Shown: piece by piece, positions 1 to 64,000 of the stretch
How positions within the stretch are numbered: the stretch's first letter is position 1
How the letters are laid out: each line of letters starts with the position of its first letter
Assembly (NCBI RefSeq): GCF_000720425.1
Contig: NZ_JOAJ01000001.1
Span: 434,001-498,000, forward strand
Source of the DNA: Nocardia rhamnosiphila NBRC 108938
Lineage (GTDB): Bacteria > Actinomycetota > Actinomycetes > Mycobacteriales > Mycobacteriaceae
Length of the DNA: 64,000 nt
Direction of reading: 5' to 3'
The notes under the pieces: generated by a model
What the model was told of the DNA's origin: nothing
Seen by the model: the letters and a program-made list of their open reading frames with translations, nothing else
Database searches by the model: none
Translations under genes and position numbers: made by a program

Positions 1-891
1 ATCGCCACCCCGACCGCACAGAGTTGGGGCAAGCTGTCCGAGCCGATACGTTCCGACGCTGCCGGCGTCGATGACCCGGTGTGGAAGGACAACGCCTATC
101 TCTCGTTCTGGGATTCCGACGCAGCGGTTTTCGGCACGGTGCATGTTTCGACATCACCGAACGCGCCCGATACCCGCCGGGCCCGGTTCAGCGTGTCCGT
201 GGCGGGCCGGGTCACCGAAGTGGTCGAAACGCTCGAGGTGGGGACCTTCAGCAGCGAAAGTATCCATTTCGGCCTGGACGGCCGGGTGCGGGTCGACCAC
301 CCGCTCGTCTCCGCCGAACTGGTCAACGCCCCACTGTTCGCCGCCGCCGATTACGCTGCCAACAACGCTATCCCGGCTCTGGGGGCCGCCGCGCCGCTTC
401 AGCATTTCCAGCAGGCGTGCACCGTCACGGGCAATGTCACGGTGGATGGGACGACGGTGACCACCGCCGGCCGCGGTATGCGCGACCGCACCTGGGGATT
501 CCGGGACGAGTCCTCGCAATGGGTCGAATTCGCCGCCCTGTTCGCGGTGGACGAGTCGGCTTTCGTCACGGCGATGAAGTTCCGGCACGCCGACGATTCG
601 CTGACCGCGGATGGATTCGTCATCGACAGTGCCGGTTCGACGGCGATCACCGCGATCACCTTTGCCCGGGACGCGGCCGCCCGATTCCGCTGGGCCCGGC
701 TCCACCTCGAGGACGATACGACCCGGCTGGTATCGCTGGGTGCACGCCTCGGCGGATTCCGGGTGCCGGCGGGACCGGCCGAGACCGACGGACCGGCGCT
801 GGGGGTCTACGACGACTTCCTGTCGTTCGATACCGACGGCCGCGGCGGCGAGGGCATTTTCGAGCAGGCGATCCTGCACCGGGTCGCCTGA
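1..891 (+). CDS. CrtC/AttH-like beta-barrel protein (3' part)
   Basis: The frame is open from base 1, so the true start lies left of the window; 296 residues are visible. Near residues 158-170 there is GRGMRDRTWGFRDES, the WGxRD-type signature of the hydroxyneurosporene-synthase (CrtC)/AttH/DUF7064 group of lipocalin-like double-barrel proteins. In actinobacteria these proteins often sit in lipid, steroid or aromatic catabolic clusters, but their substrates are mostly unknown. No signal peptide or membrane segment is visible in the part present. It lies 27 bases before the winged-helix gene of the phosphotransferase operon and is probably co-transcribed with it. Family assignment is moderately sure; function is not known. 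Confidence 0.7.
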   Translation: MATPTAQSWGKLSEPIRSDAAGVDDPVWKDNAYLSFWDSDAAVFGTVHVSTSPNAPDTRRARFSVSVAGRVTEVVETLEVGTFSSESIHFGLDGRVRVDHPLVSAELVNAPLFAAADYAANNAIPALGAAAPLQHFQQACTVTGNVTVDGTTVTTAGRGMRDRTWGFRDESSQWVEFAALFAVDESAFVTAMKFRHADDSLTADGFVIDSAGSTAITAITFARDAAARFRWARLHLEDDTTRLVSLGARLGGFRVPAGPAETDGPALGVYDDFLSFDTDGRGGEGIFEQAILHRVA

Positions 892-918
892 TCGGCGACG
901 AGAGAGAGCGGATACGCC

Positions 919-1533
919 ATGCCATATGTCCTGCGCGTTCTTCAGGCTGCGCGTTTCAAAGGTCGTCCCACCGAGTCCGATCTCGCCGCCGCGGCAGGCC
1001 TCAGCGATGCCGCGCTGTCGAGTGTGCTGGAGCCGCTCCTGGCAGCGGGGGAACTGCAGCGCGCGGGCACCCGTGTCAAGATCACCGCGGCGGGCCGGGC
1101 GCGACTCGACGAAATGCTGGCAGCCGAGCGAGCCACTGTCGACCGGGCGCGGCTGCGACAGCGGTACCTCGGCTTCGGCATAGTGAACGACGACCTCAAA
1201 CAGCTGGTCACCGATTGGCAGTTGATCGACGGTACGCGTCCGAACGACCACACCGACGCCGACTACGACGCACGGATCATGGCGCGGCTGGGTGAGCTGC
1301 ACGAGCGGTTCGCACCACTGCTCGCGGAGTTCGTCGAACTCGCGCCGCGCCTGGCGCAGTACCCGGACCGGTTCGCCGGGGCCCTGGCGAGGATTCGCTC
1401 CGGCGATCCGGCCTGGCTGGCCCGGCCGCTGGTCGACAGCTATCACACCGTGTGGTTCGAACTGCACGAGGAATTGATCGGTCTCGGCGGTATGTCCCGG
1501 GTGCGGGAAGAGGCCGCGGGGAGGGCCGAGTGA
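919..1533 (+). CDS. Winged-helix protein, putative partner of the split phosphotransferase
   Basis: 204 residues. The first ~75 residues form a MarR-like winged helix (LRVLQAARFKGRPTESDL, then a two-step helix-turn-helix ending in KITAAGRARLDEML). The C-terminal ~125 residues are a helical, acidic domain (DLKQLVTDWQLIDGT..., YHTVWFELHEELI) that I do not recognise as a ligand-binding regulator domain. The stop overlaps the GTG start of the PPDK-like gene (GTGA at 1530-1533), so the product is made in step with that enzyme. This fits a structural or small regulatory subunit better than a free transcription factor, although a DNA-binding role cannot be excluded. The ATG start at 919 follows an AGAGAGAG-rich leader. 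Confidence 0.7.
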   Translation: MPYVLRVLQAARFKGRPTESDLAAAAGLSDAALSSVLEPLLAAGELQRAGTRVKITAAGRARLDEMLAAERATVDRARLRQRYLGFGIVNDDLKQLVTDWQLIDGTRPNDHTDADYDARIMARLGELHERFAPLLAEFVELAPRLAQYPDRFAGALARIRSGDPAWLARPLVDSYHTVWFELHEELIGLGGMSRVREEAAGRAE

Positions 1534-3029
1534 GCACTGCCGGACACCCGTCGGTTCTCCCGCTCGGTCCCGCGACCACCGCGGGCCCGGATCTGCTGGG
1601 CGGTAAAGCCTGGAGCCTGCAGCGGATGTCGGCGCTCGGGATCCCGGTCCCACCGGCATTCGTCATCACCACCGAGGTGTGCCGGTGGATGCACAGCGCG
1701 GGGGAGTCGCTACCTCCCGAAGTATGGGACGCGGTGCCCGCCGCTGTGGCGGAGCTGGAGACGGCCACCGGCCGCCGATTCGGCGCCGGGCCGCGGCCGC
1801 TTCTCGTCTCGGTGCGCTCGGGCGCGGCGACCAGCATGCCCGGGATGATGGATACCGTCCTCAACCTGGGAACGAACGACGAGGTCGAACGGGCACTGGC
1901 CGAACGGTTCGGGGATACCGCATTCGCCGCCGACACCCATCGCCGATTCCGCGCACAGTTCGAAAAGGTGGTCGGCCGGCCTCCGGTCGCGGACCCGTGG
2001 GAGCAGTTACGTCGCGCGATCGAGGCGGTGATCGATTCCTGGCGTGCACCGCGCGCTGTCGGATATCGCGAGAGCCGTGGTCTGTCACACGATGCCGGGA
2101 CAGCGGTCACCGTGCAGGCGATGGTATTCGGCAATCTCGACGACCGTTCGGGGACCGGCGTGCTGTTCACCCGCAACCCGCTCTCCGGCGATGCCGAACC
2201 CTACGGTGAATGGCTGCCGCGTGGCCAGGGTGAGGATGTGGTGTCCGGCCGCGCCGACGCGCTCGCGCTCGCGGAGCTGGCCGCCACCATGCCGGAGGTA
2301 CACGCCGACCTGCTCGCCGCTGCGGCCCGGCTGGAGGCCGACGCCCGCGACGTGCAGGATATCGAGTTCACGGTGGAGAGCGGCACGCTGTGGCTGCTGC
2401 AGTCACGGGTCGCCAAACGCACCCCGGAGGCCGCGATCCGGCATGCGGTACTCCTTCGGCAGGCCGGCCTGATCACCGACGGCGAAGCGCTCGACCGGGT
2501 GACACCCGAGCAGGCTCGCGCCGTGCTGGACCCACGGCTCGACCGCGCCGAGCCGGCCGCGACCGCTGCGGTGGCAACCGGCAAACCGGCGTGTCCGGGT
2601 ATTGCCACCGGTCGCGTCGTCACCGACTCCGGCGAAGCCGAGGAACGCGCGGACCGGGGCGAAGCGGTGATCCTGGCCCGGCCCACCACCGACCCCGACG
2701 ATGTGCTGGCCATGTCGGTGGCCGCGGCGGTGATCACCGAACTCGGCGGGTCGACCTCGCACGCGGCGGTGGTCTGCCGTGAGATGGCCGTACCGTGCGT
2801 GGTCGGTTGCGGTACCGGATCACTCACCGTGCTGGCCGGACAGACGGTCACCGTCGACGCGACGGCCGGAGCGGTGTATCCCGGCGAGCTCACCGTCATC
2901 CCCGGCGCCCCGGCCGACGATCCCGATATCGCGCTGCTCACCCGATGGGCACGTGCGGAATCCCCATACGGCGCACCGGGTTCGCTACCCGATCTGCTCC
3001 TGCGACGCACGATGGAGAGAGTTCGATGA
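1530..3029 (+). CDS. ppdK: Short pyruvate,phosphate dikinase-like protein: ATP-binding plus phosphohistidine domain
   Basis: The GTG at 1530 is chosen because it overlaps the upstream stop and starts just before the conserved LGGKAWSLQRMSALGIPVPPAFVITTE of the PPDK/PEP-synthase ATP-grasp domain (residues ~15-330, with VSVRSGAATSMPGMMDT and DIEFTVESGTLWLLQSR). The mobile phosphohistidine domain follows (residues ~350-470), with GGSTSHAAVVCRE placing the phosphorylated His at residue 411. At 499 residues it lacks the C-terminal PEP/pyruvate-binding barrel of full-length (~870 aa) PPDK, like the ~490-residue PpdK (Rv1127c) of M. tuberculosis. Inferred role: use ATP to charge His411 and pass phosphate to a partner. 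The next gene overlaps it by ATGA and carries a second phosphohistidine domain. Whether the final acceptor is pyruvate or another molecule is unknown. Confidence 0.85.
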   Translation: MSTAGHPSVLPLGPATTAGPDLLGGKAWSLQRMSALGIPVPPAFVITTEVCRWMHSAGESLPPEVWDAVPAAVAELETATGRRFGAGPRPLLVSVRSGAATSMPGMMDTVLNLGTNDEVERALAERFGDTAFAADTHRRFRAQFEKVVGRPPVADPWEQLRRAIEAVIDSWRAPRAVGYRESRGLSHDAGTAVTVQAMVFGNLDDRSGTGVLFTRNPLSGDAEPYGEWLPRGQGEDVVSGRADALALAELAATMPEVHADLLAAAARLEADARDVQDIEFTVESGTLWLLQSRVAKRTPEAAIRHAVLLRQAGLITDGEALDRVTPEQARAVLDPRLDRAEPAATAAVATGKPACPGIATGRVVTDSGEAEERADRGEAVILARPTTDPDDVLAMSVAAAVITELGGSTSHAAVVCREMAVPCVVGCGTGSLTVLAGQTVTVDATAGAVYPGELTVIPGAPADDPDIALLTRWARAESPYGAPGSLPDLLLRRTMERVR

Positions 3030-4636
3030 GCACCCGCGAAATCGTCGAGGAAACGCTCGACAACACGACGATCGATCCCGCGGTCACCTGGACCACCGGC
3101 AATGTCGCGGAGGCGTTTCCGGGGGTGTTCACCACCTTGGGCTTCACCTTCGTCAACGCGTCGGTGGAACTGGCGACCCGCACGACATTCCGGAATCTGG
3201 GTGTCCTCACCGGGAAACAGGTCTATGTTCCGGATCAGCCGGAGGATATGTTCTGGACACTGTTCGCCGGGCGGGCCGCGGCCAATATCGACAAGTTCCG
3301 GGAGATCGCGAACATTACCCCCGGTACCTCGGCGACGGCGGTGGAACAGCAGCTCTTCGGCTATGTGCGGCCGGAGACGGTCGACGCGAACAGCGCCCGG
3401 CGCTACCCCGTCATCATGGTGAAAGCACCGGCGGCGGTGCTCCGGCTACCCAGGCGCCACGATGCCGAATTCGCCGGACTGCGCCGCTGGCGGCTCGCCC
3501 ATCTGGACGGTATCGACACGCTCGACCACGCAGGATGCGTCGAACTGCTCGACGACGCGCGACAGCGTTTCCAGCGCATGCTGACCGCGCATATGCTCGT
3601 CGCGTTCGTCAGCTCCGGGCTCGCGGACCGGGTCACCGATATGCTGGCCGGACTCGACCTGGCCCACCTCGCGCCGGCGCTGCTGTCCGGGGTCGGATCG
3701 GACGAGAGCGAGATCGCGCACGATCTGTGGGCGCTGGCGCATGACGAGATCCCGTTGCGCGAGTTCACCGACCGGCACGGTTACCACGGCACCAACGAGG
3801 GACAGCTGTCCGGTGTCACCTGGCGCGAGGACCCCACCCCGGTACTCAACCGGCTCGCCGACTACCGGGCTGTCGCCGCGGACAGCCCGCGGGCGCCGCG
3901 CAATCGGAGCCGGGAACAGATCGAGACCCGCCGGCGTGCCCTGGCCGAACTCCAGGCGGCTCTGCCCCGGCGCAAACGCCGCGGCGCGGCCCGGTACGTG
4001 CGGTGGGCCGCCCGCTGGATCGCCCTACGCGAGCAGGGTAAGGCCGGGTATCTGCTGACCTTCGATATCGCCCGGGCCGCCATGCGGCGGCAGGGTGCCC
4101 TGCTGGTCGAAGCGGGCGTGCTCGACGACGTCGACGACGTCTTCCACCTGTCCTACGACGACGTGTGCGCAGGGGTCACCGGTGACCGGCGCGCATTGGT
4201 CGCGGCTCGCCGGGCGCAGTACGACCAGCGTTGCGATTACCGGTTGCCGCAGGCCTGGGCCGGTGTACCGCAGCTGATCAGGTCCGGCGAGACCGAGGCC
4301 CCGGCCCTGGATGTCTCCGGCGTCGTGACCGGCGTGGCGGCCAGTGGTGGTGTGGTGGAGGGCCGGGCCCGGGTGGTCCGCGATCCGTCGACCACCGAAC
4401 TCGACGACGGCGATATCCTCGTCTGCGAGACGACCGACCCGAGCTGGGTGTCGTTGTTCCTCGTCGCCGCCGGAGTCGTCACCGACTACGGCGGCCTGCT
4501 CAGCCACGGGCCGATCGTGGCCCGCGAACTCGGAATTCCCTGTGTCTGTGGCACCGAGAACGGCAGCTACCGGATCCGCGACGGCCAGCACATCCGCCTG
4601 GACGGCGATGCGGGCACTGTCATCGTCCTCGGATGA
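3026..4636 (+). CDS. PEP-utilising/phenylphosphate-synthase-like subunit with second phosphohistidine domain
   Basis: 536 residues from the ATG that overlaps the upstream stop (ATGA). Residues ~1-400 are a mostly helical region like the central part of rifampicin phosphotransferase and PEP-synthase-related proteins. The C-terminal ~90 residues are a PEP-utiliser mobile domain with GGLLSHGPIVARELGIPCVCG, giving phosphohistidine His494. There is no ATP-grasp domain here; that is in the preceding gene. The arrangement resembles phenylphosphate synthase of anaerobic phenol degraders, where one subunit has the ATP-binding half and another the catalytic histidine. Inference: this protein takes phosphate from ATP via PpdK-like His411 and transfers it to an unknown hydroxylated substrate. 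Confidence is good for the family and low for the substrate. Confidence 0.8.
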   Translation: MSTREIVEETLDNTTIDPAVTWTTGNVAEAFPGVFTTLGFTFVNASVELATRTTFRNLGVLTGKQVYVPDQPEDMFWTLFAGRAAANIDKFREIANITPGTSATAVEQQLFGYVRPETVDANSARRYPVIMVKAPAAVLRLPRRHDAEFAGLRRWRLAHLDGIDTLDHAGCVELLDDARQRFQRMLTAHMLVAFVSSGLADRVTDMLAGLDLAHLAPALLSGVGSDESEIAHDLWALAHDEIPLREFTDRHGYHGTNEGQLSGVTWREDPTPVLNRLADYRAVAADSPRAPRNRSREQIETRRRALAELQAALPRRKRRGAARYVRWAARWIALREQGKAGYLLTFDIARAAMRRQGALLVEAGVLDDVDDVFHLSYDDVCAGVTGDRRALVAARRAQYDQRCDYRLPQAWAGVPQLIRSGETEAPALDVSGVVTGVAASGGVVEGRARVVRDPSTTELDDGDILVCETTDPSWVSLFLVAAGVVTDYGGLLSHGPIVARELGIPCVCGTENGSYRIRDGQHIRLDGDAGTVIVLG

Positions 4637-4659
4637 GCCGGACGGTGCGGTACCGGATC

Positions 4660-4681
4660 CGCCCCGGCGGCCGGCGGGGCG
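4660..4681. terminator. GC-rich hairpin between convergent genes
   Basis: Arms CGCCCCG (4660-4666) and CGGGGCG (4675-4681) with an 8-nt loop, lying between the phosphotransferase operon and the convergent TetR gene. There is no T-run, so it would be a weak intrinsic terminator or a stop-region hairpin typical of actinobacteria. Confidence 0.4.
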
Positions 4682-4704
4682 AGTACGGTGCGCACCGGCC
4701 GCGG

Positions 4705-5337
4705 CTACCAGAGAGCGCCGCGCAGCAGGGCGGTGAGTTGGTCGATCATCGGCTCGAGCCGGTCCTCGGCTCCGACGAACCCCGCGTACATGCTCATTCC
4801 CCACACCACGGCGATGAGCACCTCGGTGGCGGTCGCGATATCGACATCCGGTCCGATGGTCCCGTCGGCCGCGGCGGCCTCGAGTGCCGGCCGGATGAAG
4901 CCGCGCACATTGTCGATCTGTCCCTCGGCCCAGTCGGCGAGCTCCGGATTGCGCAGCGCGTCGAACAGCGAGGCCGCGAGAAACCTTACGTAGGTGCGGT
5001 TCTCCGAATCGGCCCGCATGGTGATGCGCAGGAACGCGGCCATCCGGTCGGCCAGGTCGGTCGCCACCCCGGCGTCGGCGATACCGGCGGTGATCACACT
5101 GTCCTTATCGGCTTCGAACAATGTGCGGTAGAGCTCGTCCTTGCTCCGGAAGTAGTGGTTGACATTGGTGCGGGTCACCCCGGCACGGGTCGCGATATCG
5201 GAGAATGTCGCGCGGTCGTAGCCGACTTCGCTGAACAGTTCACGCGCCGCCCGCAAGATGGCGTCCCGCGTTTGCGCTCCATCCGATCCCGGCGGGCGCC
5301 CGCGGCCACGACGGGGTCGCGCTGCCGGGCCGGTCAT
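4705..5337 (-). CDS. TetR family regulator, divergent from P450
   Basis: 210 residues. A basic, Arg/Pro-rich tail (RPRRGRGRPPGSDGAQ) leads into a TetR DNA-binding domain (TRDAILRAARELFSEVGYDRATFSDIATRAGVTRTNVNHYFRSKDELY, residues ~22-70). The C-terminal ligand domain is of the general TetR type. It points away from the P450 gene, with 257 bp between them that contain an inverted repeat (5454-5474) as a candidate operator, so it probably represses itself and the P450. It is convergent with the phosphotransferase operon. The ATG at 5337 is the first one that leaves the basic tail intact. Confidence 0.88.
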   Translation of the reverse strand: MTGPAARPRRGRGRPPGSDGAQTRDAILRAARELFSEVGYDRATFSDIATRAGVTRTNVNHYFRSKDELYRTLFEADKDSVITAGIADAGVATDLADRMAAFLRITMRADSENRTYVRFLAASLFDALRNPELADWAEGQIDNVRGFIRPALEAAAADGTIGPDVDIATATEVLIAVVWGMSMYAGFVGAEDRLEPMIDQLTALLRGALW

Positions 5338-5453
5338 CACCGCGCTACCTCTCGTCGGCCGCTTCCCGGGTGCTGTCGCCGCCCGGCACACCGCCCCGGG
5401 CGAACTCCTGGAGCGACGACTCGCGGCGGGTACACCTTCCGCACGGACAGCAC

Positions 5454-5474
5454 CGGACAGAGTGTAGCTGTCCG
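5454..5474. promoter_or_regulatory. Candidate TetR operator
   Basis: Inverted repeat with arms CGGACAG (5454-5460) and CTGTCCG (5468-5474) and a 7-nt spacer, in the intergenic region between the divergent TetR and P450 genes. An extra copy of the left arm lies at 5444-5450. Position and symmetry fit a TetR dimer site; binding is not shown. Confidence 0.45.
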
Positions 5475-5594
5475 TTTTCCGGTGGCCCGGAAGCCGTCCC
5501 ATAGGGTTCGCGCCCACTGTTCCCGCGCCCGGGAGCGCCACCGCAGACCTGGTCCCTCGTTCGTTGTCCGCAACCGCTGTCTGGAGTTCATTTC

Positions 5595-6842
5595 TTGAGC
5601 AACGTCCCACCCGGAACGCCTGCCCCGTCCTGCCCCGCCCGCCCGATCTCGCCGTTCGATTCCGACGATCCGCGGATGCCGCTGTTCGCACCGGAATTCG
5701 CCGCCGACCCCCACGCCTACTACCGCGAAATGCGAAAGCAGTACCAGTCTCTGATGCCGGTGGAGCTGGCGCCCGGCGTGCCCGCGACGCTGGTGATCGA
5801 TTACCGCACCGCGGTGCGGATCCTGAACGACCCTGAGCATTTCCCGGCCGATCCGCGCACCTGGCAGCAGGGTGTGCCCGCCGATTGCCCCGTCCTGCCG
5901 ATGATGGAATGGCGTCCGATGGCGACCCGCAGCGCCGGGGCGGAAGCGGCACGCTTTCGTCGGGCCACCACCGAGAGTGTCGATGAGGTCGATCTCTACG
6001 CCCTGCACACCACGGTGGAAGAGATCGCCATCTCGCTGATCAACGCCTTCTGCGAGGACGGCAGCGCCGATCTGATCAGCCAATACACCTTTCCGCTGAT
6101 CTTCGGAGTGCTCAATGTCCTGTTCGGCTGCCCGCCGGAGGTGGGCCAGAAGATGGCGGCCGGGATGGCGGCGATCGTCGAGGGGATCGATGCCGATCAC
6201 GGGAATATGATGATCAGCGAGGCGATGCTGGAGCTGGTGGCCCTGAAGCGGGCCGAACCCGGCGACGATATAACCTCGGCGCTGCTGCGGCATCCGGCCG
6301 AGCTCGACGATCTGGAGATGGTCCACCAGCTGGCCAGTCAGTACGGTGCGGGAATCGAATTCCAGCAGAACTTCGTCGTCAACACGCTGCTGTTCATCCT
6401 CACCGACGACCGGCTGGGTGGCGGTGTGCTGGGCGGGAGCCTGTCGACCCGGGAGGCACTCGACCATGTTCTCTTCAACGATCCCCCCTTGGCGAACTAT
6501 CTGCTCACCTACCCGCGGCAGCCGATCCTCATCGACGACGCCTGGCTGCCCGCCCATCAACCGATCGTCGTCAGCATCGCGGCCTGCAACGATGATCCGA
6601 GGGTCCGCAGTGGTGATCGCACCGGCAACCGCTCCCATCTCGCCTGGGGTGTCGGCCCGCGCACCTGTCCCGCCCAGTCCATGGCGTACCTGATCGCGCA
6701 GGACGCTATCGACCAACTGCTCGACGCTCTTCCCGAGATCCGGTTGACCGAACCCCCGACCTGGCGACCCGGGCCGTTCCATCGGTCGCTGACCTCGTTG
6801 CGGGTGGATTTCCCGGCGTCGTCGCCCCTGCGCATATCCTGA
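5595..6842 (+). CDS. Cytochrome P450 lacking the ExxR motif (CYP157-like)
   Basis: 415 residues from TTG, preceded by GGAG at 8 nt. The haem-binding loop is HLAWGVGPRTCPAQS with the ligand Cys358. Immediately before DPPLANYLLTYPRQP, where P450s carry the K-helix ExxR, this protein has HVLF (Glu and Arg both replaced). The I-helix segment GAGIEFQQN also lacks the usual Thr. Loss of ExxR is known in CYP157 proteins of Streptomyces, which usually sit in conservon operons; none of the conservon genes (roadblock, DUF742, GTPase) is adjacent here. It is a paralogue of the P450 at 29448-30701. Whether it is catalytic or a haem sensor is open. Likely controlled by the divergent TetR. Confidence 0.88.
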   Translation: MSNVPPGTPAPSCPARPISPFDSDDPRMPLFAPEFAADPHAYYREMRKQYQSLMPVELAPGVPATLVIDYRTAVRILNDPEHFPADPRTWQQGVPADCPVLPMMEWRPMATRSAGAEAARFRRATTESVDEVDLYALHTTVEEIAISLINAFCEDGSADLISQYTFPLIFGVLNVLFGCPPEVGQKMAAGMAAIVEGIDADHGNMMISEAMLELVALKRAEPGDDITSALLRHPAELDDLEMVHQLASQYGAGIEFQQNFVVNTLLFILTDDRLGGGVLGGSLSTREALDHVLFNDPPLANYLLTYPRQPILIDDAWLPAHQPIVVSIAACNDDPRVRSGDRTGNRSHLAWGVGPRTCPAQSMAYLIAQDAIDQLLDALPEIRLTEPPTWRPGPFHRSLTSLRVDFPASSPLRIS

Positions 6843-6966
6843 TCACGGTGCGGCCGCCCCCGAGGAGGCACCGGTCGGTGGTCGAACACCGCGGACCTGC
6901 GCTGGTCGGAATCTTTCGGCTCCCGTGCTCGTCACGGGTCGCCTCCACCTGTGCTCGCAGCGGACA

Positions 6967-7572
6967 TCAGCCCAGGTGAAAGAATCCGGCGATTCCCAAC
7001 CCCGGCTTCGACTCTGCGATGTGCATCCACGAGAGGCATTCGGCTACTGCCGCGGTGACCTCGGGGTCGCCCTGCCGTGCCGTCCCGTTCGACACGGAAG
7101 TACGGAATTGGTGTAGAGCCTGCGCGATCTCGTCGGTGGACCACTCTCCGTAGCCGACCTCTGGGGACTGCTCTACGGGTACTGGGACTTGCGGCAGTGT
7201 GAAGTAGAACAGCGATGTCGCAGTCACATTGAGTGATGCCAGACCCTTGTCCACCTCATCGAGGAAGTCGCCGCGGAAATGTGAGAAGACGTTGGCGCTC
7301 AGATCGAGGCCGGTGAGTTCGCACAAGCGCTGATAGGCCAGGCGGTACTGGAAGGCATGGTGTCCGTACGGCCCACCATTGATCACGGCGCGAAGTGCTT
7401 CGTACGCCGTGGGCGCTCCGGCCTCGATCAGATAGGCGAATTGTTCGTCTGCGGCGGCCATCCGGTCGCCGAAGTGCCGGTGGACCACCTCGAGGAGTTG
7501 TTCGTCTCCGGATCCGACCAAGGCGCGGGTCTTCGGGAGGTCGAGTAGATATGTATCGAGATGCGAGCTCAC
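6967..7572 (-). CDS. DUF7691-like protein
   Basis: 201 residues from a GTG chosen because the conserved start SSHLDTYLLDLPKTRALVGSGDEQLLEVV begins there; more upstream sequence is proline/arginine-rich and not protein-like. It includes FGDRMAAADEQFAYLIEAGAPTAYEALRAVINGG and ends ECLSWMHIAESKPGLGIAGFFHLG, a pattern shared by many uncharacterised actinobacterial cytosolic proteins of the DUF7691 type. No signal peptide or membrane helix. It is convergent with the P450 and appears to stand alone. Such proteins are often scattered near toxin/immunity-like accessory genes, but no function can be assigned from sequence. Confidence 0.72.
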   Translation of the reverse strand: MSSHLDTYLLDLPKTRALVGSGDEQLLEVVHRHFGDRMAAADEQFAYLIEAGAPTAYEALRAVINGGPYGHHAFQYRLAYQRLCELTGLDLSANVFSHFRGDFLDEVDKGLASLNVTATSLFYFTLPQVPVPVEQSPEVGYGEWSTDEIAQALHQFRTSVSNGTARQGDPEVTAAVAECLSWMHIAESKPGLGIAGFFHLG

Positions 7573-7799
7573 CCGGCGAGTGTATGCGAGTTGGGTGGAC
7601 GGAGCTCTCGGTATGCGAGTCGATATGTCTCTCTCCCAGAGCATTTCGCCCACCCGGCACCGTTCTCGGGGCCTGGTGAACGAAATGCGAGGCGTGCAGG
7701 ACGCGGCTACGGAGTGTGACCTCCGGCGGCATCCTGGTTCTGCTGCGCAGCCCGGTGCCCACCAGTCGACGCACCGTGGCCGGAAGTTCCTGGGAGCGC

Positions 7800-8312
7800 T
7801 CAGCCCTCGTCGTCGAAGGTCAGCACGACCAGCGGTATGGGCCGGTCGATCTTGGACTGGAAGTCTGCCAGCAGGGGGTTGTTGGCCAGTACCCAGGCCG
7901 CGAACTCGTCGTAATCCGCGCCTTCGAGCACCTTGCCGGTCGCCTGGTAGGTCTTGTCCCGGAGCTCGATGGTGACCTGCGGATTCGCTTTGATGTTGTA
8001 CCACCAGGCCGGGTACTTGTCCTCGATGAACGAGCTCACGTACATGGTGTCGTCCCGGTACAGGGGGCCCAGCGGAGTCGTGTGCCGCTTGCCGCTCTTG
8101 GCGCCCGTGGTGGTGAGCAGGATGAGGTCCCCGCCCGCGTAGGCACCGCCCACCTTGCCCGAGTTCTCCCGGAACTCTTTGATCACATCATCGTTCCAGT
8201 CGGCGATGCCGCCCTCCTGGTCCCAAGCCTGGTTCCACGGCGCGTTCGGATCGTCGTAGTCGGTGATGTCGGTCTGCTCCGGCTGTTCCACAGTCGAGTT
8301 GGTTTCGCTCAT
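7800..8312 (-). CDS. Deazaflavin (F420)-dependent nitroreductase/quinone reductase family protein
   Basis: 170 residues. The split-beta-barrel core has LILLTTTGAKSGKRHTTPLGPLYRDD, the GxKSGxxRxxPL signature of the Ddn/FDOR-A family, followed by YPAWWYNIKANPQVTIELRDKTY and a C-terminal VLTFDD. Mycobacterial members use F420H2 to reduce quinones or nitro compounds near the membrane. The first ~45 residues are acidic and Asn/Asp-rich (TDITDYDDPNAPWNQAWDQEGG), longer than in some relatives. It is a single gene with 227 bp of unassigned sequence downstream. Family assignment is firm; the substrate is unknown. Confidence 0.88.
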   Translation of the reverse strand: MSETNSTVEQPEQTDITDYDDPNAPWNQAWDQEGGIADWNDDVIKEFRENSGKVGGAYAGGDLILLTTTGAKSGKRHTTPLGPLYRDDTMYVSSFIEDKYPAWWYNIKANPQVTIELRDKTYQATGKVLEGADYDEFAAWVLANNPLLADFQSKIDRPIPLVVLTFDDEG

Positions 8313-8570
8313 GATTCGTAGTGTGCCGCGGATTCAGGACAGTTATCGTCCTAATTCGACGAAGAACCGTGCCCGACCCGGAGAAGCGGTGTGCCCCGGC
8401 GGTCGGTGGAGACTTCCGGGGCTCACTGCTGCCGGTTTTTCTGTTGTTGTCGGGTGCTACCGAGGCCGTGGCGCGCGGCCGCTGCCTCAGGCGCAGAGAG
8501 GGCGCCGTGCCGGCGACTTCGAACATCGACAGGTGGCCCTCATGGCGACGACCGCAACGCGATCGGTCCG

Positions 8571-8825
8571 TCAGACATAGGTGTAGGGCAGTGCGTTGCT
8601 GGTGCCGTCCAGCTCTATGGTGACGGTGACGTTCACTGTGCCTGTCCCCGTCGGGGAAATGGCCGTGATCTGGGTGTCGGAATCGATGGTGAATGTGGTC
8701 GCCTTGGTACCGAACCGCACGGTCAAAGGACCGACATTGCTGAATCCGGAGCCGGTGATCACCACAGTGTTGAAAGTGGTCGCAGGGCCGGAAGAGGGTG
8801 TGAGGGAGGTGAGGACAGCTGCCAT
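8571..8825 (-). CDS. Small single IPT/TIG-domain protein
   Basis: 84 residues from an ATG preceded by GGAGG at 7 nt. The whole protein is one immunoglobulin-like IPT/TIG fold: VLTSLTPSSGPATTFNTVVITGSGFSNVGPLTVRFGTKATTFTIDSDTQITAISPTGTGTVNVTV. The GxGF and ITAxSP motifs are intact. There is no signal peptide, membrane segment or second domain, which is odd because TIG modules usually form part of large secreted or surface proteins. Base use is less GC-rich than the neighbours. It may be a stand-alone phage-like or exported module, or a fragment of a larger gene; the good ribosome binding site argues for expression. Confidence 0.7.
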   Translation of the reverse strand: MAAVLTSLTPSSGPATTFNTVVITGSGFSNVGPLTVRFGTKATTFTIDSDTQITAISPTGTGTVNVTVTIELDGTSNALPYTYV

Positions 8826-9187
8826 GGTCGGCCTCCAAGCCGAAATAGAATGAAAAGGGTTGCCTTGCAACGGATGCCGACATTTCTGCGGCAATCGCTA
8901 CATATCCAGTAAGCCTCCGGCGACGGCACTTCGGCAAAGGTTCCGCGGTCCGATTTTGTCCGTTTTTGTCCGGTTCGATCCGGTGATTCGCGCCGATGGG
9001 GTCGGGATACGACTCACCCCTACACCCGGCCGGTCCGCAAGGTCGCAGTGCGCAGCCGAGACGACCCGAGCCGGAGCGTAGCCCCTGACGACCGCCGGTC
9101 GACGGCTCTACGGAAGCGTTCGTCGGCACGTGCCGGGTCTCGGCTCATGCTACGTCGGCTGCCTTCGTCGTGCTCTTCGGCCGGTCG
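8826..9187. other. Intergenic region without a supported gene
   Basis: 362 bases between the TIG-domain gene (whose promoter must lie here) and the end of the TetR gene. The part next to the TIG start is comparatively AT-rich; no hairpin, RNA gene or coding frame with family resemblance was seen. Confidence 0.5.
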
Positions 9188-9775
9188 TCACGGGCCGGAG
9201 ACGTTGCCGTCGTGGATGGTCTCCTGCGCTGATGTGCTGCCTCGGTGGACTCCGTCCAGCAGGTCCTGGACGATAGCGCCGAAGTGCCGCACCACCTGCT
9301 CGGAACGTGCGGCCGAGTGGGGGGCTTCGAAAATGCGCAGCGCGGCGGCGAGGCCCATCAGCGCACCGACTGCCAACTCGGACCTCAGCTCGGCATCGTC
9401 ACCGCCCCCGAGCCGTTCGGCCACCGCATCGAAGTAGCCACTGGTGAACTTCTCTTGAATCGTCTCGGGATCGGGGGCGGTGAGCCGCAGCATGATCGCG
9501 CGTCCCAAGGGTTCCACCGCGTCGGCCTGCATCCGGTCGATGATGTTCCCGACCAGGGCCCGGCCGAGTTCTTCGTGAGGTATTCCGTCGAGTTCGAGTG
9601 GCTGCACCTCGGCCACCTCGTGGAAGAGTTTCTCCTTGCTTCCCACCGCTTTCATCACCATGGCGGGCGACAGCCCTGCGGCCAGCGCGATGTCGCGGAT
9701 GGTCACTTGGCGGTATCCGCGCTCCGCGAACAACTTCGACGCCGCGGCCAGCGCGGCATCCCTGGCTCGGGTCAC
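9188..9775 (-). CDS. TetR family regulator of the adjacent MFS gene
   Basis: 195 residues from a GTG that overlaps the stop of the MFS gene (GTGA), so the two form one operon with the transporter first. The N-terminal helix-turn-helix is RDAALAAASKLFAERGYRQVTIRDIALAAGLSPAMVMKAVGSKEKLFHEV. The C-terminal domain (residues ~75-195) resembles the TetR_C type of actinobacterial efflux regulators. The likely operators are two palindromes ahead of the MFS start (11771-11814), which would make this an autoregulating efflux repressor. No ligand can be read from the sequence. Confidence 0.87.
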   Translation of the reverse strand: MTRARDAALAAASKLFAERGYRQVTIRDIALAAGLSPAMVMKAVGSKEKLFHEVAEVQPLELDGIPHEELGRALVGNIIDRMQADAVEPLGRAIMLRLTAPDPETIQEKFTSGYFDAVAERLGGGDDAELRSELAVGALMGLAAALRIFEAPHSAARSEQVVRHFGAIVQDLLDGVHRGSTSAQETIHDGNVSGP

Positions 9776-11754
9776 CGCGTGGATACCGTGTCGGCGTGCA
9801 TGTGCGCGCAGGGTTCGAGAAGTTCGATATCGAACCGGCGAGCCGAGCCCCAGATCGTAATCGCGCGTGCGGTGGACGAGGAACGTGTGAACGCGGTGAT
9901 GATGTATCTCCCGTTCTGCGGAAGGGGCAGCTGATAATCTCCGATCGCACCGGTCCGGGTCGTTCCGACGGCTTCGCCTGTTTGCCGGGTGAGGACCACA
10001 TGGGCACCGTTCACCGGTCCGGTCGCATCGACCACAGTGCCCGCCATCATCAAACGTTCCGTCAGCACGATCGCATCGATTCTGCCACCGGTGTCGATGT
10101 CCACCAGACGGGAGTCCGGTGTCCATCCATCGGCTGCGGTGACCAGAAGATAGCGGCCGGGCCCGGGAAGGGCGACCGAGAAGTGGCCCGTCGAGTCCAC
10201 CTGACTCCAGTCGACATGGTCCGCGGACGGTGTGAACACGGTGACGACCGCGTGACCGATCGGGCGTTTCGACCGGCTGATCACCTTTCCGCCGGCCACC
10301 GCCTCATGTGACTGCTCGGACTTGTCGAGCTCTTCGGTGTTCTCGTCCGGTTTCTCGCGAAGTCTGGTCATGGCCAGCGCGATGATCGCGGTGACGGCGC
10401 AGGCGCCCGCGGAGATCCAGAACAGTACGGCGAAGGCCTCGAAGGCGGGAAATACCTCGCCGGCGACCCGGGTCGTACTCATGGTGGCCACCGCGGCCAT
10501 GACTGCGCTGGACAAGGCCGTGCCGATATAGCGCAACAGGGTGTTGAGCCCATTGGCAGACGCGGATTCCGTCAGCGGAACGGCACGCATGATCAGCGTG
10601 GGGAGGGCAGCGTAGGTCATGGATGTTCCGGCGGCCACCAGGACCGAGCCCACGACTATCTGCCAGAGATCGGCGCTGAGATACACGCGAGCCACATAGG
10701 AACCCGCCATGACGAGTGTTCCGGTGAGCAGTGTCGCCACCGGGCCGTATCGGCGAAGGATCTTCGCGGATACCGGCGCCATCGCGCCGAAGACCAACGC
10801 GATCGGCGCCATCCACAGCCCGGTGTTCAATATGTCGTATCCGAGCCCGTAACCGGAACTGACCGGCAATTGGAGCAATTGCGTGGTGACGAGCATATTC
10901 GCGAACATGGCGAAGCCCAGCAGCAGTGAGGCCGCGTTCGCCAGCAGAACAGCCGGGCGGGCCGCGATTCGCACATTGACAAGCGGGTTCCGGACCCGGA
11001 GTTCGAGCGGTACCCAGGCGATCAGGAGGGCTGCGCCCGCGCCGACAATGGTCAGGGTGACACCCGAGGTCCAGCCCCAATGTGCCCCTTTGGACAATGC
11101 GAGCATCACTGCAGTCAGGGCGACCGATCCGATGATCGCGCCCCGATAGTCGAACGATCCGCCGGTCTTGACCGGTGACTCGCGGATCACTTGCCAGACG
11201 GCGGCGAGGACGACCACTCCCACTACGCCGGTGACCCAGAAGATGGCATGCCAGTCCAAATGCGCTGCTATCAGACCGGACAGGGGGAGCCCCGCCCCGG
11301 AACCGATCGCCAGGCTGGCACTCATCAGTGCGACACCGAGCGGCATGCGATCGCGCGGCAGCTCGTCCCGGAGGATCGCGATACCTACGGGTATGAGGGA
11401 CATCCCGACACCCTGCAGCGCGCGAGCGATGATTATCGGGATGAGGGCGGTGCTGACGGCGCCGAGGACCGAGCCGAGCACCATGATGGCGAGTGCGACC
11501 ATCATCATCCGCTTCTTACCGAACATATCGGCGAGCCTGGTGACGGTGGGAATCGAGACCGCACCGAAGAGCAGGGTCGCGGTCACCAGCCACGACGCGT
11601 TGTCGGCGGTGGTGTTCAGGAGGCCGGGAAGCTCGGGCAGAAGTGGGAGGACGAGCGTTTGCTGGAGGGAGACGACGGTGCCGGTGAGCGCCAGGGTCGC
11701 CATCACGGTCCAGCTCCGTGAGCCTTCGGTTGCGACGCGATCCGGGGCGCTCAC
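9772..11754 (-). CDS. MFS (DHA2-type) transporter fused to a C-terminal carboxypeptidase-regulatory-like domain
   Basis: 660 residues. Residues ~15-475 are a 14-helix drug:H+ antiporter (WLVTATLLFGAVSIPTVTRLADMFGKKRMM and RALQGVGMSLIPVGIAILRDELP). After a charged linker (EKPDENTEELDKSEQSHEAVAGG), residues ~500-660 form two beta-sandwich repeats of the carboxypeptidase-regulatory/transthyretin-like type (GHAVVTVFTPSADHVDWSQVDSTGHFSVALPGPGRYLL; GTVVDATGPVNGAHVVLTRQTGEAVGTTRTGAIGDYQLPLP). The GTG at 11754 is preferred (AAAGG upstream) because an earlier ATG at 11817 would place two palindromic operators inside the coding region. It is followed by its TetR repressor. The fused domain may sit at the inner face and sense or bind substrate. 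Confidence 0.88.
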   Translation of the reverse strand: MSAPDRVATEGSRSWTVMATLALTGTVVSLQQTLVLPLLPELPGLLNTTADNASWLVTATLLFGAVSIPTVTRLADMFGKKRMMMVALAIMVLGSVLGAVSTALIPIIIARALQGVGMSLIPVGIAILRDELPRDRMPLGVALMSASLAIGSGAGLPLSGLIAAHLDWHAIFWVTGVVGVVVLAAVWQVIRESPVKTGGSFDYRGAIIGSVALTAVMLALSKGAHWGWTSGVTLTIVGAGAALLIAWVPLELRVRNPLVNVRIAARPAVLLANAASLLLGFAMFANMLVTTQLLQLPVSSGYGLGYDILNTGLWMAPIALVFGAMAPVSAKILRRYGPVATLLTGTLVMAGSYVARVYLSADLWQIVVGSVLVAAGTSMTYAALPTLIMRAVPLTESASANGLNTLLRYIGTALSSAVMAAVATMSTTRVAGEVFPAFEAFAVLFWISAGACAVTAIIALAMTRLREKPDENTEELDKSEQSHEAVAGGKVISRSKRPIGHAVVTVFTPSADHVDWSQVDSTGHFSVALPGPGRYLLVTAADGWTPDSRLVDIDTGGRIDAIVLTERLMMAGTVVDATGPVNGAHVVLTRQTGEAVGTTRTGAIGDYQLPLPQNGRYIITAFTRSSSTARAITIWGSARRFDIELLEPCAHMHADTVSTR

Positions 11755-11770
11755 ACGGGAACCTTTCGAT

Positions 11771-11814
11771 CGGGGTGAACGTCTGTTCACCCCGATGAGT
11801 GAACCAGTGTTCAC
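11771..11814. promoter_or_regulatory. Two palindromic TetR operators upstream of the MFS/TetR operon
   Basis: Operator 1: arms CGGGGTGAAC (11771-11780) and GTTCACCCCG (11785-11794), perfect, 4-nt spacer. Operator 2: arms GTGAAC (11799-11804) and GTTCAC (11809-11814), perfect, 4-nt spacer. Their centres are 24 bp apart and share the core GTGAAC-N4-GTTCAC. They lie immediately upstream of the chosen MFS start, where repression by the operon's own TetR would be expected. Confidence 0.75.
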
Positions 11815-12078
11815 CATCCCGAGTCGAGCGCCGGGTGACGATTGTGATCAACGTCGCGATGCCGGGGTTCGGGGCTCGCCGAATCGGCGGCAGAGAGCTT
11901 TCCGCTCGAGGAGGCCGATCTACTACCTGCTGCGCCGGCGCGTGTCACGATCCTCGCCTACGCGGCCGGCTGCACCGGTATATCCCGGGCTCCCGTCCGT
12001 CCTGCGCAATCCGCACGAATAGGCGGTGGTGCCGATGGATATGGTCCATGGAGTAGGACTGCTGCGAAGGAGTGGACA

Positions 12079-12969
12079 GTGACAGTGACGGTGACGTCTG
12101 CAGTGGCGGCACCGCGATGGTTCACGGAAGCCATCGCGGAGTCGCCCGAACATCGTGAGGTCGAGGTGGCCGGGGGCCGCATCCATCTGCGGTGCTGGGG
12201 TCGGGCCGACACGCCCGGCGTAGTCCTTGTACACGGCGGATCGGCGCATTCGGGCTGGTGGGACCATATTGCACCATTGCTCGCGACAACATATCGCGTG
12301 GTGGCGCTCGATCTGTCCGGCCACGGAGACAGCGCCGTACGATCCCGGTACCCGCTCGACGGCTGGGCCGACGAGGTGATCGCGGCCGCCGAGGCCGGCG
12401 GTATATCGGCTCGACCGTACATTGTCGGCCACAGTATGGGCGGAGGAGTGACCGCTGCCGTGGGTGCTCGGCACCGGGATGCTGTCGCGGGCCTGGTGAT
12501 CATCGACTCGCCGATGTTCCGTGAGCCGCCGGAAGAGACCATTATCCGGCAGCTCGAACGTAAGCCGAAGGCCTACCGGACCAAGGAAGAAATCTGCGGC
12601 CGGTTTCGTACCGAGCCGGCCCAGGCTACGGTGCTGCCTTACGTGGCCCGGCATGTGGCGGAGGAATCGGTACGCCGCACCGACGACGGATGGGTCTGGA
12701 AGTTCGATCCCGAGATGTTCCGGAAGCGGCTCGAACAGGAGACCATCGATATGCCCGGACTACTCCGGGCAGTGGACACCCCCGCGCTGTACATCCGGTG
12801 TGAGCGCGGGTTGGTCGAGCCGGAGACCGCATCGGCAATAGCGGGGTCGTTCAAGCGGCGGGCGGCAGTTGTCGAATTGGCCGAGGCGGGCCATCACCCG
12901 ATGATGGACCAACCGCTTCCTCTCGTAGCGACGGTGCGTACGGCTCTGGCGCAGTGGGATTCGATGTAA
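12079..12969 (+). CDS. Alpha/beta hydrolase
   Basis: 296 residues from GTG, with AAGGAG 7 nt upstream. The fold shows VVLVHGGSAHSGWWDHIAPLL (oxyanion HGG), YIVGHSMGGGVTAAV with nucleophile Ser119, a cap region around residues 145-225, and a C-terminal AEAGHHPMMDQP supplying the His. It fits the epoxide-hydrolase/haloalkane-dehalogenase-like superfamily; whether it is an esterase, lactonase or epoxide hydrolase cannot be told. It is divergent from the MFS/TetR operon (324 bp between the start codons) and convergent with the LysR gene. The start is followed by a repetitive GTGACA/GTGACG stretch with several in-frame GTG codons, so the exact start may be a few residues later. Confidence 0.88.
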   Translation: MTVTVTSAVAAPRWFTEAIAESPEHREVEVAGGRIHLRCWGRADTPGVVLVHGGSAHSGWWDHIAPLLATTYRVVALDLSGHGDSAVRSRYPLDGWADEVIAAAEAGGISARPYIVGHSMGGGVTAAVGARHRDAVAGLVIIDSPMFREPPEETIIRQLERKPKAYRTKEEICGRFRTEPAQATVLPYVARHVAEESVRRTDDGWVWKFDPEMFRKRLEQETIDMPGLLRAVDTPALYIRCERGLVEPETASAIAGSFKRRAAVVELAEAGHHPMMDQPLPLVATVRTALAQWDSM

Positions 12970-13096
12970 GGTCGCGTACGCCGATAAGCCTCGGACTGGC
13001 CTGCTCGGTGGTCAGGGGCAGGGTGCCGGCCGGTGTTCGTCGGGTCCGGTGGCGGTTCGACAATGGTTTTCGGTGATCGAGGCCACAGTGGTGGCT

Positions 13097-13999
13097 TCAC
13101 GCGCTACGTGATGGGTTTCGTAGCCATTTATTGTGTTCAGCGCATTGCCGGGCGGTGGCGAGGGCGCTGGCAATGGCAGGCGAGGAATCGTTCGTGGGCC
13201 ACAGCATCGAGAGTTCTGCCAGGATCGGCGGATCGACGAGGTCGCGAACAATGATGCCGGCCCCGGCCTTCGCGGTGTGCTCGGCGAACGATGCCGGGGC
13301 CAGGCTTACCTCGCGTCCGCCGGCGAGCCGGGCGAGCATGGCGTTCACCGGCGGTTCCTCGAATGCGCAGATCGCGGGTGAGAAGCCCGCTTCGTGGCAC
13401 GCGGCGACGATGCCGTCGTAGTACGCCGGGGCGAGATGGCGAGGGAACAGCAGCAGCGTCTCGTCGCGGAGGGCCGGCACCGGGATCCTCGGTGTGTCGG
13501 CGAGGCGGTGGCGAGTGCTGAGGAGTGCGGAAACCGGTTCTTCGCGCAGGATTTCGCCGCCTACCCCGGCGAGGGGCTGTGGTGAGAGGGCGAGACCGAT
13601 ATCCAGGTCACCGGCGCGGAGGCGTTCGGGGATCTCGGCGCTGAAGAACTCTCGAGCGTCGACCATCAGATCGGGGTGGTCTTCCCGCAGAGCATCCAGC
13701 AGTGCAGTGAGCGTGTCGAACCCGGCGACCGGGGTGTAGCCCAGCCGAATGGTCGTCGCGATCCCCGCCCCGGCCAGCCGGGTGAGCTGCACGGCGTGTT
13801 CCAGCGCAGCCAGCGCTCTCGGCGCCTCGCGAGCCAGCGTCCGGCCTGCGGCGGTGAGCTGCACCTGACGGCTGGAACGCACGAACAGAGGGGTCCCGAG
13901 AGCTTCTTCGAGCTTGCGGATCTGATGACTCAGGGACGGCTGGGCGATGTAGAGACGCGTGGCTGCGCGGCCGAAGTGGAGTTCCTCGGCTACGGCCAC
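13097..13999 (-). CDS. LysR family regulator, divergent from the LLM flavoenzyme operon
   Basis: 300 residues from the GTG at 13999, but the first helix of the LysR winged helix continues upstream in frame as DISPRVLRYF before VAVAEELHFGRAATRLYIAQPSLSHQIRKLEEALG. The only upstream initiation site that would keep the helix is an ATC at 14032, which has AGGA 7 nt before it and an in-frame TAG just further up; no ATG, GTG or TTG exists in between. The substrate-binding domain spans residues ~90-295. It probably controls the divergent LLM/44-aa/GNAT operon. The real start is probably ATC at 14032, or the original start codon was lost by mutation. Confidence 0.85.
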   Translation of the reverse strand: MAVAEELHFGRAATRLYIAQPSLSHQIRKLEEALGTPLFVRSSRQVQLTAAGRTLAREAPRALAALEHAVQLTRLAGAGIATTIRLGYTPVAGFDTLTALLDALREDHPDLMVDAREFFSAEIPERLRAGDLDIGLALSPQPLAGVGGEILREEPVSALLSTRHRLADTPRIPVPALRDETLLLFPRHLAPAYYDGIVAACHEAGFSPAICAFEEPPVNAMLARLAGGREVSLAPASFAEHTAKAGAGIIVRDLVDPPILAELSMLWPTNDSSPAIASALATARQCAEHNKWLRNPSRSA

Positions 14000-14154
14000 G
14001 AAGTAGCGGAGGACGCGGGGGCTGATATCGATAGAAGAATCCTATCGTTTCGCGTCCGAACAAGTCTTGGACGCCTGCCGGATGGCCACCGTACGGTCGT
14101 TTCCAGGCCACGCATCACCGTGACCGTACGAGGCAAACCTCGAAGGAACAGCAC

Positions 14155-15228
14155 ATGATGGATGCTTCGCAGATCGAGTTCGGCATCGACAGCTTCGGCG
14201 ACCGGCCCCGCAACGACCGGGGCGAGATCGTCTCGCACGCCCAGGCGATCCGCGCCGCGGTGACCGAGGCGGTGCTGGCCGATCAGGCCGGCATCGACGT
14301 GATCGCGCTGGGGGAGCACCACCGGCCGGAGTACGCGATCTCCAGCCCGGAGACGGTGCTGGCGGGGATCGCCACCGCCACGAAGCGTATCCGGCTCGCC
14401 TCAGGGGTGACGGTGCTGTCCTCGGACGACCCGGTCCGGGTGTTCCAACGTTTTGCCACCGTCGACGCGCTCTCCGGCGGCCGCGCCGAAGTGATCCTCG
14501 GACGGGGTTCGTTCACCGAGTCGTTCCCACTGTTCGGGTACGACCTGAAGGATTACGAGGTGCTGTTCGAGGAGAAGATCGATCTGTTCCATCGGCTCCT
14601 GGACGAGACGCCGGTCACCTGGGAGGGCACCACCCGTCCCGCCCTGCGCGATGCGGATGTCTACCCGAAGACCGAATCGGGACGTCTCGCTACCTGGGTC
14701 GGGGTCGGCGGTACCCCTGAGTCCGTGCTCCGCACGGCCCGCTACGGGTTCCGGCTCATGCTTGCCGTCATCGGCGGCGCTCCCGGTCGCTTCGCCCCCT
14801 ATGTGGATCTGTACCGGCGGGCGAATCAGGAGCTCGGCACGCCCGCGCACCCGGTCGGTATGCACTCACCCGGCTTCGTGGCCGCCACCGACGAGGAGGC
14901 CAAAGAGCTGTTCTACCCCGGGTACCGGGAGATCCGTGACCGCATCGGTGCGTTGCGCGGCTGGCCACCGCTGCGCCGGGAAGAATTCGACGCCGAGGTG
15001 GAACACGGGTCGCTGTACGTCGGTTCGGTCGAGACGGTCGCGAACAAGATCGCCCAGGCGGTCCGGGTGCTGGATGTGGGCCGATTCGACATGGTCTACT
15101 CCGCCGCCGGCACCGTTTCCGCCACCGCCCGGCTACGTTCGGTCGAACTGTACGGCACCGCGGTCATCCCTCGAGTCCGCGAGATTCTGGCCGAACAGCC
15201 CACTGTCACGGTGGGGACGACACGATGA
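14155..15228 (+). CDS. LLM class (luciferase-like) flavin-dependent oxidoreductase
   Basis: 357 residues, TIM-barrel luciferase-like monooxygenase. Visible family features are ADQAGIDVIALGEHHRPEYAISSPETVLAGIATATKRIRLASGVTVLSSDDPVRVFQRFATVDALSGGRAEVILGRGSF and, near the C-terminus, a conserved VGSVETVANKIAQ. The enzyme needs reduced FMN or F420 from a partner; no reductase is adjacent. AAGGA precedes the ATG by 7 nt (a second ATG follows directly). Its stop overlaps the next small reading frame (ATGA), making it the first gene of a three-gene operon probably controlled by the divergent LysR. Substrate unknown. Confidence 0.9.
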   Translation: MMDASQIEFGIDSFGDRPRNDRGEIVSHAQAIRAAVTEAVLADQAGIDVIALGEHHRPEYAISSPETVLAGIATATKRIRLASGVTVLSSDDPVRVFQRFATVDALSGGRAEVILGRGSFTESFPLFGYDLKDYEVLFEEKIDLFHRLLDETPVTWEGTTRPALRDADVYPKTESGRLATWVGVGGTPESVLRTARYGFRLMLAVIGGAPGRFAPYVDLYRRANQELGTPAHPVGMHSPGFVAATDEEAKELFYPGYREIRDRIGALRGWPPLRREEFDAEVEHGSLYVGSVETVANKIAQAVRVLDVGRFDMVYSAAGTVSATARLRSVELYGTAVIPRVREILAEQPTVTVGTTR

Positions 15229-15359
15229 CCACCCCGGTCGCCACCCTGAGGGCCGGGAAGGCCGGCGACGTCTCCGTGCGCCCGGCAGTCGCCGCCGAAC
15301 AGCTGACGCACCTGGTTGCCCTCGCCGCGACGCCGTCCCACGAAAGGGCAGCCGGATGA
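15225..15359 (+). CDS. 44-residue bridging ORF between LLM and GNAT genes
   Basis: A short frame (MTTPVATLRAGKAG...ERAAG) that overlaps the LLM stop by ATGA at its start and the GNAT start by ATGA at its end. The double overlap is strong evidence of translation, or that this is the remnant of a once larger gene held in the operon. I do not recognise the sequence; it is neutral, alanine-rich and without a signal peptide. It may be a decayed FMN-reductase-like partner or simply a coupling cistron. Confidence 0.5.
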   Translation: MTTPVATLRAGKAGDVSVRPAVAAEQLTHLVALAATPSHERAAG

Positions 15360-15745
15360 CCGAGGGGTTGATCGACGACACCGGTGCGTCCGTGACGGTC
15401 GAGCTCGATATCGCCGGCCCGATCGGCTCGTACACCGTGAAACTCGCCGACGGATCGCCCGTCGGCAGGGCCGACTTCGTCGACTCCGGAGTCGACGCCG
15501 AGCGGATTTTTTTCCACACCGAAGTCGATCAGGAGTTCGGCGGACGAGGTCTGGCCGGGCTGCTGGTGCGTGCGGCGCTCGCGGACAGAATTCGCAAGAA
15601 CCTCATCGTCGTGCCGGTGTGCCCGCTGTTCGCTCGCCATCTGCGGAGGCACGGTGATGAATTCGCCGCGAAGGGCGGTGTGTTCCGCCGGTCGGCAGCT
15701 GCCGATATCGCACTGGTCACACGTGCTACACGGAACAGAGCATGA
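15356..15745 (+). CDS. GNAT family N-acetyltransferase (YjdJ type)
   Basis: 129 residues from the ATG that overlaps the preceding short frame. It is the small single-domain GNAT type: FVDSGVDAERIFFHTEVDQEFGGRGLAGLLVRAALADRIRKNLIVVPVCPLFARHLRRH, where EFGGRGLAGLL is the acetyl-CoA pyrophosphate loop and VPVCPLFARHLRRH the conserved C-terminal block. Members resemble the minimal acetyltransferases of the At1g77540/YjdJ group; targets are mostly unknown. It is the last gene of the LLM operon. Confidence 0.88.
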   Translation: MTEGLIDDTGASVTVELDIAGPIGSYTVKLADGSPVGRADFVDSGVDAERIFFHTEVDQEFGGRGLAGLLVRAALADRIRKNLIVVPVCPLFARHLRRHGDEFAAKGGVFRRSAAADIALVTRATRNRA

Positions 15746-15862
15746 CCTCTGGTCTCTGGTGCATCGACGTTGTGATCTGGTGAGGCGTCACGAAGGCACG
15801 CCACTACGCCGACCTCGGCGCTGCGCACAGCGCGGAAGTTGCACGTCTGCAGAGGAGGACGA

Positions 15863-17149
15863 ATGCGGTCGATCATTCCCGACTATCTGACCGAGGCACT
15901 CGGAGCGGTAGCGCCGGACAACTCCGGAGAGCCGGCGGGGTACATCCCCGAGCTCGCAGCAGCAGACCCGGAGCGCCTCGGCGCGGTCTTCGCCACCGTC
16001 GACGGCCGAGTCTACGGCGCCGGCGATATCGATACCGAGTTCACGATCCAATCGATCTCCAAACCGTTCACGTACGCGCTGGCATTGGCCGATCGTGGCT
16101 TCGGCCCGGTGCTCGCCGGAGTCGGTGTCGAGCCGTCAGGCGAGGCCTTCAACGAGATCTCCCTCGAAAGCGACACCGGTCGCCCCCTCAATCCCATGAT
16201 CAATGCCGGTGCGATCACCGCCCACTCGCTGGCCGGCTCGGCGGAACTGAACCCGGCAGAGCGCGTGGAGCGCGTGGTCCAGGGCCTTTCGGCGTTTGCC
16301 GGTCGTCGGCTGAAAATAGATGAGGCGGTGTGTGCTTCAGAAATGGAACACGCGCACCGCAACCTCGCCATCGCACATATGCTCCGCAGTCACAACATCC
16401 TCACCGAGGATCCGCGGGCCGTCGTCGACGGCTACACCCGCCAGTGCTCTGTGCTCGTCACCGCGCGAGATCTGGCCATGATGGCCGCGACGCTGGCCAA
16501 CCGCGGGGTGAATCCTCTGTCGGGCGAGCAAGTGATACGCGAACCGGTAGTGCGTCAGGTGCTGAGCGTCATGCTCACCTGCGGAATGTATGACGCGGCC
16601 GGTGACTGGGCGACCCAGGTCGGGATTCCGGCGAAGAGCGGTGTGGCCGGCGGTCTGATCGGCGCACTGCCCGGCCAGATCGGCATCGCCACGTTCTCAC
16701 CGCGATTGGACTCTCACGGAAACAGCGTGCGCGGGGTGTCGCTGTTCGAACGATTCTCCTCCGATATGGGTTTGCATGTGATGGAGGTCCCGGCCGCCGC
16801 GCGCGCGGTCGTGCGATCCAATCATGTCGCCGGCCACGGATCCGACGCGATCCGCGTCATCCAACTGCAAGGTGGAATCGGCTTCGCCGGAGCCGAGAGA
16901 GTTGTCCGGGAAACCCTGGACACTGCGCCCCCGGAAGCCGGGGTGGCTCTGGACCTCACGATGGTCTATTCGATCGACGACGTGGCACGGCGCATGCTGC
17001 TGGAGGTCGCGCGCCGGCTCACGTTGGACGGTCATGAGGTCTACCTCGTCGACCCGGAATCGATCATGCCCGATCCCGATCCCGGCGATGGCGGCCGAGT
17101 CACCGTCATCGGAGACGTCGAACAAGCATTGAATTCGCGCGCACGGTGA
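15863..17149 (+). CDS. glsA: Glutaminase A with C-terminal STAS domain
   Basis: 428 residues from ATG with AGAGGAGGA upstream; an earlier in-frame GTG-like start would add only eight residues. Residues ~1-310 are the serine-dependent beta-lactamase-fold glutaminase: EFTIQSISKPFTYALAL holds catalytic Ser64-x-x-Lys67, and GRPLNPMINAGAITAHSL and KSGVAGGLIGALPGQIGIA are family blocks. It hydrolyses L-glutamine to glutamate and ammonia. Residues ~320-428 form a STAS domain (IRVIQLQGGIGFAGAERVVRETLD...DLTMVYSIDDVARRMLLEV), an arrangement known in several actinobacterial glutaminases and probably regulatory. It is a monocistronic gene by context, 117 bp after the GNAT gene. Confidence 0.93.
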   Translation: MRSIIPDYLTEALGAVAPDNSGEPAGYIPELAAADPERLGAVFATVDGRVYGAGDIDTEFTIQSISKPFTYALALADRGFGPVLAGVGVEPSGEAFNEISLESDTGRPLNPMINAGAITAHSLAGSAELNPAERVERVVQGLSAFAGRRLKIDEAVCASEMEHAHRNLAIAHMLRSHNILTEDPRAVVDGYTRQCSVLVTARDLAMMAATLANRGVNPLSGEQVIREPVVRQVLSVMLTCGMYDAAGDWATQVGIPAKSGVAGGLIGALPGQIGIATFSPRLDSHGNSVRGVSLFERFSSDMGLHVMEVPAAARAVVRSNHVAGHGSDAIRVIQLQGGIGFAGAERVVRETLDTAPPEAGVALDLTMVYSIDDVARRMLLEVARRLTLDGHEVYLVDPESIMPDPDPGDGGRVTVIGDVEQALNSRAR

Positions 17150-17234
17150 CCCAGGGCAGCAGCCCGCGTCATCCGGGACCGTCGGACGGGAGCGGAAGAC
17201 GGGTGTGCGTTGTCGCCGCGGAAATGGAGACACG

Positions 17235-17440
17235 ATGCGTCCGTCCTCGGACAAGGTGATGCCCGAGGCATGGAAGGCTGCGAGCGCCTTCGCGTCGGCG
17301 AATCGAGACGCGGCATTACAGCGCGGACTCTCGGTCCAGGAGTCCGAGTTCATCAAGCTGCGTGCGTCGCAGATCAATGCGTGCGCGTTCCATGCCCGGC
17401 ACCTGCTCGCGCTGGGCCCGCGCACCCGTGCCCGGACCAG
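17235..17440 (+). pseudogene. Truncated carboxymuconolactone-decarboxylase (AhpD-like) fragment
   Basis: An ATG with GGAG at 7 nt opens a frame reading MRPSSDKVMPEAWKAASAFA...LSVQESEFIKLRASQINACAFHARHLLALG. The block KLRxSQINxCAFxxxxH is that of the CMD/AhpD family, but the second cysteine of the CxxC is His here and homology stops after ~65 residues, where the frame runs on into low-complexity arginine-rich sequence over the end of the convergent peptidase gene. The usual C-terminal half (~70-90 residues) is missing in all frames. Read as a decayed fragment; a short expressed protein is less likely. Confidence 0.6.
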
Positions 17441-17513
17441 GGCACAGCTTCGTGCGGAGGGTGTTCGAACCGGGCTTTCGGGGCGTTCGAGCCGACTGGT
17501 GCACCGGGGTCGG

Positions 17514-19454
17514 TCAGCCCATACTCGAGGAGTCGGGCATACCGATGCTGCGGCCGCCGAGGTGGCGGGCGAAATGCCGCTCGATCGCGCGGTACAGCAT
17601 GACCCGGTTCTCCGGATTCGCGAATCCGTGGCCTTCGTCCTCGGCGACCAGGTATTCGACCGGCACACCGCGCTCGCGGAGCCGGGCGACGATATTGTCG
17701 GATTCGGCCTTGACGACGCGGACATCGTTGGCGCCCTGGGCGACCAATAGCGGAGTGCGGATCTTGTCGACCATGGTGATCGGGGAGCGGGTCAGCATAT
17801 CGGCCTCCTGCTCGGGAATTTCGGGGTCGCCGACATAGCGGTACCAGTTGTTGACGTTGTAGGCCCGAGTGAACGGCGGCAGGGTGCGCAGGAAGTTGGC
17901 GAGATCGGAGATGCCGACGTAGTCGACGGCGGCGGCGAAACGGTCCGGAGTCACAGTGATACCGACGAGTGCGGCGTACCCGCCGTAGGAACCGCCGTAG
18001 ATGCCGAGGCGATCGGGGTCGGCGTAACCTTCGGTGACGGCCCAGTCGACGGCGTCGATCAGATCGTCGTGCATCGCCTTGGCGAACTCGCCGATCGCGC
18101 TGGTGACGTGCCGTTTCCCGTAACCGAGCGAGCCGCGGAAGTTGACCTGCAGTACCGCGTAGCCGCGGTTGGCGAGGAACTGGGCGTCGTCGCTGTAGCC
18201 CCACGAGTCGTGGTACCACGGCCCGCCGTGCACCACCAGCACCAGCGGGAGGTTCCGCGGCTCCACCCCGACCGGCAGGGTGAGGTAGGCGTGCAGAGGC
18301 AGCCCGTCGCGGGCGGAAAACCCGACAGGCTGCATGGGGGCCATGGCGTTCGGGTCCCGGTCCGGGTAGGACCGGAACAGCAGGCGGGCATCGCCGGTGG
18401 TGTGGTCGTAGAACCAGGTGACACCGGGATCGCGGTCGTGGACGAAGGTGGCGACCCAGCGCTGCCCGGAGTCGTCGCAGGACAGGGTGCCGAGCACGCC
18501 GTCGGACAGTTTCTCCAGCCGGGCGTGGATTTCGGCGAAGTGCGGGTCGAGAACCTCGATACGCGGGCGATCGCCCACGAAGCGCGCGGCGAGGATCTCG
18601 CCGGTGCTCCGATGGGTGTAGACCGGGGGCGGGAGCACACCGGGCAGCAGCATACCGCTGATGTCGAGGTCGTGGCCGTCGACCGCGGCGACGACGGTCT
18701 CGGCGCCGGTCTCGTGGTCGATGCGGACCAGCCGCAGGTTGTCGCCGTCCTGGTAGGACCCGACGAGCAGCCCTTTCCCGTCGGCAGTGACCTGCTGGGG
18801 CTGAATGCTCATCGGGTACTCGGCCCCGCCGGGGCGGCGGAGCGGCCGCGTCCCTCCGGTGGCGGGGTCGATCGCGGAGATCTCGACGGTGCCGTCCTGG
18901 GCCAGGGCGGTGCGGAAGGCGGGCTCGCCGCGGTGGTCGAGCAGGACGGCGGACGTCGGATCGTCCTGCTCGAGGTGCAGGGTCGTCTCGCCGGTCGCGA
19001 CGGCGATCCGGAAGGTATCGAAGAACAGTGGGCGCCGGTTCATCGTGACGAGCACGCTGCCGGAGACCGACGGCAGCGGCTCCACACCCACCACACGTGA
19101 CCCCGGGTCCATCGGCGTGAGGTCGGCAACGGGTGCGTCGGGTTCGTCGAGGTCGACGCGGTACAGATGCCAGTCCTCGTTACCGTCGGTGTCCTGGAGG
19201 TAGAGCAACCAGCGGGTGTCGTCGGTCCAGTAGTAGGTGGTGATCCCGCGGCGGGTGTCGTGAGTGACGGGAACAGCGTCGTCATGGGTCGCGTCGATAC
19301 CGCGGACCCAGACGTTGCGGCGGCCTCGATGCGGGGCGAGGTAGGCGATACGGGTGCCGTCGGGGGAGATCGACGGATTCGCGAACTGCGGGTCGGCGAA
19401 GAACGCCTCGATGTCGATCAGCTCGGGGCGCTGATTGGTCGGCTTTCCGGTCAC
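17514..19454 (-). CDS. S9 family serine peptidase (prolyl oligopeptidase/acylaminoacyl peptidase type)
   Basis: 646 residues from a GTG with GGAG 8 nt upstream; the ORF upstream of that is not protein-like. Residues ~10-390 are a beta-propeller (repeated blades such as PSISPDGTRIAYLAPHRGRRNVWV). Residues ~400-640 are the alpha/beta hydrolase domain: VLVVHGGPWYHDSWGYSDDAQFLANRGYAVLQVNFRGS, nucleophile Ser489 in IYGGSYGGYAAL, Asp in VAQGANDVRV and His in DEGHGFANPENR. It cleaves short peptides or acylated N-termini in the cytosol; no signal peptide is present. It is divergent from the DHFR-like gene with 473 bp between. Confidence 0.93.
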   Translation of the reverse strand: MTGKPTNQRPELIDIEAFFADPQFANPSISPDGTRIAYLAPHRGRRNVWVRGIDATHDDAVPVTHDTRRGITTYYWTDDTRWLLYLQDTDGNEDWHLYRVDLDEPDAPVADLTPMDPGSRVVGVEPLPSVSGSVLVTMNRRPLFFDTFRIAVATGETTLHLEQDDPTSAVLLDHRGEPAFRTALAQDGTVEISAIDPATGGTRPLRRPGGAEYPMSIQPQQVTADGKGLLVGSYQDGDNLRLVRIDHETGAETVVAAVDGHDLDISGMLLPGVLPPPVYTHRSTGEILAARFVGDRPRIEVLDPHFAEIHARLEKLSDGVLGTLSCDDSGQRWVATFVHDRDPGVTWFYDHTTGDARLLFRSYPDRDPNAMAPMQPVGFSARDGLPLHAYLTLPVGVEPRNLPLVLVVHGGPWYHDSWGYSDDAQFLANRGYAVLQVNFRGSLGYGKRHVTSAIGEFAKAMHDDLIDAVDWAVTEGYADPDRLGIYGGSYGGYAALVGITVTPDRFAAAVDYVGISDLANFLRTLPPFTRAYNVNNWYRYVGDPEIPEQEADMLTRSPITMVDKIRTPLLVAQGANDVRVVKAESDNIVARLRERGVPVEYLVAEDEGHGFANPENRVMLYRAIERHFARHLGGRSIGMPDSSSMG

Positions 19455-19927
19455 GGTCTGTCTCCACTTCGTTCGGCTCCGGCTCACACTTGCGCCTCTG
19501 ATCGAACACTGTGCCGTAGCGGCATACTCAAGCTCGCGGCCGCGAGGGACGTCAGGATTACCCACGGGCTTGTCTTCGACACTGTCGAGATCATCGCTGT
19601 ACCGGTCGTCGAACCCGGCCACTGCCGACGGCTGGATCGTAATCGACGACTACCGATCGGCGGGTCCCTGATCGATCACCTCCGGTGTCCGGTCGTACCG
19701 GTGTGTAGACGATCACGTATGAGGGTGAGCCTGTGAACCATGTTCGGTTGTTTCGGACGCCTATGTAATGGGCTCATGGCCCCGCAATGACTTTCCTACC
19801 GGCGCGCAACGTGCGCACTCCCACGTGCGTACCACTTCGATCGGCTGACCGAACACCGCCCTTACTCGAGCGACACGATTCGTCCGTGTCGATTCGAGCT
19901 CATCTCATCCGACTCAGGAGAATGACC
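19455..19927. other. Intergenic region between divergent peptidase and DHFR-like genes
   Basis: 473 bases that must hold both promoters. A perfect 10-bp palindrome TGATCGATCA lies near 19670. No coding frame with family resemblance, RNA gene or strong hairpin was seen. Confidence 0.45.
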
Positions 19928-20530
19928 ATGATTACCGCCAACCTCGCCGTTTCTCTCGACGGATTCGCTGCCGGACCCGGGCAGGATCTCGACCACCCCT
20001 TCGGTGTCGGCGCAGAAGCGCTGACTGCCTGGATGTTCGAAACCGAGCAGCCAGGACGGGAAGCGGATAAAAAGATCCTGGCCGACATCCACGCCGGTAT
20101 CGGCGCGCACATCATGGGCCGCAACATGTTCGGCCCCGGTCGCGGGCCGTGGGACCTCGGTTGGAATGGCTGGTGGGGAACCGAGCCGCCCTATCACGCG
20201 CCGACGTTCGTACTCACCCATTACGAGCGCGAACCGGTGACCATGGAGGGTGGCACCACGTTCACATTCGTCACCGAAGGTATCGAAGCGGCCCTGGTCC
20301 AGGCACACGAGGCCGCGGACGGAAAGGATGTGGGGATTGCCGGCGGCGCGGCGACGATTCGCCAGTACTTGGCTGCGGGCCTGCTCGACGAACTCGTCCT
20401 GCACGTGGTCCCTGTCGTACTCGGCGCAGGAGAGAACCTTTTCACCGGTCTCTCCGGAATCGAGCTTCGGCCGATGGAGACCACGGCCTCCCCCACGGTG
20501 ACGCACGTGCGCTACCGTGTCCGTCACTGA
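19928..20530 (+). CDS. Dihydrofolate reductase family protein (RibD C-terminal type)
   Basis: 200 residues. Two ATGs lie 6 nt apart; the second (19928) is chosen because CAGGAG is 7 nt before it. The sequence ITANLAVSLDGFAAGPGQDLDHPFGVGAE..., HIMGRNMFGPGRGPWDLGWNGWWG and GKDVGIAGGAATIRQYLAAGLLDELVLHVVPVVLGAGENLF is the stand-alone RibD-C/DHFR-like family, an NADPH-binding reductase fold of unknown substrate common in actinobacteria. It is not the housekeeping FolA. It is convergent with the AraC gene, separated by 66 bp. Confidence 0.88.
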   Translation: MITANLAVSLDGFAAGPGQDLDHPFGVGAEALTAWMFETEQPGREADKKILADIHAGIGAHIMGRNMFGPGRGPWDLGWNGWWGTEPPYHAPTFVLTHYEREPVTMEGGTTFTFVTEGIEAALVQAHEAADGKDVGIAGGAATIRQYLAAGLLDELVLHVVPVVLGAGENLFTGLSGIELRPMETTASPTVTHVRYRVRH

Positions 20531-20596
20531 CACGAGCCGGGGGCTGCACGGGTGCGTCCAGCTGCTTGTGCGGCCTCACTGCCGCTGTTCAGCGTG

Positions 20597-21610
20597 TCAT
20601 CGAATACCCGGCGCGGGAGAATGCGGGTCGGCGTGCCCGCCGGAAGGCTTCGGGTGCGGGAACAGCCTGTCACCGACAATCGAATGACGCGTGGCCCGGC
20701 GGTTGCCCGGCGCCGGAGTGTCGTAGGCGAGATCGCGGCGAATACCGGTCCGGTAATCCCTCGGCGGCACACCGAAATGGCGTTTGAAGGCCGCGCTCAG
20801 CGCGAAGGCGTTGCTGTACCCGACGTGGCGTGCGATGGCATCGACGGTGTGATCGGTTTCCCGGAAGAGGTCGGCTGCCAGCGACAGTCTCCACCCGGTG
20901 AGGAAGGACATCGGGGGTTCGCCCACGAGCGCATTGAACCGCCGTGCAATGGCGGCGCGCGAGACACCCACCGCATCCGCCAGAGACGCGACGGTCCACC
21001 GATGCCCGGGATTGTGCTGCAGCAGGCGCAGCGCTCTGCCCACCAATGGATCGCTGTAGGCGTGATACCAGGCAGGCGCGTCGTGGTGGACGAGCCGGGC
21101 GCGCAGCGCACCGGCCACAACCAGCTCCAATAGGTGGTGCAGTACGAGGTTGCGGACGGGCCGGTCTCCGGCAGCACCATCTGCCAAGATCTCGAGAACG
21201 CTGTCGGGAACATCGCTGTGCTGCAGAACGATGACCGGAGGCAGTCCGTGCAGCAGGCGCCGGGCCACCGCCGAGGCGGTGTCCTGGGACCCGGTGAGAA
21301 TCGTCGTGGCGCCCCGAGGCCGGTCGATCTGTGGTGCCGCGCCGGGGCTCAGTACCTCACGCGAGAGCACCTCTGCCGATGCCGGGCTCAGCCGCCCGGG
21401 ATGGAGGATGAGCGGCGGCTCGCTCATCGGGTTGTCTGCCACGAGGTATGTTTCCGAGCTGCGGATGATCGCGACCTCGCCGGGATTCACGTATCGCGAG
21501 CCGTGCCGAGCGGTGATCATCCAGATGCCCCCGCGAGCCGGCGACAACACCGTCAATGGTGTCCGTTCCGAAATATGCAGGGAAAAGGGCCGATTCAGCA
21601 CGCGCCACAT
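20597..21610 (-). CDS. AraC family regulator with N-terminal cupin
   Basis: 337 residues. Residues ~1-170 are the cupin_6-type sensor (PFSLHISERTPLTVLSPARGGIWMITARHG), residues ~200-305 the double helix-turn-helix (HRWTVASLADAVGVSRAAIARRFNALVGEPPMSFLTGWRLSLAADLFRETDHTVDAIARHVGYSNAFALSAAFKRHFGVPPRDYR). The ATG at 21610 has GGAG at 8 nt and is the only start before an in-frame stop, but relatives usually carry about 12 more N-terminal residues and the frame does read SSPVRGAFP just ahead of it, so the gene may have lost its original start. It lies 106 bp downstream of the alpha/beta hydrolase on the same strand. Confidence 0.88.
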   Translation of the reverse strand: MWRVLNRPFSLHISERTPLTVLSPARGGIWMITARHGSRYVNPGEVAIIRSSETYLVADNPMSEPPLILHPGRLSPASAEVLSREVLSPGAAPQIDRPRGATTILTGSQDTASAVARRLLHGLPPVIVLQHSDVPDSVLEILADGAAGDRPVRNLVLHHLLELVVAGALRARLVHHDAPAWYHAYSDPLVGRALRLLQHNPGHRWTVASLADAVGVSRAAIARRFNALVGEPPMSFLTGWRLSLAADLFRETDHTVDAIARHVGYSNAFALSAAFKRHFGVPPRDYRTGIRRDLAYDTPAPGNRRATRHSIVGDRLFPHPKPSGGHADPHSPAPGIR

Positions 21611-21716
21611 CGGAAACGCTCCGCGAACGGGTGAACTTCCGAGCCGCCCGGCCCCTCACCGGCGAGTGCGCTATCCCTGAACGGCTCCTGCGCTCTCGGG
21701 ACAGTGATGTATCGGG

Positions 21717-22625
21717 TCACTGCAACCCGCTCCCACTGTGCCGCTGCGATTCGATGAATGCTCGCAGGCGGTCGGCTAACCGGGTCGGGACCTGCATGGG
21801 CAGCGAATGCGTCGTGCCCGGCCAGATATCCACCTCGACCCGCGGGATGGAGGCTTCGGCTCGGCGCGCGGCGCGCTCCCCACCGGCAAGGGACTTCCCG
21901 GCGATAGCTACGTAGGTGGGGATTTCGATACCTGCCAACTCGGCACTGCTGAGCAGGCCCGGGATCGGAAGCGAACTCCGGTACTGCGCGGCCGCGGTCC
22001 GGATCATCTCGCCGATCGGTGTCGCGGCGCGGACTTCCTCTACGGACACCCCGCCGATCGCGGCCAGCGCGTGGTCGTGCCACGCGGCGCGGGGTGTGAC
22101 AGTGAACAGCAGCGCCCAGAGGAAGGTCGACGGTGGGGGAAGACGGAGCGTGAACACCGGCTCCACCAGCAGAAGCGAGGCGAGGCGGTGGGGCGCGTGC
22201 AGGGCCACCGCCGCAGCGGTCGCACCCCCGAAGGAATGTCCGAGGAGGTGGACGCGTGAACAGCCCAGATCGGCCAGCGCTTCGTCTACCCAGCGCGCCT
22301 GATCGGCCATCGACGTCAGCGGCGCCGTCTGCTCCGACATCCCCGCGTCCCCGATCGCGTCCATGGCGAGGATCGGGCGACCGATGCGTTCGTGCAGGGC
22401 AGCGAGATTCGCCGACCACATGGGAACGCCGGAGCTGCGCCCGGGGAGGAGGACAATGGGATCGGCATTGCCGTCGCCGCCGTTCCACACATAGGTGCGC
22501 ACAGTTCCGAATGTCGTCCGCACATCATGTGTGGAGGTCGGCGCCGGCCCGGCCGCAAGCGCGGCCTGGTAGGCCTTCGCGTACGCCCATCGCCCCTTCT
22601 GTGATCGGAAGCGGCCCAGCGTCAT
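21717..22625 (-). CDS. Alpha/beta hydrolase, target of the divergent TetR
   Basis: 302 residues. The second of two adjacent ATGs (22625) is chosen because GGAG lies 7 nt before it. The core shows DPIVLLPGRSSGVPMWSANLAALHER, VHLLGHSFGGATAAAVALHAPHRLASLLLVEPV with nucleophile Ser131, and a late WPGTTHSLPMQVP with the His. The N-terminal ~25 residues (LGRFRSQKGRWAYAKAYQAAL) are an amphipathic helix typical of this hydrolase subfamily. Two copies of a 16-bp palindrome in the upstream gap (22666-22700) tie it to the TetR encoded on the other side. Substrate unknown. Confidence 0.88.
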   Translation of the reverse strand: MTLGRFRSQKGRWAYAKAYQAALAAGPAPTSTHDVRTTFGTVRTYVWNGGDGNADPIVLLPGRSSGVPMWSANLAALHERIGRPILAMDAIGDAGMSEQTAPLTSMADQARWVDEALADLGCSRVHLLGHSFGGATAAAVALHAPHRLASLLLVEPVFTLRLPPPSTFLWALLFTVTPRAAWHDHALAAIGGVSVEEVRAATPIGEMIRTAAAQYRSSLPIPGLLSSAELAGIEIPTYVAIAGKSLAGGERAARRAEASIPRVEVDIWPGTTHSLPMQVPTRLADRLRAFIESQRHSGSGLQ

Positions 22626-22665
22626 CATCGTTCTCCGTTCGAGTAAGCTCGCTCCGGAAGAATAG

Positions 22666-22700
22666 CAATACGTTCGTATTGGAGCAATACGAACGTATTG
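22666..22700. promoter_or_regulatory. Tandem TetR operators between hydrolase and TetR genes
   Basis: Two perfect 16-bp palindromes built from arms CAATACG and CGTATTG: 22666-22681 (2-nt centre TT) and 22685-22700 (centre AA), centres 19 bp apart. They lie between the divergent starts of the hydrolase (22625) and TetR (22723) genes. A second, near-identical pair stands at 23356-23390. Confidence 0.85.
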
Positions 22701-22722
22701 GAATCTTGTCCCATGGAGCGAT

Positions 22723-23283
22723 ATGACCCTCGAAAACGACAAACGCACCGCGATTCTCGCCGCTGTATGGTCGGTCATCGCCGACAAGGGTGTCGCCGCG
22801 GTCTCGTTCCGCAATGTCGCCGCGGCTGCGGGCGTCTCGGTCGGGCTGGTGCAGCACTACGTCGGGTCGAAGGAGAAGCTCGTGCGTCTCAGTGCCGCCG
22901 CGATGATCGAAGGATCGGCGCGACGCTTCACCGACCGTCCGGCCGATGTCCATGCCGAGCTACGCCGTCTGATCGCCCACGCGGTACCGGCGACGCCGGG
23001 GTCGCGTCGCGGCGTCGTCGTCTGGCATGCCTACATTGCCGCGAGTATCGCCGACCCCGAACTGGCGGCAATGCTGCGCGATGCCAAGCGCGGGCAGGAG
23101 GCGAACGCGGCCCGCCTGCTCGCCGACTTCGCGCCCGGGGTCGACGCCGCCACGGTCGCGCGGCGACTGGTCGCGCTGTCGGATGGTCTCGCCGCCCGGG
23201 TCATCACCGGCGATCTCGAGCCGGCGGAAGCTGTCGACGCGATCGATCGCGCGATCGGCGACCTCGAAGCGGATCGGGACTGA
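22723..23283 (+). CDS. TetR/BetI-type regulator
   Basis: 186 residues. Helix-turn-helix domain KRTAILAAVWSVIADKGVAAVSFRNVAAAAGVSVGLVQHYVGSKEKLVRLSAAAM (residues ~7-60), with a C-terminal domain of the BetI-like TetR_C_6 group (residues ~75-180). It is flanked on both sides by pairs of the same palindrome (22666-22700 and 23356-23390), so its regulon very likely consists of itself, the divergent hydrolase and the downstream DHFR-like gene. The ATG at 22723 begins just after the second operator. Confidence 0.92.
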   Translation: MTLENDKRTAILAAVWSVIADKGVAAVSFRNVAAAAGVSVGLVQHYVGSKEKLVRLSAAAMIEGSARRFTDRPADVHAELRRLIAHAVPATPGSRRGVVVWHAYIAASIADPELAAMLRDAKRGQEANAARLLADFAPGVDAATVARRLVALSDGLAARVITGDLEPAEAVDAIDRAIGDLEADRD

Positions 23284-23355
23284 TCGTCGGCGTGGTCGTA
23301 TCCCGTCTCTCGTCGTGAGTCGCCAACCACTGCCGTCTCACTCCCGAGGTAAATA

Positions 23356-23390
23356 CAATACGTTCGTATTGCTCCGATACGAACGTATTG
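23356..23390. promoter_or_regulatory. Second tandem TetR operator pair
   Basis: CAATACG/CGTATTG palindrome at 23356-23371 (identical to the one at 22666) and a one-mismatch copy at 23375-23390 (left arm CGATACG), centres again 19 bp apart. The pair stands upstream of the broken DHFR-like gene and downstream of the TetR gene. Confidence 0.82.
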
Positions 23391-23465
23391 CTATCCTTCC
23401 TGGCAACGCCTCAGAAGATGATCGGCGTACGCGGGATACGTGCTCGGCGAAAGGGATTCACCACA

Positions 23466-23753
23466 ATGAGACTGACCACTATCACCCACGTATCCGTCGA
23501 CGGGGTGATGCAGGGACTCGGCGGCCCGGAAGAGGACCGGCAGGATGGATTCGAGCGTGCCGGGTGGGCTCTGCCGCTGTTCGACGATGACGCCGAGGCG
23601 TTCCTCGGTGGGATCTTCGAACGTGCGGATGCATTCCTGCTCGGTCGGCGCACCTACGAGTCCTTCGCCGGGTCCTGGGGCGTCACGGTGACCTGTCTGA
23701 ACGGCTACCCCAACACGGGTCTGGGCATCGTGACCGAGGTGCGGCTGCGATAG
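23466..23753 (+). pseudogene. Broken dihydrofolate reductase-like gene
   Basis: The ATG opens RLTTITHVSVDGVMQGLGGPEEDRQDGFERAGWALPLFDDDAEAFLGGIFERADAFLLGRRTYESFAGSWGV, the first ~80 residues of a RibD-C/DHFR-like protein. The family resemblance stops at SWGV and the frame ends 20 residues later at 23753. In another frame the bases at about 23745-23780 read GCDRWSNATITVP, matching the next strand of the family, so a deletion plus frameshift is likely. The C-terminal half is not recognisable. Its promoter still carries a TetR operator pair (23356-23390), showing it was a target of the neighbouring regulator. Confidence 0.7.
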
Positions 23754-23927
23754 GTGGTCGAACGCCACGATCACCGTGCCCCGCCTGGTCACTGCGGCGG
23801 CTCACTCCCTCCGGGCAGGCCGGGGCGCCCCGGAGCCGAGCCTGCGGGACGTCTGTACCGAGAGTGGCTCTCGAAGGCCGGATATGCGTCGGGCGCCCGA
23901 GTGGCGAAGAGGGAGAGAGGGAATTCG

Positions 23928-24917
23928 ATGCCGAGATGGATCGAGGGGATCCAAGCCCCAGTGGACCTCGGCCTGCTACTCGGGAAACCGCTGATCGACG
24001 CCACCGGAAAGTACAGCCACTTTCTGGCCGAGGACGTGATACGCGGATCGCGAGCCGGACTCGTTCGAGCCACCGATGAGTTCTTGCAGGTCGATCGGAT
24101 ATCGAAGGAAAAGACGCAATGGGACGGGTCTGATTCCTGGGGACGCTCGGCAGCCCTTCCTCCACCGGCTTCCGGGGAAGCTGTGACGGGCTGGGATACA
24201 GCGCGAGGTATAGAACTGGCCTTCTGGACCGGAGATGTCAGAAAGGAACGTCTCTACAGCAAGAATTTCGATGGACAAGGGCGTGCGACAGACGTTCCGA
24301 CCGGGGTATCTTTCTCGTCGACTCGGGGACGAGCTGCATTCTTCAAGAGGGTGAGATTCACTCCTTCTCTCATGTTGCACGGCACCTACTCCCGCTCGGG
24401 TCGGCAGATAAAGGATTTCCATGACGCCATGTCGGCGTGGCCGTCGGAACGGGCGATAATACTGCACGCCGATTCGGATCACGAACTGGAAGTCTTCTAT
24501 GTCAATGCGGACGTTTCCCCGTCTGCTGTACACGGTGACGACATGGCGCAGGGTTCGATCATGGCTCTCTCGCCGGAAATGTTCGCCAGAGTCGTCTCGA
24601 ACGACAGCGATATCCGTCGGTTGGCGGTATCGGAATCCGGCCGGCCGATCGTGGTGCTTTCGAGCAGTGCGGCAGCACCGGGTTGCTTCTTGGGGCAGCG
24701 TTTCGCTGATGCTCTTCAAAATCAGGAGCAACTACGGCGTGATGTATATGTGAGTCGCGGGGAGCAGATCGTGTGGGAACAAGCGCTGGACCGCGCTCCA
24801 CTTTCGGTGGAGCGGATGGGGGACATGCCGGAGCCTTCTCGGTCGGGAGAACGCCGACCGGACGACGAAGCCAAGATCTGGGAGCTGTACCCGGCTACGG
24901 GTCGGTACAGCTCATAG
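23928..24917 (+). CDS. Uncharacterised protein resembling a caspase-like/C80-like C-terminal domain
   Basis: 329 residues from ATG after a GAGGG-rich leader. I do not recognise a named family with certainty. Residues ~165-280 (DAMSAWPSERAIILHADSDHELEVFYV; GRPIVVLSSSAAAPGCFLGQRFADALQ...RDVYVSRGEQIVWEQ) follow the layout of the protease-fold module at the end of giant actinobacterial secreted proteins, where a His near His180 and a Cys in PVVLLACSAG form the dyad. Here the Cys position reads SSS (245-247), so the site is probably dead or altered; Cys253 is close by. GC content is lower than in neighbours and codon use is less biased, suggesting transfer. No signal peptide. Confidence 0.55.
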   Translation: MPRWIEGIQAPVDLGLLLGKPLIDATGKYSHFLAEDVIRGSRAGLVRATDEFLQVDRISKEKTQWDGSDSWGRSAALPPPASGEAVTGWDTARGIELAFWTGDVRKERLYSKNFDGQGRATDVPTGVSFSSTRGRAAFFKRVRFTPSLMLHGTYSRSGRQIKDFHDAMSAWPSERAIILHADSDHELEVFYVNADVSPSAVHGDDMAQGSIMALSPEMFARVVSNDSDIRRLAVSESGRPIVVLSSSAAAPGCFLGQRFADALQNQEQLRRDVYVSRGEQIVWEQALDRAPLSVERMGDMPEPSRSGERRPDDEAKIWELYPATGRYSS

Positions 24918-25153
24918 ATGGAGCGCGGTTCCGACGTCTCCGGTGCGACCGGTCGTCAGCAGTGAGACCTGCCGTATCGGCACATCTTTCTGCGCTGTCG
25001 CCTTCGGTACGGACGGCCTGTGGAATCAGGTCAGCGGGTGCTGCAGGCCGTTGTGCGGCGAGAGGCACGACGCGACGGTAGGTCTGCCGGGCACACAGAA
25101 TCTCCACAATTGACGCCTGTTCTCTCCACACGGGGTGGCTAGGCTTCCCGGGC

Positions 25154-25855
25154 ATGGAACAGAACGCACCGGCAGGGGGAGCGGTGGCGCGGCGGATCCT
25201 GGTGGTGGACGACGAACTCACCATCGCGGAATCGGTGGCGGCGCGGTTGCGAGCCGAGGAATTCACGGTGGAGGTGGCCCACGACGGACCCGCCGCGGTG
25301 GCCGCCGCGAGCACCTTCGGCCCCGACCTGGTCGTCCTCGACGTCATGCTGCCCGGCTTCGACGGACTGGAGGTCTGTCGGCGGATCCAGGCCGAACGCT
25401 CGGTGCCGGTACTGATGCTCACCGCGCGAACCGATGAGATCGATCAGCTCATCGGTCTCGGCGTCGGCGCCGATGACTACCTCACCAAACCGTTCTCCCT
25501 GCGGGTCCTCACCGCCCGGGTACACGCGTTGCTGCGCCGGGTCGAGCGCGCCGCCGCGCTGCCCGGCACGATCACCGTGGTGGGCGATCTGCGAATCGAT
25601 ACCGATCAGCGCCGGGTCTGGCGCGGTGGGGTCGAAGCACAACTGACGCCGCTGGAATTCGATCTGCTGGCCCGGCTGGCGCAGCGGCCCCGCGCGGTGC
25701 TGGCCCGCGAACGGCTCCTCGAGGAGGTATGGGACTGGGCCGATGCCGCGGGCACCCGGGCGGTCGACAACCATATCAAGGCATTACGCCGCAAACTCGG
25801 CGCCGACCTGATCCGGACCGTCCATGGTGTCGGGTATGCGCTGGAGAGCAGATGA
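25154..25855 (+). CDS. OmpR-family response regulator
   Basis: 233 residues. Receiver domain (~14-128): RRILVVDDELTIAE, phosphoacceptor Asp63 in DLVVLDVMLPG, Thr in MLTART and Lys in DDYLTKPFSLRVL. The DNA-binding winged helix follows (~140-233): LRIDTDQRRVWRGGVEAQLTPLEFDLLARLAQRPRAVLARERLLEEVW...RAVDNHIKALRRKLGADLIRTVHGVGYAL. The stop overlaps the start of the histidine kinase gene by ATGA. The ATG at 25154 is used; the GTG at 25184, just before ARRILVVDD, is an alternative because GGGGGAG stands just ahead of it. Confidence 0.95.
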   Translation: MEQNAPAGGAVARRILVVDDELTIAESVAARLRAEEFTVEVAHDGPAAVAAASTFGPDLVVLDVMLPGFDGLEVCRRIQAERSVPVLMLTARTDEIDQLIGLGVGADDYLTKPFSLRVLTARVHALLRRVERAAALPGTITVVGDLRIDTDQRRVWRGGVEAQLTPLEFDLLARLAQRPRAVLARERLLEEVWDWADAAGTRAVDNHIKALRRKLGADLIRTVHGVGYALESR

Positions 25856-26940
25856 GCGGGCGCGCGGTCACCGGCGCCGACGCCCGGGGCGGGGTCGTGG
25901 GTGGGTGGCGGCGGATATCCGACCGGGTGGCGGCGGTATTGCCGCGGCCGCTGGATCGGGTCCGCTCCATCAAACTCAAACTGGCCGTCCTGATGACCTT
26001 CGCGGGCGGACTCGCCTTCGGCTATTTCCGTCTGCAGATCGGCTGGCTGCCACCGATGACCACGCTGGCCGCGATGGTGATCGCGCTGGTGTCCTCTCAG
26101 TTCCTGGCGCACGGCATCACCATGCCGCTGCGGGAGATGACCGCCGCCGCGCAACGGATGGCGCGCGGGGACTACACGAGCCGTGTGCGCGCCTCCTCCC
26201 GCGACGAAGTGGGCCAGCTGGCCGATGCGTTCAACCGGATGGCGGACGACCTCGCCGCAGCCGACCAGCAGCGCCGTGACCTGATAGCAAATGTCTCGCA
26301 TGAATTGCGCACCCCCGTCACCGCGCTGGGCGCCGTCCTGGAGAACCTGGTGGACGGGGTATCGAAGCCCGATCCGAAAACACTCGAAACGGCTCTCGCG
26401 CAGACCGAGCGGCTGGGGCGGCTCGTTTCCGAACTGCTCGACATCTCCAGTATCGAGGCCGGCGCCGTCCCGCTCGACCGCGGCGAATTCGCTATCGCAC
26501 CGCTTCTCGCGGAAGTGGCGGCCGAGGTGGAGGTCATGACGGCCGCCTCGGGCCGCGGGATCCGTTTCCGCAGCGAGGTCGAGCCGGTGACCGCGACCGT
26601 GTACGCCGACCGCGCCCGCCTCCACCAGGTGGTACTGAACCTCCTGGACAACGCCGCCCGGCACGGTCCGGCCGGCGGTGAGGTCCGGTTGCGCGCCCAC
26701 ACCGTGGGCGACGACCTTGTGATCGATGTCGAAGACGACGGTCCCGGCATACCGCCTGACCAGCGCGAGCGCATCTTCGACCGCTTCACCCGCGGTGGCC
26801 GTACCGACGGCGGCGGCACCGGGCTCGGACTTGCGATCGCGCGCTGGGTGATCGATCTGCATCGCGGCGACATCGCCGTCACCGGCCCCGGCTCCCGGAT
26901 CCGCGTGGTCCTGCCGGCCACCGAGCCGCCCGACCTCTGA
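25852..26940 (+). CDS. Sensor histidine kinase
   Basis: 362 residues from the ATG overlapping the regulator stop. Two membrane helices (residues ~43-60 and ~66-86) are separated by only a few residues, so there is almost no external sensor loop. Then HAMP (~87-140: GITMPLREMTAAAQRMARGDYTSRVRASSRDEVGQLADAFNRMADDL), the HisKA box with His150 in NVSHELRTPVTALG, and the HATPase domain with N box (VVLNLLDNAARHGP), DDGPGIP and GGTGLGLAIARWVIDLHRG. It phosphorylates the preceding regulator. The short sensor region suggests it detects a membrane signal or the adjacent DUF4153/4173 membrane protein. Confidence 0.95.
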   Translation: MSGRAVTGADARGGVVGGWRRISDRVAAVLPRPLDRVRSIKLKLAVLMTFAGGLAFGYFRLQIGWLPPMTTLAAMVIALVSSQFLAHGITMPLREMTAAAQRMARGDYTSRVRASSRDEVGQLADAFNRMADDLAAADQQRRDLIANVSHELRTPVTALGAVLENLVDGVSKPDPKTLETALAQTERLGRLVSELLDISSIEAGAVPLDRGEFAIAPLLAEVAAEVEVMTAASGRGIRFRSEVEPVTATVYADRARLHQVVLNLLDNAARHGPAGGEVRLRAHTVGDDLVIDVEDDGPGIPPDQRERIFDRFTRGGRTDGGGTGLGLAIARWVIDLHRGDIAVTGPGSRIRVVLPATEPPDL

Positions 26941-27010
26941 CCTTTCCCGCTGCACAGCCCGGCCGCCTATCGGCCCCGGGGCGATAACGCACACCCTCAG
27001 GAGGAGCCCC

Positions 27011-28738
27011 ATGCCCAGACGAACCAGGCCGAACGACGACAACGCGGAACGGACGACCCCGGTGGAATCGGCGGAATCTGCCGAACCCGGAACTCCGCCG
27101 GCCACCGAGAACGCAGCGAGTCCGACGGGAACAACGGGGACCCGAGGAACGACCGAGACCATCGACTCGGCAGCCCCTGCCGAACCGAGCGGTTCGGGGT
27201 CCGCTACCGGGAAGGAAACCGCCGCGGGTTCGTTGTCCGATGCTGCGCTCTGGGGGCCCGGTAGCCGGATGCAAGTGCAGCCGCCGAACGTTCGGGTTGC
27301 ACCGGAGCACCCGAATGCGCCGGCCGTTCCACCACACCGGTACCTGGTCGCCTACCCGGCGGGTGTCCTGCCTGCGGCGGGAATCGCGGGTCTGGTCGCC
27401 GCGGCGACCGTCCCGCTCGACCGGCCCGGAATCGGCTGGTTGCTGGCGGGTTCCGCGGCCGCGGCCGCGGTCGGTGCAGTCCATCGCCGGGCACGTCGTA
27501 CCGCGGAAACGGAGCATGGACAGACCCGGCACCGGGAGCGCCTGTGGTGGGCGATCACGGCACTGGTGTTGCTGGCGGTCGGCAGTTTCCGGGCCGCGGG
27601 GTGGTTGTTCGTTCTGTGCCTGGCGGCGGCGGCCGTGGCCGGGTCGCTGGCGGTGGTGGGCCGGCGTTCCGAGCGCGGGACATTCCGGGATGCGCTGGCT
27701 GTTCCGCTGGCGTCGGCCGGCGCCGTCGCCTGGGTGTTCACCGCATTGGGAAAGCGGCCCGACGGTGCCGAGACGCGTAATCGCCGAGTCGGGATATCCG
27801 CCGTCGTCACGGTGGCGTTACTGGTGGTGTTCGTACCACTACTGGCCGGCGCAGACGCCACGTTCGCCGCGCTCGTCGACGGTCTGGTGCCGCCGATGGA
27901 CAGTGACACGCTGACCCGCTGGGTCGTGGTGTTCGTCGCAGCGGGTATCGGAACGCTGGGCGCCCTGTATCTGCTCGCCGGACCTCCGCTCCCGGCCGAC
28001 GGGCAGCCGAAAGTCGCGAATCGCACGCTGGCGCGACTGGAATGGGGTCTGCCGGTCGGCACCCTGACAGCGGTGTTCGCGCTGTTTCTCGGAGCACAGT
28101 TGGTGGCCCTGTTCGGTGGGGACGATTATGTGCAGCGCACCGCCGGCCTGACCTACGCCGAGTACGCCCGGGGCGGTTTCTGGCAGCTCTCCGCGGTCAC
28201 CGTGCTGACGCTCGCCGTCATCCTGCCCGTCCTGCACCGGGCAGCCCGGGACACCGCCGTGGATCGGCTGTGGTCGCGCGGCCTGTTGTGCGCGTTGAGC
28301 GGGCTCACGCTGGTGATGATCGTCTCCGCGCTCGGACGTATGTGGACCTACCAGCAGGCGTACGGATTCACCGTGCTGCGGTTGCTGGTCGGCACATGCG
28401 AACTCTGGCTCGGCATCGTCTATGTGCTGGTGATCATTGCCGTTCTGCGCCTGGAAACGGCATGGCTGCCACGCTGTGCGATCGCGACGGGAACGGCCGC
28501 ACTACTGGCCCTTGCCGCACTGAATCCCGAGGGCCTGGTCGCCGCCGAGAACATCGACCGCTGGGAGCGCGGCGAAGACCTCGACGTCGACTACCTGGCC
28601 GGTCTGTCCGTCGATATCGTCCCCGCCCTCGACCGCCTGCCCGCCCAGATCCGCGATGGCCTGCTCGAACAGCTCGAGAACCGGCTCGACGAGGACACCT
28701 GGAACAGCTGGAATCTGGCCCGCACCCGGGCACGCTGA
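27011..28738 (+). CDS. DUF4153/DUF4173 multi-pass membrane protein
   Basis: 575 residues from ATG with AGGAGG upstream. The first ~95 residues are a disordered Pro/Glu/Thr-rich cytosolic segment (RRTRPNDDNAERTTPVESAESAEPGTPP). Residues ~115-510 hold about twelve hydrophobic helices with the family block DDYVQRTAGLTYAEYARGGFWQLSAVTVLTL, and the C-terminal ~75 residues (NIDRWERGEDLDVDYLAGLSVDIVPALDRLP) are soluble and acidic. The family is repeatedly found next to two-component systems and is of unknown role. It lies 70 bp after the kinase gene in the same direction and is likely part of that operon or a target of its regulator. Confidence 0.88.
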   Translation: MPRRTRPNDDNAERTTPVESAESAEPGTPPATENAASPTGTTGTRGTTETIDSAAPAEPSGSGSATGKETAAGSLSDAALWGPGSRMQVQPPNVRVAPEHPNAPAVPPHRYLVAYPAGVLPAAGIAGLVAAATVPLDRPGIGWLLAGSAAAAAVGAVHRRARRTAETEHGQTRHRERLWWAITALVLLAVGSFRAAGWLFVLCLAAAAVAGSLAVVGRRSERGTFRDALAVPLASAGAVAWVFTALGKRPDGAETRNRRVGISAVVTVALLVVFVPLLAGADATFAALVDGLVPPMDSDTLTRWVVVFVAAGIGTLGALYLLAGPPLPADGQPKVANRTLARLEWGLPVGTLTAVFALFLGAQLVALFGGDDYVQRTAGLTYAEYARGGFWQLSAVTVLTLAVILPVLHRAARDTAVDRLWSRGLLCALSGLTLVMIVSALGRMWTYQQAYGFTVLRLLVGTCELWLGIVYVLVIIAVLRLETAWLPRCAIATGTAALLALAALNPEGLVAAENIDRWERGEDLDVDYLAGLSVDIVPALDRLPAQIRDGLLEQLENRLDEDTWNSWNLARTRAR

Positions 28739-28878
28739 GCCGTGCAGTCGTCTCACAGTTGATCCGCATGTCGGGTCTCCACTGCTCGACGGTGCTCTGG
28801 ATGGGGGCCGATCGGGCGCTGATACTGTGCCGGACAATGTAGCGGTCCGGCAGAGTTCGGCCAGTGGAGGTGTGGAGA

Positions 28879-29205
28879 GTGGCGCGCAAGGTTGTGGTGA
28901 CCGTGATCGACGATCTGGACGGTGCATCCGCCGCCGCCGAGACCGTCTCGTTCGGCATCGACGGGGTGGGCTACGAGATCGACCTGTCCGAGGCGAATGC
29001 GCGGGAACTCCGTGCCGGCCTCGACAAGTGGACCCCCTTCGCGCGCAGGGTCGGGGGACGGAGCCGGGTCAAGGATCCTGCGGCGGGTCGGCGGAAGGAT
29101 GCGAAGGCAGTGCGGGAGTGGGCACGTCGAAATGGGCATGATGTGCCCGAGCGTGGCCGGATGCCCTCCGCGGTGCTGCAGGCATACCAGCGGGCCGCGA
29201 ACTGA
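28879..29205 (+). CDS. lsr2: Lsr2 family nucleoid-associated protein
   Basis: 108 residues. The GTG at 28879 is chosen: it restores the usual Lsr2 start ARKVVVTVIDDLDGASAAAETVSFGIDGVGYEIDLSEANARELR and has GGAGG 8 nt upstream, whereas the GTG at 28864 adds a non-conserved MEVWR. The N-terminal dimerisation domain (residues ~1-60) is followed by a linker and the AT-hook-like DNA-binding domain; the core is altered from the usual RGR to ERGRMPSAVLQAYQ (RGR retained). Lsr2 silences AT-rich, horizontally acquired DNA in mycobacteria. This may be a secondary copy, as it stands in an accessory setting rather than next to lysS/clpC. Confidence 0.93.
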   Translation: MARKVVVTVIDDLDGASAAAETVSFGIDGVGYEIDLSEANARELRAGLDKWTPFARRVGGRSRVKDPAAGRRKDAKAVREWARRNGHDVPERGRMPSAVLQAYQRAAN

Positions 29206-29225
29206 CGCCGGTACTATCCCGGCGT
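29205..29225 (+). terminator. Hairpin after lsr2
   Basis: Arms ACGCCGG (29205-29211) and CCGGCGT (29219-29225) with a 7-nt loop begin on the last base of the lsr2 stop codon. Short, but correctly placed for termination; no T-run. Confidence 0.45.
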
Positions 29226-29447
29226 GCGGGGTGGCCGAGGAGGCCGAGCCGGTCGTTTCCGCGTTCCGCGCGGGCATCAACTTCCGGGCCGTATGTCCGC
29301 AGGAGACAGTGGCGCCGGATCGGCCAAAGATGTTGGCCTGGAACATGTCCCGGTAGTATGCCGCAGCATGTCCACACAACGAATGCCAGGCCGTCCCGCC
29401 GCAGGCCGAACGGGACACACCGCGGCACCGTGCGGGGGAGTCACGCG

Positions 29448-30701
29448 TTGAGCAATGCAGATCCGGGTTCGCAGAGGGAATCCCTGATCACGCACGGGCC
29501 CGCGGTAGCCGCCGAATCATATGTTCGGCTGGACACCCCCACGTTCGCGGCCGATCCGCACCGCGCGTACGCAGATATGCGACATCATGGCCCGTTGGTG
29601 CCGATCGAGCTTTCTCCGGGTGTGCCGGCGACGCTCGTGATCGGTTACCAGGTGGCCATGCAAATCCTCAACGACGAGGCCCATTTCCCCGCGGACCCAC
29701 GCCGATGGGAGAAGAACGCCCCCTCGGATTCCCCGATGCTGCCGATGTTGGGCTACCGCCAGAATGCGCTGCGCACCGCAGGTCTGGAGCACGAGCGATA
29801 CCGGCGCACCATCATCGCGGCGTTGGACACCGTCGACATGCACAAGGTTCACGGCGCAGTTGCCCGGGCCGCCGAGGGACTGATCAACGACTTCTGCGAG
29901 CGCGGTACCGCCGACCTGCGAACGGACTACGCGTATCCGTTGACTTTCCGGGTGCTGAGCGAACTGATGGGCTTTCCCGAAGACGCCGCGGCCGCGGCGT
30001 ATCACGGGATGGCGGCGATGCTGGAGGGAGTGGGCGCCGAAGAAGGGCAGCAGCGTTTCGTCGAGGCTCTGATCGGGGTTGTCGAGCAGAAGCGGGCCGA
30101 GCCGGGCGACGATTTGACCTCGGAGCTGCTGAAACACCCGGACGGGCTCGATGCCATGGAGATGGTGAATCAGGCCGCGCTCCTGTTCTCGATGGGTACG
30201 GAGCCGACCTGCAATCTCATTCTCAATGCGCTGCTGCTGTTGATGACCGACGAGCAATACGGGGGTGAGGTCCTCAGCGGTGCCATGGCCACCCGGGACG
30301 CCATCGATGCGGTGCTGTTCGAGGATCCACCGCTGGCGAATTGGAGCGTGAGCTACCCCAGGCAGCCGCAACTCGTCGGCGATGTGTGGCTGCCGGCCGA
30401 TCAGCCGGTGGTCATCAGCTTGGCCGCGTGCAACAACGATCCCAGCGTTGTAGGCGGTGGTGACCGCAGGGGCAACCGGTCGCACCTGGCATGGGGAGCC
30501 GGCCCGCACGGCTGCCCGGCCCAGAGCCTCGCCCAGACCATCGCCTCGCAGGGCATCGACCTGCTACTCGATGCCCTGCCGGATATTCGGCCGAAAGTAT
30601 CCGCGCAGCAACTGCCTTGGCGGCAGGGGCAGTTCCACCGTGCCCTGGCGGCACTACCGGTCGAGTTCCCGGCGTGCCCGCCGATGCGTCTCGCCTGGTA
30701 G
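29448..30701 (+). CDS. Second cytochrome P450 lacking ExxR (paralogue of the one at 5.6 kb)
   Basis: 417 residues from TTG, with GGGGGAG 7 nt upstream; like its paralogue the protein starts MSN. Haem loop HLAWGAGPHGCPAQS, Cys356. The K-helix ExxR position reads AVLF before DPPLANWSVSYPRQP. Unlike the other copy, the I-helix keeps an acid-x-Thr (MGTEPTCN). The two proteins share long blocks (VPATLVIxYxxAxxILNDxxHFPADPRxW and PLANxxxxYPRQP). A CYP157-like member by motif; conservon partners are absent. It is convergent with the Baeyer-Villiger-type monooxygenase across a strong terminator hairpin. Confidence 0.88.
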   Translation: MSNADPGSQRESLITHGPAVAAESYVRLDTPTFAADPHRAYADMRHHGPLVPIELSPGVPATLVIGYQVAMQILNDEAHFPADPRRWEKNAPSDSPMLPMLGYRQNALRTAGLEHERYRRTIIAALDTVDMHKVHGAVARAAEGLINDFCERGTADLRTDYAYPLTFRVLSELMGFPEDAAAAAYHGMAAMLEGVGAEEGQQRFVEALIGVVEQKRAEPGDDLTSELLKHPDGLDAMEMVNQAALLFSMGTEPTCNLILNALLLLMTDEQYGGEVLSGAMATRDAIDAVLFEDPPLANWSVSYPRQPQLVGDVWLPADQPVVISLAACNNDPSVVGGGDRRGNRSHLAWGAGPHGCPAQSLAQTIASQGIDLLLDALPDIRPKVSAQQLPWRQGQFHRALAALPVEFPACPPMRLAW

Positions 30702-30712
30702 AGGTGACGATG

Positions 30713-30742
30713 GGTGGCGGGCGCCATGCGGTGCCCGCCACC
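30713..30742. terminator. Bidirectional terminator between P450 and monooxygenase
   Basis: Perfect 10-bp arms GGTGGCGGGC (30713-30722) and GCCCGCCACC (30733-30742), extendable inward by a G-T pair and two G-C pairs to a 4-nt loop. It sits between two convergent stop codons. Confidence 0.7.
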
Positions 30743-30754
30743 GGTAGTGCACCG

Positions 30755-32398
30755 TCACTGCGTCAGAGTGAAACCGTCGTAGTCGTCGGCGGCGACCTGG
30801 TCGCACTTTTCGCGATACGCTCCGACGCCGCCGATGTATGCGTACATCACCCTCGGCTTACCGGGCACATTCGATCCCACGTACCAGGAGTCCACCTTCG
30901 GATAGAGCGTCATATCGCCGACCTCGCCGACGTGCCGCGTCCATTCCTGCTCCGCCTCGGTCTCGGCCTCCATGACCGTGACGCCCTTGGATCGCATCGC
31001 TTCGATCGCGTCCGATACCCAGTCGACGTGCTGCTCGATGGACACCATCATGTTCGACAGGACCGACGGGCTGCCCGGGCCCGTGATCGTGAAGAGGTTC
31101 GGAAAGCCCGCCACGGTGAGACCGAGGTAGGTGACGGGCCCGTCGGCCCACTTCTCCCGCAGCGATGCACCATCCCGGCCGCGAATGTCGATCGCGCCCA
31201 GCGCACCGGTCATCGCGTCGTATCCGGTGGCGTAGATGATGTCATCGAACTCGAAACTCTCCTGCGTCGTCTCGAGTCCGGACGCGGTCACCTCGGTGAG
31301 CGGGGTCGTGCGAACGTCTACGAGCCGGACATTGGGACGATTGAAGGTCTCGTAGTAGTCCGTCCCCAGGACCGGGCGTTTGACGCCGAAGAGGCCGGCG
31401 GGCTGAAGCAGCCGGGCGACAGCCGGGTCCGTCACGATCTCGGCGATTCGGTCGCGAATGAACTGGGCGGCGGTCTCGTTGGCGGCTTCGTCGGCGAGTA
31501 GGTCCGTGAATCCGACGAGCATGCTGACCAGTTCGCTGTCCTTGTCGCTCCACACTCTGCGGTAGAAGGCATTTCGTTCGTCTTCGCTCACCTCTAGCGC
31601 CCCCTTGGTGGCTTCGGGTTGCGCGATGCCGAACGACGATTCCCGGTTGGCCTTGCGCACCTCGCGGTAGCGAGACTTGATCCCGCGCTGGAATTCGGGA
31701 TCGATCGCGTGATTGCCGGCGGGAAGAACATAGTTCGCGGTCCGCTGGAACACGGTGAGTTGCTCGGCCGATTCGGCGATGAGCGGAATAACCTGCACCC
31801 CGGAGGAACCGGTGCCGATCACCGCGACCCGCCGGCCGGTGAAGTCCACCTCCTGCGCGGGCCAGTTGCCGGTGTGGAAGCTGCGCCCCCGGAACGTATC
31901 GATGCCCGGAACTTCCACCATCTTCGGCGCCGACAGACAGCCTGTCGCCATGATCGCGTACCGCGCCGAGACGACCTCGCCCTGATCGGTCGTGATCCGC
32001 CACCGCGCGGCGGACTCGTCGTAGACCGCGGCGGTGACGCGGGTCCGCAACTGCACGTCCTTACGCAGATCGAAACGATCCGCGACGTGGTTGATGTAGC
32101 GGAGCAACTCCGGCTGCGGCGGCAACTTCTCGGTCCACTCCCACTCCTGCTCGAGCTCGGGGTCGAAGGAGTAGTTGTAGTACACGCTTTTCACATCGAC
32201 GCGTGCGCCCGGATAACGGTTCCAGTACCAGGTGCCGCCGAGTCCACCGCCCGCCTCGTACACCTGCACCGAAAGGCCGAGTTCGCGCAACTTGTACAGC
32301 ATGTGGAGGCCGGCGAATCCGGCTCCGACGACGACTGCGTCGATCTCGCGGGCCTCCTGCCCGGTCGAGGATACGGAATGCTCGGAGGTCGTTGTCAT
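30755..32398 (-). CDS. Flavin-containing Baeyer-Villiger-type monooxygenase
   Basis: 547 residues from the ATG at 32398 (AGG 8 nt upstream). FAD site VVVGAGFAGLHMLYKL near residue 24, GGTWYWNRYPGARVD, then the Baeyer-Villiger fingerprint FxGxxxHxxxWP as FRGRSFHTGNWPAQEVD, followed by the NADPH site VAVIGTGSSGVQVIP and the conserved IYATGYDAMTGALGAIDIRG. The length matches the cyclohexanone-monooxygenase class. It inserts oxygen next to a carbonyl (ketone to ester/lactone) using NADPH and O2; the substrate is unknown. It is followed by a terminator and is not clearly in an operon. Confidence 0.92.
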   Translation of the reverse strand: MTTTSEHSVSSTGQEAREIDAVVVGAGFAGLHMLYKLRELGLSVQVYEAGGGLGGTWYWNRYPGARVDVKSVYYNYSFDPELEQEWEWTEKLPPQPELLRYINHVADRFDLRKDVQLRTRVTAAVYDESAARWRITTDQGEVVSARYAIMATGCLSAPKMVEVPGIDTFRGRSFHTGNWPAQEVDFTGRRVAVIGTGSSGVQVIPLIAESAEQLTVFQRTANYVLPAGNHAIDPEFQRGIKSRYREVRKANRESSFGIAQPEATKGALEVSEDERNAFYRRVWSDKDSELVSMLVGFTDLLADEAANETAAQFIRDRIAEIVTDPAVARLLQPAGLFGVKRPVLGTDYYETFNRPNVRLVDVRTTPLTEVTASGLETTQESFEFDDIIYATGYDAMTGALGAIDIRGRDGASLREKWADGPVTYLGLTVAGFPNLFTITGPGSPSVLSNMMVSIEQHVDWVSDAIEAMRSKGVTVMEAETEAEQEWTRHVGEVGDMTLYPKVDSWYVGSNVPGKPRVMYAYIGGVGAYREKCDQVAADDYDGFTLTQ

Positions 32399-32982
32399 CG
32401 TGGGACCTGCCTTTCGATGAGTCGCCGTGGGAGACACAGCTGTTCGGTTCAACTACGGGGCGAGTCGGCAGTTACCTGGTCGAGGGAAGAGCTGGCGTGA
32501 GATGGTGGTCGGACATTGGAGACGATGACGCCGCAGAAGGTTCTTGCTCCTCCCTCGTGTCGCTGCAGCCCGGTCGATGTCACGAGCTGATCGGTGCGCG
32601 GACAAGACTCGCCGAGCGTCAGTTTTCCAGACCGGTACACGTTGCAGATCGGCGGGACTCGGTTGTGCGCGTTGATGTTTCCGCGCGGCGCCCGCATTTG
32701 CCGGGCATCACAAACGCGAGCAGGTCGATTGCATGGGGTTGCAGAATAGGACTTGCCCTGCCGTCGTTACGACTGTCTCCGCGCGGCAGCGAATCCGTCG
32801 ACAGCATCGAGACTCCGAACCACAGCGTGATGTCCGGTCGGCAGAAGCTGTATCCGGCGTCCGCGATTTCGGCCGGGGCTTTCTGATGTGCGAGCTCCGA
32901 GTCGAGTTATCGCGCGGTCGACTCGATTGCCATGACGATGGGTTGTCGGCAGGGGTGCCGGGTTGATCCCGGGACGCCGTGC
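32399..32982. other. Non-coding or decayed region
   Basis: 584 bases from the monooxygenase start to the SDR fragment. It must contain the monooxygenase promoter. Base composition is less GC-rich than the flanks and no frame shows family resemblance; short ORFs here are arginine/serine-rich and read as chance frames. Given the gene fragments that follow, it is probably decayed DNA. Confidence 0.45.
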
Positions 32983-33558
32983 TCAGGAGTCGGTTGTTCC
33001 GCTGCTCTGTGCCAGGGCCTGGGGGCCGTATCGGGAGGCGATCAAGGCCCAGGGGTCGGCGTAGGGGCCGCGGCGCTCGATGCGCCGCTGCAGCGCCAGT
33101 GTTGTGCGTATCACCGGCCGTAGGAGGGGGCCGGTCGTCCGGAGGATTGCGCGCAGCAAGCGCGGCTGGGCCTCGGCGATCCAGGCGACCGTCTGCGGCC
33201 AATCGTGCTGTTGGAAGTCGAGGAGTGCCTGCGATTCCCTGGTATCGAACCAACCGGTGAAGGCCCATCCCCGGTCGTCGCCGGGATCGCCCGGCAAGCT
33301 CGCGGATGGTCCGAGCCGGCCGATACCCATCGCTTCGAATATGGAGTCCTCGACGTCGCGATGGGTGTGGGCGTAACTGTCGTTACCGGCGACGAGCAGC
33401 ACTTTGCCGCTGATTGCGTCGCGGCGGTCGACAGCGTTGGCGAATGCCAGTGCGGCGTCGCGGGCGTCCACGCCGTGCAGCCGATTGTCACCGGGGGTCG
33501 CGCGGATGAGCACCAGATGGTCGGTGTTCAGGCCGGCGGTGGTGTCGGGGGACAGCAC
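32983..33558 (-). pseudogene. C-terminal fragment of an extended SDR/NAD-dependent epimerase
   Basis: 191 residues from GTG: VLSPDTTAGLNTDHLVLIRATPGDNRLHGVDARDAALAFANAVDRRDAISGKVLLVAGNDSYAHTHRDVEDSIFEAMGIG corresponds to the second half of an extended short-chain dehydrogenase (RPxGVLSPD and HGVDARDAALAFANAV blocks). The Rossmann nucleotide-binding half (GxxGxxG, YxxxK) is absent. The frame continues a few codons upstream (RFPG) and then meets, at about 33570, an AveC-like fragment in the opposite direction, so the 5' half was lost at a rearrangement junction. An expressed shortened protein is possible but would lack the cofactor site. Confidence 0.68.
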
Positions 33559-33569
33559 GCCCGGAAACC

Positions 33570-34030
33570 GGCAGCCGAGCGGGACCGTCTACATCTGGGC
33601 GTCGCTCGGCGCGCTGATCCCGACGCTCCAGGTGTACGTGTGGATCAGATGGATCATCGGCCCTTATTTCGAGCGGGTGCCCACCGGGCCGAGCGACCCG
33701 CCCATACTCATGAAGACGATCCTGAGCATCTGGACGGCCGGCGTCCTGATCGGTCTCCCCTTCGCCATCTACTGGTGGATCATCAGGCCGTGGTGGTGCG
33801 AGCGCCGGATCACCCTGGACGCCATACTGCTGGTGTCCACGGGCCTGATGTTCTTCCAGGACCCCTTCCTGAACTACCTGAACACGTGGTGCACCTACAA
33901 CACCTGGATGTTCCATCCCGATCTGCCGATGCCACGCCAGGACTCCGGCTACCTCGACAAGGACGGTGAATTGGTCCTTCCGGACGGAGCCGAGGTCCCG
34001 AAGATCGTGCCGTTCGAACGGGAGAACTGA
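33570..34030 (+). pseudogene. Internal fragment of an AveC-like (spirocyclase family) membrane protein
   Basis: From about 33580 the + strand reads GTVYIWASLGALIPTLQVYVWIRWIIGPYFERVP...PILMKTILSIWTAGVLIGLPFAIYWWIIRPWWCERRITLDAILLVSTGLMFFQDPFLNYLNTWCTYNTWMFHPDLPMPRQDSGYLDKDGELVLPDGAEVPKIVPFEREN and stops. This is the N-terminal to middle part of AveC-family membrane proteins, with two or three hydrophobic helices; relatives are about twice as long. Upstream of 33580 the frame is arginine/serine-rich noise antisense to the SDR fragment. Both ends are therefore truncated. Confidence 0.68.
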
Positions 34031-34248
34031 TATGCCGGCCAGGGCCACAGCTGTGGGTTACCGTCACGTGCAGGCGCCGTTCTGCCCCGCGCCCAACAAC
34101 AAGGCAGGGGTATTTCGCCACGCCTCCTGCCAGGGACTTCCGGTCCTGTCCTGCTCCGGACGGCGCATCACGAATGCCCTGCCGTGCAGGAGCAGGTGAA
34201 CCGTTCGGGTCGACGGAGTAGCCGCCTTTCTGCTCGAGTCGATCCCGG

Positions 34249-35208
34249 TCAGTCCGGGACGATGACGGCCCGGGTTCGTCCCTGATGCGCCCAGGCTTCG
34301 CCGACGCGGCCGAGCGGGTACACGGTGTACGGCGCGTCGAAGGTGCCGTCGGCGAATCGGGCCAGGATGCCGGGGAGTTCGGCGATCATCTGCTCCTTGG
34401 AGACCGAGCCCTTGCCGCTGCCGCCGACCCGGATCCGTCGGCTGCGCAGTAGTGCTGCGGGCAGCGCCGCCTCGGCTCCGGCGAGCGAGCCGATCTGCAC
34501 GTAGTCGACCGCCGCGCTGTCGTCGTCCGGGCCGGATCGTCCCAATGCCGCGAAAGCGGCCTCGGCGACGGGGCCCCACACGTAGTCGAGGACGAGGGTG
34601 GGCTGTGTCTCGGTGACCGCCGTAGTGAGGGCGGCCGCCCAGGCGTCGGGTGCGCCGGATGCGAGCGCAACGGTGACCACGCCCGGGCCGCGCAGCTGCT
34701 CCAGCGCGTCGTGGTCGCGCCCGACCGCGACCACCTGTTTCGCGCCGAGGAACCGCGCTGCCCGCACCGCGAGACCACCCGACATGCCGGTCGCGCCGAG
34801 CACCAGCACGGTGCCGAGTTCGCCCGCCTCCTCGCGCCGGGCGACCAGCGGCATCCAGCCCGACAGAGCGGGATTCATACCGGCGGCGACCGCGAGCGGA
34901 TCGGCGCCGGCGGGCAGCTCCCTGTCGAATGGCGTAACCAGCCATTCCGCCATGGTTCCCCATGGCGACCGGGCGAAGCCCGTGTATACCAGCCGCCCGT
35001 TCTCGGTCCGGGCCACCGCGTCGACGCCCGGCACGAGGGGATATACCCGGCCGCTGCCGTAATGGCGACCGGCGGCCATCCCGCGGACGACGTGGTGCAA
35101 ACCCGCGCCCACGAGCCTCAGCGGCGCCCGGCCGGGCCGCTGTTCGGGATCCGGGAAATCCGCGCAGACGGGTGTCGTGTCGGGGGTTTTCACGACTGCA
35201 GCACGCAT
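34249..35208 (-). CDS. MDR-superfamily alcohol dehydrogenase/quinone oxidoreductase-like protein
   Basis: 319 residues. The N-terminal GroES-like part (RAAVVKTPDTTPVCADFPDPEQRPG...YPLVPGVDAVARTENGRLVYTG) lacks the zinc-binding Cys/His of classical alcohol dehydrogenases. The Rossmann domain has TVLVLGATGMSGGLAVRAARFLGAKQVVAVGRDHDAL (GxxGxxG-like). It belongs with zinc-free NADPH quinone reductase/enoyl reductase relatives. Divergent from a TetR gene with two operator-like palindromes between, so it is probably that regulator's target. Start ATG at 35208. Confidence 0.88.
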   Translation of the reverse strand: MRAAVVKTPDTTPVCADFPDPEQRPGRAPLRLVGAGLHHVVRGMAAGRHYGSGRVYPLVPGVDAVARTENGRLVYTGFARSPWGTMAEWLVTPFDRELPAGADPLAVAAGMNPALSGWMPLVARREEAGELGTVLVLGATGMSGGLAVRAARFLGAKQVVAVGRDHDALEQLRGPGVVTVALASGAPDAWAAALTTAVTETQPTLVLDYVWGPVAEAAFAALGRSGPDDDSAAVDYVQIGSLAGAEAALPAALLRSRRIRVGGSGKGSVSKEQMIAELPGILARFADGTFDAPYTVYPLGRVGEAWAHQGRTRAVIVPD

Positions 35209-35218
35209 GACACACTCC

Positions 35219-35267
35219 TTAACTAAGTTAAATTGCGATGCCGACCACTGTCCCTGAACTTTGTTAA
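35219..35267. promoter_or_regulatory. Two TetR operator-like palindromes between MDR and TetR genes
   Basis: TTAACTAAGTTAA at 35219-35231 (perfect, arms TTAAC/GTTAA) and TGAACTTTGTTAA at 35255-35267 (one mismatch), centres 36 bp apart, in the 69-bp gap between divergent starts. The first site covers the MDR ribosome binding region, the second ends just before the TetR start. AT-rich palindromes stand out strongly in this GC-rich context. Confidence 0.75.
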
Positions 35268-35277
35268 GGTGTCAACC

Positions 35278-35913
35278 GTGGCCAAGGGAATCACCCGGGA
35301 GCAGATCGTGGCGGCGGCCCTCGAACTGCTCAACGAACACGGCATGGACGCCCTCACCGTCCGTGCGCTCGCGTCCCGGCTCGAGGTGAAGGCCCCCGCC
35401 CTGTACTGGCACGTCCGCAACAAACAGGAACTGCTCGACGAGATGGCCACCTTCGTCATGCGCCGCGTCACCGACGCCCTCGCGGCGATCCCGCCCGGCG
35501 GCGAATGGCGTGACGCCATAGCCGCCTACGCCCGCGTCCTGCGGTCGGAGTACCTGCTGCACCGGGACGGGGCGCGTATCTTCAGCGGTACGCGTATCGC
35601 CGACCCCGCGGTCGTGAAAGCGAAAGAACCCTGGCTCGAGCGATTGACCGCGACCGGGTTCTCACTGACCGAAGCAGACGACACCCTCGATCTGGTCACC
35701 GCCTTCGTGGTCGGCTTCGTCATCGAGGAGCAGGAGCGCGGTCGGTCGACCGGCAGCGACCCCGCGCGATACTCGCTCGCCGGACGTGACGCCTGGCTCG
35801 GCGAGGGCGCCGAACTCGTGAAAGCCGCCGGGCATCTCCGCGACGACGGCGACCGGAGGTTCGAACGGCAGCTCGGCGTTCTCCTCGACGGGCTCGCGGC
35901 CCGGCTGCGCTGA
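35278..35913 (+). CDS. TetR family regulator (TetR_C_1 type)
   Basis: 211 residues from the GTG at 35278, which yields AKGITREQIVAAALELLNEHGMDALTVRALASRLEVKAPALYWHVRNKQELLDEMATFVMRR, the helix-turn-helix of TetR/ActII-like repressors with the KAPALYWHVRNKQEL block. The C-terminal domain (~75-205) is the TetR_C_1 type seen in tetracycline- and antibiotic-responsive repressors (VLRSEYLLHRDGARIFSGTR; VTAFVVGFVIEEQERG). AAGG lies 9 nt upstream. It very likely represses the divergent MDR gene and itself through the palindromes at 35219-35267. Confidence 0.92.
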   Translation: MAKGITREQIVAAALELLNEHGMDALTVRALASRLEVKAPALYWHVRNKQELLDEMATFVMRRVTDALAAIPPGGEWRDAIAAYARVLRSEYLLHRDGARIFSGTRIADPAVVKAKEPWLERLTATGFSLTEADDTLDLVTAFVVGFVIEEQERGRSTGSDPARYSLAGRDAWLGEGAELVKAAGHLRDDGDRRFERQLGVLLDGLAARLR

Positions 35914-35929
35914 CGGCTCGGGAAGTGCA

Positions 35930-35969
35930 CCGGCCCATGGCGACAGGCGCGACGATCGCCATGGGCCGG
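35930..35969. terminator. Bidirectional terminator between TetR and CHAT genes
   Basis: Perfect 14-bp arms CCGGCCCATGGCGA (35930-35943) and TCGCCATGGGCCGG (35956-35969) with a 12-nt loop, between two convergent stop codons. Confidence 0.72.
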
Positions 35970-36013
35970 CCCCATCCGACGACTGCGGGTCGACCGGTTT
36001 TCGCCGGGACGGG

Positions 36014-39000
36014 TCACGCTCCGGTGTGGAGGTGAGCGGCCCACAGCGAGGGGGTGGCGGGAAAGGTGTCGCGCGCCGCCCGGACAGCGTGGTGCAGTGC
36101 GTGGGGCGCGCGGCCGATATCGACCACCGTCGAATCGGGCGCGGTACGCAAGGCCGTGTAGAAGTCGTCGGCGATGCGGATCGCGATATCGTCGTCGATT
36201 GTCCACAGAGTGCCGATGACGTGGGGATATCCGGCGAACTGGAAAGCGGATGCGAGGTGGATGGACTCGTCGACCAGTTGAGTGTCGGTGCTGAGAGCGG
36301 TATCGCAGGCAGACAGATACGCCAACCGTGCCCGGTCGAGATGGATCGGGGCGAGTGCGGCGACGGTGAGCGGCGTCGTGGCGTGATCGTGTAACAGCAG
36401 CCGACTGCGTGAGGGGTCGTCGGGGTCGGTGGCTCCATGGCAGGCGAAGTGCACGATGGCGCGTTCCGGCAGCAGATGCAGCACGGTGTCCGTTGTCGGA
36501 AGCGTATGTTCGGCACTCGGACTCGCCGGGGCTCGGAGGTCGTTCACCTCGTCGGGCTCGGTGAGGACGGTGGACCCCGGCAGATGCGTGGCGACCAGAT
36601 GGGCCTCGTCGAGCACGTAGTGCAGCCGCCCGTCGATCCCCGGAGTTGTCGGCATGGCCACGACGAGGGCCTGCCCGGGCGTGTCCGGGTCTATGGTGGA
36701 CGAGTGCCGGCGTCGCGCGTATTCCAGAGCGGCGACGGTGGGCGTATAGGAAGAGATGACGCGGTCCATCACCGTCGCTGCGTCGGACCGGGACGGGTGA
36801 GTGTGATAGCCGGCCGCGTGGATCGGCAGTTGGCCCAGCAGTCCGCCCGGCGCCCACCACACCCGCGGTCCGGACCGGTCGGGCCCGATCGGCCGATGAA
36901 AGCCCAGCGCCTCGAGCACTGGACCGGTTGCGTTGTCCCACAGCCATTCCAGGGTGGCACTCAATTGTCGTTGAGCGGCTTGCCGTTCGGATCCCGTGAC
37001 GCCGTGCGCGGCGGTATTCAGCGCCTCGCGGAAGGCGCGGGTTCGATCGCACACCGCCTCCACGGACAGGGCGGGCAGCGGCAGGCAGGAGATTCCGTCG
37101 GCGGTGAGCAGAAGCGCGTCGCTACCGTACCGGCCGATGCTGAAGGCCACCACCGGCCCGTGGCCGGCCTGCGCGACCAGTTGCCCGGTCGACGGTGGCA
37201 GGGCGAAGGTGTCGAATCCGGGTTGCGTCCGGATACGGGTGAGTACCTCCTCGAACTCACGCGCCAGCCGGTGCCGATCCGGAGCCCGGTCGGCGGAACC
37301 GCCCGGAAAGCGGCCGGCGCCGGATCGATTGAGCTGTTCACGCAACCGGACGAAGTCACCACCGAGGTCCGGATGCCGGTCCATGAGCTCGGTGGTATCC
37401 GCGCGGACCTGGACCGTTCGGTTCAGCAGTACGGCCCGGCCGGCCTCGAGCAAGCGCAGCGCCAGATCCGCCCGGTCGTTCTCGGGTACAGCCGGATTCC
37501 GGAGCGCCAGTGCCGCGGCGTCGGCGGCGAATCCGCCCCACCGGCCGATGGCGTACTGCTGGTCGGACCGTTCCAACTGCCGTGGCGCGATCTCGGGAAG
37601 CAGTCGGATCGCGTGCTCGATCAACTCGGCCGCACGGTCCGGCTGCGTGGCCGCGACCAGGTCGGCGGCCGCGCGGGCCGCCAGCATCCGGGTCGCCGGC
37701 GGTGCCACAGTGGACCGCTGCGCGTCCAGAAATGCTGCGGTGGCCTCATCACGGTCGCGCGTGGTGTCCGTTAGCCAGAACCGCATCATCAGTGCGGCCC
37801 CGAACCTGATCAGCCGTTGGGCGTGCGCGGGGTGATCGGCGGGTGTGATATCCGCGGCCCGCCGGAGCATATCGATGGCCTCGACGAGATCTGCCGGAGT
37901 GCCCGTCCGGTCGAAGCGAGTCCGGATGGTGAGCCCGAGGTTGCTCAGCATGGCCGGCAGGTCGGGGTGATCGGCGGGTGTCGCGGCGACGGCCTGCCGG
38001 AACATATCGATCGCCGCATCCAGATCGGCTGTTTCGGTCGTCTGCTCGAATCGGTCCGACAGGGCGTTTCCGAGATTCATCAGCAGCAGGTTCATTGTGC
38101 GGTAGCCGGTCGGGGCCGAGTCCACCGCGGCGCGCAACCTGGTGATGGCCTCGTCCAGGTCCGGTCGTGTTCCCGTGCGCTGGTATCGATGCCGCAGCGC
38201 CGTCCCCAGCGTCGTGAGCCTGCCGGCTCGGGTGCTGCTGTCTCCCGCTGTGCCGGTGACAGCTCGTCGAGCCATCCGGATGGCTTCGTCCAGATCCGTC
38301 ATGGAACCGGTTCGATCGAACCGATCGATCAGCGCCCGGCCGAGGCTGCTCGTCCGGTCGGGGTAATCGGGATCCTCCGCGAGCGTGGCCGTGACCGCTT
38401 CCCGGCCGATTCGGATCGCCTCGTCCAGATCCGCCGGATTCCCGGTGCGCTCGAAGTGGATGCGCAGTGTGAATCCCAGACCGAACAGGTTCCGGCCACG
38501 ATCGGGATGACCGGCCGGGGTCGCTGCCACTGCCTGTCGTCCCGCGTCGACCGCCTCGTCCAGATCCGATAACGTCCCGGCCCGTTCGAACCGGCCCAGC
38601 AGCGCCCCCCGGAGGGTGTTCATGGAGTCGGCGCGGCCCGGATCGCCGGTAGGGGTCCCGGTCACCGCCTGTCGCACGAGCCGAATGGCTTCATCGGCAT
38701 CGGCCCGTTCGCCGGTCCGCTCGAAGCGGGACCCCACGCTCTGGCCCAGGACATGCCGGATCTCGGTCCGCAGACTGTCGGGAAGCGTTGCGGGCATGGC
38801 GGACATGGTCTGCTCGCCGAGCCGGATGGTCTCGTCCAGATCGGCCGCCATCCCCGTCCGCGCGTACCTGTCCGCGTGCGCCGCGGCAAGGTGTACCAGC
38901 CGCACGCAGAGCAGCGGATCGTCCGCGGCCGTCGCCGCCACCGTCCGGTGTCCCAGCGCGATCGCTTCGTCGAGGTCGGCGAGTTGCCCGGTTCGCTCGA

Positions 39001-39547
39001 ATCGGCCCAGTAGCACAGCACCGAGCCTGTCGGTCCTGTCGGCGAGATCCGGATCGCCGTCGACTGTGCGGGCGACCGCTTCCCGCAACAGCAGGACCGC
39101 GTCGTCCAGGTCGGTAGGGTCTCCCGAGTTCTCGAACCGGGTATGCAAACTGCTCCCCACGGCTACCAGCAGGACGGCACGGAAGGGGAGATCCGCCGGG
39201 ACGACATCCAGTGTCCGGCGACCGAGCAGGATGGCCTCGTCCAGATCGGCTGCCGCATTCGTCCGGCCGAACCGGAATACCAGCGCCCTGGCCAGGTGGT
39301 ATCGAGCGCCGGGATATGCGGGGTGGCCGACCGGGGTGGCGGCGACGAGCTGTCGGCCCATGCGGATCGCGTCGTCCAGTTCGGCGACGGACTTCGCTCG
39401 ATTCAGACGTCTTCGGAAGGCGTCCAATGGGCCGAACGGGCCGATTCGGGCGACGGTGGCCAGCGCACCCAGCTGCTGCCAGAGACCCTTGGCGGTGGTG
39501 AAGAAGCCGGATCCGCCGGTGCCGCCCTCGCGCTCACGATCTGTCAT
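36014..39547 (-). CDS. TPR-CHAT caspase-like protease
   Basis: 1177 residues. Residues ~54-610 are about thirteen tandem helical TPR-like repeats of ~45 residues, each with a RFERTGxxADLDEAIxLxRQAVAATPxxHPDR core. Residues ~640-1177 are the CHAT protease domain: VVAFSIGRYGSDALLL, WWAPGGLLGQLPIHAAGYH, then catalytic His1037 in VHFACHGATDPDDPSRSRLLLHD and Cys1081 in LAYLSACDTALSTDTQLVDESIHLASAFQFAGYPHVIGTLW. No membrane helix or signal peptide. It is divergent (67-bp gap) from a two-gene operon for a small Cys-rich protein and a membrane protein. CHAT proteases act in bacterial conflict systems and controlled cell death, where repeats sense a trigger and the protease cleaves a partner; that role here is an inference. 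Confidence 0.92.
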   Translation of the reverse strand: MTDREREGGTGGSGFFTTAKGLWQQLGALATVARIGPFGPLDAFRRRLNRAKSVAELDDAIRMGRQLVAATPVGHPAYPGARYHLARALVFRFGRTNAAADLDEAILLGRRTLDVVPADLPFRAVLLVAVGSSLHTRFENSGDPTDLDDAVLLLREAVARTVDGDPDLADRTDRLGAVLLGRFERTGQLADLDEAIALGHRTVAATAADDPLLCVRLVHLAAAHADRYARTGMAADLDETIRLGEQTMSAMPATLPDSLRTEIRHVLGQSVGSRFERTGERADADEAIRLVRQAVTGTPTGDPGRADSMNTLRGALLGRFERAGTLSDLDEAVDAGRQAVAATPAGHPDRGRNLFGLGFTLRIHFERTGNPADLDEAIRIGREAVTATLAEDPDYPDRTSSLGRALIDRFDRTGSMTDLDEAIRMARRAVTGTAGDSSTRAGRLTTLGTALRHRYQRTGTRPDLDEAITRLRAAVDSAPTGYRTMNLLLMNLGNALSDRFEQTTETADLDAAIDMFRQAVAATPADHPDLPAMLSNLGLTIRTRFDRTGTPADLVEAIDMLRRAADITPADHPAHAQRLIRFGAALMMRFWLTDTTRDRDEATAAFLDAQRSTVAPPATRMLAARAAADLVAATQPDRAAELIEHAIRLLPEIAPRQLERSDQQYAIGRWGGFAADAAALALRNPAVPENDRADLALRLLEAGRAVLLNRTVQVRADTTELMDRHPDLGGDFVRLREQLNRSGAGRFPGGSADRAPDRHRLAREFEEVLTRIRTQPGFDTFALPPSTGQLVAQAGHGPVVAFSIGRYGSDALLLTADGISCLPLPALSVEAVCDRTRAFREALNTAAHGVTGSERQAAQRQLSATLEWLWDNATGPVLEALGFHRPIGPDRSGPRVWWAPGGLLGQLPIHAAGYHTHPSRSDAATVMDRVISSYTPTVAALEYARRRHSSTIDPDTPGQALVVAMPTTPGIDGRLHYVLDEAHLVATHLPGSTVLTEPDEVNDLRAPASPSAEHTLPTTDTVLHLLPERAIVHFACHGATDPDDPSRSRLLLHDHATTPLTVAALAPIHLDRARLAYLSACDTALSTDTQLVDESIHLASAFQFAGYPHVIGTLWTIDDDIAIRIADDFYTALRTAPDSTVVDIGRAPHALHHAVRAARDTFPATPSLWAAHLHTGA
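37718..39388 (-). repeat. Tandem TPR-like coding repeats within the CHAT gene
   Basis: About thirteen consecutive repeats of roughly 135-145 bp encode the ADLDEAI-containing helical pairs. They are diverged at DNA level but recurrent strings (for example gcctcgtccagatcggc on the + strand) repeat many times, making this segment prone to recombination and to assembly error. Confidence 0.8.
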
Positions 39548-39614
39548 ACCGCCCTCCCCGGATGAGTACCGACGCTAGTCACCCGACGGCCTGAAGCACA
39601 ACGTTTTCGACGAT

Positions 39615-40082
39615 ATGATCGAACTGCCGCGCTGCACCGCCGAGGCCGTGAGCGTGGCGTCTGCCGGATTGCTCGTCGTCCCAGGGGGTTGTTTGCTGCC
39701 GTCGTCACAAGATGCCGGGCGGATCGCCGCCGGATTGGCTTATCTGTGTGAGCATCTGGAGGATATTCGTAGCGTGCTCGGCGATGACGGGGCCGATCAC
39801 GGAACGCCGCTCAACCGTCTGCTCGCCGTCGTGCACTCGGACGGCGTCACCGATTTGGGTGTCGCGCTCGATGCCGTCCACACCGCACTACAGGCCGGCG
39901 GCGACGCGCGCGGGCTGTACGGACATCACCGCGCCGCCACACCGATCGGTGTGCACCACCTCGAGATCGTCTACCGCTGTCCGCTCGCACGGTGCACGGG
40001 CCGTACCGCCGCCGAGGTCCACGACGACCCGCCACGATGCGCCCTCACCGAGCGGGAGCTCTTGCGAGAGCGACTTTCCTGA
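39615..40082 (+). CDS. Small protein with C-terminal Cys motif, CHAT partner
   Basis: 155 residues from ATG; unrecognised as a named family. The first ~120 residues are predicted mixed alpha/beta without a signal peptide (LLVVPGGCLLPSSQDAGRIAAGLAYLCEHLEDIRSVLGDDG). The C-terminal ~40 residues read VYRCPLARCTGRTAAEVHDDPPRCALTERELLRERL: a CPxxxC pair and a PPxC, resembling the zinc-ribbon-like tails of small actinobacterial proteins encoded beside NTPase or CHAT conflict genes (resemblance judged by eye). The stop is immediately followed by the ATG of the membrane-protein gene (TGAATG), so the two are translationally coupled, and the CHAT gene is divergent. It may be an adaptor or a protease substrate. 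Confidence 0.7.
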   Translation: MIELPRCTAEAVSVASAGLLVVPGGCLLPSSQDAGRIAAGLAYLCEHLEDIRSVLGDDGADHGTPLNRLLAVVHSDGVTDLGVALDAVHTALQAGGDARGLYGHHRAATPIGVHHLEIVYRCPLARCTGRTAAEVHDDPPRCALTERELLRERLS

Positions 40083-41012
40083 ATGGGCGGATTGTGGGGC
40101 GAACTGACGAAGAAGCTCGCCGAGAAATGGCTGTCGCTGCTGGTTCTGCCCGGTGCCCTCTATCTCGCGGTCGCCGGTGCCGCATTCGTTCTCGGACACG
40201 GTCATGCGCTGGATGTGGGACTGCTCGCACGCACGATCACCTCCCATGCCGAAAACCCGGCATTCACCGCCCCGGGCGCGGGAATCATGCTTCTGCCGGC
40301 GATCTCGGCCGGTGCGGCCGCGGTCGGGCTCGTCGCCCAGGCCGCCGGAACCCTTACCGAACACATCGCGCTGGCCACGGAGTGGGCCGCCTGGCCGTGG
40401 CCGGCCCGGCATCCGGCGCGATGGTCGATGGGTCGGCGAAAACGTCGCTGGGACACCGCCGAGGCCGTCTACCACCGGGAGCTCCGGAAGACGCTGGCTC
40501 CCGACCCCGCGGACCGGCCGGATTCCGCGCTCCGGCATCGCGCGGCCCGCACCCGGAACCGGATCTCGGTGGAGCGGCCGGAACGGCCCACCTGGAGCGG
40601 TGATCGAGTACATGCCGCGGCTGTGCGCCTCGACCGCGACCACCACCTCGACCTCGCCACCGTATGGCCGTCGGTGTGGCTGATCCTTCCGGATCCCACC
40701 CGCGATCAGATCGGGGAGGCGCGAACCGCTTTGGCGCGGGCGACCACGCTGCTCGCCTGGTCGGTCCTGTATTCGGTCCTGACGGTCTGGTGGTGGCCCG
40801 CCGCCCTGATCGGTGTCGTCACCGCGGCAACGGCCCGGTATCGAATCCGCACCGCAACCGATGCCTACGCCACTCTCCTGGAAACCGCGAGCCGGTTGCA
40901 CGCCGTTTCTCTCGCCACCCAACTCGGTATCGAGCACGCGGGCCCGCTCACGCCGCAACTCGGTCGCCTGCTCACCCGCCACCTCGGCAGCCCGCGTCCG
41001 TCCACCGATTGA
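40083..41012 (+). CDS. Membrane protein of the CHAT locus
   Basis: 309 residues, start ATG directly after the preceding stop. Two hydrophobic segments lie near the N-terminus (LSLLVLPGALYLAVAGAAFVLG and GIMLLPAISAGAAAVGLVAQAAG) and a pair near residues 222-260 (TLLAWSVLYSVLTVWWWPAALIGVVTAATARY), with a basic cytosolic loop between (SMGRRKRRWDTAEAVYHRELRKTLAPDPADRPDSALRHRAARTRNRISVERP). No known domain recognised. As the coupled partner of a Cys-rich protein beside a CHAT protease, it could be a membrane effector released or activated by proteolysis; this is inference from layout only. Confidence 0.75.
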   Translation: MGGLWGELTKKLAEKWLSLLVLPGALYLAVAGAAFVLGHGHALDVGLLARTITSHAENPAFTAPGAGIMLLPAISAGAAAVGLVAQAAGTLTEHIALATEWAAWPWPARHPARWSMGRRKRRWDTAEAVYHRELRKTLAPDPADRPDSALRHRAARTRNRISVERPERPTWSGDRVHAAAVRLDRDHHLDLATVWPSVWLILPDPTRDQIGEARTALARATTLLAWSVLYSVLTVWWWPAALIGVVTAATARYRIRTATDAYATLLETASRLHAVSLATQLGIEHAGPLTPQLGRLLTRHLGSPRPSTD

Positions 41013-41193
41013 GCGAACCGGCATCAGCCTCTGGCGTGCATTGCTTTGTAGTGCCCCCCGCGTCCGAGCGCATCGGTCGCGCCGGCGCCCACCCGAAGTG
41101 TGAGCAGTTCCGCAGCCCGGCCGGGCCGACTCGGAGGCACCATGTGGGGATGGGTGGTTATCGAAAGGCAGCACCACGAATCCCGGTTCCGTT

Positions 41194-41849
41194 CTAGTCG
41201 ATCAGGTAGAACAGACCCCATCCGTGCTGCTGGGACCGGATGAGTATTTCTCCCCAGTCCCGCAGCAGTCTCACGGCGCTGTCGAAATCCGGGAGCCAGG
41301 TGTCTTCGTCGAGTTGGGCGGTGACCGCCGGTCGCAGGTCTTCGATCCGGTCACGGCTGTGGCGCCAGAGTTGCGCCAGTTCGGCGACTTCGGCCGGCGG
41401 AAAACCGTAGATGCCTGTGGTGCTGCCGGGCCCCATGGCGGCCAGTTCGTCGCTTCCCTCGTCGGGGAGGAGGCGGCTGAGCCACGCGCCCAACGGCGCC
41501 AGTGTCTCCTTCGGTGCGTCGGCACGCTGGGCGGTGTGTTCCACCAGGTCCCGCAAGTAGAAGTGGGGTTTGTACGAACCGCCGGCGCCGATCCCACGAA
41601 ATACGCCTCTGGCGTACCACCGATCAACGATGGTCGGCCACCAGAGCACTCCGTCTTCGACGAGGTCGATCCGCGGAGCAAAACGGATTCGGGTTCGACC
41701 GCTACGGGCAGGTGGTGGTGAGAATTGGGGGAGTCGTAGGAATTGGGGAAGGGGAACAACAGGTCCCACATCTCGTCCGCACCCGATCGCTGCAGCGTTT
41801 CGGTCAGGCGCGCCCAATCGGCGACACCTACCCAGATATTCACGCCCAC
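41194..41849 (-). pseudogene. Frameshifted hypothetical gene (DUF1877-like layout)
   Basis: Two overlapping frames on the minus strand join into one protein. From the GTG at 41849: MGVNIWVGVADWARLTETLQRSGADEMWDLLFPFPNSYDSP; then, after a shift near the CCCCC run at about 41727-41733, the second frame continues SGRTRIRFAPRIDLVEDGVLWWPTIVDRWYARGVFRGIGAGGSYKPHFYLRDLVEHTAQRADAPKETLAPLGAWLSRLL and ends DFDSAVRLLRDWGEILIRSQQHGWGLFYLID. Neither half alone is complete. Either a real one-base indel or a sequencing error in a homopolymer. The family is a cytosolic protein of unknown function common in actinobacterial accessory DNA. Confidence 0.65.
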
Positions 41850-42053
41850 GCCCCTATCCTCGCCGCGTGGGGGCCGGCCTGCCACCGAATGGTCTTCCGA
41901 TCCCCTCTGGACACCTGTTACTGCGGACCGTGGAGTGGAGCACCATTCGGTGGCGCCCGCCTCCACGGGGACGTCGACAGGGAAGTCCCCGGCGAGTCGA
42001 CAAGACGGCCCTCCGACCGACTGTGATTGCTTCGGTCCACTGAGCCGGATGTA

Positions 42054-42338
42054 TCACTCGCGGCGCGGGCGTAGCGCTGCGAAGAGACCGAATACGGCGA
42101 CGACCACCAGCCACAGCGTGGCTCCGAGGCCTGCGGTGACGACCGTTCCCCACAGCATGATGAACGGACCGTATTCCGCCACTCGGGCCCAGTATCCGCA
42201 GGGACCCACATCCTCCGGTATGGTCGCGCATTCGGGGTGGCCGATAGCCGCGAAGGCCAGAGTCGCGAGCATCGGAATCGCGACGGCGACGGCGAGTACG
42301 ATCGCCAAGCTGCTGACGGGGCGAGAGAGGACTGCCAC
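42054..42338 (-). CDS. Small two-helix membrane protein
   Basis: 94 residues. N-terminal hydrophobic helix (SSLAIVLAVAVAIPMLATLAFAAIG), a short external loop with two cysteines (HPECATIPEDVGPCGYW) that could form a disulphide, a second helix (WGTVVTAGLGATLWLVVVAVFGLFAAL) and a basic C-terminal end RPRRE. Unrecognised. It stands alone between the frameshifted gene and the lipid locus. Coding support is moderate: the hydrophobic pattern and codon bias are convincing but no clear ribosome binding site decides the start. Confidence 0.55.
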   Translation of the reverse strand: MAVLSRPVSSLAIVLAVAVAIPMLATLAFAAIGHPECATIPEDVGPCGYWARVAEYGPFIMLWGTVVTAGLGATLWLVVVAVFGLFAALRPRRE

Positions 42339-42513
42339 GCGGTCGGACTCTAGTACGGGGCCGAAGGTGTCACCGCATGGCGCCTATCCGAGGTACACCC
42401 GGGTAGACCCGGCAGCGCCGCGTCGGAAGGCCGGCGACACCCGGCCCGCCGGACTCGCGGTTGTGGCCGCCCTCATGGCCGTCGATTCTGCGCCGGCCCG
42501 GTGGGCCCGAGGA

Positions 42514-43197
42514 CTAGGTCAGCTCCATCAGCCCCCGGGTATCCCACGGCATCGGGCCGGTGGGGAAGCTGAACCGGACCATCCGGTGTGCAGGCGCCAC
42601 CTCGAAATGCGCCACGGCCGGCGGCAGGAACCCGCTGAGCATCTTCTCCAGCAGTGCGTTCAATCCGGACAGACGTGGTCGCAGCCGCACCTGCCAACAG
42701 TCGATCCGTCCTGCCGGGACCTCGACCGGGGCGCGCTGTTCGACCTTCGCGCTGAGCGGAATGTGTACCGAGAAGGCCAGCCAGCAGGCGAGGTTCTCCT
42801 CGGTGTGCTCGGTGAAATCGAGGCCGCGGAGCAGAGTGAGACCGGCGGCGAGCGGCATGAGGTCGGCCGGGAAGGGCGCGATCCCCCCACCGAACTGTAG
42901 ATGGGTGGTCCCCAGGAAGTTGGCTTCCTCCCTGCTCACCAGCCGGCCACCGGAACGGGTTTCGGCGCGGTAGGTGGAGGCCAGGAGGCGGCCCTCGACG
43001 CGTTGGAACCGCTGGTCCACAGTGATCGCGAATCTCCCGTTGGTGGAGGCGACCTGCACGGACGAGTGGTACTCGTCGCCGTCGTGGCCGATCGCGCTCA
43101 CGAGCTCGAGCGCGGGGGAGCCGTCCGCGACGCTCACGGTGTAGACGGACTTCTCTCCGTCCGGAATCTCCGGATCCCGGAAAATGCTGTCGATCAC
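42514..43197 (-). CDS. Unknown protein, third gene of the PKS-Pap operon
   Basis: 227 residues from a GTG that overlaps the Pap stop (GTGA), so it belongs to the lipid operon. It looks like an all-beta, lipid-carrier-like fold: alternating strands such as SVYTVSVADGSPALELVSAIG, RFAITVDQRFQRVEGRLLASTYRAETRSGGRLVSREEANFLGTTHLQFGG and ending HFEVAPAHRMVRFSFPTGPMPWDTRGLMELT, reminiscent of DUF3108-type barrels. No signal peptide, no membrane helix, no catalytic motif recognised. Position suggests a role in handling or modifying the PKS product. Confidence 0.78.
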   Translation of the reverse strand: MIDSIFRDPEIPDGEKSVYTVSVADGSPALELVSAIGHDGDEYHSSVQVASTNGRFAITVDQRFQRVEGRLLASTYRAETRSGGRLVSREEANFLGTTHLQFGGGIAPFPADLMPLAAGLTLLRGLDFTEHTEENLACWLAFSVHIPLSAKVEQRAPVEVPAGRIDCWQVRLRPRLSGLNALLEKMLSGFLPPAVAHFEVAPAHRMVRFSFPTGPMPWDTRGLMELT

Positions 43198-44594
43198 AGG
43201 GTTTCCTCCTGCGCCGCCACGCCGAAAACCGTCTTCAGCGTCCGTACATACCGGTCGACGGAATCGTGTGCCACCGGGGTGTCCGGGTAGATGACGCTGA
43301 GCGTGGTCTCGGTCGCCAGCCGGTTGATCCAGATCAGAACCTGTTCGGAAGCGGCGCGGTTGGCGTAGAGGCCGCATCCCGCCGCGTCGAAGAACTCGTT
43401 GCCGAGGAGTTCCCGGGCATCGACGTAGGAGATCATCGGGCAGGACCAGCCCGGTTCCACATCCAGATCGGAGTCGGCGGGCAGCAACTCCACCACGCGC
43501 TGGAACGAGGTGGGGGCCAGCCGCAGCCCGTTCTCGTAGGCGTGCTGCGCGAGTGTGACCACCCGGTCGAACGAGGCGGCGGCGAGTGGGAACGTCACCG
43601 GCAGCAACGTCACATACCAGCCGACCGAGGCGCGTTCCGCGGGACTGCTGCGGGTGCTCACCGGGGTCATGCCGAAGTAGTAGTCGCTGTCGATCAGTTC
43701 TCGTTCGGTCAGCGCCGCCGCGGCGAAGATCCCGCCCACGAACTCCGCGCCGTTGCGCCGGCAGCGTCGTTCGAAAAGGGAGGCGGTGGCCTCGTCGAAC
43801 AGCGTCACCGTGCGGTGCGCGCTGCGGTTGTACACATCGGTGCGCCGGCCCAGATCCAGCGGGAACGACGGCAATCTTCCGTCGTTCCCACGGATCAGTT
43901 CCAGCCATTTGCCGACCCCGGGCGAGGTGAGGGTCATCTGCCCGGTATAGGCCCGCTCGACCGTGCAGTAGTCCAGGTAACTGGCCGCCGGTGACAGCAT
44001 GTCCGGTGCCTCCGGCCAGACCTCACGGGTGTAGAGCAGGGCAAGGTCGAAGCCGGACAGATACTGCCCGAATCCGTCGGTGTGCAGGTGATCCACCGCG
44101 AGATAGACCGTGGTCGAACCCTCGCGTTCGATCGTGCCGAAGGTGAAGCAGTCCCAGTCGAACGGTCCGGGTGTGGTCTTCTGCACGTGGTCCACGACAG
44201 TACGGGGGTCGTCGATCCGGCCGCAGTCGACCGGCACGAACTCGACATCGCGCTCGGGTACCAGATGCCGTTCGAGCGCGCCGTCCGCGCCGATCCGGAA
44301 CCAGGTCCGGAAGGTGTCGTGCCGCAGCAGGAAGGCATTGACCGCGCGGGTCATCGCCTTTCGGTCGAGATCGGCGGTGGGTATCTCGGCGGTCACCACG
44401 CACAGCCCGGAATACCGGAACTCGGCCGCGGCGTGCCGGTGGGCCAGGCGCAGATACTGCTCCTGCTGGTGCGAGGGCGGGGCCGGGTGGGCCGGCGCCT
44501 GCCGGGCGCGCGTCACCGATTCCGGTGACGCCACCCAGCTGGTCAGCCGGCCCGGTGCCGGTTTCCAGTCATCGATCAAACCGAAGTCGACCAT
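43194..44594 (-). CDS. PapA-like polyketide-associated acyltransferase
   Basis: 466 residues from the ATG at 44594 (GAGGG 7 nt upstream). It is a condensation-domain-fold acyltransferase: VYLAVDHLHTDGFGQYL aligns with the HHxxxDG catalytic motif, with the first His replaced by Asp168 and the catalytic His169, Asp173 and Gly174 kept. The second motif DFGWG is degenerate (EPGWSCPMISYVD). Mycobacterial PapA proteins transfer PKS-made acyl chains onto sugars or diols, giving sulfolipid, DAT/PAT or phthiocerol esters. It lies 28 bp after the PKS gene and overlaps the next gene, so it is in the same operon; the PKS product is the probable acyl donor. Confidence 0.88.
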   Translation of the reverse strand: MVDFGLIDDWKPAPGRLTSWVASPESVTRARQAPAHPAPPSHQQEQYLRLAHRHAAAEFRYSGLCVVTAEIPTADLDRKAMTRAVNAFLLRHDTFRTWFRIGADGALERHLVPERDVEFVPVDCGRIDDPRTVVDHVQKTTPGPFDWDCFTFGTIEREGSTTVYLAVDHLHTDGFGQYLSGFDLALLYTREVWPEAPDMLSPAASYLDYCTVERAYTGQMTLTSPGVGKWLELIRGNDGRLPSFPLDLGRRTDVYNRSAHRTVTLFDEATASLFERRCRRNGAEFVGGIFAAAALTERELIDSDYYFGMTPVSTRSSPAERASVGWYVTLLPVTFPLAAASFDRVVTLAQHAYENGLRLAPTSFQRVVELLPADSDLDVEPGWSCPMISYVDARELLGNEFFDAAGCGLYANRAASEQVLIWINRLATETTLSVIYPDTPVAHDSVDRYVRTLKTVFGVAAQEETL

Positions 44595-44622
44595 GGTGCA
44601 CCCTCGTTTCGACGACTGCCGG

Positions 44623-47600
44623 TCACGATATGGCTCCCACCCGGACCGGCTCGGCGGCACTACCGGATACGGGCTTCGCGAGCGGCGCGATCGGGCCCGG
44701 ACCCGCCGGTTCGTTCGTCGCTTCCCCGGCAAGAATCAGCTCGGCCACCTTCGGCCCCGCCTGTTCCAGGCTGAACGAGCGGCCCATCTGCAGTGACATC
44801 AGATCGATGCCCAAGGTTTTGGTGACCCGGGCGCCGAGTTCCACTGCCATCAGCGAGTCCAGGCCGAGTTCGGGGACCGGGACCGTCAGATCGATGGATT
44901 CGACCGGGACGCCCATCACCACGGCGAGTTCCTCGGCCATCTTGCGGGCCACGAAAGCGCCCCGTCTGCCCTCCTCGATCGCGGCCACCTCGGCCCGCAA
45001 CCGGGCCATTTCCGAGGTGTCCTTCGCGGAGACCTGCGCGAGCGCGAGGGTGCGACCGGTGCGGGTCAGCTGGGGGAAGGTACCGGTCAGCTTGGCCCAA
45101 TCGGTCGGGATGACGGCCGCCCGCGAAGCACCCAGGCGCAGCACCTGTTCCAGGTAGGCGGTGGCGTCGGCCATATCGATCGGATCGAAGCCGACCAGAT
45201 CGAGGTACTTGACGGCGGTCTCGTCGGCGGCCATGCCACCGGACGCGCCGGACAGGTGTCCCCAGCCGATGCACAGCGCTCGCTCGCCCGACCGGGCCCA
45301 TTCCTGGGCCATCGTCTCCACGGCCACATTGGCCGCGCAGTAGTTGTACTGGCCGTAGATGCCGTACATGGAACCGCCGGAGGAGCACAGGACGAACATG
45401 TCGAGTGTGATCCCGGCGTCGGCCACCGCCTGATGCAGGATCCGGGCGCCGTGCACCTTGGGCCGGTAGACGATATCCAGCTCGTGGTAGGTCATGGCGT
45501 CCAGGCGGTTGTCGGCCACCGATCCGGCCGCGTGGAACACCCCGCGCAGCGGCTGCCCGCCCGTATGTGCCCGGTCCACGATCGCGGCGATCGCCACCGG
45601 ATCGGTGACATCGGCCCGTTCTTCGATCACCTCGACCCCGGCGGTCCGCCACGCTTCGAGCTGCCGGCGCGCCTCCTCGGTACTCGCACCGCTGCGCCCG
45701 ACCAGGACCAGCCGCCGGGCACCGCGCAGCGTGAGCCAGCGTCCGATGGCCATGCCGAAGCCACCGAAACCGCCGGTGATCAGATAGGTACCGGCTGCTT
45801 CGATCTCGACGCCGGGCAGATACGGCCGCACCGAGGGCCGCGGTGAATCCATTCGCAGTGCGATCCGGCTCAGGCCGGTCGAGCGGATGGTCTCCTCGAA
45901 TGCGCTCGCCACATCGTCGGTCTCGAACGATCGGTACGGCAAGGGTGTGTATATGCCCGCGAGCACCTTCTCGTAGACCCGCTGCAACAGCGCGATCAGC
46001 CGCTGGGCGTCGACCGCGACCAGGCGGTCCAGGTCCATCGAGTAGTACGCGACATTCTTGTCGAAGTTGGCCAGCTCCAGCAGGCCACCGGTGTAGATAT
46101 CGGCCTTGCCCACCTCGACGATGCGCCCGAATTCGGCGACGGCGTGGAAATTCTGGCGCAAGATTTCGCCCGGTGCGCTGCTCAACACCACTTCGACGCC
46201 CTTGCCCTCGGTGAGGGCCAGTACATCGTCGACGAAGTTCAGCGAGCGCGAGTCGATGGCGTGATCGGCGCCGAGGGAGAGCACATGCGCTCGGCGTTCG
46301 TCGGTGCTCGCGGTGCCGATGATCCGCGCCCCGCGGTCCTTGGCGACCTGGATCGCGGCCGTGCCGACACCGCCCGCGGCGCCGTGGATCAGCACCGTCT
46401 CACCCGGTTGCAGCCGGGCCAGATCGTGTAGCGCGTACTCGGCGGTGCCGAACGCGATGGTGCTGGTGCAGAATCCGGGATCGGCGTCCGCGGGCAGTGG
46501 GATGGCCCGGGCCCGGTCGACCACGACGAACCGCTGCATCATGCCCTTGGTGGCGATCGCGACCTGATCGCCCACCGCGATATCGGTGACCCCCGCGCCG
46601 ACCCGTACCACTTCGCCGACGCCCTCCATACCGGGGACGGTGCCGAAGTAGGTCGGGGCCAGTTCCCGCTCCCCGAGCAGGCCGATGACCTTCAGCGGAT
46701 CCTTGTAGTTCAATCCGACGACCTTCATCCGGACCTCGAGCCGGCCCGGCTCCGGAGCCGGGCGCGGGCACCGGCGCCACGCCAGGGCGGACAGCACCCG
46801 GCTGCGCGGCATCTCCAGCGCGAAGTTGACCTCGGGGTCGGTCAGGGGTTCGGCGGTGTCGAGTTGTTCCAGACGCTCGGGCAGCGGCTTGGTCACCAGC
46901 GGCGTCCACCGGGTGCCGCCGCGCAGCGCGACCTCGTCGGTGTTATCGCGCCAGAACGCGCCGGGAACGGCGAGTTCGGTGACCAGTACGGCGGTTTCGG
47001 TATCCGGCTCGACATCGATCAGCCGCCACCGCAGCGCGGTCTGCTCGTTCAACAGCACCCGGTGCGCCCCGGCCAGCGCGGCCTGCCCGGGGTCCGGCGC
47101 GGCCGGATCGTCCGGTACCGCGAACGCGCGTTCGGTCACCAGGGTGACGTGACATTCGCCGTCACCGAAGACGCTGCCGGGGCCCTGCTCGTCATCCGGC
47201 GGATGCGCGAAGATGTCGATCGCCACCGCCACCTGCTCCAGCGCCCACAGGGCAGCGATATCGTCGGCGACCGTGCCCGCGACCACCACCACGTGCAGCC
47301 GGTCGCAGGCGTCGGCCCGGGCCGCCTCGAGTGTCGCGGCCAGACCGGCCGCCGGCTCCTCGCCCGGCAATCCGACGAGGTGCAGCCGGGATCCGGGAAT
47401 CGCCTCGGCCAGCGCCTCCGCGCGGCTACCGGCGCCGCCCAGCGCGAGCACCACGGTGCTCACCGAACCCTGCGGCAGTGCCGCGGGATCGAGCGGGTCC
47501 CGCCGCTCCATGGTCTCGACGTAGTAGAACTCGGCCATGCGGCGCAGCGGGTCCTGCCCGGGCGTGAGCGCGCCGATCTGCAGGCCGCTCAACCGCATCA

Positions 47601-50600
47601 CCAGGTTGTGATCGGCATCGAGGAGATCGACGTCGGCCCGCAGCCGCGCCGTGGGATCGCGCCGGGCCACCACGGTGATCCGCTCGGGCAGCGGCGCGAC
47701 CAGTCGCGCGGCCGCCACCCCGACCGGCACCAGAGTGCCCTCGTCGACCCGGGCTTCGGCGAACAGCAGCGCCACGGTCTGCATCGCCGCATCGACCACG
47801 GCGGGATGGGCCAGGTGTCCGGAATCGGCCGCGATACTGCCGTCCACGGTGGCGACCGCCGTGTCCCGTCCGACTCGCGCGCTGATCACCCGCCGGAAGG
47901 ACGGCCCGTACTGCAGTCCCGCCGCGGCCAGGCCGGTGTAGAACATCGCCGGGTCGATGTCGACACCGAGCTCGATCTCGGGCACCTCGACCTTGATCTG
48001 CCTGTGGCTACCGGTCAGTGTGCGACCGGTCGCGTGCAGTGTCCAGGCCGTGCCGGTGGCCGAGCGGGAGCGGATCATGAAACGCCCACTGGCCTCCTCC
48101 ACGGTCAGCGACACCAGCGGTACATCGGGCGCGCCCATGATCAGCGGTGCGACGAAGCGCACCTGCTCCAGCGCCACCCGCTCCACACCGAGGCGTGCCG
48201 CGGTCGCGCTGAGCGCCGCGTCCAGATACGCCGCACCGGGCATGATCTTGACGTTGTTCACCACATGGTCGGCCAGCCACGGCAGCAGTTCGGTGCCGAC
48301 CTGCAGCAAATAGTCCGGCCGGCCCTCGACGTCCGGATCGCCGAGCATGGCGTAGGTACCGGGGGTGCCGAGCCGGGCCTGCTCGAACAGGGGCAGCGCC
48401 GAGTGCAGTCGGGTTCGCTGCCACGGGTACCGCGGCAGCGGCATATGCGCGGTGGCGGGCCGGTTCGCCGGGAACAGCGTGTCGAGATCGAGCACCCCCG
48501 CGCCGTACAGGCCGATCAGGGTGCGCCGCACGCTCTCCGAATCGGGTTGCTTGCGGTCCAGCGTCGGTACCGTGGTGCCGTTGACGTCGGCGCCGAGCAG
48601 GATCTCGCGGATATTGCCGGACAGCACCGGATGCGGCCCGACCTCCAGGAACACCCGGCGCTCGGCAACGATCGCGGCGATCGCGTCGGCGAAGCGCACC
48701 GGCTCGCGCACATTGGCGCACCAGTACTCGGCGTCCCATTCCGCGCCGGTCACCTGTGTGCCGGTGACCGAGGAGAACAACGGAATCGCCGGTGCCTGCG
48801 GTTGCAGCGGCGCCAGCACCTCACGCAGTTCCGTGAGGATGGGGTCCATGAGCCGACTGTGGTACGGCACCTCGACCCGAAGGCGGCGTGCGAAAACACC
48901 GTCTTCCGTGAGTGTTTCGGCGATCTCGTCCAACCGGTCGACATCACCGGAAAGGGTCAGGGCGCTCGCGCTGTTGATCGCGGCGATATCCACTCGCGGG
49001 TCGTCGCCGACGAGTTCGCCGGCCTGTTCGGCAGACATACCGACCGCGAGCATGCCGCCGGACCCGGCGGTCCGCGCTTGCAGCCGGGCCCGGTGATACG
49101 CCACCAGTACCGCGTCGCGCAGCGACAGCATGCCGCTGATGTAGGCGGCGGATACCTCGCCGACGCTGTGGCCGACGATGGCCGCGGGTTCGATACCGTA
49201 CTGCGCGAGTTCGCGGACCAGCGCCACCTGCACCAGGAAGTTGGCCGGTTGGGCGACCTCTGTACCGGTGACCCGGGACTCTTCCGCCGGCTTCAGCAGT
49301 TCCTCCGTGATCGACCATCCCGCGACCGTGCGGAACTCGGCGTCGATCTGCGCGGCGGTATCGGCGAACACACCCTCGGTGGTGAGGAGTTCGCGAGCCA
49401 TGCCCCACCACTGCGGTCCCATGCCGGAGAACACGAAGACCGGCTCGGTGGTCCGCGCCACGATCGTGCGCACCGCGTCCCGGCCCTGGCCGCCGGCGAA
49501 GGCGCGCAGGTCGTGTATCAGGTCGCCGGTTTCGCCGAGCAGCATGCCGGTGCGGTATTGATGGTGCGCCATCCGGGTCCAGGCGGCCTCGGCCAGCCGG
49601 GCCGGGTCGGCGCCCGCGTCGATCAGGTCGGCGAACCGGCCGGCCACTGCCCGTGCGGCGCCGGTGCTGCGGGCCGAGATCGGCAGTACGCCGTAGTGCC
49701 CGGGCTCCGGCGCTGCTCCGGCGACGGTCGCGGGGCGGTATTCCTGCAGGATGGCGTGCGCGTTGGTGCCGCCGTAGCCGAACCCGTTGACCGCGACCGA
49801 CATCGGGCCGGTATCGGCGGGCAGCGGCCGGGCTTCCAGTTGGACGTGCAGGCCGAGTTCGTCGAACGGGATATCCGGGTTGGGCTTGTCGAGCCAGCCC
49901 TGCGGCGGGATGGTGCGGTGCCGGACGGCCAGTGCCGCCTTGATCACACTGGCGATACCGGCCGCGGCCTCGGTGTGCCCGAGGGTGGACTTGACCGAGC
50001 CGACTCCGAGCGATCCGGTGCGCCCGGCCGGTACGCCGAACACCCGGCCCAGCGCGCGCAATTCGACCGGGTCGCCGACGAGGGTCCCGGTCCCGTGCGC
50101 CTCCACGTAGGTGATCGACTCCGGCGCCAGCCCGGAACGGGCGCATACCGCACGTGCCAGCGACTCCTGGGAATCCACATTGGGTACCGTGATCGCGGTG
50201 GTGCGGCCGTCCTGGTTGGATCCGGTGGCTTTGACGACGGCGTAGATCCGGTCGTTGTCGCGTACCGCGTCGTCGAGCCGCTTAAGCGCCACCATGCCGG
50301 CGCCTTCACCGCGGCCGTAGCCGTCGGCGGCGGCGTCGAAGGATTTGCAGCGCCCGTCGGCGGCCAGGAAGCCGCCTTTGCACATGAGTACGAAGGTTTC
50401 CGGCTGCAGCATGACATTGACGCCGCCCGCCAGCGCGACCTCGCAGTCGCCGTTCTCCAGCGCCTGGCAGGCGAGGTGAAAGGCAACCAGCGACGACGAG
50501 CACGCGGTATCCACCGTCAGCGCGGGACCGACCAGGTCGAGTGCGTAGGCGATCCGGTTGGACAGCATGGTGTACGACGCGCTGGCCGGGGTGTGCATAT

Positions 50601-51024
50601 CGGTGTGGAACAGTGCGGGCCCGACCACGCCGATCACCGACTGGTCGACCACGAAACCGCCGACGTAGACCCCGACCGATCCGCCGGCCGCGCGGCGCGC
50701 GATCCCGGCGTCGTCGAGTGCTTCCCAGGTCACCTCGAGCATCAAGCGCTGCTGCGGATCCAGCACGGTCGCCTCACGCGGCGAGATCCCGAAGAAGTCC
50801 GGGTCGAATTCCCACGGATCGATCGTCATGAAGGCGCCACGCTTGGTGTAACTGCGGCCCGGGGTCCGGGGTTCCGGGTCGTAATAGCGGCGGTAGTCCC
50901 AGCGGTCCGCCGGCATGTCCACCACGCCGTCACGTTTGTCCAGGACGAAATCCCAGAAGGTTTCCGGTGAATCTATCCCACCCGCGAACCGGCACCCTAT
51001 GCCGACTATTGCGATATCCGACAT
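44623..51024 (-). CDS. Iterative type I polyketide synthase (mycocerosic acid synthase-like, KS-AT-DH-ER-KR-ACP)
   Basis: 2133 residues from ATG with GGGAGGA upstream. Domain order: KS (~1-425; active Cys175 in VDTACSSSLVAFH, EAHGTGT), AT (~530-850; Ser620 in GHSVGEVSAAY, later VPYHSRLMDPI), DH (~895-1180; His920 in LADHVVNNVKIMPGA, with Asn where HxxxG is usual), ER (~1420-1745; LIHGAAGGVGTAAIQVAKDRGA), KR (~1755-2010; GGFGGFGMAIGRWL, active-site YNYCAAN), ACP (Ser2057 in LGLDSLMAVEL). The fully reducing set and length (MAS is ~2110 aa) indicate saturated, possibly methyl-branched fatty acyl chains made by iterative extension. The AT motif is not the typical methylmalonyl YASH, so the extender is uncertain. 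First gene of the operon; divergent from MmpL. Confidence 0.95.
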   Translation of the reverse strand: MSDIAIVGIGCRFAGGIDSPETFWDFVLDKRDGVVDMPADRWDYRRYYDPEPRTPGRSYTKRGAFMTIDPWEFDPDFFGISPREATVLDPQQRLMLEVTWEALDDAGIARRAAGGSVGVYVGGFVVDQSVIGVVGPALFHTDMHTPASASYTMLSNRIAYALDLVGPALTVDTACSSSLVAFHLACQALENGDCEVALAGGVNVMLQPETFVLMCKGGFLAADGRCKSFDAAADGYGRGEGAGMVALKRLDDAVRDNDRIYAVVKATGSNQDGRTTAITVPNVDSQESLARAVCARSGLAPESITYVEAHGTGTLVGDPVELRALGRVFGVPAGRTGSLGVGSVKSTLGHTEAAAGIASVIKAALAVRHRTIPPQGWLDKPNPDIPFDELGLHVQLEARPLPADTGPMSVAVNGFGYGGTNAHAILQEYRPATVAGAAPEPGHYGVLPISARSTGAARAVAGRFADLIDAGADPARLAEAAWTRMAHHQYRTGMLLGETGDLIHDLRAFAGGQGRDAVRTIVARTTEPVFVFSGMGPQWWGMARELLTTEGVFADTAAQIDAEFRTVAGWSITEELLKPAEESRVTGTEVAQPANFLVQVALVRELAQYGIEPAAIVGHSVGEVSAAYISGMLSLRDAVLVAYHRARLQARTAGSGGMLAVGMSAEQAGELVGDDPRVDIAAINSASALTLSGDVDRLDEIAETLTEDGVFARRLRVEVPYHSRLMDPILTELREVLAPLQPQAPAIPLFSSVTGTQVTGAEWDAEYWCANVREPVRFADAIAAIVAERRVFLEVGPHPVLSGNIREILLGADVNGTTVPTLDRKQPDSESVRRTLIGLYGAGVLDLDTLFPANRPATAHMPLPRYPWQRTRLHSALPLFEQARLGTPGTYAMLGDPDVEGRPDYLLQVGTELLPWLADHVVNNVKIMPGAAYLDAALSATAARLGVERVALEQVRFVAPLIMGAPDVPLVSLTVEEASGRFMIRSRSATGTAWTLHATGRTLTGSHRQIKVEVPEIELGVDIDPAMFYTGLAAAGLQYGPSFRRVISARVGRDTAVATVDGSIAADSGHLAHPAVVDAAMQTVALLFAEARVDEGTLVPVGVAAARLVAPLPERITVVARRDPTARLRADVDLLDADHNLVMRLSGLQIGALTPGQDPLRRMAEFYYVETMERRDPLDPAALPQGSVSTVVLALGGAGSRAEALAEAIPGSRLHLVGLPGEEPAAGLAATLEAARADACDRLHVVVVAGTVADDIAALWALEQVAVAIDIFAHPPDDEQGPGSVFGDGECHVTLVTERAFAVPDDPAAPDPGQAALAGAHRVLLNEQTALRWRLIDVEPDTETAVLVTELAVPGAFWRDNTDEVALRGGTRWTPLVTKPLPERLEQLDTAEPLTDPEVNFALEMPRSRVLSALAWRRCPRPAPEPGRLEVRMKVVGLNYKDPLKVIGLLGERELAPTYFGTVPGMEGVGEVVRVGAGVTDIAVGDQVAIATKGMMQRFVVVDRARAIPLPADADPGFCTSTIAFGTAEYALHDLARLQPGETVLIHGAAGGVGTAAIQVAKDRGARIIGTASTDERRAHVLSLGADHAIDSRSLNFVDDVLALTEGKGVEVVLSSAPGEILRQNFHAVAEFGRIVEVGKADIYTGGLLELANFDKNVAYYSMDLDRLVAVDAQRLIALLQRVYEKVLAGIYTPLPYRSFETDDVASAFEETIRSTGLSRIALRMDSPRPSVRPYLPGVEIEAAGTYLITGGFGGFGMAIGRWLTLRGARRLVLVGRSGASTEEARRQLEAWRTAGVEVIEERADVTDPVAIAAIVDRAHTGGQPLRGVFHAAGSVADNRLDAMTYHELDIVYRPKVHGARILHQAVADAGITLDMFVLCSSGGSMYGIYGQYNYCAANVAVETMAQEWARSGERALCIGWGHLSGASGGMAADETAVKYLDLVGFDPIDMADATAYLEQVLRLGASRAAVIPTDWAKLTGTFPQLTRTGRTLALAQVSAKDTSEMARLRAEVAAIEEGRRGAFVARKMAEELAVVMGVPVESIDLTVPVPELGLDSLMAVELGARVTKTLGIDLMSLQMGRSFSLEQAGPKVAELILAGEATNEPAGPGPIAPLAKPVSGSAAEPVRVGAIS

Positions 51025-51155
51025 GCATATCCTCCCGAGTCGGAAGTAATTGAGAGCCAACGTGTTAAGGGCGAGCTACGAACCGGCCCGCGCACCTGGC
51101 GACGGCGTCAGCGTAAAGGTCGTCACAGGGTGGCCGACATGCTTCAGGGGCACTT

Positions 51156-51181
51156 CACAAACGAACAACACTCTGTTTGTG
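51156..51181. promoter_or_regulatory. Inverted repeat in the PKS/MmpL divergent promoter region
   Basis: Arms CACAAAC (51156-51162) and GTTTGTG (51175-51181), 12-nt spacer, in the 263-bp gap between PKS and MmpL starts. An AT-rich symmetrical element in this position is a candidate operator controlling both directions; no regulator gene is adjacent. Confidence 0.4.
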
Positions 51182-51287
51182 GGATCTCGAATCATCCCGG
51201 CCCGCCGCTGCGCAACCGGTTGGTTCGGCCTATGTTCCGCATGTCCGGCGATCTGTGCCAGAACCACATTTCTGTTGGGAGGCAGCT

Positions 51288-53525
51288 TTGTTCGGCGAGT
51301 TCACCCACTGGATCGATCTGATCGTCCGGCGCCGATTCGTCGTGCTCGGGGTGGTTGTGCCGGCCCTGCTGGCGCTCGGCGGATACGGCCTCGGGCTCGG
51401 CGATCGGCTCGGCGTCAGCGGCTGGGACGATCCAGGATCGGAATCCGCCCACGCCCTCCGGCTGAAGGACGAGGCGTTCGGGCGCAACCATGTCGCCGAC
51501 GTGATCCTGCTGTTCCACGCGCCCGCCGGCGCGACCATCGACGACCCGGACTTCGCCGCGACCGTGGTCGCCCACCTGGACAGCCTGCCGAAACGGTTCC
51601 CGGCCGAGATCGCGAGGATCAACGGCGCCTACTGGCCCACCGGCACCGGACTCGCCCTGCCGGACATCTTCGGCACCGAGCAGCGCGACCACGCCTTCGC
51701 CTCGGTCGCTGTGCGCGGTGACGATGACACCACGGTGCTGCTCAACTACCGGAAGATCGCCGACCGGCTCACGATTCCCGGCGTCGATATGGAGGTCGCC
51801 GGCGGGCAACCGGTCGCGCTGGCCCTGAACGACACCATGGCACACGACCAGCGGCGCATGGAGCTGATCGCGATCCCGGCGGTGGCAGTGCTGTTGTTCT
51901 TCCTGTTCGGTGGGGTGGTGGCCGCGGCGCTGCCGCTGCTCGTGGGCGGGCTGACCGTGCTCGGCGCCTGGGGAATCGTCCGGCTGCTCACCCATCTCAT
52001 GGAGGTGAACTCGTTCGTCTCCCCGGTGGTGTCGATGATCGGGCTCGGCCTCGCCATCGATTACGGGCTGTTCCTCGTGAGCCGGTTCCGCGAGGAACTG
52101 GCCGCCGGGCACGAGGTCGGGGAGTCGGTGCGGCGCGCGACCGCGACCGCGGGGCGGACCGTGGTGTTCTCCGCCACGATAGTGGTGGCCGCATCGGGTG
52201 TGATCCTGCTCTTCCCGCACGGATTCCTGCGTTCGTTCGCGCTCGGCGCCATGGTGACGGTGGCGCTGGCCGCCGCTGTCTCGGTCACCGTCTTGCCCGC
52301 AGTCCTGGCGATCCTCGGCCGCCGGGTGGATATGTTGGGATTCAACAGCTTCCACTCCCGCCGGGCGGGCACCGACCAGCGGAACAATCCGTGGGGCCGG
52401 GTCGCCGGGTGGGTTATGCGCAGGCCGCTGCTCGTCGCGGTGCCGGTGCTGGCGGTCCTGGTACTGCTCATCGTTCCGGTGCGCGATATGGCGTTCGGCG
52501 GGATCTCCGAACGTTTCCTGCCGCCGGAGCATCCGACCCGCACAGCGCAGCAGCATTTCGACGAGATCTTCCCGCTGCGCCAGATCAACCCGGTCGACCT
52601 GGTGGTGATCACCCACGACACCAGGGATATCGGGACAGTGGTGGACCGGGCGAATACGGCACCCGGTCTGCGGACCCCGTTCCCGCCGGCCTTACAGGCG
52701 CAGTCGCATCTGGGCGTTTTCACCACCTCGACCGTGCTGCGCGACGCGCACGATGCCGGCGAGACCCTCGGCTACCTGCGGTCCATGCCGGTGCCGAACG
52801 GTACGACGGTGCTGGTCGGCGGGCAACCCGCGGTGGAACGGGACAGCGTGGCCGCGCTGGTGGACCGGTTGCCGCTCATGACCACGCTGGTCTTCCTGGT
52901 CACGACCGTGTTGATGATGCTCGCCTTCGGGTCGGTGGTGCTGCCGTTGCAGGCCGGCTTCCTGAACCTGCTCGGGCTCGGCTCCACCCTCGGCATCCTC
53001 ACCTGGATCTTCATCGAGGGGCACGGCGCCGGAGCGCTGGGGTTCACGCCGCAGCCGATCATGGCACTGGTACTGGTCCTGATCGTCTCGGTGATCTACG
53101 GGCTGTCCACCGACTATCAGGTATTTCTTCTGGCCCGCATCGCGGAGGCGCGGGCGGCGGGCGCGACTGTCACCGAGGCCGTGCGCACCGGTATCGCGCG
53201 CACCGGCTGGATCATCACCGCCGCCGCCCTCGTCCTACTCGTCGTCTGCGGGGCCTTCGCATTGTCCGACCTGGTCATGATGCAGTACATCGCGGTCGGC
53301 ATGGTGGCGGCGCTGTTCATCGATGCCACCATTCTGCGGATGCTGCTCGTCCCCGCGACGATGAAAATGTTCGGACGTGCCTCATGGTGGGCTCCCGGGT
53401 TCTTCCGCCGTCGGCGCTGTGGGGAACCCGAGGGCCCGGTCGCCGCGGCGGACGGGCATCGGCGCGGGAACCTCCCGCCCGTCGCGGAAGCAGGGGAGCC
53501 GCTGGTCCAGGCCGGCGAGCGGTAA
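51288..53525 (+). CDS. MmpL-type RND lipid transporter
   Basis: 745 residues from TTG with GGGAGG 5 nt upstream; this start puts FGEFTHWIDLIVRRRFVVLGVVVPALLAL at the N-terminus as in MmpL proteins. Twelve membrane helices are laid out as 1+5+1+5 around two periplasmic domains (~45-190 and ~415-575). The proton-relay Asp-Tyr pairs of MmpL are present: Asp258-Tyr259 in GLGLAIDYGLFLVSRFREE and Asp609-Tyr610 in YGLSTDYQVFLLARIAE. The C-terminal cytosolic tail is short and disordered. It exports mycolate- or PKS-derived lipids across the inner membrane; facing the PKS-Pap operon, it probably exports their product. Confidence 0.94.
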   Translation: MFGEFTHWIDLIVRRRFVVLGVVVPALLALGGYGLGLGDRLGVSGWDDPGSESAHALRLKDEAFGRNHVADVILLFHAPAGATIDDPDFAATVVAHLDSLPKRFPAEIARINGAYWPTGTGLALPDIFGTEQRDHAFASVAVRGDDDTTVLLNYRKIADRLTIPGVDMEVAGGQPVALALNDTMAHDQRRMELIAIPAVAVLLFFLFGGVVAAALPLLVGGLTVLGAWGIVRLLTHLMEVNSFVSPVVSMIGLGLAIDYGLFLVSRFREELAAGHEVGESVRRATATAGRTVVFSATIVVAASGVILLFPHGFLRSFALGAMVTVALAAAVSVTVLPAVLAILGRRVDMLGFNSFHSRRAGTDQRNNPWGRVAGWVMRRPLLVAVPVLAVLVLLIVPVRDMAFGGISERFLPPEHPTRTAQQHFDEIFPLRQINPVDLVVITHDTRDIGTVVDRANTAPGLRTPFPPALQAQSHLGVFTTSTVLRDAHDAGETLGYLRSMPVPNGTTVLVGGQPAVERDSVAALVDRLPLMTTLVFLVTTVLMMLAFGSVVLPLQAGFLNLLGLGSTLGILTWIFIEGHGAGALGFTPQPIMALVLVLIVSVIYGLSTDYQVFLLARIAEARAAGATVTEAVRTGIARTGWIITAAALVLLVVCGAFALSDLVMMQYIAVGMVAALFIDATILRMLLVPATMKMFGRASWWAPGFFRRRRCGEPEGPVAAADGHRRGNLPPVAEAGEPLVQAGER

Positions 53526-53882
53526 TGCGCTTGCCCCGGGCAGGGCCGCAACGCACAGCGTTGCCGGTTCGATGCCGGTGTGCGGGCGGCGCAATCCCGC
53601 AGGAGCCGAATCCCGTGTCGGTTGGGTGGTCATGGCGTGAAGGAGGCCGCAAAGGCCGGGATCTGACTCGGGGTGAGTGTCGATCCGGGCCAGTGGGCCG
53701 TCGAGTACGTCGATGAGGACGGCCGGTTGCCACGACGCGGCCGGTGGAGTGGATTCGGCAGTGCCCGCGAAATAGCCGGCGCAGACCGTGACCGACAGCA
53801 GTGTGGTGAGGGTCGCGCGCACCGTGCGCGACCGTGAACGGGTGCCTCGGTGGTGGGCACGGTCGGCGAACGAGTCGAGCAT
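53382..53882 (-). CDS. Possible small exported protein, antisense to the mmpL 3' end
   Basis: 166 residues: MLDSFADRAHHRGTRSRSRTVRATLTTLLSVTVCAGYFAGTAESTPPA looks like a basic N-terminus plus a signal peptide, followed by VLIDVLDGPLARIDTHPESDPGLCGLLHAM. The last ~48 codons run antisense through the end of the mmpL gene, where the sequence becomes low-complexity. GGAG is 6 nt before the ATG. No family recognised. It may be a real short secreted protein with a wrong-looking tail, or a chance frame. Confidence 0.35.
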   Translation of the reverse strand: MLDSFADRAHHRGTRSRSRTVRATLTTLLSVTVCAGYFAGTAESTPPAASWQPAVLIDVLDGPLARIDTHPESDPGLCGLLHAMTTQPTRDSAPAGLRRPHTGIEPATLCVAALPGASALPLAGLDQRLPCFRDGREVPAPMPVRRGDRALGFPTAPTAEEPGSPP

Positions 53883-54262
53883 GGGTGCTCCGAACGGAAG
53901 GGGCCGAGGGGCCGGAGGGAGGAGGAGTCCTGCCTCATATTCGGTGTATTCGACGTGATCGTCTCGTGATCTTCTCGAATATCTGATTGTTCACCGAATC
54001 CAACAGCGATTTATTGGTATATGGGACGGTGTTCGAAGAGGCTGACCATATGGCGCAAAAGTCCCTCGGCGCAGCGTTATTCGGCCGATTTCTGTGAGCA
54101 GGTCCAAATCCCGTTGTCGGCAATTCGTGACGTATCCAGTACATATGCGCGGAGACCGGAGAACAGGGTTGGCTCTCGTATTGTCGGCGCAGCTTCCTCG
54201 TGGTGAAAACCGCTCCGCGGCACGGGAAGTCGATCGTGCTGTTCTCCTCAGGAAGGCCCTTC
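53883..54262 (+). promoter_or_regulatory. Upstream region of the lipase gene, locally AT-rich
   Basis: 380 bases with no supported gene. The part at about 53930-54060 is far more AT-rich than the rest of the window (for example gatttattggtatatggg) and probably holds the promoter of the lipase and of the antisense small gene; such islands are preferred Lsr2 binding sites in relatives. Confidence 0.4.
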
Positions 54263-55462
54263 ATGACAAGACCGACCTCCGCCCGTCTGCGGGCGGCCGT
54301 GTTTCTGGCCGCTACCGCGGTCACTTGCGGACTCACCACGGCGAGTGGCCATGCACAGCCCGCGGCAGCGCCCACGGAGCAAGATCTGGCCGCCTATATC
54401 GCGGCCGGGCGCACCGGACAACCGATCGCCGAATCGGGTAGCGCCAGCGGTTCGGCGTGTAATTCCGGCAGCGGTGCGGGGTCGGGAAACGGCTCCGGCG
54501 ACTGCTACGGCGGATCGGGCAGCAGCTCCGGCTTGTCGGGTGGGTACGCCTCCGACACCGTCGGTTACGGGCCGGCGCAGACCTCATGGCTGGCGGCCTT
54601 CGGGTACGGGCTGGCCAACGGGGATGCCGCCCCGCCGGGATCAAACGACTGGAACTGCAAACCTACCGCCGAGCATCCTCGTCCGGTGCTGCTGATCCAC
54701 GGCACCTGGATGAACGCCTACAACGGGTTCGCGTTCATGGGTCAGCCGATCAAGGACGCCGGGTTCTGCACCTTCACCTTCAACTACGGTCGCTCCAACC
54801 TCGTGCAGGGCGGCGGTGTGGGATCGGTACTGCCCGGTGTGATGGGTACCGGCTACATCCAGGACTCGGCGAAGCAGCTGGCCGGGTTCGTGGACCGGGT
54901 GCTGGCCGCCACCGGCGCCTCCGAAGTCGATCTCGTCGCCCACTCACAGGGTGGGTCGATGGCGAACTGGTACACCAAATTCGAGGGCGGCGCGGACAAG
55001 GTCGGCAAGCTGGTGACCTTCGGCGCCACTCACCACGGGACCTCCCTGGACGGGATCGGGGCGCTGGGCCGGGCCATCAACAACTTCGGCATCGATATTC
55101 TCGGGTTCATCGAGATCTTCGTGGGCCACGCCGGCATCCAGCAGACCATCGGATCGGATTTCGTCAACCAGCTCAACGCTGCCGGGGATACGGTCGCCGG
55201 GGTCGACTACACCGTGGTCGGTACCCGCTACGACGAGGTGACCAACCCCTATGATCTGACATTCCTGCAACCCGGCCCCGGCGCGACGGTCCGCAACATC
55301 ACTCTGCAGGACGGCTGCGAACAGGACCTGTCGGATCACCTGACCCTCATGTACTCGCCCCGGGCATTGTCCATTGCGCTGCAGGCCTTGGATCCCATCC
55401 GGTTTCCGGCACTGCAATGCTCCTTCAACCCGTGGCTGATCGGAGGTGCCGGAAAGTTGTGA
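54263..55462 (+). CDS. Secreted triacylglycerol lipase (class 2 lipase family)
   Basis: 399 residues from ATG with AGGAAGG 7 nt upstream. A signal peptide (RPTSARLRAAVFLAATAVTCGLTTASGHA, cleavage near residue 31) is followed by a Gly/Ser-rich linker (~58-95, with two cysteines) and the alpha/beta hydrolase domain: PVLLIHGTWMNAYNGFAFMGQPIKDAGFCTFTFNYG, nucleophile Ser228 in VDLVAHSQGGSMANWY, and a late DHLTLMYSP with the His. Paired cysteines suggest an exported, disulphide-stabilised enzyme. It hydrolyses acylglycerols or other esters outside the cell. Monocistronic; a hairpin follows the stop. Confidence 0.92.
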   Translation: MTRPTSARLRAAVFLAATAVTCGLTTASGHAQPAAAPTEQDLAAYIAAGRTGQPIAESGSASGSACNSGSGAGSGNGSGDCYGGSGSSSGLSGGYASDTVGYGPAQTSWLAAFGYGLANGDAAPPGSNDWNCKPTAEHPRPVLLIHGTWMNAYNGFAFMGQPIKDAGFCTFTFNYGRSNLVQGGGVGSVLPGVMGTGYIQDSAKQLAGFVDRVLAATGASEVDLVAHSQGGSMANWYTKFEGGADKVGKLVTFGATHHGTSLDGIGALGRAINNFGIDILGFIEIFVGHAGIQQTIGSDFVNQLNAAGDTVAGVDYTVVGTRYDEVTNPYDLTFLQPGPGATVRNITLQDGCEQDLSDHLTLMYSPRALSIALQALDPIRFPALQCSFNPWLIGGAGKL

Positions 55463-55474
55463 CCGGTCATGAGG

Positions 55475-55529
55475 CGGGCGCACCCACCGGATCGGCAGCT
55501 TCTCCCGCCCGCCGGATCGGGTGCGCCCG
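55475..55529 (+). terminator. Possible terminator after the lipase gene
   Basis: Arms CGGGCGCACCC (55475-55485) and GGGTGCGCCCG (55519-55529), perfect 11 bp but with a 33-nt loop that itself contains GC-rich pairings. Directly downstream of the lipase stop. Confidence 0.45.
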
Positions 55530-55987
55530 GCCGCCGTGGCGACGCGTGGGCGTTTCCCTCTCACGCCGTTGGCGTTTGCAGTCGAACGGCGGCAGTACGT
55601 CCACCGAGTGGCTGTGCCGCACAGGCCGCTCCCCGAATTACCGCCTCCGGCCGTACGAGCGACTCGCGAACACGTTTTCCGCCTGGGCGCCGCTCGTCGG
55701 TCGGCGTTCGTTTCCGGCGAGCTGCGAAAAGTGAGCACCGACCCAGATCGGTGCAACGAATCTGCCGACAGCTCTCGTCAATCGGAAGATTATCCCTGTT
55801 CAGCAGCGGTGTATGACAACCGTTGCTCCCGCCCGAAAGAGGAGTAGAAGGTGAGTAATCGCTCAGATTAGCCTGTGACAGCAGTAAGCGCTTCACGGCA
55901 CCATCTGTTGCCGCCGGGCTGATCGGGTCCCGCGGCTTCCGCTGCGGGGCGTCGTTCGGCACTGCGGTGACAAGGAGGTCACAGGTA
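55530..55987. other. Intergenic region upstream of the PucR gene
   Basis: 458 bases, moderately lower in GC. It should hold the PucR promoter; AAGGAGG stands 9 nt before the PucR ATG. No coding frame with family resemblance was seen. Confidence 0.45.
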
Positions 55988-57328
55988 ATGATCGAGAACA
56001 TCGCCCTCCGCGCACCCGAGACGCGTTATCGCACACCGGTACCCGATATCCCCCGGCTCGCGCGGGAGATCGTGGCACACCTCGCCCGCACAGGCGTCCC
56101 GTGCGCTGTCGGGCCCGAAGATACTTCCGGTAGCGAACTCACCGCGGTGGCCCGGTCCTGCCTGGTCTGGATCATCCGGCGGTTGAACGGTGAAGCCGTG
56201 CCCGACCAGATCGAACGGCTCGAATCGGCTGCCGCCCGCTGGGCCCACTGCGGTGTTCCGATCGGTACCGTCCTGCACGCAGTCCACCAAGGCCTGAAAA
56301 AGGGTGTGGATCTGCTGTTCCCCGTCGCGCACCCCGGCCATGGATTCGATATCACCACCGGAATGACCGCGGTGGTGCAACTCCTGAATTCGGTCACCTC
56401 CACGGTCAGCAGAATCTATGTGCGCGAACTCAAAAGCCGCACCGCCGCGCACCGGACCGCCGTCCACACGCTGACCTCCGCACTGCTCAGCGGCCACACC
56501 ACCACCGCGGCAGCCAGGGAATGCGGGATTGCGGTGGCCTCCCACTACTTCGTGCTCGCGGTGGCGATCCCGGCCCACCCGGACGAACGAAAGCCCGGAC
56601 TCGACCGCCATATCGTCGCCCGCCGAAAACTGCGCCGCGTGCAATCGGCTCTCGCCACCCGATCGGACAACAAGGCCCTGTCCCTGCTCTCCGTCGACGG
56701 AGGAACGATCCTGCTCCCCGCCGAACCGGATACCGAACCGGCGGTAGACGAGCTCGTGCACGACCTCTCCGCCGCGGCGCAGATCCCGCTCACTGTCACT
56801 GCCCTCTTCGCCGTGACCGAAGAGATAGCCGCTGCGACGCGGCACGCCCACGAACTCCTCGACACCGTCGAACACCTCGGGCTCGGTCCGGGCGTGCACC
56901 GCTTCACCGAATTGGCCATGGAATACCAGCTCACCCGGCCCGGGATCGGACAAACCGTCCTGCAGCAGCGACTCGCCCCACTCGACGACCACCCCGACCT
57001 CGGACACACCCTGCAGACCTACATCGCCAACAACCGCAACCGGCAACGCACCGCCCGCCAACTATGCCTCCACCCCAATACCGTCGACTACCGGCTGCAA
57101 CGCATAGGCGAACTCACCGGCCTGGATATCTCCGACGCCAAGGCCTGGTGGTATCTCCACGCAGCACTGATCACGCGCACCGCGTCACCACACCGGAAGC
57201 CGGCCCGGGAGCCGGTGGACCGAAACCACCCGCGGCAGCGCACCAGCGTCGACCGGAAGCCGATATCGGTTGGGCAGGCGGGGTCTGCGGCTGGTGGATC
57301 TCGCTGCGACGGCCACACCGATCGCTAG
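55988..57328 (+). CDS. PucR/CdaR-type helix-turn-helix regulator
   Basis: 446 residues from ATG with AAGGAGG upstream. The N-terminal ~160 residues are the RsbRD/PucR-N-like sensor (IPRLAREIVAHLARTGVPCAVGPEDTSGSELTAVARSCLVWIIRRLNGE), the middle (~165-320) a degenerate GGDEF-like CdaR domain, and the C-terminal HTH_30 is unmistakable: LGHTLQTYIANNRNRQRTARQLCLHPNTVDYRLQRIGELTGLDISDA (~345-395). The last ~45 residues are a basic tail. Its TAG stop shares the CTAG at 57325-57328 with the stop of the convergent TetR gene. No obvious target gene beside it. Confidence 0.9.
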   Translation: MIENIALRAPETRYRTPVPDIPRLAREIVAHLARTGVPCAVGPEDTSGSELTAVARSCLVWIIRRLNGEAVPDQIERLESAAARWAHCGVPIGTVLHAVHQGLKKGVDLLFPVAHPGHGFDITTGMTAVVQLLNSVTSTVSRIYVRELKSRTAAHRTAVHTLTSALLSGHTTTAAARECGIAVASHYFVLAVAIPAHPDERKPGLDRHIVARRKLRRVQSALATRSDNKALSLLSVDGGTILLPAEPDTEPAVDELVHDLSAAAQIPLTVTALFAVTEEIAAATRHAHELLDTVEHLGLGPGVHRFTELAMEYQLTRPGIGQTVLQQRLAPLDDHPDLGHTLQTYIANNRNRQRTARQLCLHPNTVDYRLQRIGELTGLDISDAKAWWYLHAALITRTASPHRKPAREPVDRNHPRQRTSVDRKPISVGQAGSAAGGSRCDGHTDR

Positions 57329-57957
57329 GAGCCGGCGGGCGCACCGGCTTCGGCATCGAGCCATGAGCCGATCATTCGAGCTGTCATCTCGATGGCTTCT
57401 CGGCGGTCTTCGTCGGTGATGCCTTCGGCCGAAGCGCGCAGAACCGCGGCGAATCCGGTGTTGAGGAAGACGAATGCCATGACGTCGTAGCGGTGGTCGT
57501 CGCCGGGACCGAGGCCCTGGATCAGCATCACTTTGACCAGGAGACGCAGGCGTGGCTCGAACTCCGGTAGGCCGCTGCTGTAGAACTGGACGCCGCCCAC
57601 CAGGGCTCGGACCAGGCCGGCGTTGGCGACGAGTTCGTCGGTGACGGTGTGGAGGATATCGGAGATCAGAGCTTCGAGGGCCGTGTGCGGTAGCGTCGAC
57701 AAACGCTGGGTGAAGCGGCGTTCGATGGTCTCCAGCAACCGCTGCAGGAGTTCTTCGACCATGACCGAGCGGTCCGAAAAGTACCGGTAGACGGTACCGA
57801 TACTCAGGCCTGCCTCGGTGGCGATCCGATTGGTCGAGGTGGCGGCGATACCCCGCTCGCCGAACAACCGCGCCGCGGTGTCCAGGATGTGTTCTCTGGT
57901 GGCTTTCGCGCGCTCTTGACTCGGCCGCCGCCGCGGGCCGGCCGCTTTGGGCGGCAT
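57325..57957 (-). CDS. TetR family regulator coupled to the ABC1 kinase
   Basis: 210 residues. N-terminal arm PKAAGPRRRPSQERAKATREHILDTAARLFGERGIAATSTNRIATEAGLSIGTVYRYFSDRSVMVEELLQRLLE, the TetR helix-turn-helix with SIGTVYRYF; C-terminal domain ~85-205 of the TetR_C_11-like group. The ATG shares its A with the kinase TGA (TGATG), so it is the second gene of the kinase operon. Its stop overlaps that of the PucR gene. A membrane-lipid or stress ligand is plausible from the partner but cannot be read from sequence. Confidence 0.9.
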   Translation of the reverse strand: MPPKAAGPRRRPSQERAKATREHILDTAARLFGERGIAATSTNRIATEAGLSIGTVYRYFSDRSVMVEELLQRLLETIERRFTQRLSTLPHTALEALISDILHTVTDELVANAGLVRALVGGVQFYSSGLPEFEPRLRLLVKVMLIQGLGPGDDHRYDVMAFVFLNTGFAAVLRASAEGITDEDRREAIEMTARMIGSWLDAEAGAPAGS

Positions 57958-59339
57958 CAGTGGCCCTGGAGTGCGCCGGCCCGCCAGGCGGCGTGCGCGA
58001 GGCCGATATCGGTCGTCGCCGGTTCGTCGTAGAGCCATTCGCGGGCTATGCGGTGCCAGTTGTTGCCGGCTCGGAGTTGGCCGAGCAGCGCGAAGGTGAA
58101 CAGGTCGGCGCGCCGGGAGAAAACATGCTCGCGGGGGAGTAGCTGGTGCCGCATGCCGCGGAACCGGGTGGACCGTGGATCGATGGCCAGCACCACCGCG
58201 CCGGTGGCGAGTTCCGGGGTGACCGTGATCTGCTCGTCGAGCAGGTGCCAGCCGGCGGCGGACCACACGTATTCGAGGCATTCCCGGATGTCCACACCCG
58301 AGTCCGGGTCGATGATCCCGCGGCCGACCCAATTGTTGTAGAGGTCTTCGGCGCGGTGCTCACCCGCCGCGCGCAGGCATCGGCGTTCGAAATCGACATC
58401 GGTGGGATCCATCCGCTTGTAGAGACCGAAATCGACGAAGGTCAGCCGGCCGTCGGGAGCGAGCAACAGATTGCCCGGGTGGGGGTCACCACAGAATTCG
58501 TAGTCGGTGAACAGGGCGTTGATGTAGAAGCGGCAGATCAATTCACCCAGCCGGTCGCGTTCTTGTTGGGGGAGCTCCTGCATGTGTTCGAAAGACTTTC
58601 CTTCGACGAACTCGGTAACCAGCACTCGCGGCGTGCACAGGGGCGCCACCACATCCGGTACCGCGATCAGCGGGTGCCCGCGGTAACGATCGGCCACTCG
58701 GTGCTGGGAGCGCGCTTCGCGTAGATAGTCCAGTTCACGGGTCAGGTTTTCGGCGACCTCGTCGAGTACAGCGCCATCGGCCGCGCTCGGCAGCGCCGAT
58801 TTCCACAGCCTGCTGAAGAACTGCAGATTCTTGATGTCGGCGACCACGGCCTCCCCGACGCCCGGATACTGCACTTTCACCGCTACGGTGCGGCCATCTC
58901 GCAACACCGCGCGATACACCTGCCCGATCGAGGCGGCCGCGACCGGGTCCTCGTCGAAATCGGAAAAGACGCCACTGAGCGAACCGAGTTCGTCCTCGAC
59001 GATTCCTCGCATGGCGGCGAACGGCACCAACGGTGCCCGGTCACGCAGTTCGCCCAGTTTCGCCCGGAACAATTCACGATGCGATTCGGGGACCAAGTCC
59101 ACATCCAGCACCGACAACATCTGGCCCAGCTTCATCGCCGCGCCCTTCATGCTGCCCAGTACAGCCACCATCTGCTGCGCCGCCTGCAATGTCGAGCGCT
59201 CGGCGAGAATACGACGAGCCTGTTCGGGCCGTCCGATCATGGCCAGCCGGGTCCCCACCCCGCGAGCGGCCTGCCCGGCAGTGAGCCGACCGAGCCTGCC
59301 CGCCCGGGCCAGCCGCCCCGAAGTGACGTGACCGTCCAC
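57957..59339 (-). CDS. ABC1/AarF (UbiB-like) atypical kinase
   Basis: 460 residues from the GTG at 59339 with AGGAGG 7 nt upstream. Family hallmarks: KxGQ motif in MKGAAMKLGQMLSVLD, Ala-rich loop AAASIGQVYRAVLRDG, catalytic Lys in VAVKVQYPGVGE, YEFCGDPHPGNLLLAPDGRLTFVDFGLYKRMD for the catalytic and metal-binding Asp, and the long C-terminal helical domain. UbiB/COQ8 proteins are ATPases that support quinone or lipid biosynthesis at membranes. Translationally linked to the downstream TetR. A weakly conserved upstream extension is discarded because of the strong ribosome binding site. Confidence 0.92.
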   Translation of the reverse strand: MDGHVTSGRLARAGRLGRLTAGQAARGVGTRLAMIGRPEQARRILAERSTLQAAQQMVAVLGSMKGAAMKLGQMLSVLDVDLVPESHRELFRAKLGELRDRAPLVPFAAMRGIVEDELGSLSGVFSDFDEDPVAAASIGQVYRAVLRDGRTVAVKVQYPGVGEAVVADIKNLQFFSRLWKSALPSAADGAVLDEVAENLTRELDYLREARSQHRVADRYRGHPLIAVPDVVAPLCTPRVLVTEFVEGKSFEHMQELPQQERDRLGELICRFYINALFTDYEFCGDPHPGNLLLAPDGRLTFVDFGLYKRMDPTDVDFERRCLRAAGEHRAEDLYNNWVGRGIIDPDSGVDIRECLEYVWSAAGWHLLDEQITVTPELATGAVVLAIDPRSTRFRGMRHQLLPREHVFSRRADLFTFALLGQLRAGNNWHRIAREWLYDEPATTDIGLAHAAWRAGALQGH

Positions 59340-59602
59340 CGGCAGACCTCCTCGAGCCGTTACCCACGCCGTCGCGAACCGTGCAGTGCCGGAACCGGCA
59401 TCGAGCCGAATCAGCACATCCGCTGCCTCATTGTTCAAGACCACATCGCGCTGCGGTCCCGGACCACTCGACTTCGGCGACGGCCCAGCCGAACAGTGCC
59501 CGGCTTGTGACCTGGCACAGCGCACGCAGCGGACTCTCCGCGGCGAGCAAGCAGGCACCGCAGACCGGCCGGCACGTCGACCTCAACCGGGACGGCACAA
59601 TC

Positions 59603-59842
59603 TCAGAGCCGGTTGCGAATATCCTCCCGCAGCGCCTTCTTGTCGTTCTTGCCGACCTTCGTGGTCGGCATAGTGTCGAGCAGGACCAACTTCTCGGGCA
59701 GTTTGGATCGGGCGATCCCGGCTCGGTTCATCACCCTGACCACATCGTCCAAACCGACGGCGAACCCGGCCTTCACAGTGACGTAGAGGCAGGTCCGCTC
59801 GCCCAGGACCGGGTCGGGCATGGCCACCGCGGTCGCCACTTC
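59603..59842 (-). pseudogene. C-terminal remnant of an acyl-AMP ligase
   Basis: The minus strand reads EVATAVAMPDPVLGERTCLYVTVKAGFAVGLDDVVRVMNRAGIARSKLPEKLVLLDTMPTTKVGKNDKKALREDIRNRL, the C-terminal domain of the AMP-ligase (acyl-CoA synthetase/aryl-acid ligase) family, with the hinge lost and the conserved PxTxVGKxDKKALR Lys kept. Upstream of 59842 the frame turns into unrelated sequence and meets the divergent membrane-protein start, so the catalytic N-terminal ~450 residues are missing. Confidence 0.72.
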
Positions 59843-59954
59843 CAGGACGATCCCGCTCACGGCCACCACCACCGCCTGGGCGCCGAACGGGGCCCGATGG
59901 CCGCACCGGTGCCCGAATACCCCATCAACACCGTATTTGGCAGGATCGTGCACC

Positions 59955-60314
59955 GTGAATGTGTCGGAAATCGTCTACAACGTTGTGGTCGTCACCCATC
60001 TGCTCGGTATGGCGGCGGTGGTCGGCGGATATGCCGCCGGTCGGCCCACCGTGAACGAGGTGATGGTCTGGGGTGCCCGGGCGCAGCTCGTTACCGGGGT
60101 GGTGCTGGTCGGCATGGCGGAGTCCCTGACCTCCCTGGACAAAGACCTGAACATGGTGAAGATCGGGGTCAAGCTCGTGATCTCCGTGCTGGTGGCCGCC
60201 TTCGCCGAAATGGGCCGGGCCGACGCCAAGCGTGGGAAGGATCCCGCGTGGATGCCGGACGCGGCGGGTGGGCTGGCGATCGTGAATGTGCTGATCGCCG
60301 TGCTCTGGAGCTGA
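59955..60314 (+). CDS. Small integral membrane protein
   Basis: 119 residues from GTG (AGGA 9 nt upstream; a second GTG six bases on is an alternative). Four hydrophobic helices: YNVVVVTHLLGMAAVVGGYAAG, NEVMVWGARAQLVTGVVLVGMAES, MVKIGVKLVISVLVAAFAEMG and AGGLAIVNVLIAVLWS. The pattern fits the small four-helix membrane proteins common in mycobacteria and nocardiae (DUF2269/YgaP-like layout); no function known. A strong terminator follows, shared with the convergent efflux gene. Confidence 0.82.
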   Translation: MNVSEIVYNVVVVTHLLGMAAVVGGYAAGRPTVNEVMVWGARAQLVTGVVLVGMAESLTSLDKDLNMVKIGVKLVISVLVAAFAEMGRADAKRGKDPAWMPDAAGGLAIVNVLIAVLWS

Positions 60315-60386
60315 TCCGGACGGCCGCGGCCCGTGCCCGGCATCGGACACCAGGTATCCGGCCGCCTGCGGTCGGTACTTACAGAA

Positions 60387-60417
60387 GACCCCGGGTATCG
60401 CAGCGATACCCGGGGTC
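60387..60417. terminator. Strong bidirectional terminator
   Basis: Arms GACCCCGGGTATCGC (60387-60401) and GCGATACCCGGGGTC (60403-60417), a perfect 15-bp inverted repeat around a single A (in practice a 13-bp stem with a 5-nt loop). It lies between convergent stop codons. Confidence 0.8.
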
Positions 60418-60436
60418 CTACGGGAGCGGTACCCGC

Positions 60437-62077
60437 TCAGTTCTGCAATGCGGGTTCCCGGCGGGCGAATTCGCCGGACTCGGCCTCGCCCATCCGGTGC
60501 GGCGCGTCCTCGGAGCCCATCGGATCGAGTTCGGGGTCGATATCGATCGTGCGGCGCAACGGGCGGTTCGGCAACAGCGTGGTCGCCAGGAGCGCGACCA
60601 CCGCCGCGAACGCGGCGATCAGGAAGATCCGGCCGGTCGCGTCGCCGTAGGAGGCACGCACGATGGTGGCGATCGGTGCGGGCAGGCTGTCCAGGTCGAG
60701 ATTGCTGCCGCCACCCGAGGAGGTCTGGATACCCAGCCGGGCGAACCCCTGGGCCGACAGCTCGCCGACGCGGGTCGCCAGAACCGATCCCAGCACCGAG
60801 ACCCCGATGGCGCCGCCGAAGGTGCGGAAGAAGGCGACATTGCTGGAGGCCGCGCCGATATCGCGCACGCTCACCGTGTTCTGCACGGCCAGTACCAGGT
60901 TCTGCATCATCATGCCGACACCCAGGCCCACCACCGCGATGTACGCGCTGACCAGCCACAGGTTGGTTTCGTGGTCGAGCGCGGAGAGCAGTGCGAAGCC
61001 GAACACCAGCAGGGTGGCGCCACCGACGACGAATCCCTTCCACTTGCCGAACCGGGTGATCAGCTGACCGGAGACCACCGAGGCGACGAGCGTGCCCGCG
61101 ACCATCGGAATGGTCAGGATGCCGGCGATCGTCGGCGAATAACCGCGCGAGGTCTGGAAGTACTGGCCGAGGAAGGTGGTGGCACCGAACATCCCGATAC
61201 CCACCGCGACGGAGGCGATGATCGCCAGGCCGGTGGTGCGCTCGGTGACAATCCGCAGTGGCACGATCGGCGACTTCGCGCGGGCCTCCACCCATACGGT
61301 CGCCGCGAGCAGTGCCACGCCCGCCACCACGTACAGCAGAGATTCCCGGGAGAACCACTCGTAGTAGCCGGCCTTCCCGGCGAAGGAGACCCAGATCAGC
61401 AGAATCGAGACACCGGCGGTCATCAGGACGGCGCCGGGCCAGTCGATGGACACGTCGGCCTTGCGTTCGGTGGGCAGTCGCAGCGTGCGCTGCAGCAGGA
61501 ACAGCGCGATCAGTGCGAGTGGTACGCAGACGAAGAAGCACCAGCGCCAGCCGAGTGGGCTGTCCACGATGACGCCGCCGAGAATGGGTCCGCCCGACAT
61601 GGAGACCGCCATGACCGCGCCCATATAACCGGAGTACCGGCCCCGTTCCCGCGGCGCGACGATACTGCCGATGATGGCGACGACGAGGGCGGTCAGACCG
61701 CCCATACCGATGCCCTGGACGACACGGGCGGTCAGCAGCAGTGTCACATCGTGGGCGAAACCGGCGAGGACCGAGCCCGCCACGAAGATGACGATGGCCG
61801 TCTGGACCAAGACCTTCTTGTTGAAGAGGTCGGCGAGTTTGCCCCAGATGGGGGTGGAGGCCGCGTTGGCCAGCAGTGCGGCGGTGATCACCCATGCGTA
61901 GGCGGTCTGCGAGGCCTGTAGATCGCCGATGATCGTGGGCAGCGCGGTCGCCACGATCGTGGTACTGAGCAGCGCGGTGAACAGTGCGGCCAGTAGCCCG
62001 GTGAGCGATTCAAGAACCTCGCGGTGGCTCATCGCGTAGGGATCTCGCCGCGTCACCGCCTCGACTGGACTAGACAT
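60437..62077 (-). CDS. EmrB/QacA-type (DHA2) MFS drug efflux transporter
   Basis: 546 residues from ATG with GGAA 5 nt upstream. Fourteen membrane helices with motif A GKLADLFNKKVLVQTAI, ARVVQGIGMGGLTALVVAIIGSIVAPRERGRYSG (motif C region) and DIGAASSNVAFFRTFGGAIGVSVLGS. The C-terminal ~40 residues are a soluble acidic tail. It exports drugs or other hydrophobic compounds against H+. The start overlaps the end of the MarR gene by 8 bp, so it is the second gene of a repressor-pump operon controlled at 62644-62696. Confidence 0.94.
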   Translation of the reverse strand: MSSPVEAVTRRDPYAMSHREVLESLTGLLAALFTALLSTTIVATALPTIIGDLQASQTAYAWVITAALLANAASTPIWGKLADLFNKKVLVQTAIVIFVAGSVLAGFAHDVTLLLTARVVQGIGMGGLTALVVAIIGSIVAPRERGRYSGYMGAVMAVSMSGGPILGGVIVDSPLGWRWCFFVCVPLALIALFLLQRTLRLPTERKADVSIDWPGAVLMTAGVSILLIWVSFAGKAGYYEWFSRESLLYVVAGVALLAATVWVEARAKSPIVPLRIVTERTTGLAIIASVAVGIGMFGATTFLGQYFQTSRGYSPTIAGILTIPMVAGTLVASVVSGQLITRFGKWKGFVVGGATLLVFGFALLSALDHETNLWLVSAYIAVVGLGVGMMMQNLVLAVQNTVSVRDIGAASSNVAFFRTFGGAIGVSVLGSVLATRVGELSAQGFARLGIQTSSGGGSNLDLDSLPAPIATIVRASYGDATGRIFLIAAFAAVVALLATTLLPNRPLRRTIDIDPELDPMGSEDAPHRMGEAESGEFARREPALQN

Positions 62078-62627
62078 CTATTTCCTGACTCTCTTTCGAT
62101 TCCGGCTCGTGTTCTTCGGTGACGCTGCGCTGCGTGTCCGCGGACAGTGAGCTGTGCGGAGGTTTCTGGTTGTCGGTCGCGGCGTGGCGACTGTCCCGGG
62201 CGATGAGTCGGCTCCGGAGTGTGTGCAGAGTTCGGTGGGCGTGTTCGGCGTCGTCCACGGTCCAGTCGGCCAGGACCTCCTGCAGGCCCCGGACCCGTGA
62301 TTCCCGGATCCGGGCAAGAAGTTCGTGGCCGGCGGGGGAGACCTCGACGCGGATGGCGCGCCCGTCGCTGGGATCGGTATTGCGCAGGACGTAACCGTCG
62401 GCGACCAGTTCGGTGATGTGCCGGCTCATGGCCGAGGCGCTGATACCGATCTGGGTGGCGAGGTCGACCTGCCGGCATGGACCGGCCGATTCCAGGTTGA
62501 CCAGGACACTGATCCCGCCCGGCAGCAGCCGGCCCTCCTCGGGTTGTGCGAGGGACCGCCGGAGGGCTCGACTGATGAGGAACAGCTCGTCGAGGATGCC
62601 CTGTGCGGTGTCGGGGGGAACTCCCAT
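62070..62627 (-). CDS. MarR family repressor of the efflux operon
   Basis: 185 residues. Winged helix: LFLISRALRRSLAQPEEGRLLPGGISVLVNLESAGPCRQVDLATQIGISASAMSRHITELVADGYVLRNTDPSDGRAIRVEVSPAGHELLARIRESR (residues ~14-110), with the DPSDGRA wing. The C-terminal ~45 residues are an unusual polar tail (RHAATDNQKPPHSSLSADTQRSVTEEHEPESKESQ) that runs into the start of the pump gene. Two copies of a 19-bp element just upstream of its start are the likely operators. Confidence 0.93.
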   Translation of the reverse strand: MGVPPDTAQGILDELFLISRALRRSLAQPEEGRLLPGGISVLVNLESAGPCRQVDLATQIGISASAMSRHITELVADGYVLRNTDPSDGRAIRVEVSPAGHELLARIRESRVRGLQEVLADWTVDDAEHAHRTLHTLRSRLIARDSRHAATDNQKPPHSSLSADTQRSVTEEHEPESKESQEIDV

Positions 62628-62643
62628 GCGTGCTCCAAACCTA

Positions 62644-62696
62644 GTTGCTTGCGCTAATCAACTATAAATTTGTTGCTTGCGCTAATCAACAAATTT
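62644..62696. promoter_or_regulatory. Tandem MarR operators
   Basis: The element GTTGCTTGCGCTAATCAAC occurs twice, at 62644-62662 and 62672-62690, 28 bp apart. Each has GTTG/CAAC ends; the second is embedded in a longer perfect palindrome with arms AAATTTGTTG (62666-62675) and CAACAAATTT (62687-62696). They begin 16 bp before the MarR start and should cover its promoter. Confidence 0.85.
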
Positions 62697-63106
62697 GGAG
62701 TGTGCGTATTCCCACAGCCGAGCCGGGAAGACGCGCCGACCGGACAGCGCGCAGGGCATGCCGTGTTCCGCCGCCGTTTACCACGTACGGCTACGCGTGA
62801 CCAGCGTTTCGAGCGGCGGCCGGTGGGTTCATGCCCATTCCGGCCGCATCCCGCCCGCCGGCGCCGATATGCGACCGGTATGTTCTGCGACAGGCTGCGG
62901 CAGCGCGGAAACCGCGGCGGTAACGGTCGGCTACCACTGTCTGTGGTCGGTGATCTATGAACCGGTGGGGAAGCCACCGCCGCCGGAAGCCGAACCGAAT
63001 CCGCCTCGTGCCGAAATCAACGCGTGGTCGGCGGCGCTGTCCCGGCCGAGCACTCGGCGGTCTGGACACTGTGCGGTCTAAAACCCTGAGGCGGCGGTGC
63101 TCCGGG
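62697..63106. other. Intergenic region between nuoN and the MarR operon
   Basis: 410 bases. A short weak hairpin (GCCGAG at 63045-63050, CTCGGC at 63053-63058) lies just after the nuoN stop. A Cys-containing frame from 62866 (MRPVCSATGCGS...) has no ribosome binding site and is not called. Otherwise nothing recognisable. Confidence 0.45.
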
Positions 63107-64000
63107 CTACCGCACGAATTCGCCGGCGTGGTCGGCGAGCTCCAGGAGGGGTTGCGGAACGATGCCGAAGATCAGGGTGGCCAGTGCCGCGATGCCCGCC
63201 ACCGTGGTCGCGGCGGGCGGACCGACGATCTCGGGTGGGTCGGCCGGCGGATCGGTGAAGAACATCAGCACGATCACCCGGACATAGAAGAACGCGGCGA
63301 TCGCGCTGGCCAGTACGCCGACAATCACCAGCAGGCCGGCGTCGCTGCCGGCCGCGGCCTGGAAGACCGCGAATTTCGCGACGAATCCCGCGGTGATCGG
63401 GATACCGGCGAACGACAGCAGCAGCAGCGCGAACATGGTGGCGAGCCACGGGGCGCGGCGGCCGAGACCGGCCCAGCGCGACAGTGCCGTCGCCTCCGTC
63501 CCGTCGGTTTCGCGGACCATGCTCACGACCGCGAAGGCGCCCAGGGTGCCCAGGCCGTAGACGAACAGATAGAACAGAGTCGCGGCGATGCCACGGTCGT
63601 CGGCGGCGACCAGCGCGGTGAGCAGGAAGCCGGTATGCGCGATGGACGAATAGGCGAGCATCCGTTTCATATCGGTCTGGGTGATCGCCAGGATCGCGCC
63701 GACCACCATGGTGGCCACCGCGACGGCCGCCAGTACCGGCCGCCAGTCGTCGGCGATCTCCGCGACACCCACGGACAGCACGCGCAGTAGAGCACCCAGC
63801 GCGGCGATCTTGGTCGCCGCAGCCATGAACGCGGTGATCGGCGTCGGCGCGCCCTGGTACACATCGGGCACCCATGCCTGGAACGGCACCGCGCCGACCT
63901 TGAACAGCAGACCCACGGCCAGCATGGCCACACCCAGCAGCGCCAGGGTGGGCGCGCCGGTCTCGGCGGCGAGCGCGTCGGCGATTCCGGCGAGGCGGAC
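63107..64000 (-). CDS. nuoN: NADH-quinone oxidoreductase subunit N (3' part)
   Basis: The frame stays open to the right edge, so the start lies beyond the window; 297 residues are visible. It includes GLLFKVGAVPFQAWVPDVYQGAPTPITAFMAAATKIAALGALLRVL (conserved Lys of the proton channel in FKVGAVPFHxWxPDVY), TQTDMKRMLAYSSIAHTGF and AGIPITAGFVAKFAVFQAA with the second channel Lys. About eight membrane helices are present. NuoN is one of the antiporter-like proton-pumping subunits of complex I and normally the last gene of the nuo operon, which agrees with the terminator-like hairpin after it. A core chromosomal gene marking the edge of the accessory region. Confidence 0.96.
   Translation of the reverse strand, partial: VRLAGIADALAAETGAPTLALLGVAMLAVGLLFKVGAVPFQAWVPDVYQGAPTPITAFMAAATKIAALGALLRVLSVGVAEIADDWRPVLAAVAVATMVVGAILAITQTDMKRMLAYSSIAHTGFLLTALVAADDRGIAATLFYLFVYGLGTLGAFAVVSMVRETDGTEATALSRWAGLGRRAPWLATMFALLLLSFAGIPITAGFVAKFAVFQAAAGSDAGLLVIVGVLASAIAAFFYVRVIVLMFFTDPPADPPEIVGPPAATTVAGIAALATLIFGIVPQPLLELADHAGEFVR

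Follow-up and report, generated by a model that had tools for sequence, protein, structure and literature searches.

Three adjoining genes, encoding a TPR-CHAT protein, a small Cys-ribbon protein and a membrane protein, were found in the window, that is, the whole 64,000-nucleotide stretch of Nocardia rhamnosiphila DNA that we analyzed, and our sequence comparisons support the view that they are one conserved, portable unit. The association of the three genes is far beyond chance. To our knowledge, partners are known for very few actinobacterial CHAT proteases. Published work already describes caspase-like proteases with a repeat arm in small actinobacterial modules, while this partner set appears to be new; in agreement with the sequence-only reading, which did not recognize the triad as a described system, it is absent from the libraries and the open-licence PubMed Central papers that we searched. 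The triad looks like a cell-death or defense switch, and the earlier interpretation of a conflict triad is partly supported.

Architecture of the three-gene cassette

The cassette (35985..41025) is delimited by the edges of blastn homology in three Nocardia species. It comprises the TPR-CHAT gene (36014..39547, minus strand, 1177 aa), the small zinc-ribbon-like protein gene (39693..40082, plus strand, 129 aa) and the membrane protein gene (40083..41012, plus strand, 309 aa), whose first base directly follows the stop codon of the small gene. The homologous segment covers window positions 35985-41025 in N. grenadensis (L008, 89.5% identity), 35971-41023 in N. sienata (L009, 91.0%) and 36001-41016 in N. 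pseudovaccinii (L010, 83.1%), so that all three genes are included each time and homology ends 4 to 43 bp beyond the outer gene ends; in N. sienata, similar letters continue slightly further to the left of the blastn edge. An oxidoreductase-TetR pair lies beyond the membrane gene in N. sienata, and the same pair precedes the CHAT gene in the window. The GC content of the cassette is 0.689, inside the range of 0.642 to 0.703 given by 5-kb sliding along the window.

The surroundings look like a lipid- or polyketide-type locus (29358-35913 and 42514-51060), with a P450-like gene (29358-30701) and a flavin monooxygenase-like gene (30755-32452) on one flank and a PapA-like condensation protein and a large polyketide synthase (44623-51060) on the other; names beyond Pfam matches were read from translations. 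A 207-aa open reading frame (41194-41817, minus strand) without a Pfam match sits just outside the cassette and outside the homology with the three Nocardia relatives.

The CHAT protease domain (36020..36958, minus strand; residues 864-1176) matches PF12770 with 133.6 bits against a curated cut-off of 24, and no other gene in the whole 7.66-Mb source genome (G000) has a PF12770 match. Sequence alignment places the catalytic His1037 at 36437-36439 and Cys1081 at 36305-36307 (both minus strand), which verified the intact dyad that had been proposed. Of 76 aligned CHAT sequences, 73 cover the dyad and all 73 have it; the other three are open reading frames truncated at a contig end, with gaps at these positions. 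The CHAT protease therefore looks catalytically intact wherever it is covered. In front of it are 13 TPR-like repeats (37613..39382, minus strand; residues about 56-645) with a period of 45 residues and one unit of 47, matching the earlier estimate of about 13. This count comes from 12 motif matches plus one unit within the 90-residue interval starting at 463, and the autocorrelation peaks at 45, 90 and 135. TPR_10 scores above its cut-off in three stretches of the protein, and TPR-S (PF20308) reaches 33.5 bits (cut-off, 27.6) over residues 330-430.

The nearest relatives of the CHAT protein among the matches listed are from Nocardia, with an N. rhamnosiphila protein 99% identical over 100% of the length. 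A protein of the fungus Fusarium nematophilum (P0177) is also among the closest relatives listed, being 40% identical over 96%. Against three close relatives, the dN/dS of the whole CHAT protein is 0.31-0.33, that of the protease domain is 0.18-0.26 and that of the repeat segments 61-200 and 481-620 is 0.47-0.68, while repeat segment 341-480 (0.21-0.28) is as constrained as the protease domain. Evolution is thus faster in parts of the repeat arm than in the protease domain. Since no value reaches 1, purifying selection prevails overall, with a constraint that is relaxed or locally diversifying; this fits a sensor role without proving it.

The small gene had been called as 155 residues from position 39615, but it probably starts at the TTG at 39693, which is preceded by AGGGGG and gives a product of 129 aa. 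We prefer this start because most relatives begin there and because the reading frame is lost in the upstream DNA of N. pseudovaccinii, where counting the indels in 39615-39693 by eye gave a total not divisible by three. Seven of the 11 proteins listed have 123 to 132 aa and start near residue 27 of the 155-aa frame; two of 153 to 155 aa, besides the window's own, and one of 102 aa make up the remainder. The divergent gap to the CHAT start codon would therefore be 145 bp (39548..39692) instead of the 67 bp given before; this region is similar in the three Nocardia relatives, and the promoters may sit in it.

The ribbon-like tail (39972..40082, plus strand; C122, C127 and C142 in 155-aa numbering) reads CPLARC...PPRC, and both this tail and the coupled membrane gene agree with the original description. 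Across 70 loci plus the window, C122, P123 and C142 are kept in 71 of 71 sequences and C127 in 70 of 71; C45, retained in 66 and replaced in five, is a candidate for the fourth zinc ligand of the window's clade. Because divergent members end in CPxGDYxWYR...PxCxxH, the family can fairly be read as a Cys/His zinc ribbon. The model of the ribbon protein (pLDDT 74.3, moderate) is helical in its N-terminal part and ends in a short beta tail, and its dN/dS against the three close relatives is 0.29-0.55.

The membrane protein model is confident (pLDDT 88.7) and all helical. Hydrophobic stretches at about residues 12-49, 59-92 and 215-251, the last of which spans a helix break near 234-238, can be read as four predicted transmembrane segments with both the N and C ends inside. 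Between them lies a large loop (40365..40727, plus strand; about residues 95-215) that had been described as basic and cytosolic; the basic character was borne out by 23 K/R versus 16 D/E in residues 96-215, and its position in the cytosol is inferred. The most conserved part of this putative cytosolic loop is ERPxRPTWSGDR, represented in the window by ERPERPTWSGDR (40572..40607, plus strand; residues 164-175), where each of P166, R168, P169, T170, W171, G173, D174 and R175 is shared by at least 90% of the 96 sequences aligned. The protein has at least 501 relatives at an E value of ≤0.01, and all 120 listed relatives with an organism name are actinobacterial; dN/dS against the three close relatives is 0.29-0.31. 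Pfam, NCBIfam and PADLOC assigned no family to the ribbon or the membrane protein, and in comparison with PDB structures neither model convincingly resembles any solved structure. No recognized pore-forming fold was found for the membrane protein model, and gasdermin is absent among the 25 of 32 weak Pfam families listed for 96 membrane-protein homologues.

Co-occurrence and spread of the triad

Conservation of the triad elsewhere had been set beforehand as a test, with a lack of co-occurrence as the refuting outcome, and this refutation failed. Scanning one genome per species with a profile of the membrane protein, we kept the best 80 of 90 places, which gave 79 distinct actinobacterial loci. 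The membrane gene is immediately preceded by a ribbon gene in 78 of them, 70 detected by profile (≥40 bits) and 8 by eye as an upstream open reading frame ending in CPx(3-5)C...C (L062, L072, L073, L076, L077, L078, L084 and L085); the only locus without it, L061, holds part of the membrane gene. Among the 70 profile cases, the ribbon gene and the matched start of the membrane gene are separated by -4 to 35 bp in 69 and by 128 bp in the remaining one, L065. A CHAT gene of ≥200 bits is near the membrane gene in 73 of the 79 loci, most often upstream and divergent (51) or downstream on the same strand (15), more rarely upstream on the same strand (4) or downstream and convergent (3). In one further locus, L014, the CHAT stretch is truncated by the end of the contig, and five loci are without such a CHAT (L012, L053, L061, L062 and L074). 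In a clustering with low sensitivity for short genes, no further gene family is common to more than seven loci. In the loci compared, then, the ribbon and membrane genes are an almost inseparable pair that CHAT accompanies in varied orientation. The protein distance matrices of the triad also correlate (r of 0.75, 0.68 and 0.80 over 70 and 63 loci, with species relatedness uncontrolled), and none of 2,000 permutations was as high.

Two Streptomyces loci have two CHAT genes near one membrane gene (L016:8998-15368 and L066:10013-18887), and L016 has a second, partial membrane-protein match.

CHAT domains are abundant in the class, being present in 162 of the 296 genomes surveyed. The membrane protein is present in 27, all within those 162 (hypergeometric P of about 3e-8, relatedness ignored), three of the 27 matches being partial and weak (G132, G161 and G332). 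Among the matches listed, a CHAT match adjoins the membrane-protein match within about 5 kb in 25 of the 27 genomes, 23 of these CHATs looking intact and 2 being fragments (G268 and G316). As for the other two, G299 has the ribbon-membrane pair and no CHAT within 20 kb, and G332 was covered by a 3.2-kb region and the CHAT matches listed. In 20 regions of 20 kb taken from membrane-gene genomes, CHAT was found in 19 (one fragmentary) and the ribbon gene in all 20 (12 by profile, 8 by eye), whereas the 19 control regions drawn from these genomes contained none of the three genes. That three unrelated genes with no common function merely happen to be neighbors would suit their varying orientation and genomic surroundings, but this explanation, to which we give almost no credence, is refuted by the co-occurrence counts (19/20 for CHAT and 20/20 for the ribbon gene versus 0/19 in controls).

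The distribution of the unit is patchy. The small protein occurs in 6 of 60 genomes in a sample of near relatives, its own genome included, the weakest match (E of 3e-4) being in another genus, while G120 has three membrane-protein matches in one genome. The set is carried on two Streptomyces plasmids examined, and phage records and viral contigs gave no match. At least five genomes have a CHAT that scores 278 to 370 bits on the profile built from the triad and yet is without the pair, and therefore such CHATs must have other outputs too. Two such CHATs, L192:6733-10446 and L194:9601-13353, themselves contain hydrophobic segments (6 and 2, respectively, by a simple hydropathy count), as if a membrane part were built in.

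The predicted enrichment in defense islands was not seen. In a small test, PADLOC families numbered 26 among 137 neighbor proteins in 20 triad regions versus 46 among 133 proteins in 19 control regions of the same genomes. This result, together with a cassette GC within the window's range, would fit a regulatory module for envelope stress or development rather than conflict, in which CHAT would cleave the pair and thereby steer transcription or a cell-wall programme; such a role is also suggested by the Csx29-Csx30 system, which ends in a sigma-factor response (PMC10028731), and by the matching genomes, all actinobacterial and many of them filamentous. The presence in 6 of 60 genomes, the changing surroundings and the three copies in G120, however, suit an accessory module better, and we consider the regulatory role quite unlikely.

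A possible mechanism and its alternatives

Our working interpretation, which we put just short of an even chance, assigns trigger sensing to the TPR arm and makes the ribbon-membrane pair the target of CHAT, with a membrane effect as the result. A phage- or stress-derived trigger would be recognized by the solenoid of 45-residue repeats, and its binding would align the His-Cys dyad of CHAT. The ribbon protein would be seated on the membrane protein's basic, cytosolic loop and may serve as a docking platform or safety cap. Once CHAT had cut one of the two, loop or ribbon protein, the membrane protein would be free to perturb the membrane, and growth arrest or death of the infected or stressed cell would follow. 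Co-occurrence, dyad conservation, module edges, correlated distances and the faster-evolving repeats support this interpretation. Weighing against it are the lack of a recognized pore-forming fold and of defense-gene enrichment, the constraint on repeat segment 341-480 and the CHATs without the pair.

The roles could also be reversed. If the ribbon-membrane pair were a sensor or leash, it would hold TPR-CHAT at the membrane, detect envelope damage such as phage entry and release the protease to cut other proteins. CHATs found elsewhere without the pair, some with their own hydrophobic segments (L192 and L194), would suit such an arrangement, as would the membrane-sensor role ascribed to the EACC1-caspase system in PMC7159879. 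The ribbon and membrane genes nevertheless persist without a nearby CHAT in L012, L074 and G299, which is odd for a pure leash and expected if the pair is harmless until acted on, and the faster-evolving repeat arm already in CHAT would make a second sensor redundant. Because the pair is nearly unsplit and tolerates the absence of CHAT in a few genomes, and because triad-like CHATs exist without the pair, we favor CHAT acting upstream of the pair over the pair as a mere restraint on CHAT, and we regard the leash as rather unlikely.

The sharply bounded unit and its fixed partners make the question of substrate and output directly testable: there are two candidate substrates and one candidate effector, the conserved dyad can be mutated, and natural variants are numerous. 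Should the membrane protein prove to be the output, it would represent a protease-gated effector family unnamed in the libraries searched.

Comparison with known systems

Borvo is listed as a CHAT defense system in PMC10952713. Its BovA protein matches the window's CHAT region weakly (E of 0.0052, 13.8 bits over 85 residues), and the comparison was made with the BovA protein only. The actinobacterial EACC1-caspase system, in which its authors see a membrane sensor activating a caspase, resembles the triad in combining a caspase-superfamily protease with a membrane component, a small one in that system. According to PMC7159879, EACC1 has a single transmembrane helix, and the partner protein carries the caspase at its N terminus, followed by a variable C-terminal domain, whereas the window's membrane protein has several predicted transmembrane segments and its CHAT is C-terminal (864-1176 of 1177), behind the repeats. 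EACC1 is absent among the Pfam matches of both partners and the family tables listed (25 of 32 weak families).

Two other systems (PMC12881547 and PMC10028731) provide precedent for a TPR-CHAT acting on a partner encoded beside it. Csx29 of type III-E CRISPR (Craspase) shares with the window's protein a TPR arm followed by a C-terminal CHAT with a His-Cys dyad, and the TPR-CHAT protein gave sequence matches to its solved structures (7zoq, E of 1e-4; 7y9x, E of 1.8e-4). Csx29 cleaves Csx30 after allosteric activation (PMC10028731), a partner encoded beside it; the partners in the window are likewise encoded beside CHAT, and their cleavage is inferred. The window's CHAT scores 44.9 bits on the Csx29 family NF041237 of NCBIfam, below the cut-off of 300, and its partners are the ribbon and membrane proteins instead of Csx30, Csx31 and a sigma factor.

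In Podospora anserina, a TPR-bearing CHAT protease activates a fungal gasdermin within a two-gene cluster (PMC12881547). Here, too, a TPR-CHAT protease gene stands beside a membrane protein gene, whose action on the membrane is conjectural in the window; the differences are an all-helical integral partner, with no gasdermin match among the 25 Pfam families listed, and a third, ribbon-like gene. As analogues of our interpretation, the fungal cluster would offer the protease beside a membrane effector and Csx29 the allosteric protease with one specific substrate, while the output would be an unrelated helical membrane protein. The triad might even be a new type of bacterial protease-gated membrane-effector system, in which a repeat-sensing CHAT switches a hitherto unrecognized integral effector by way of a zinc-ribbon adaptor, convergent with fungal CHAT-gasdermin death and spread through Actinomycetes as a movable unit, which we hold to be possible but doubtful.
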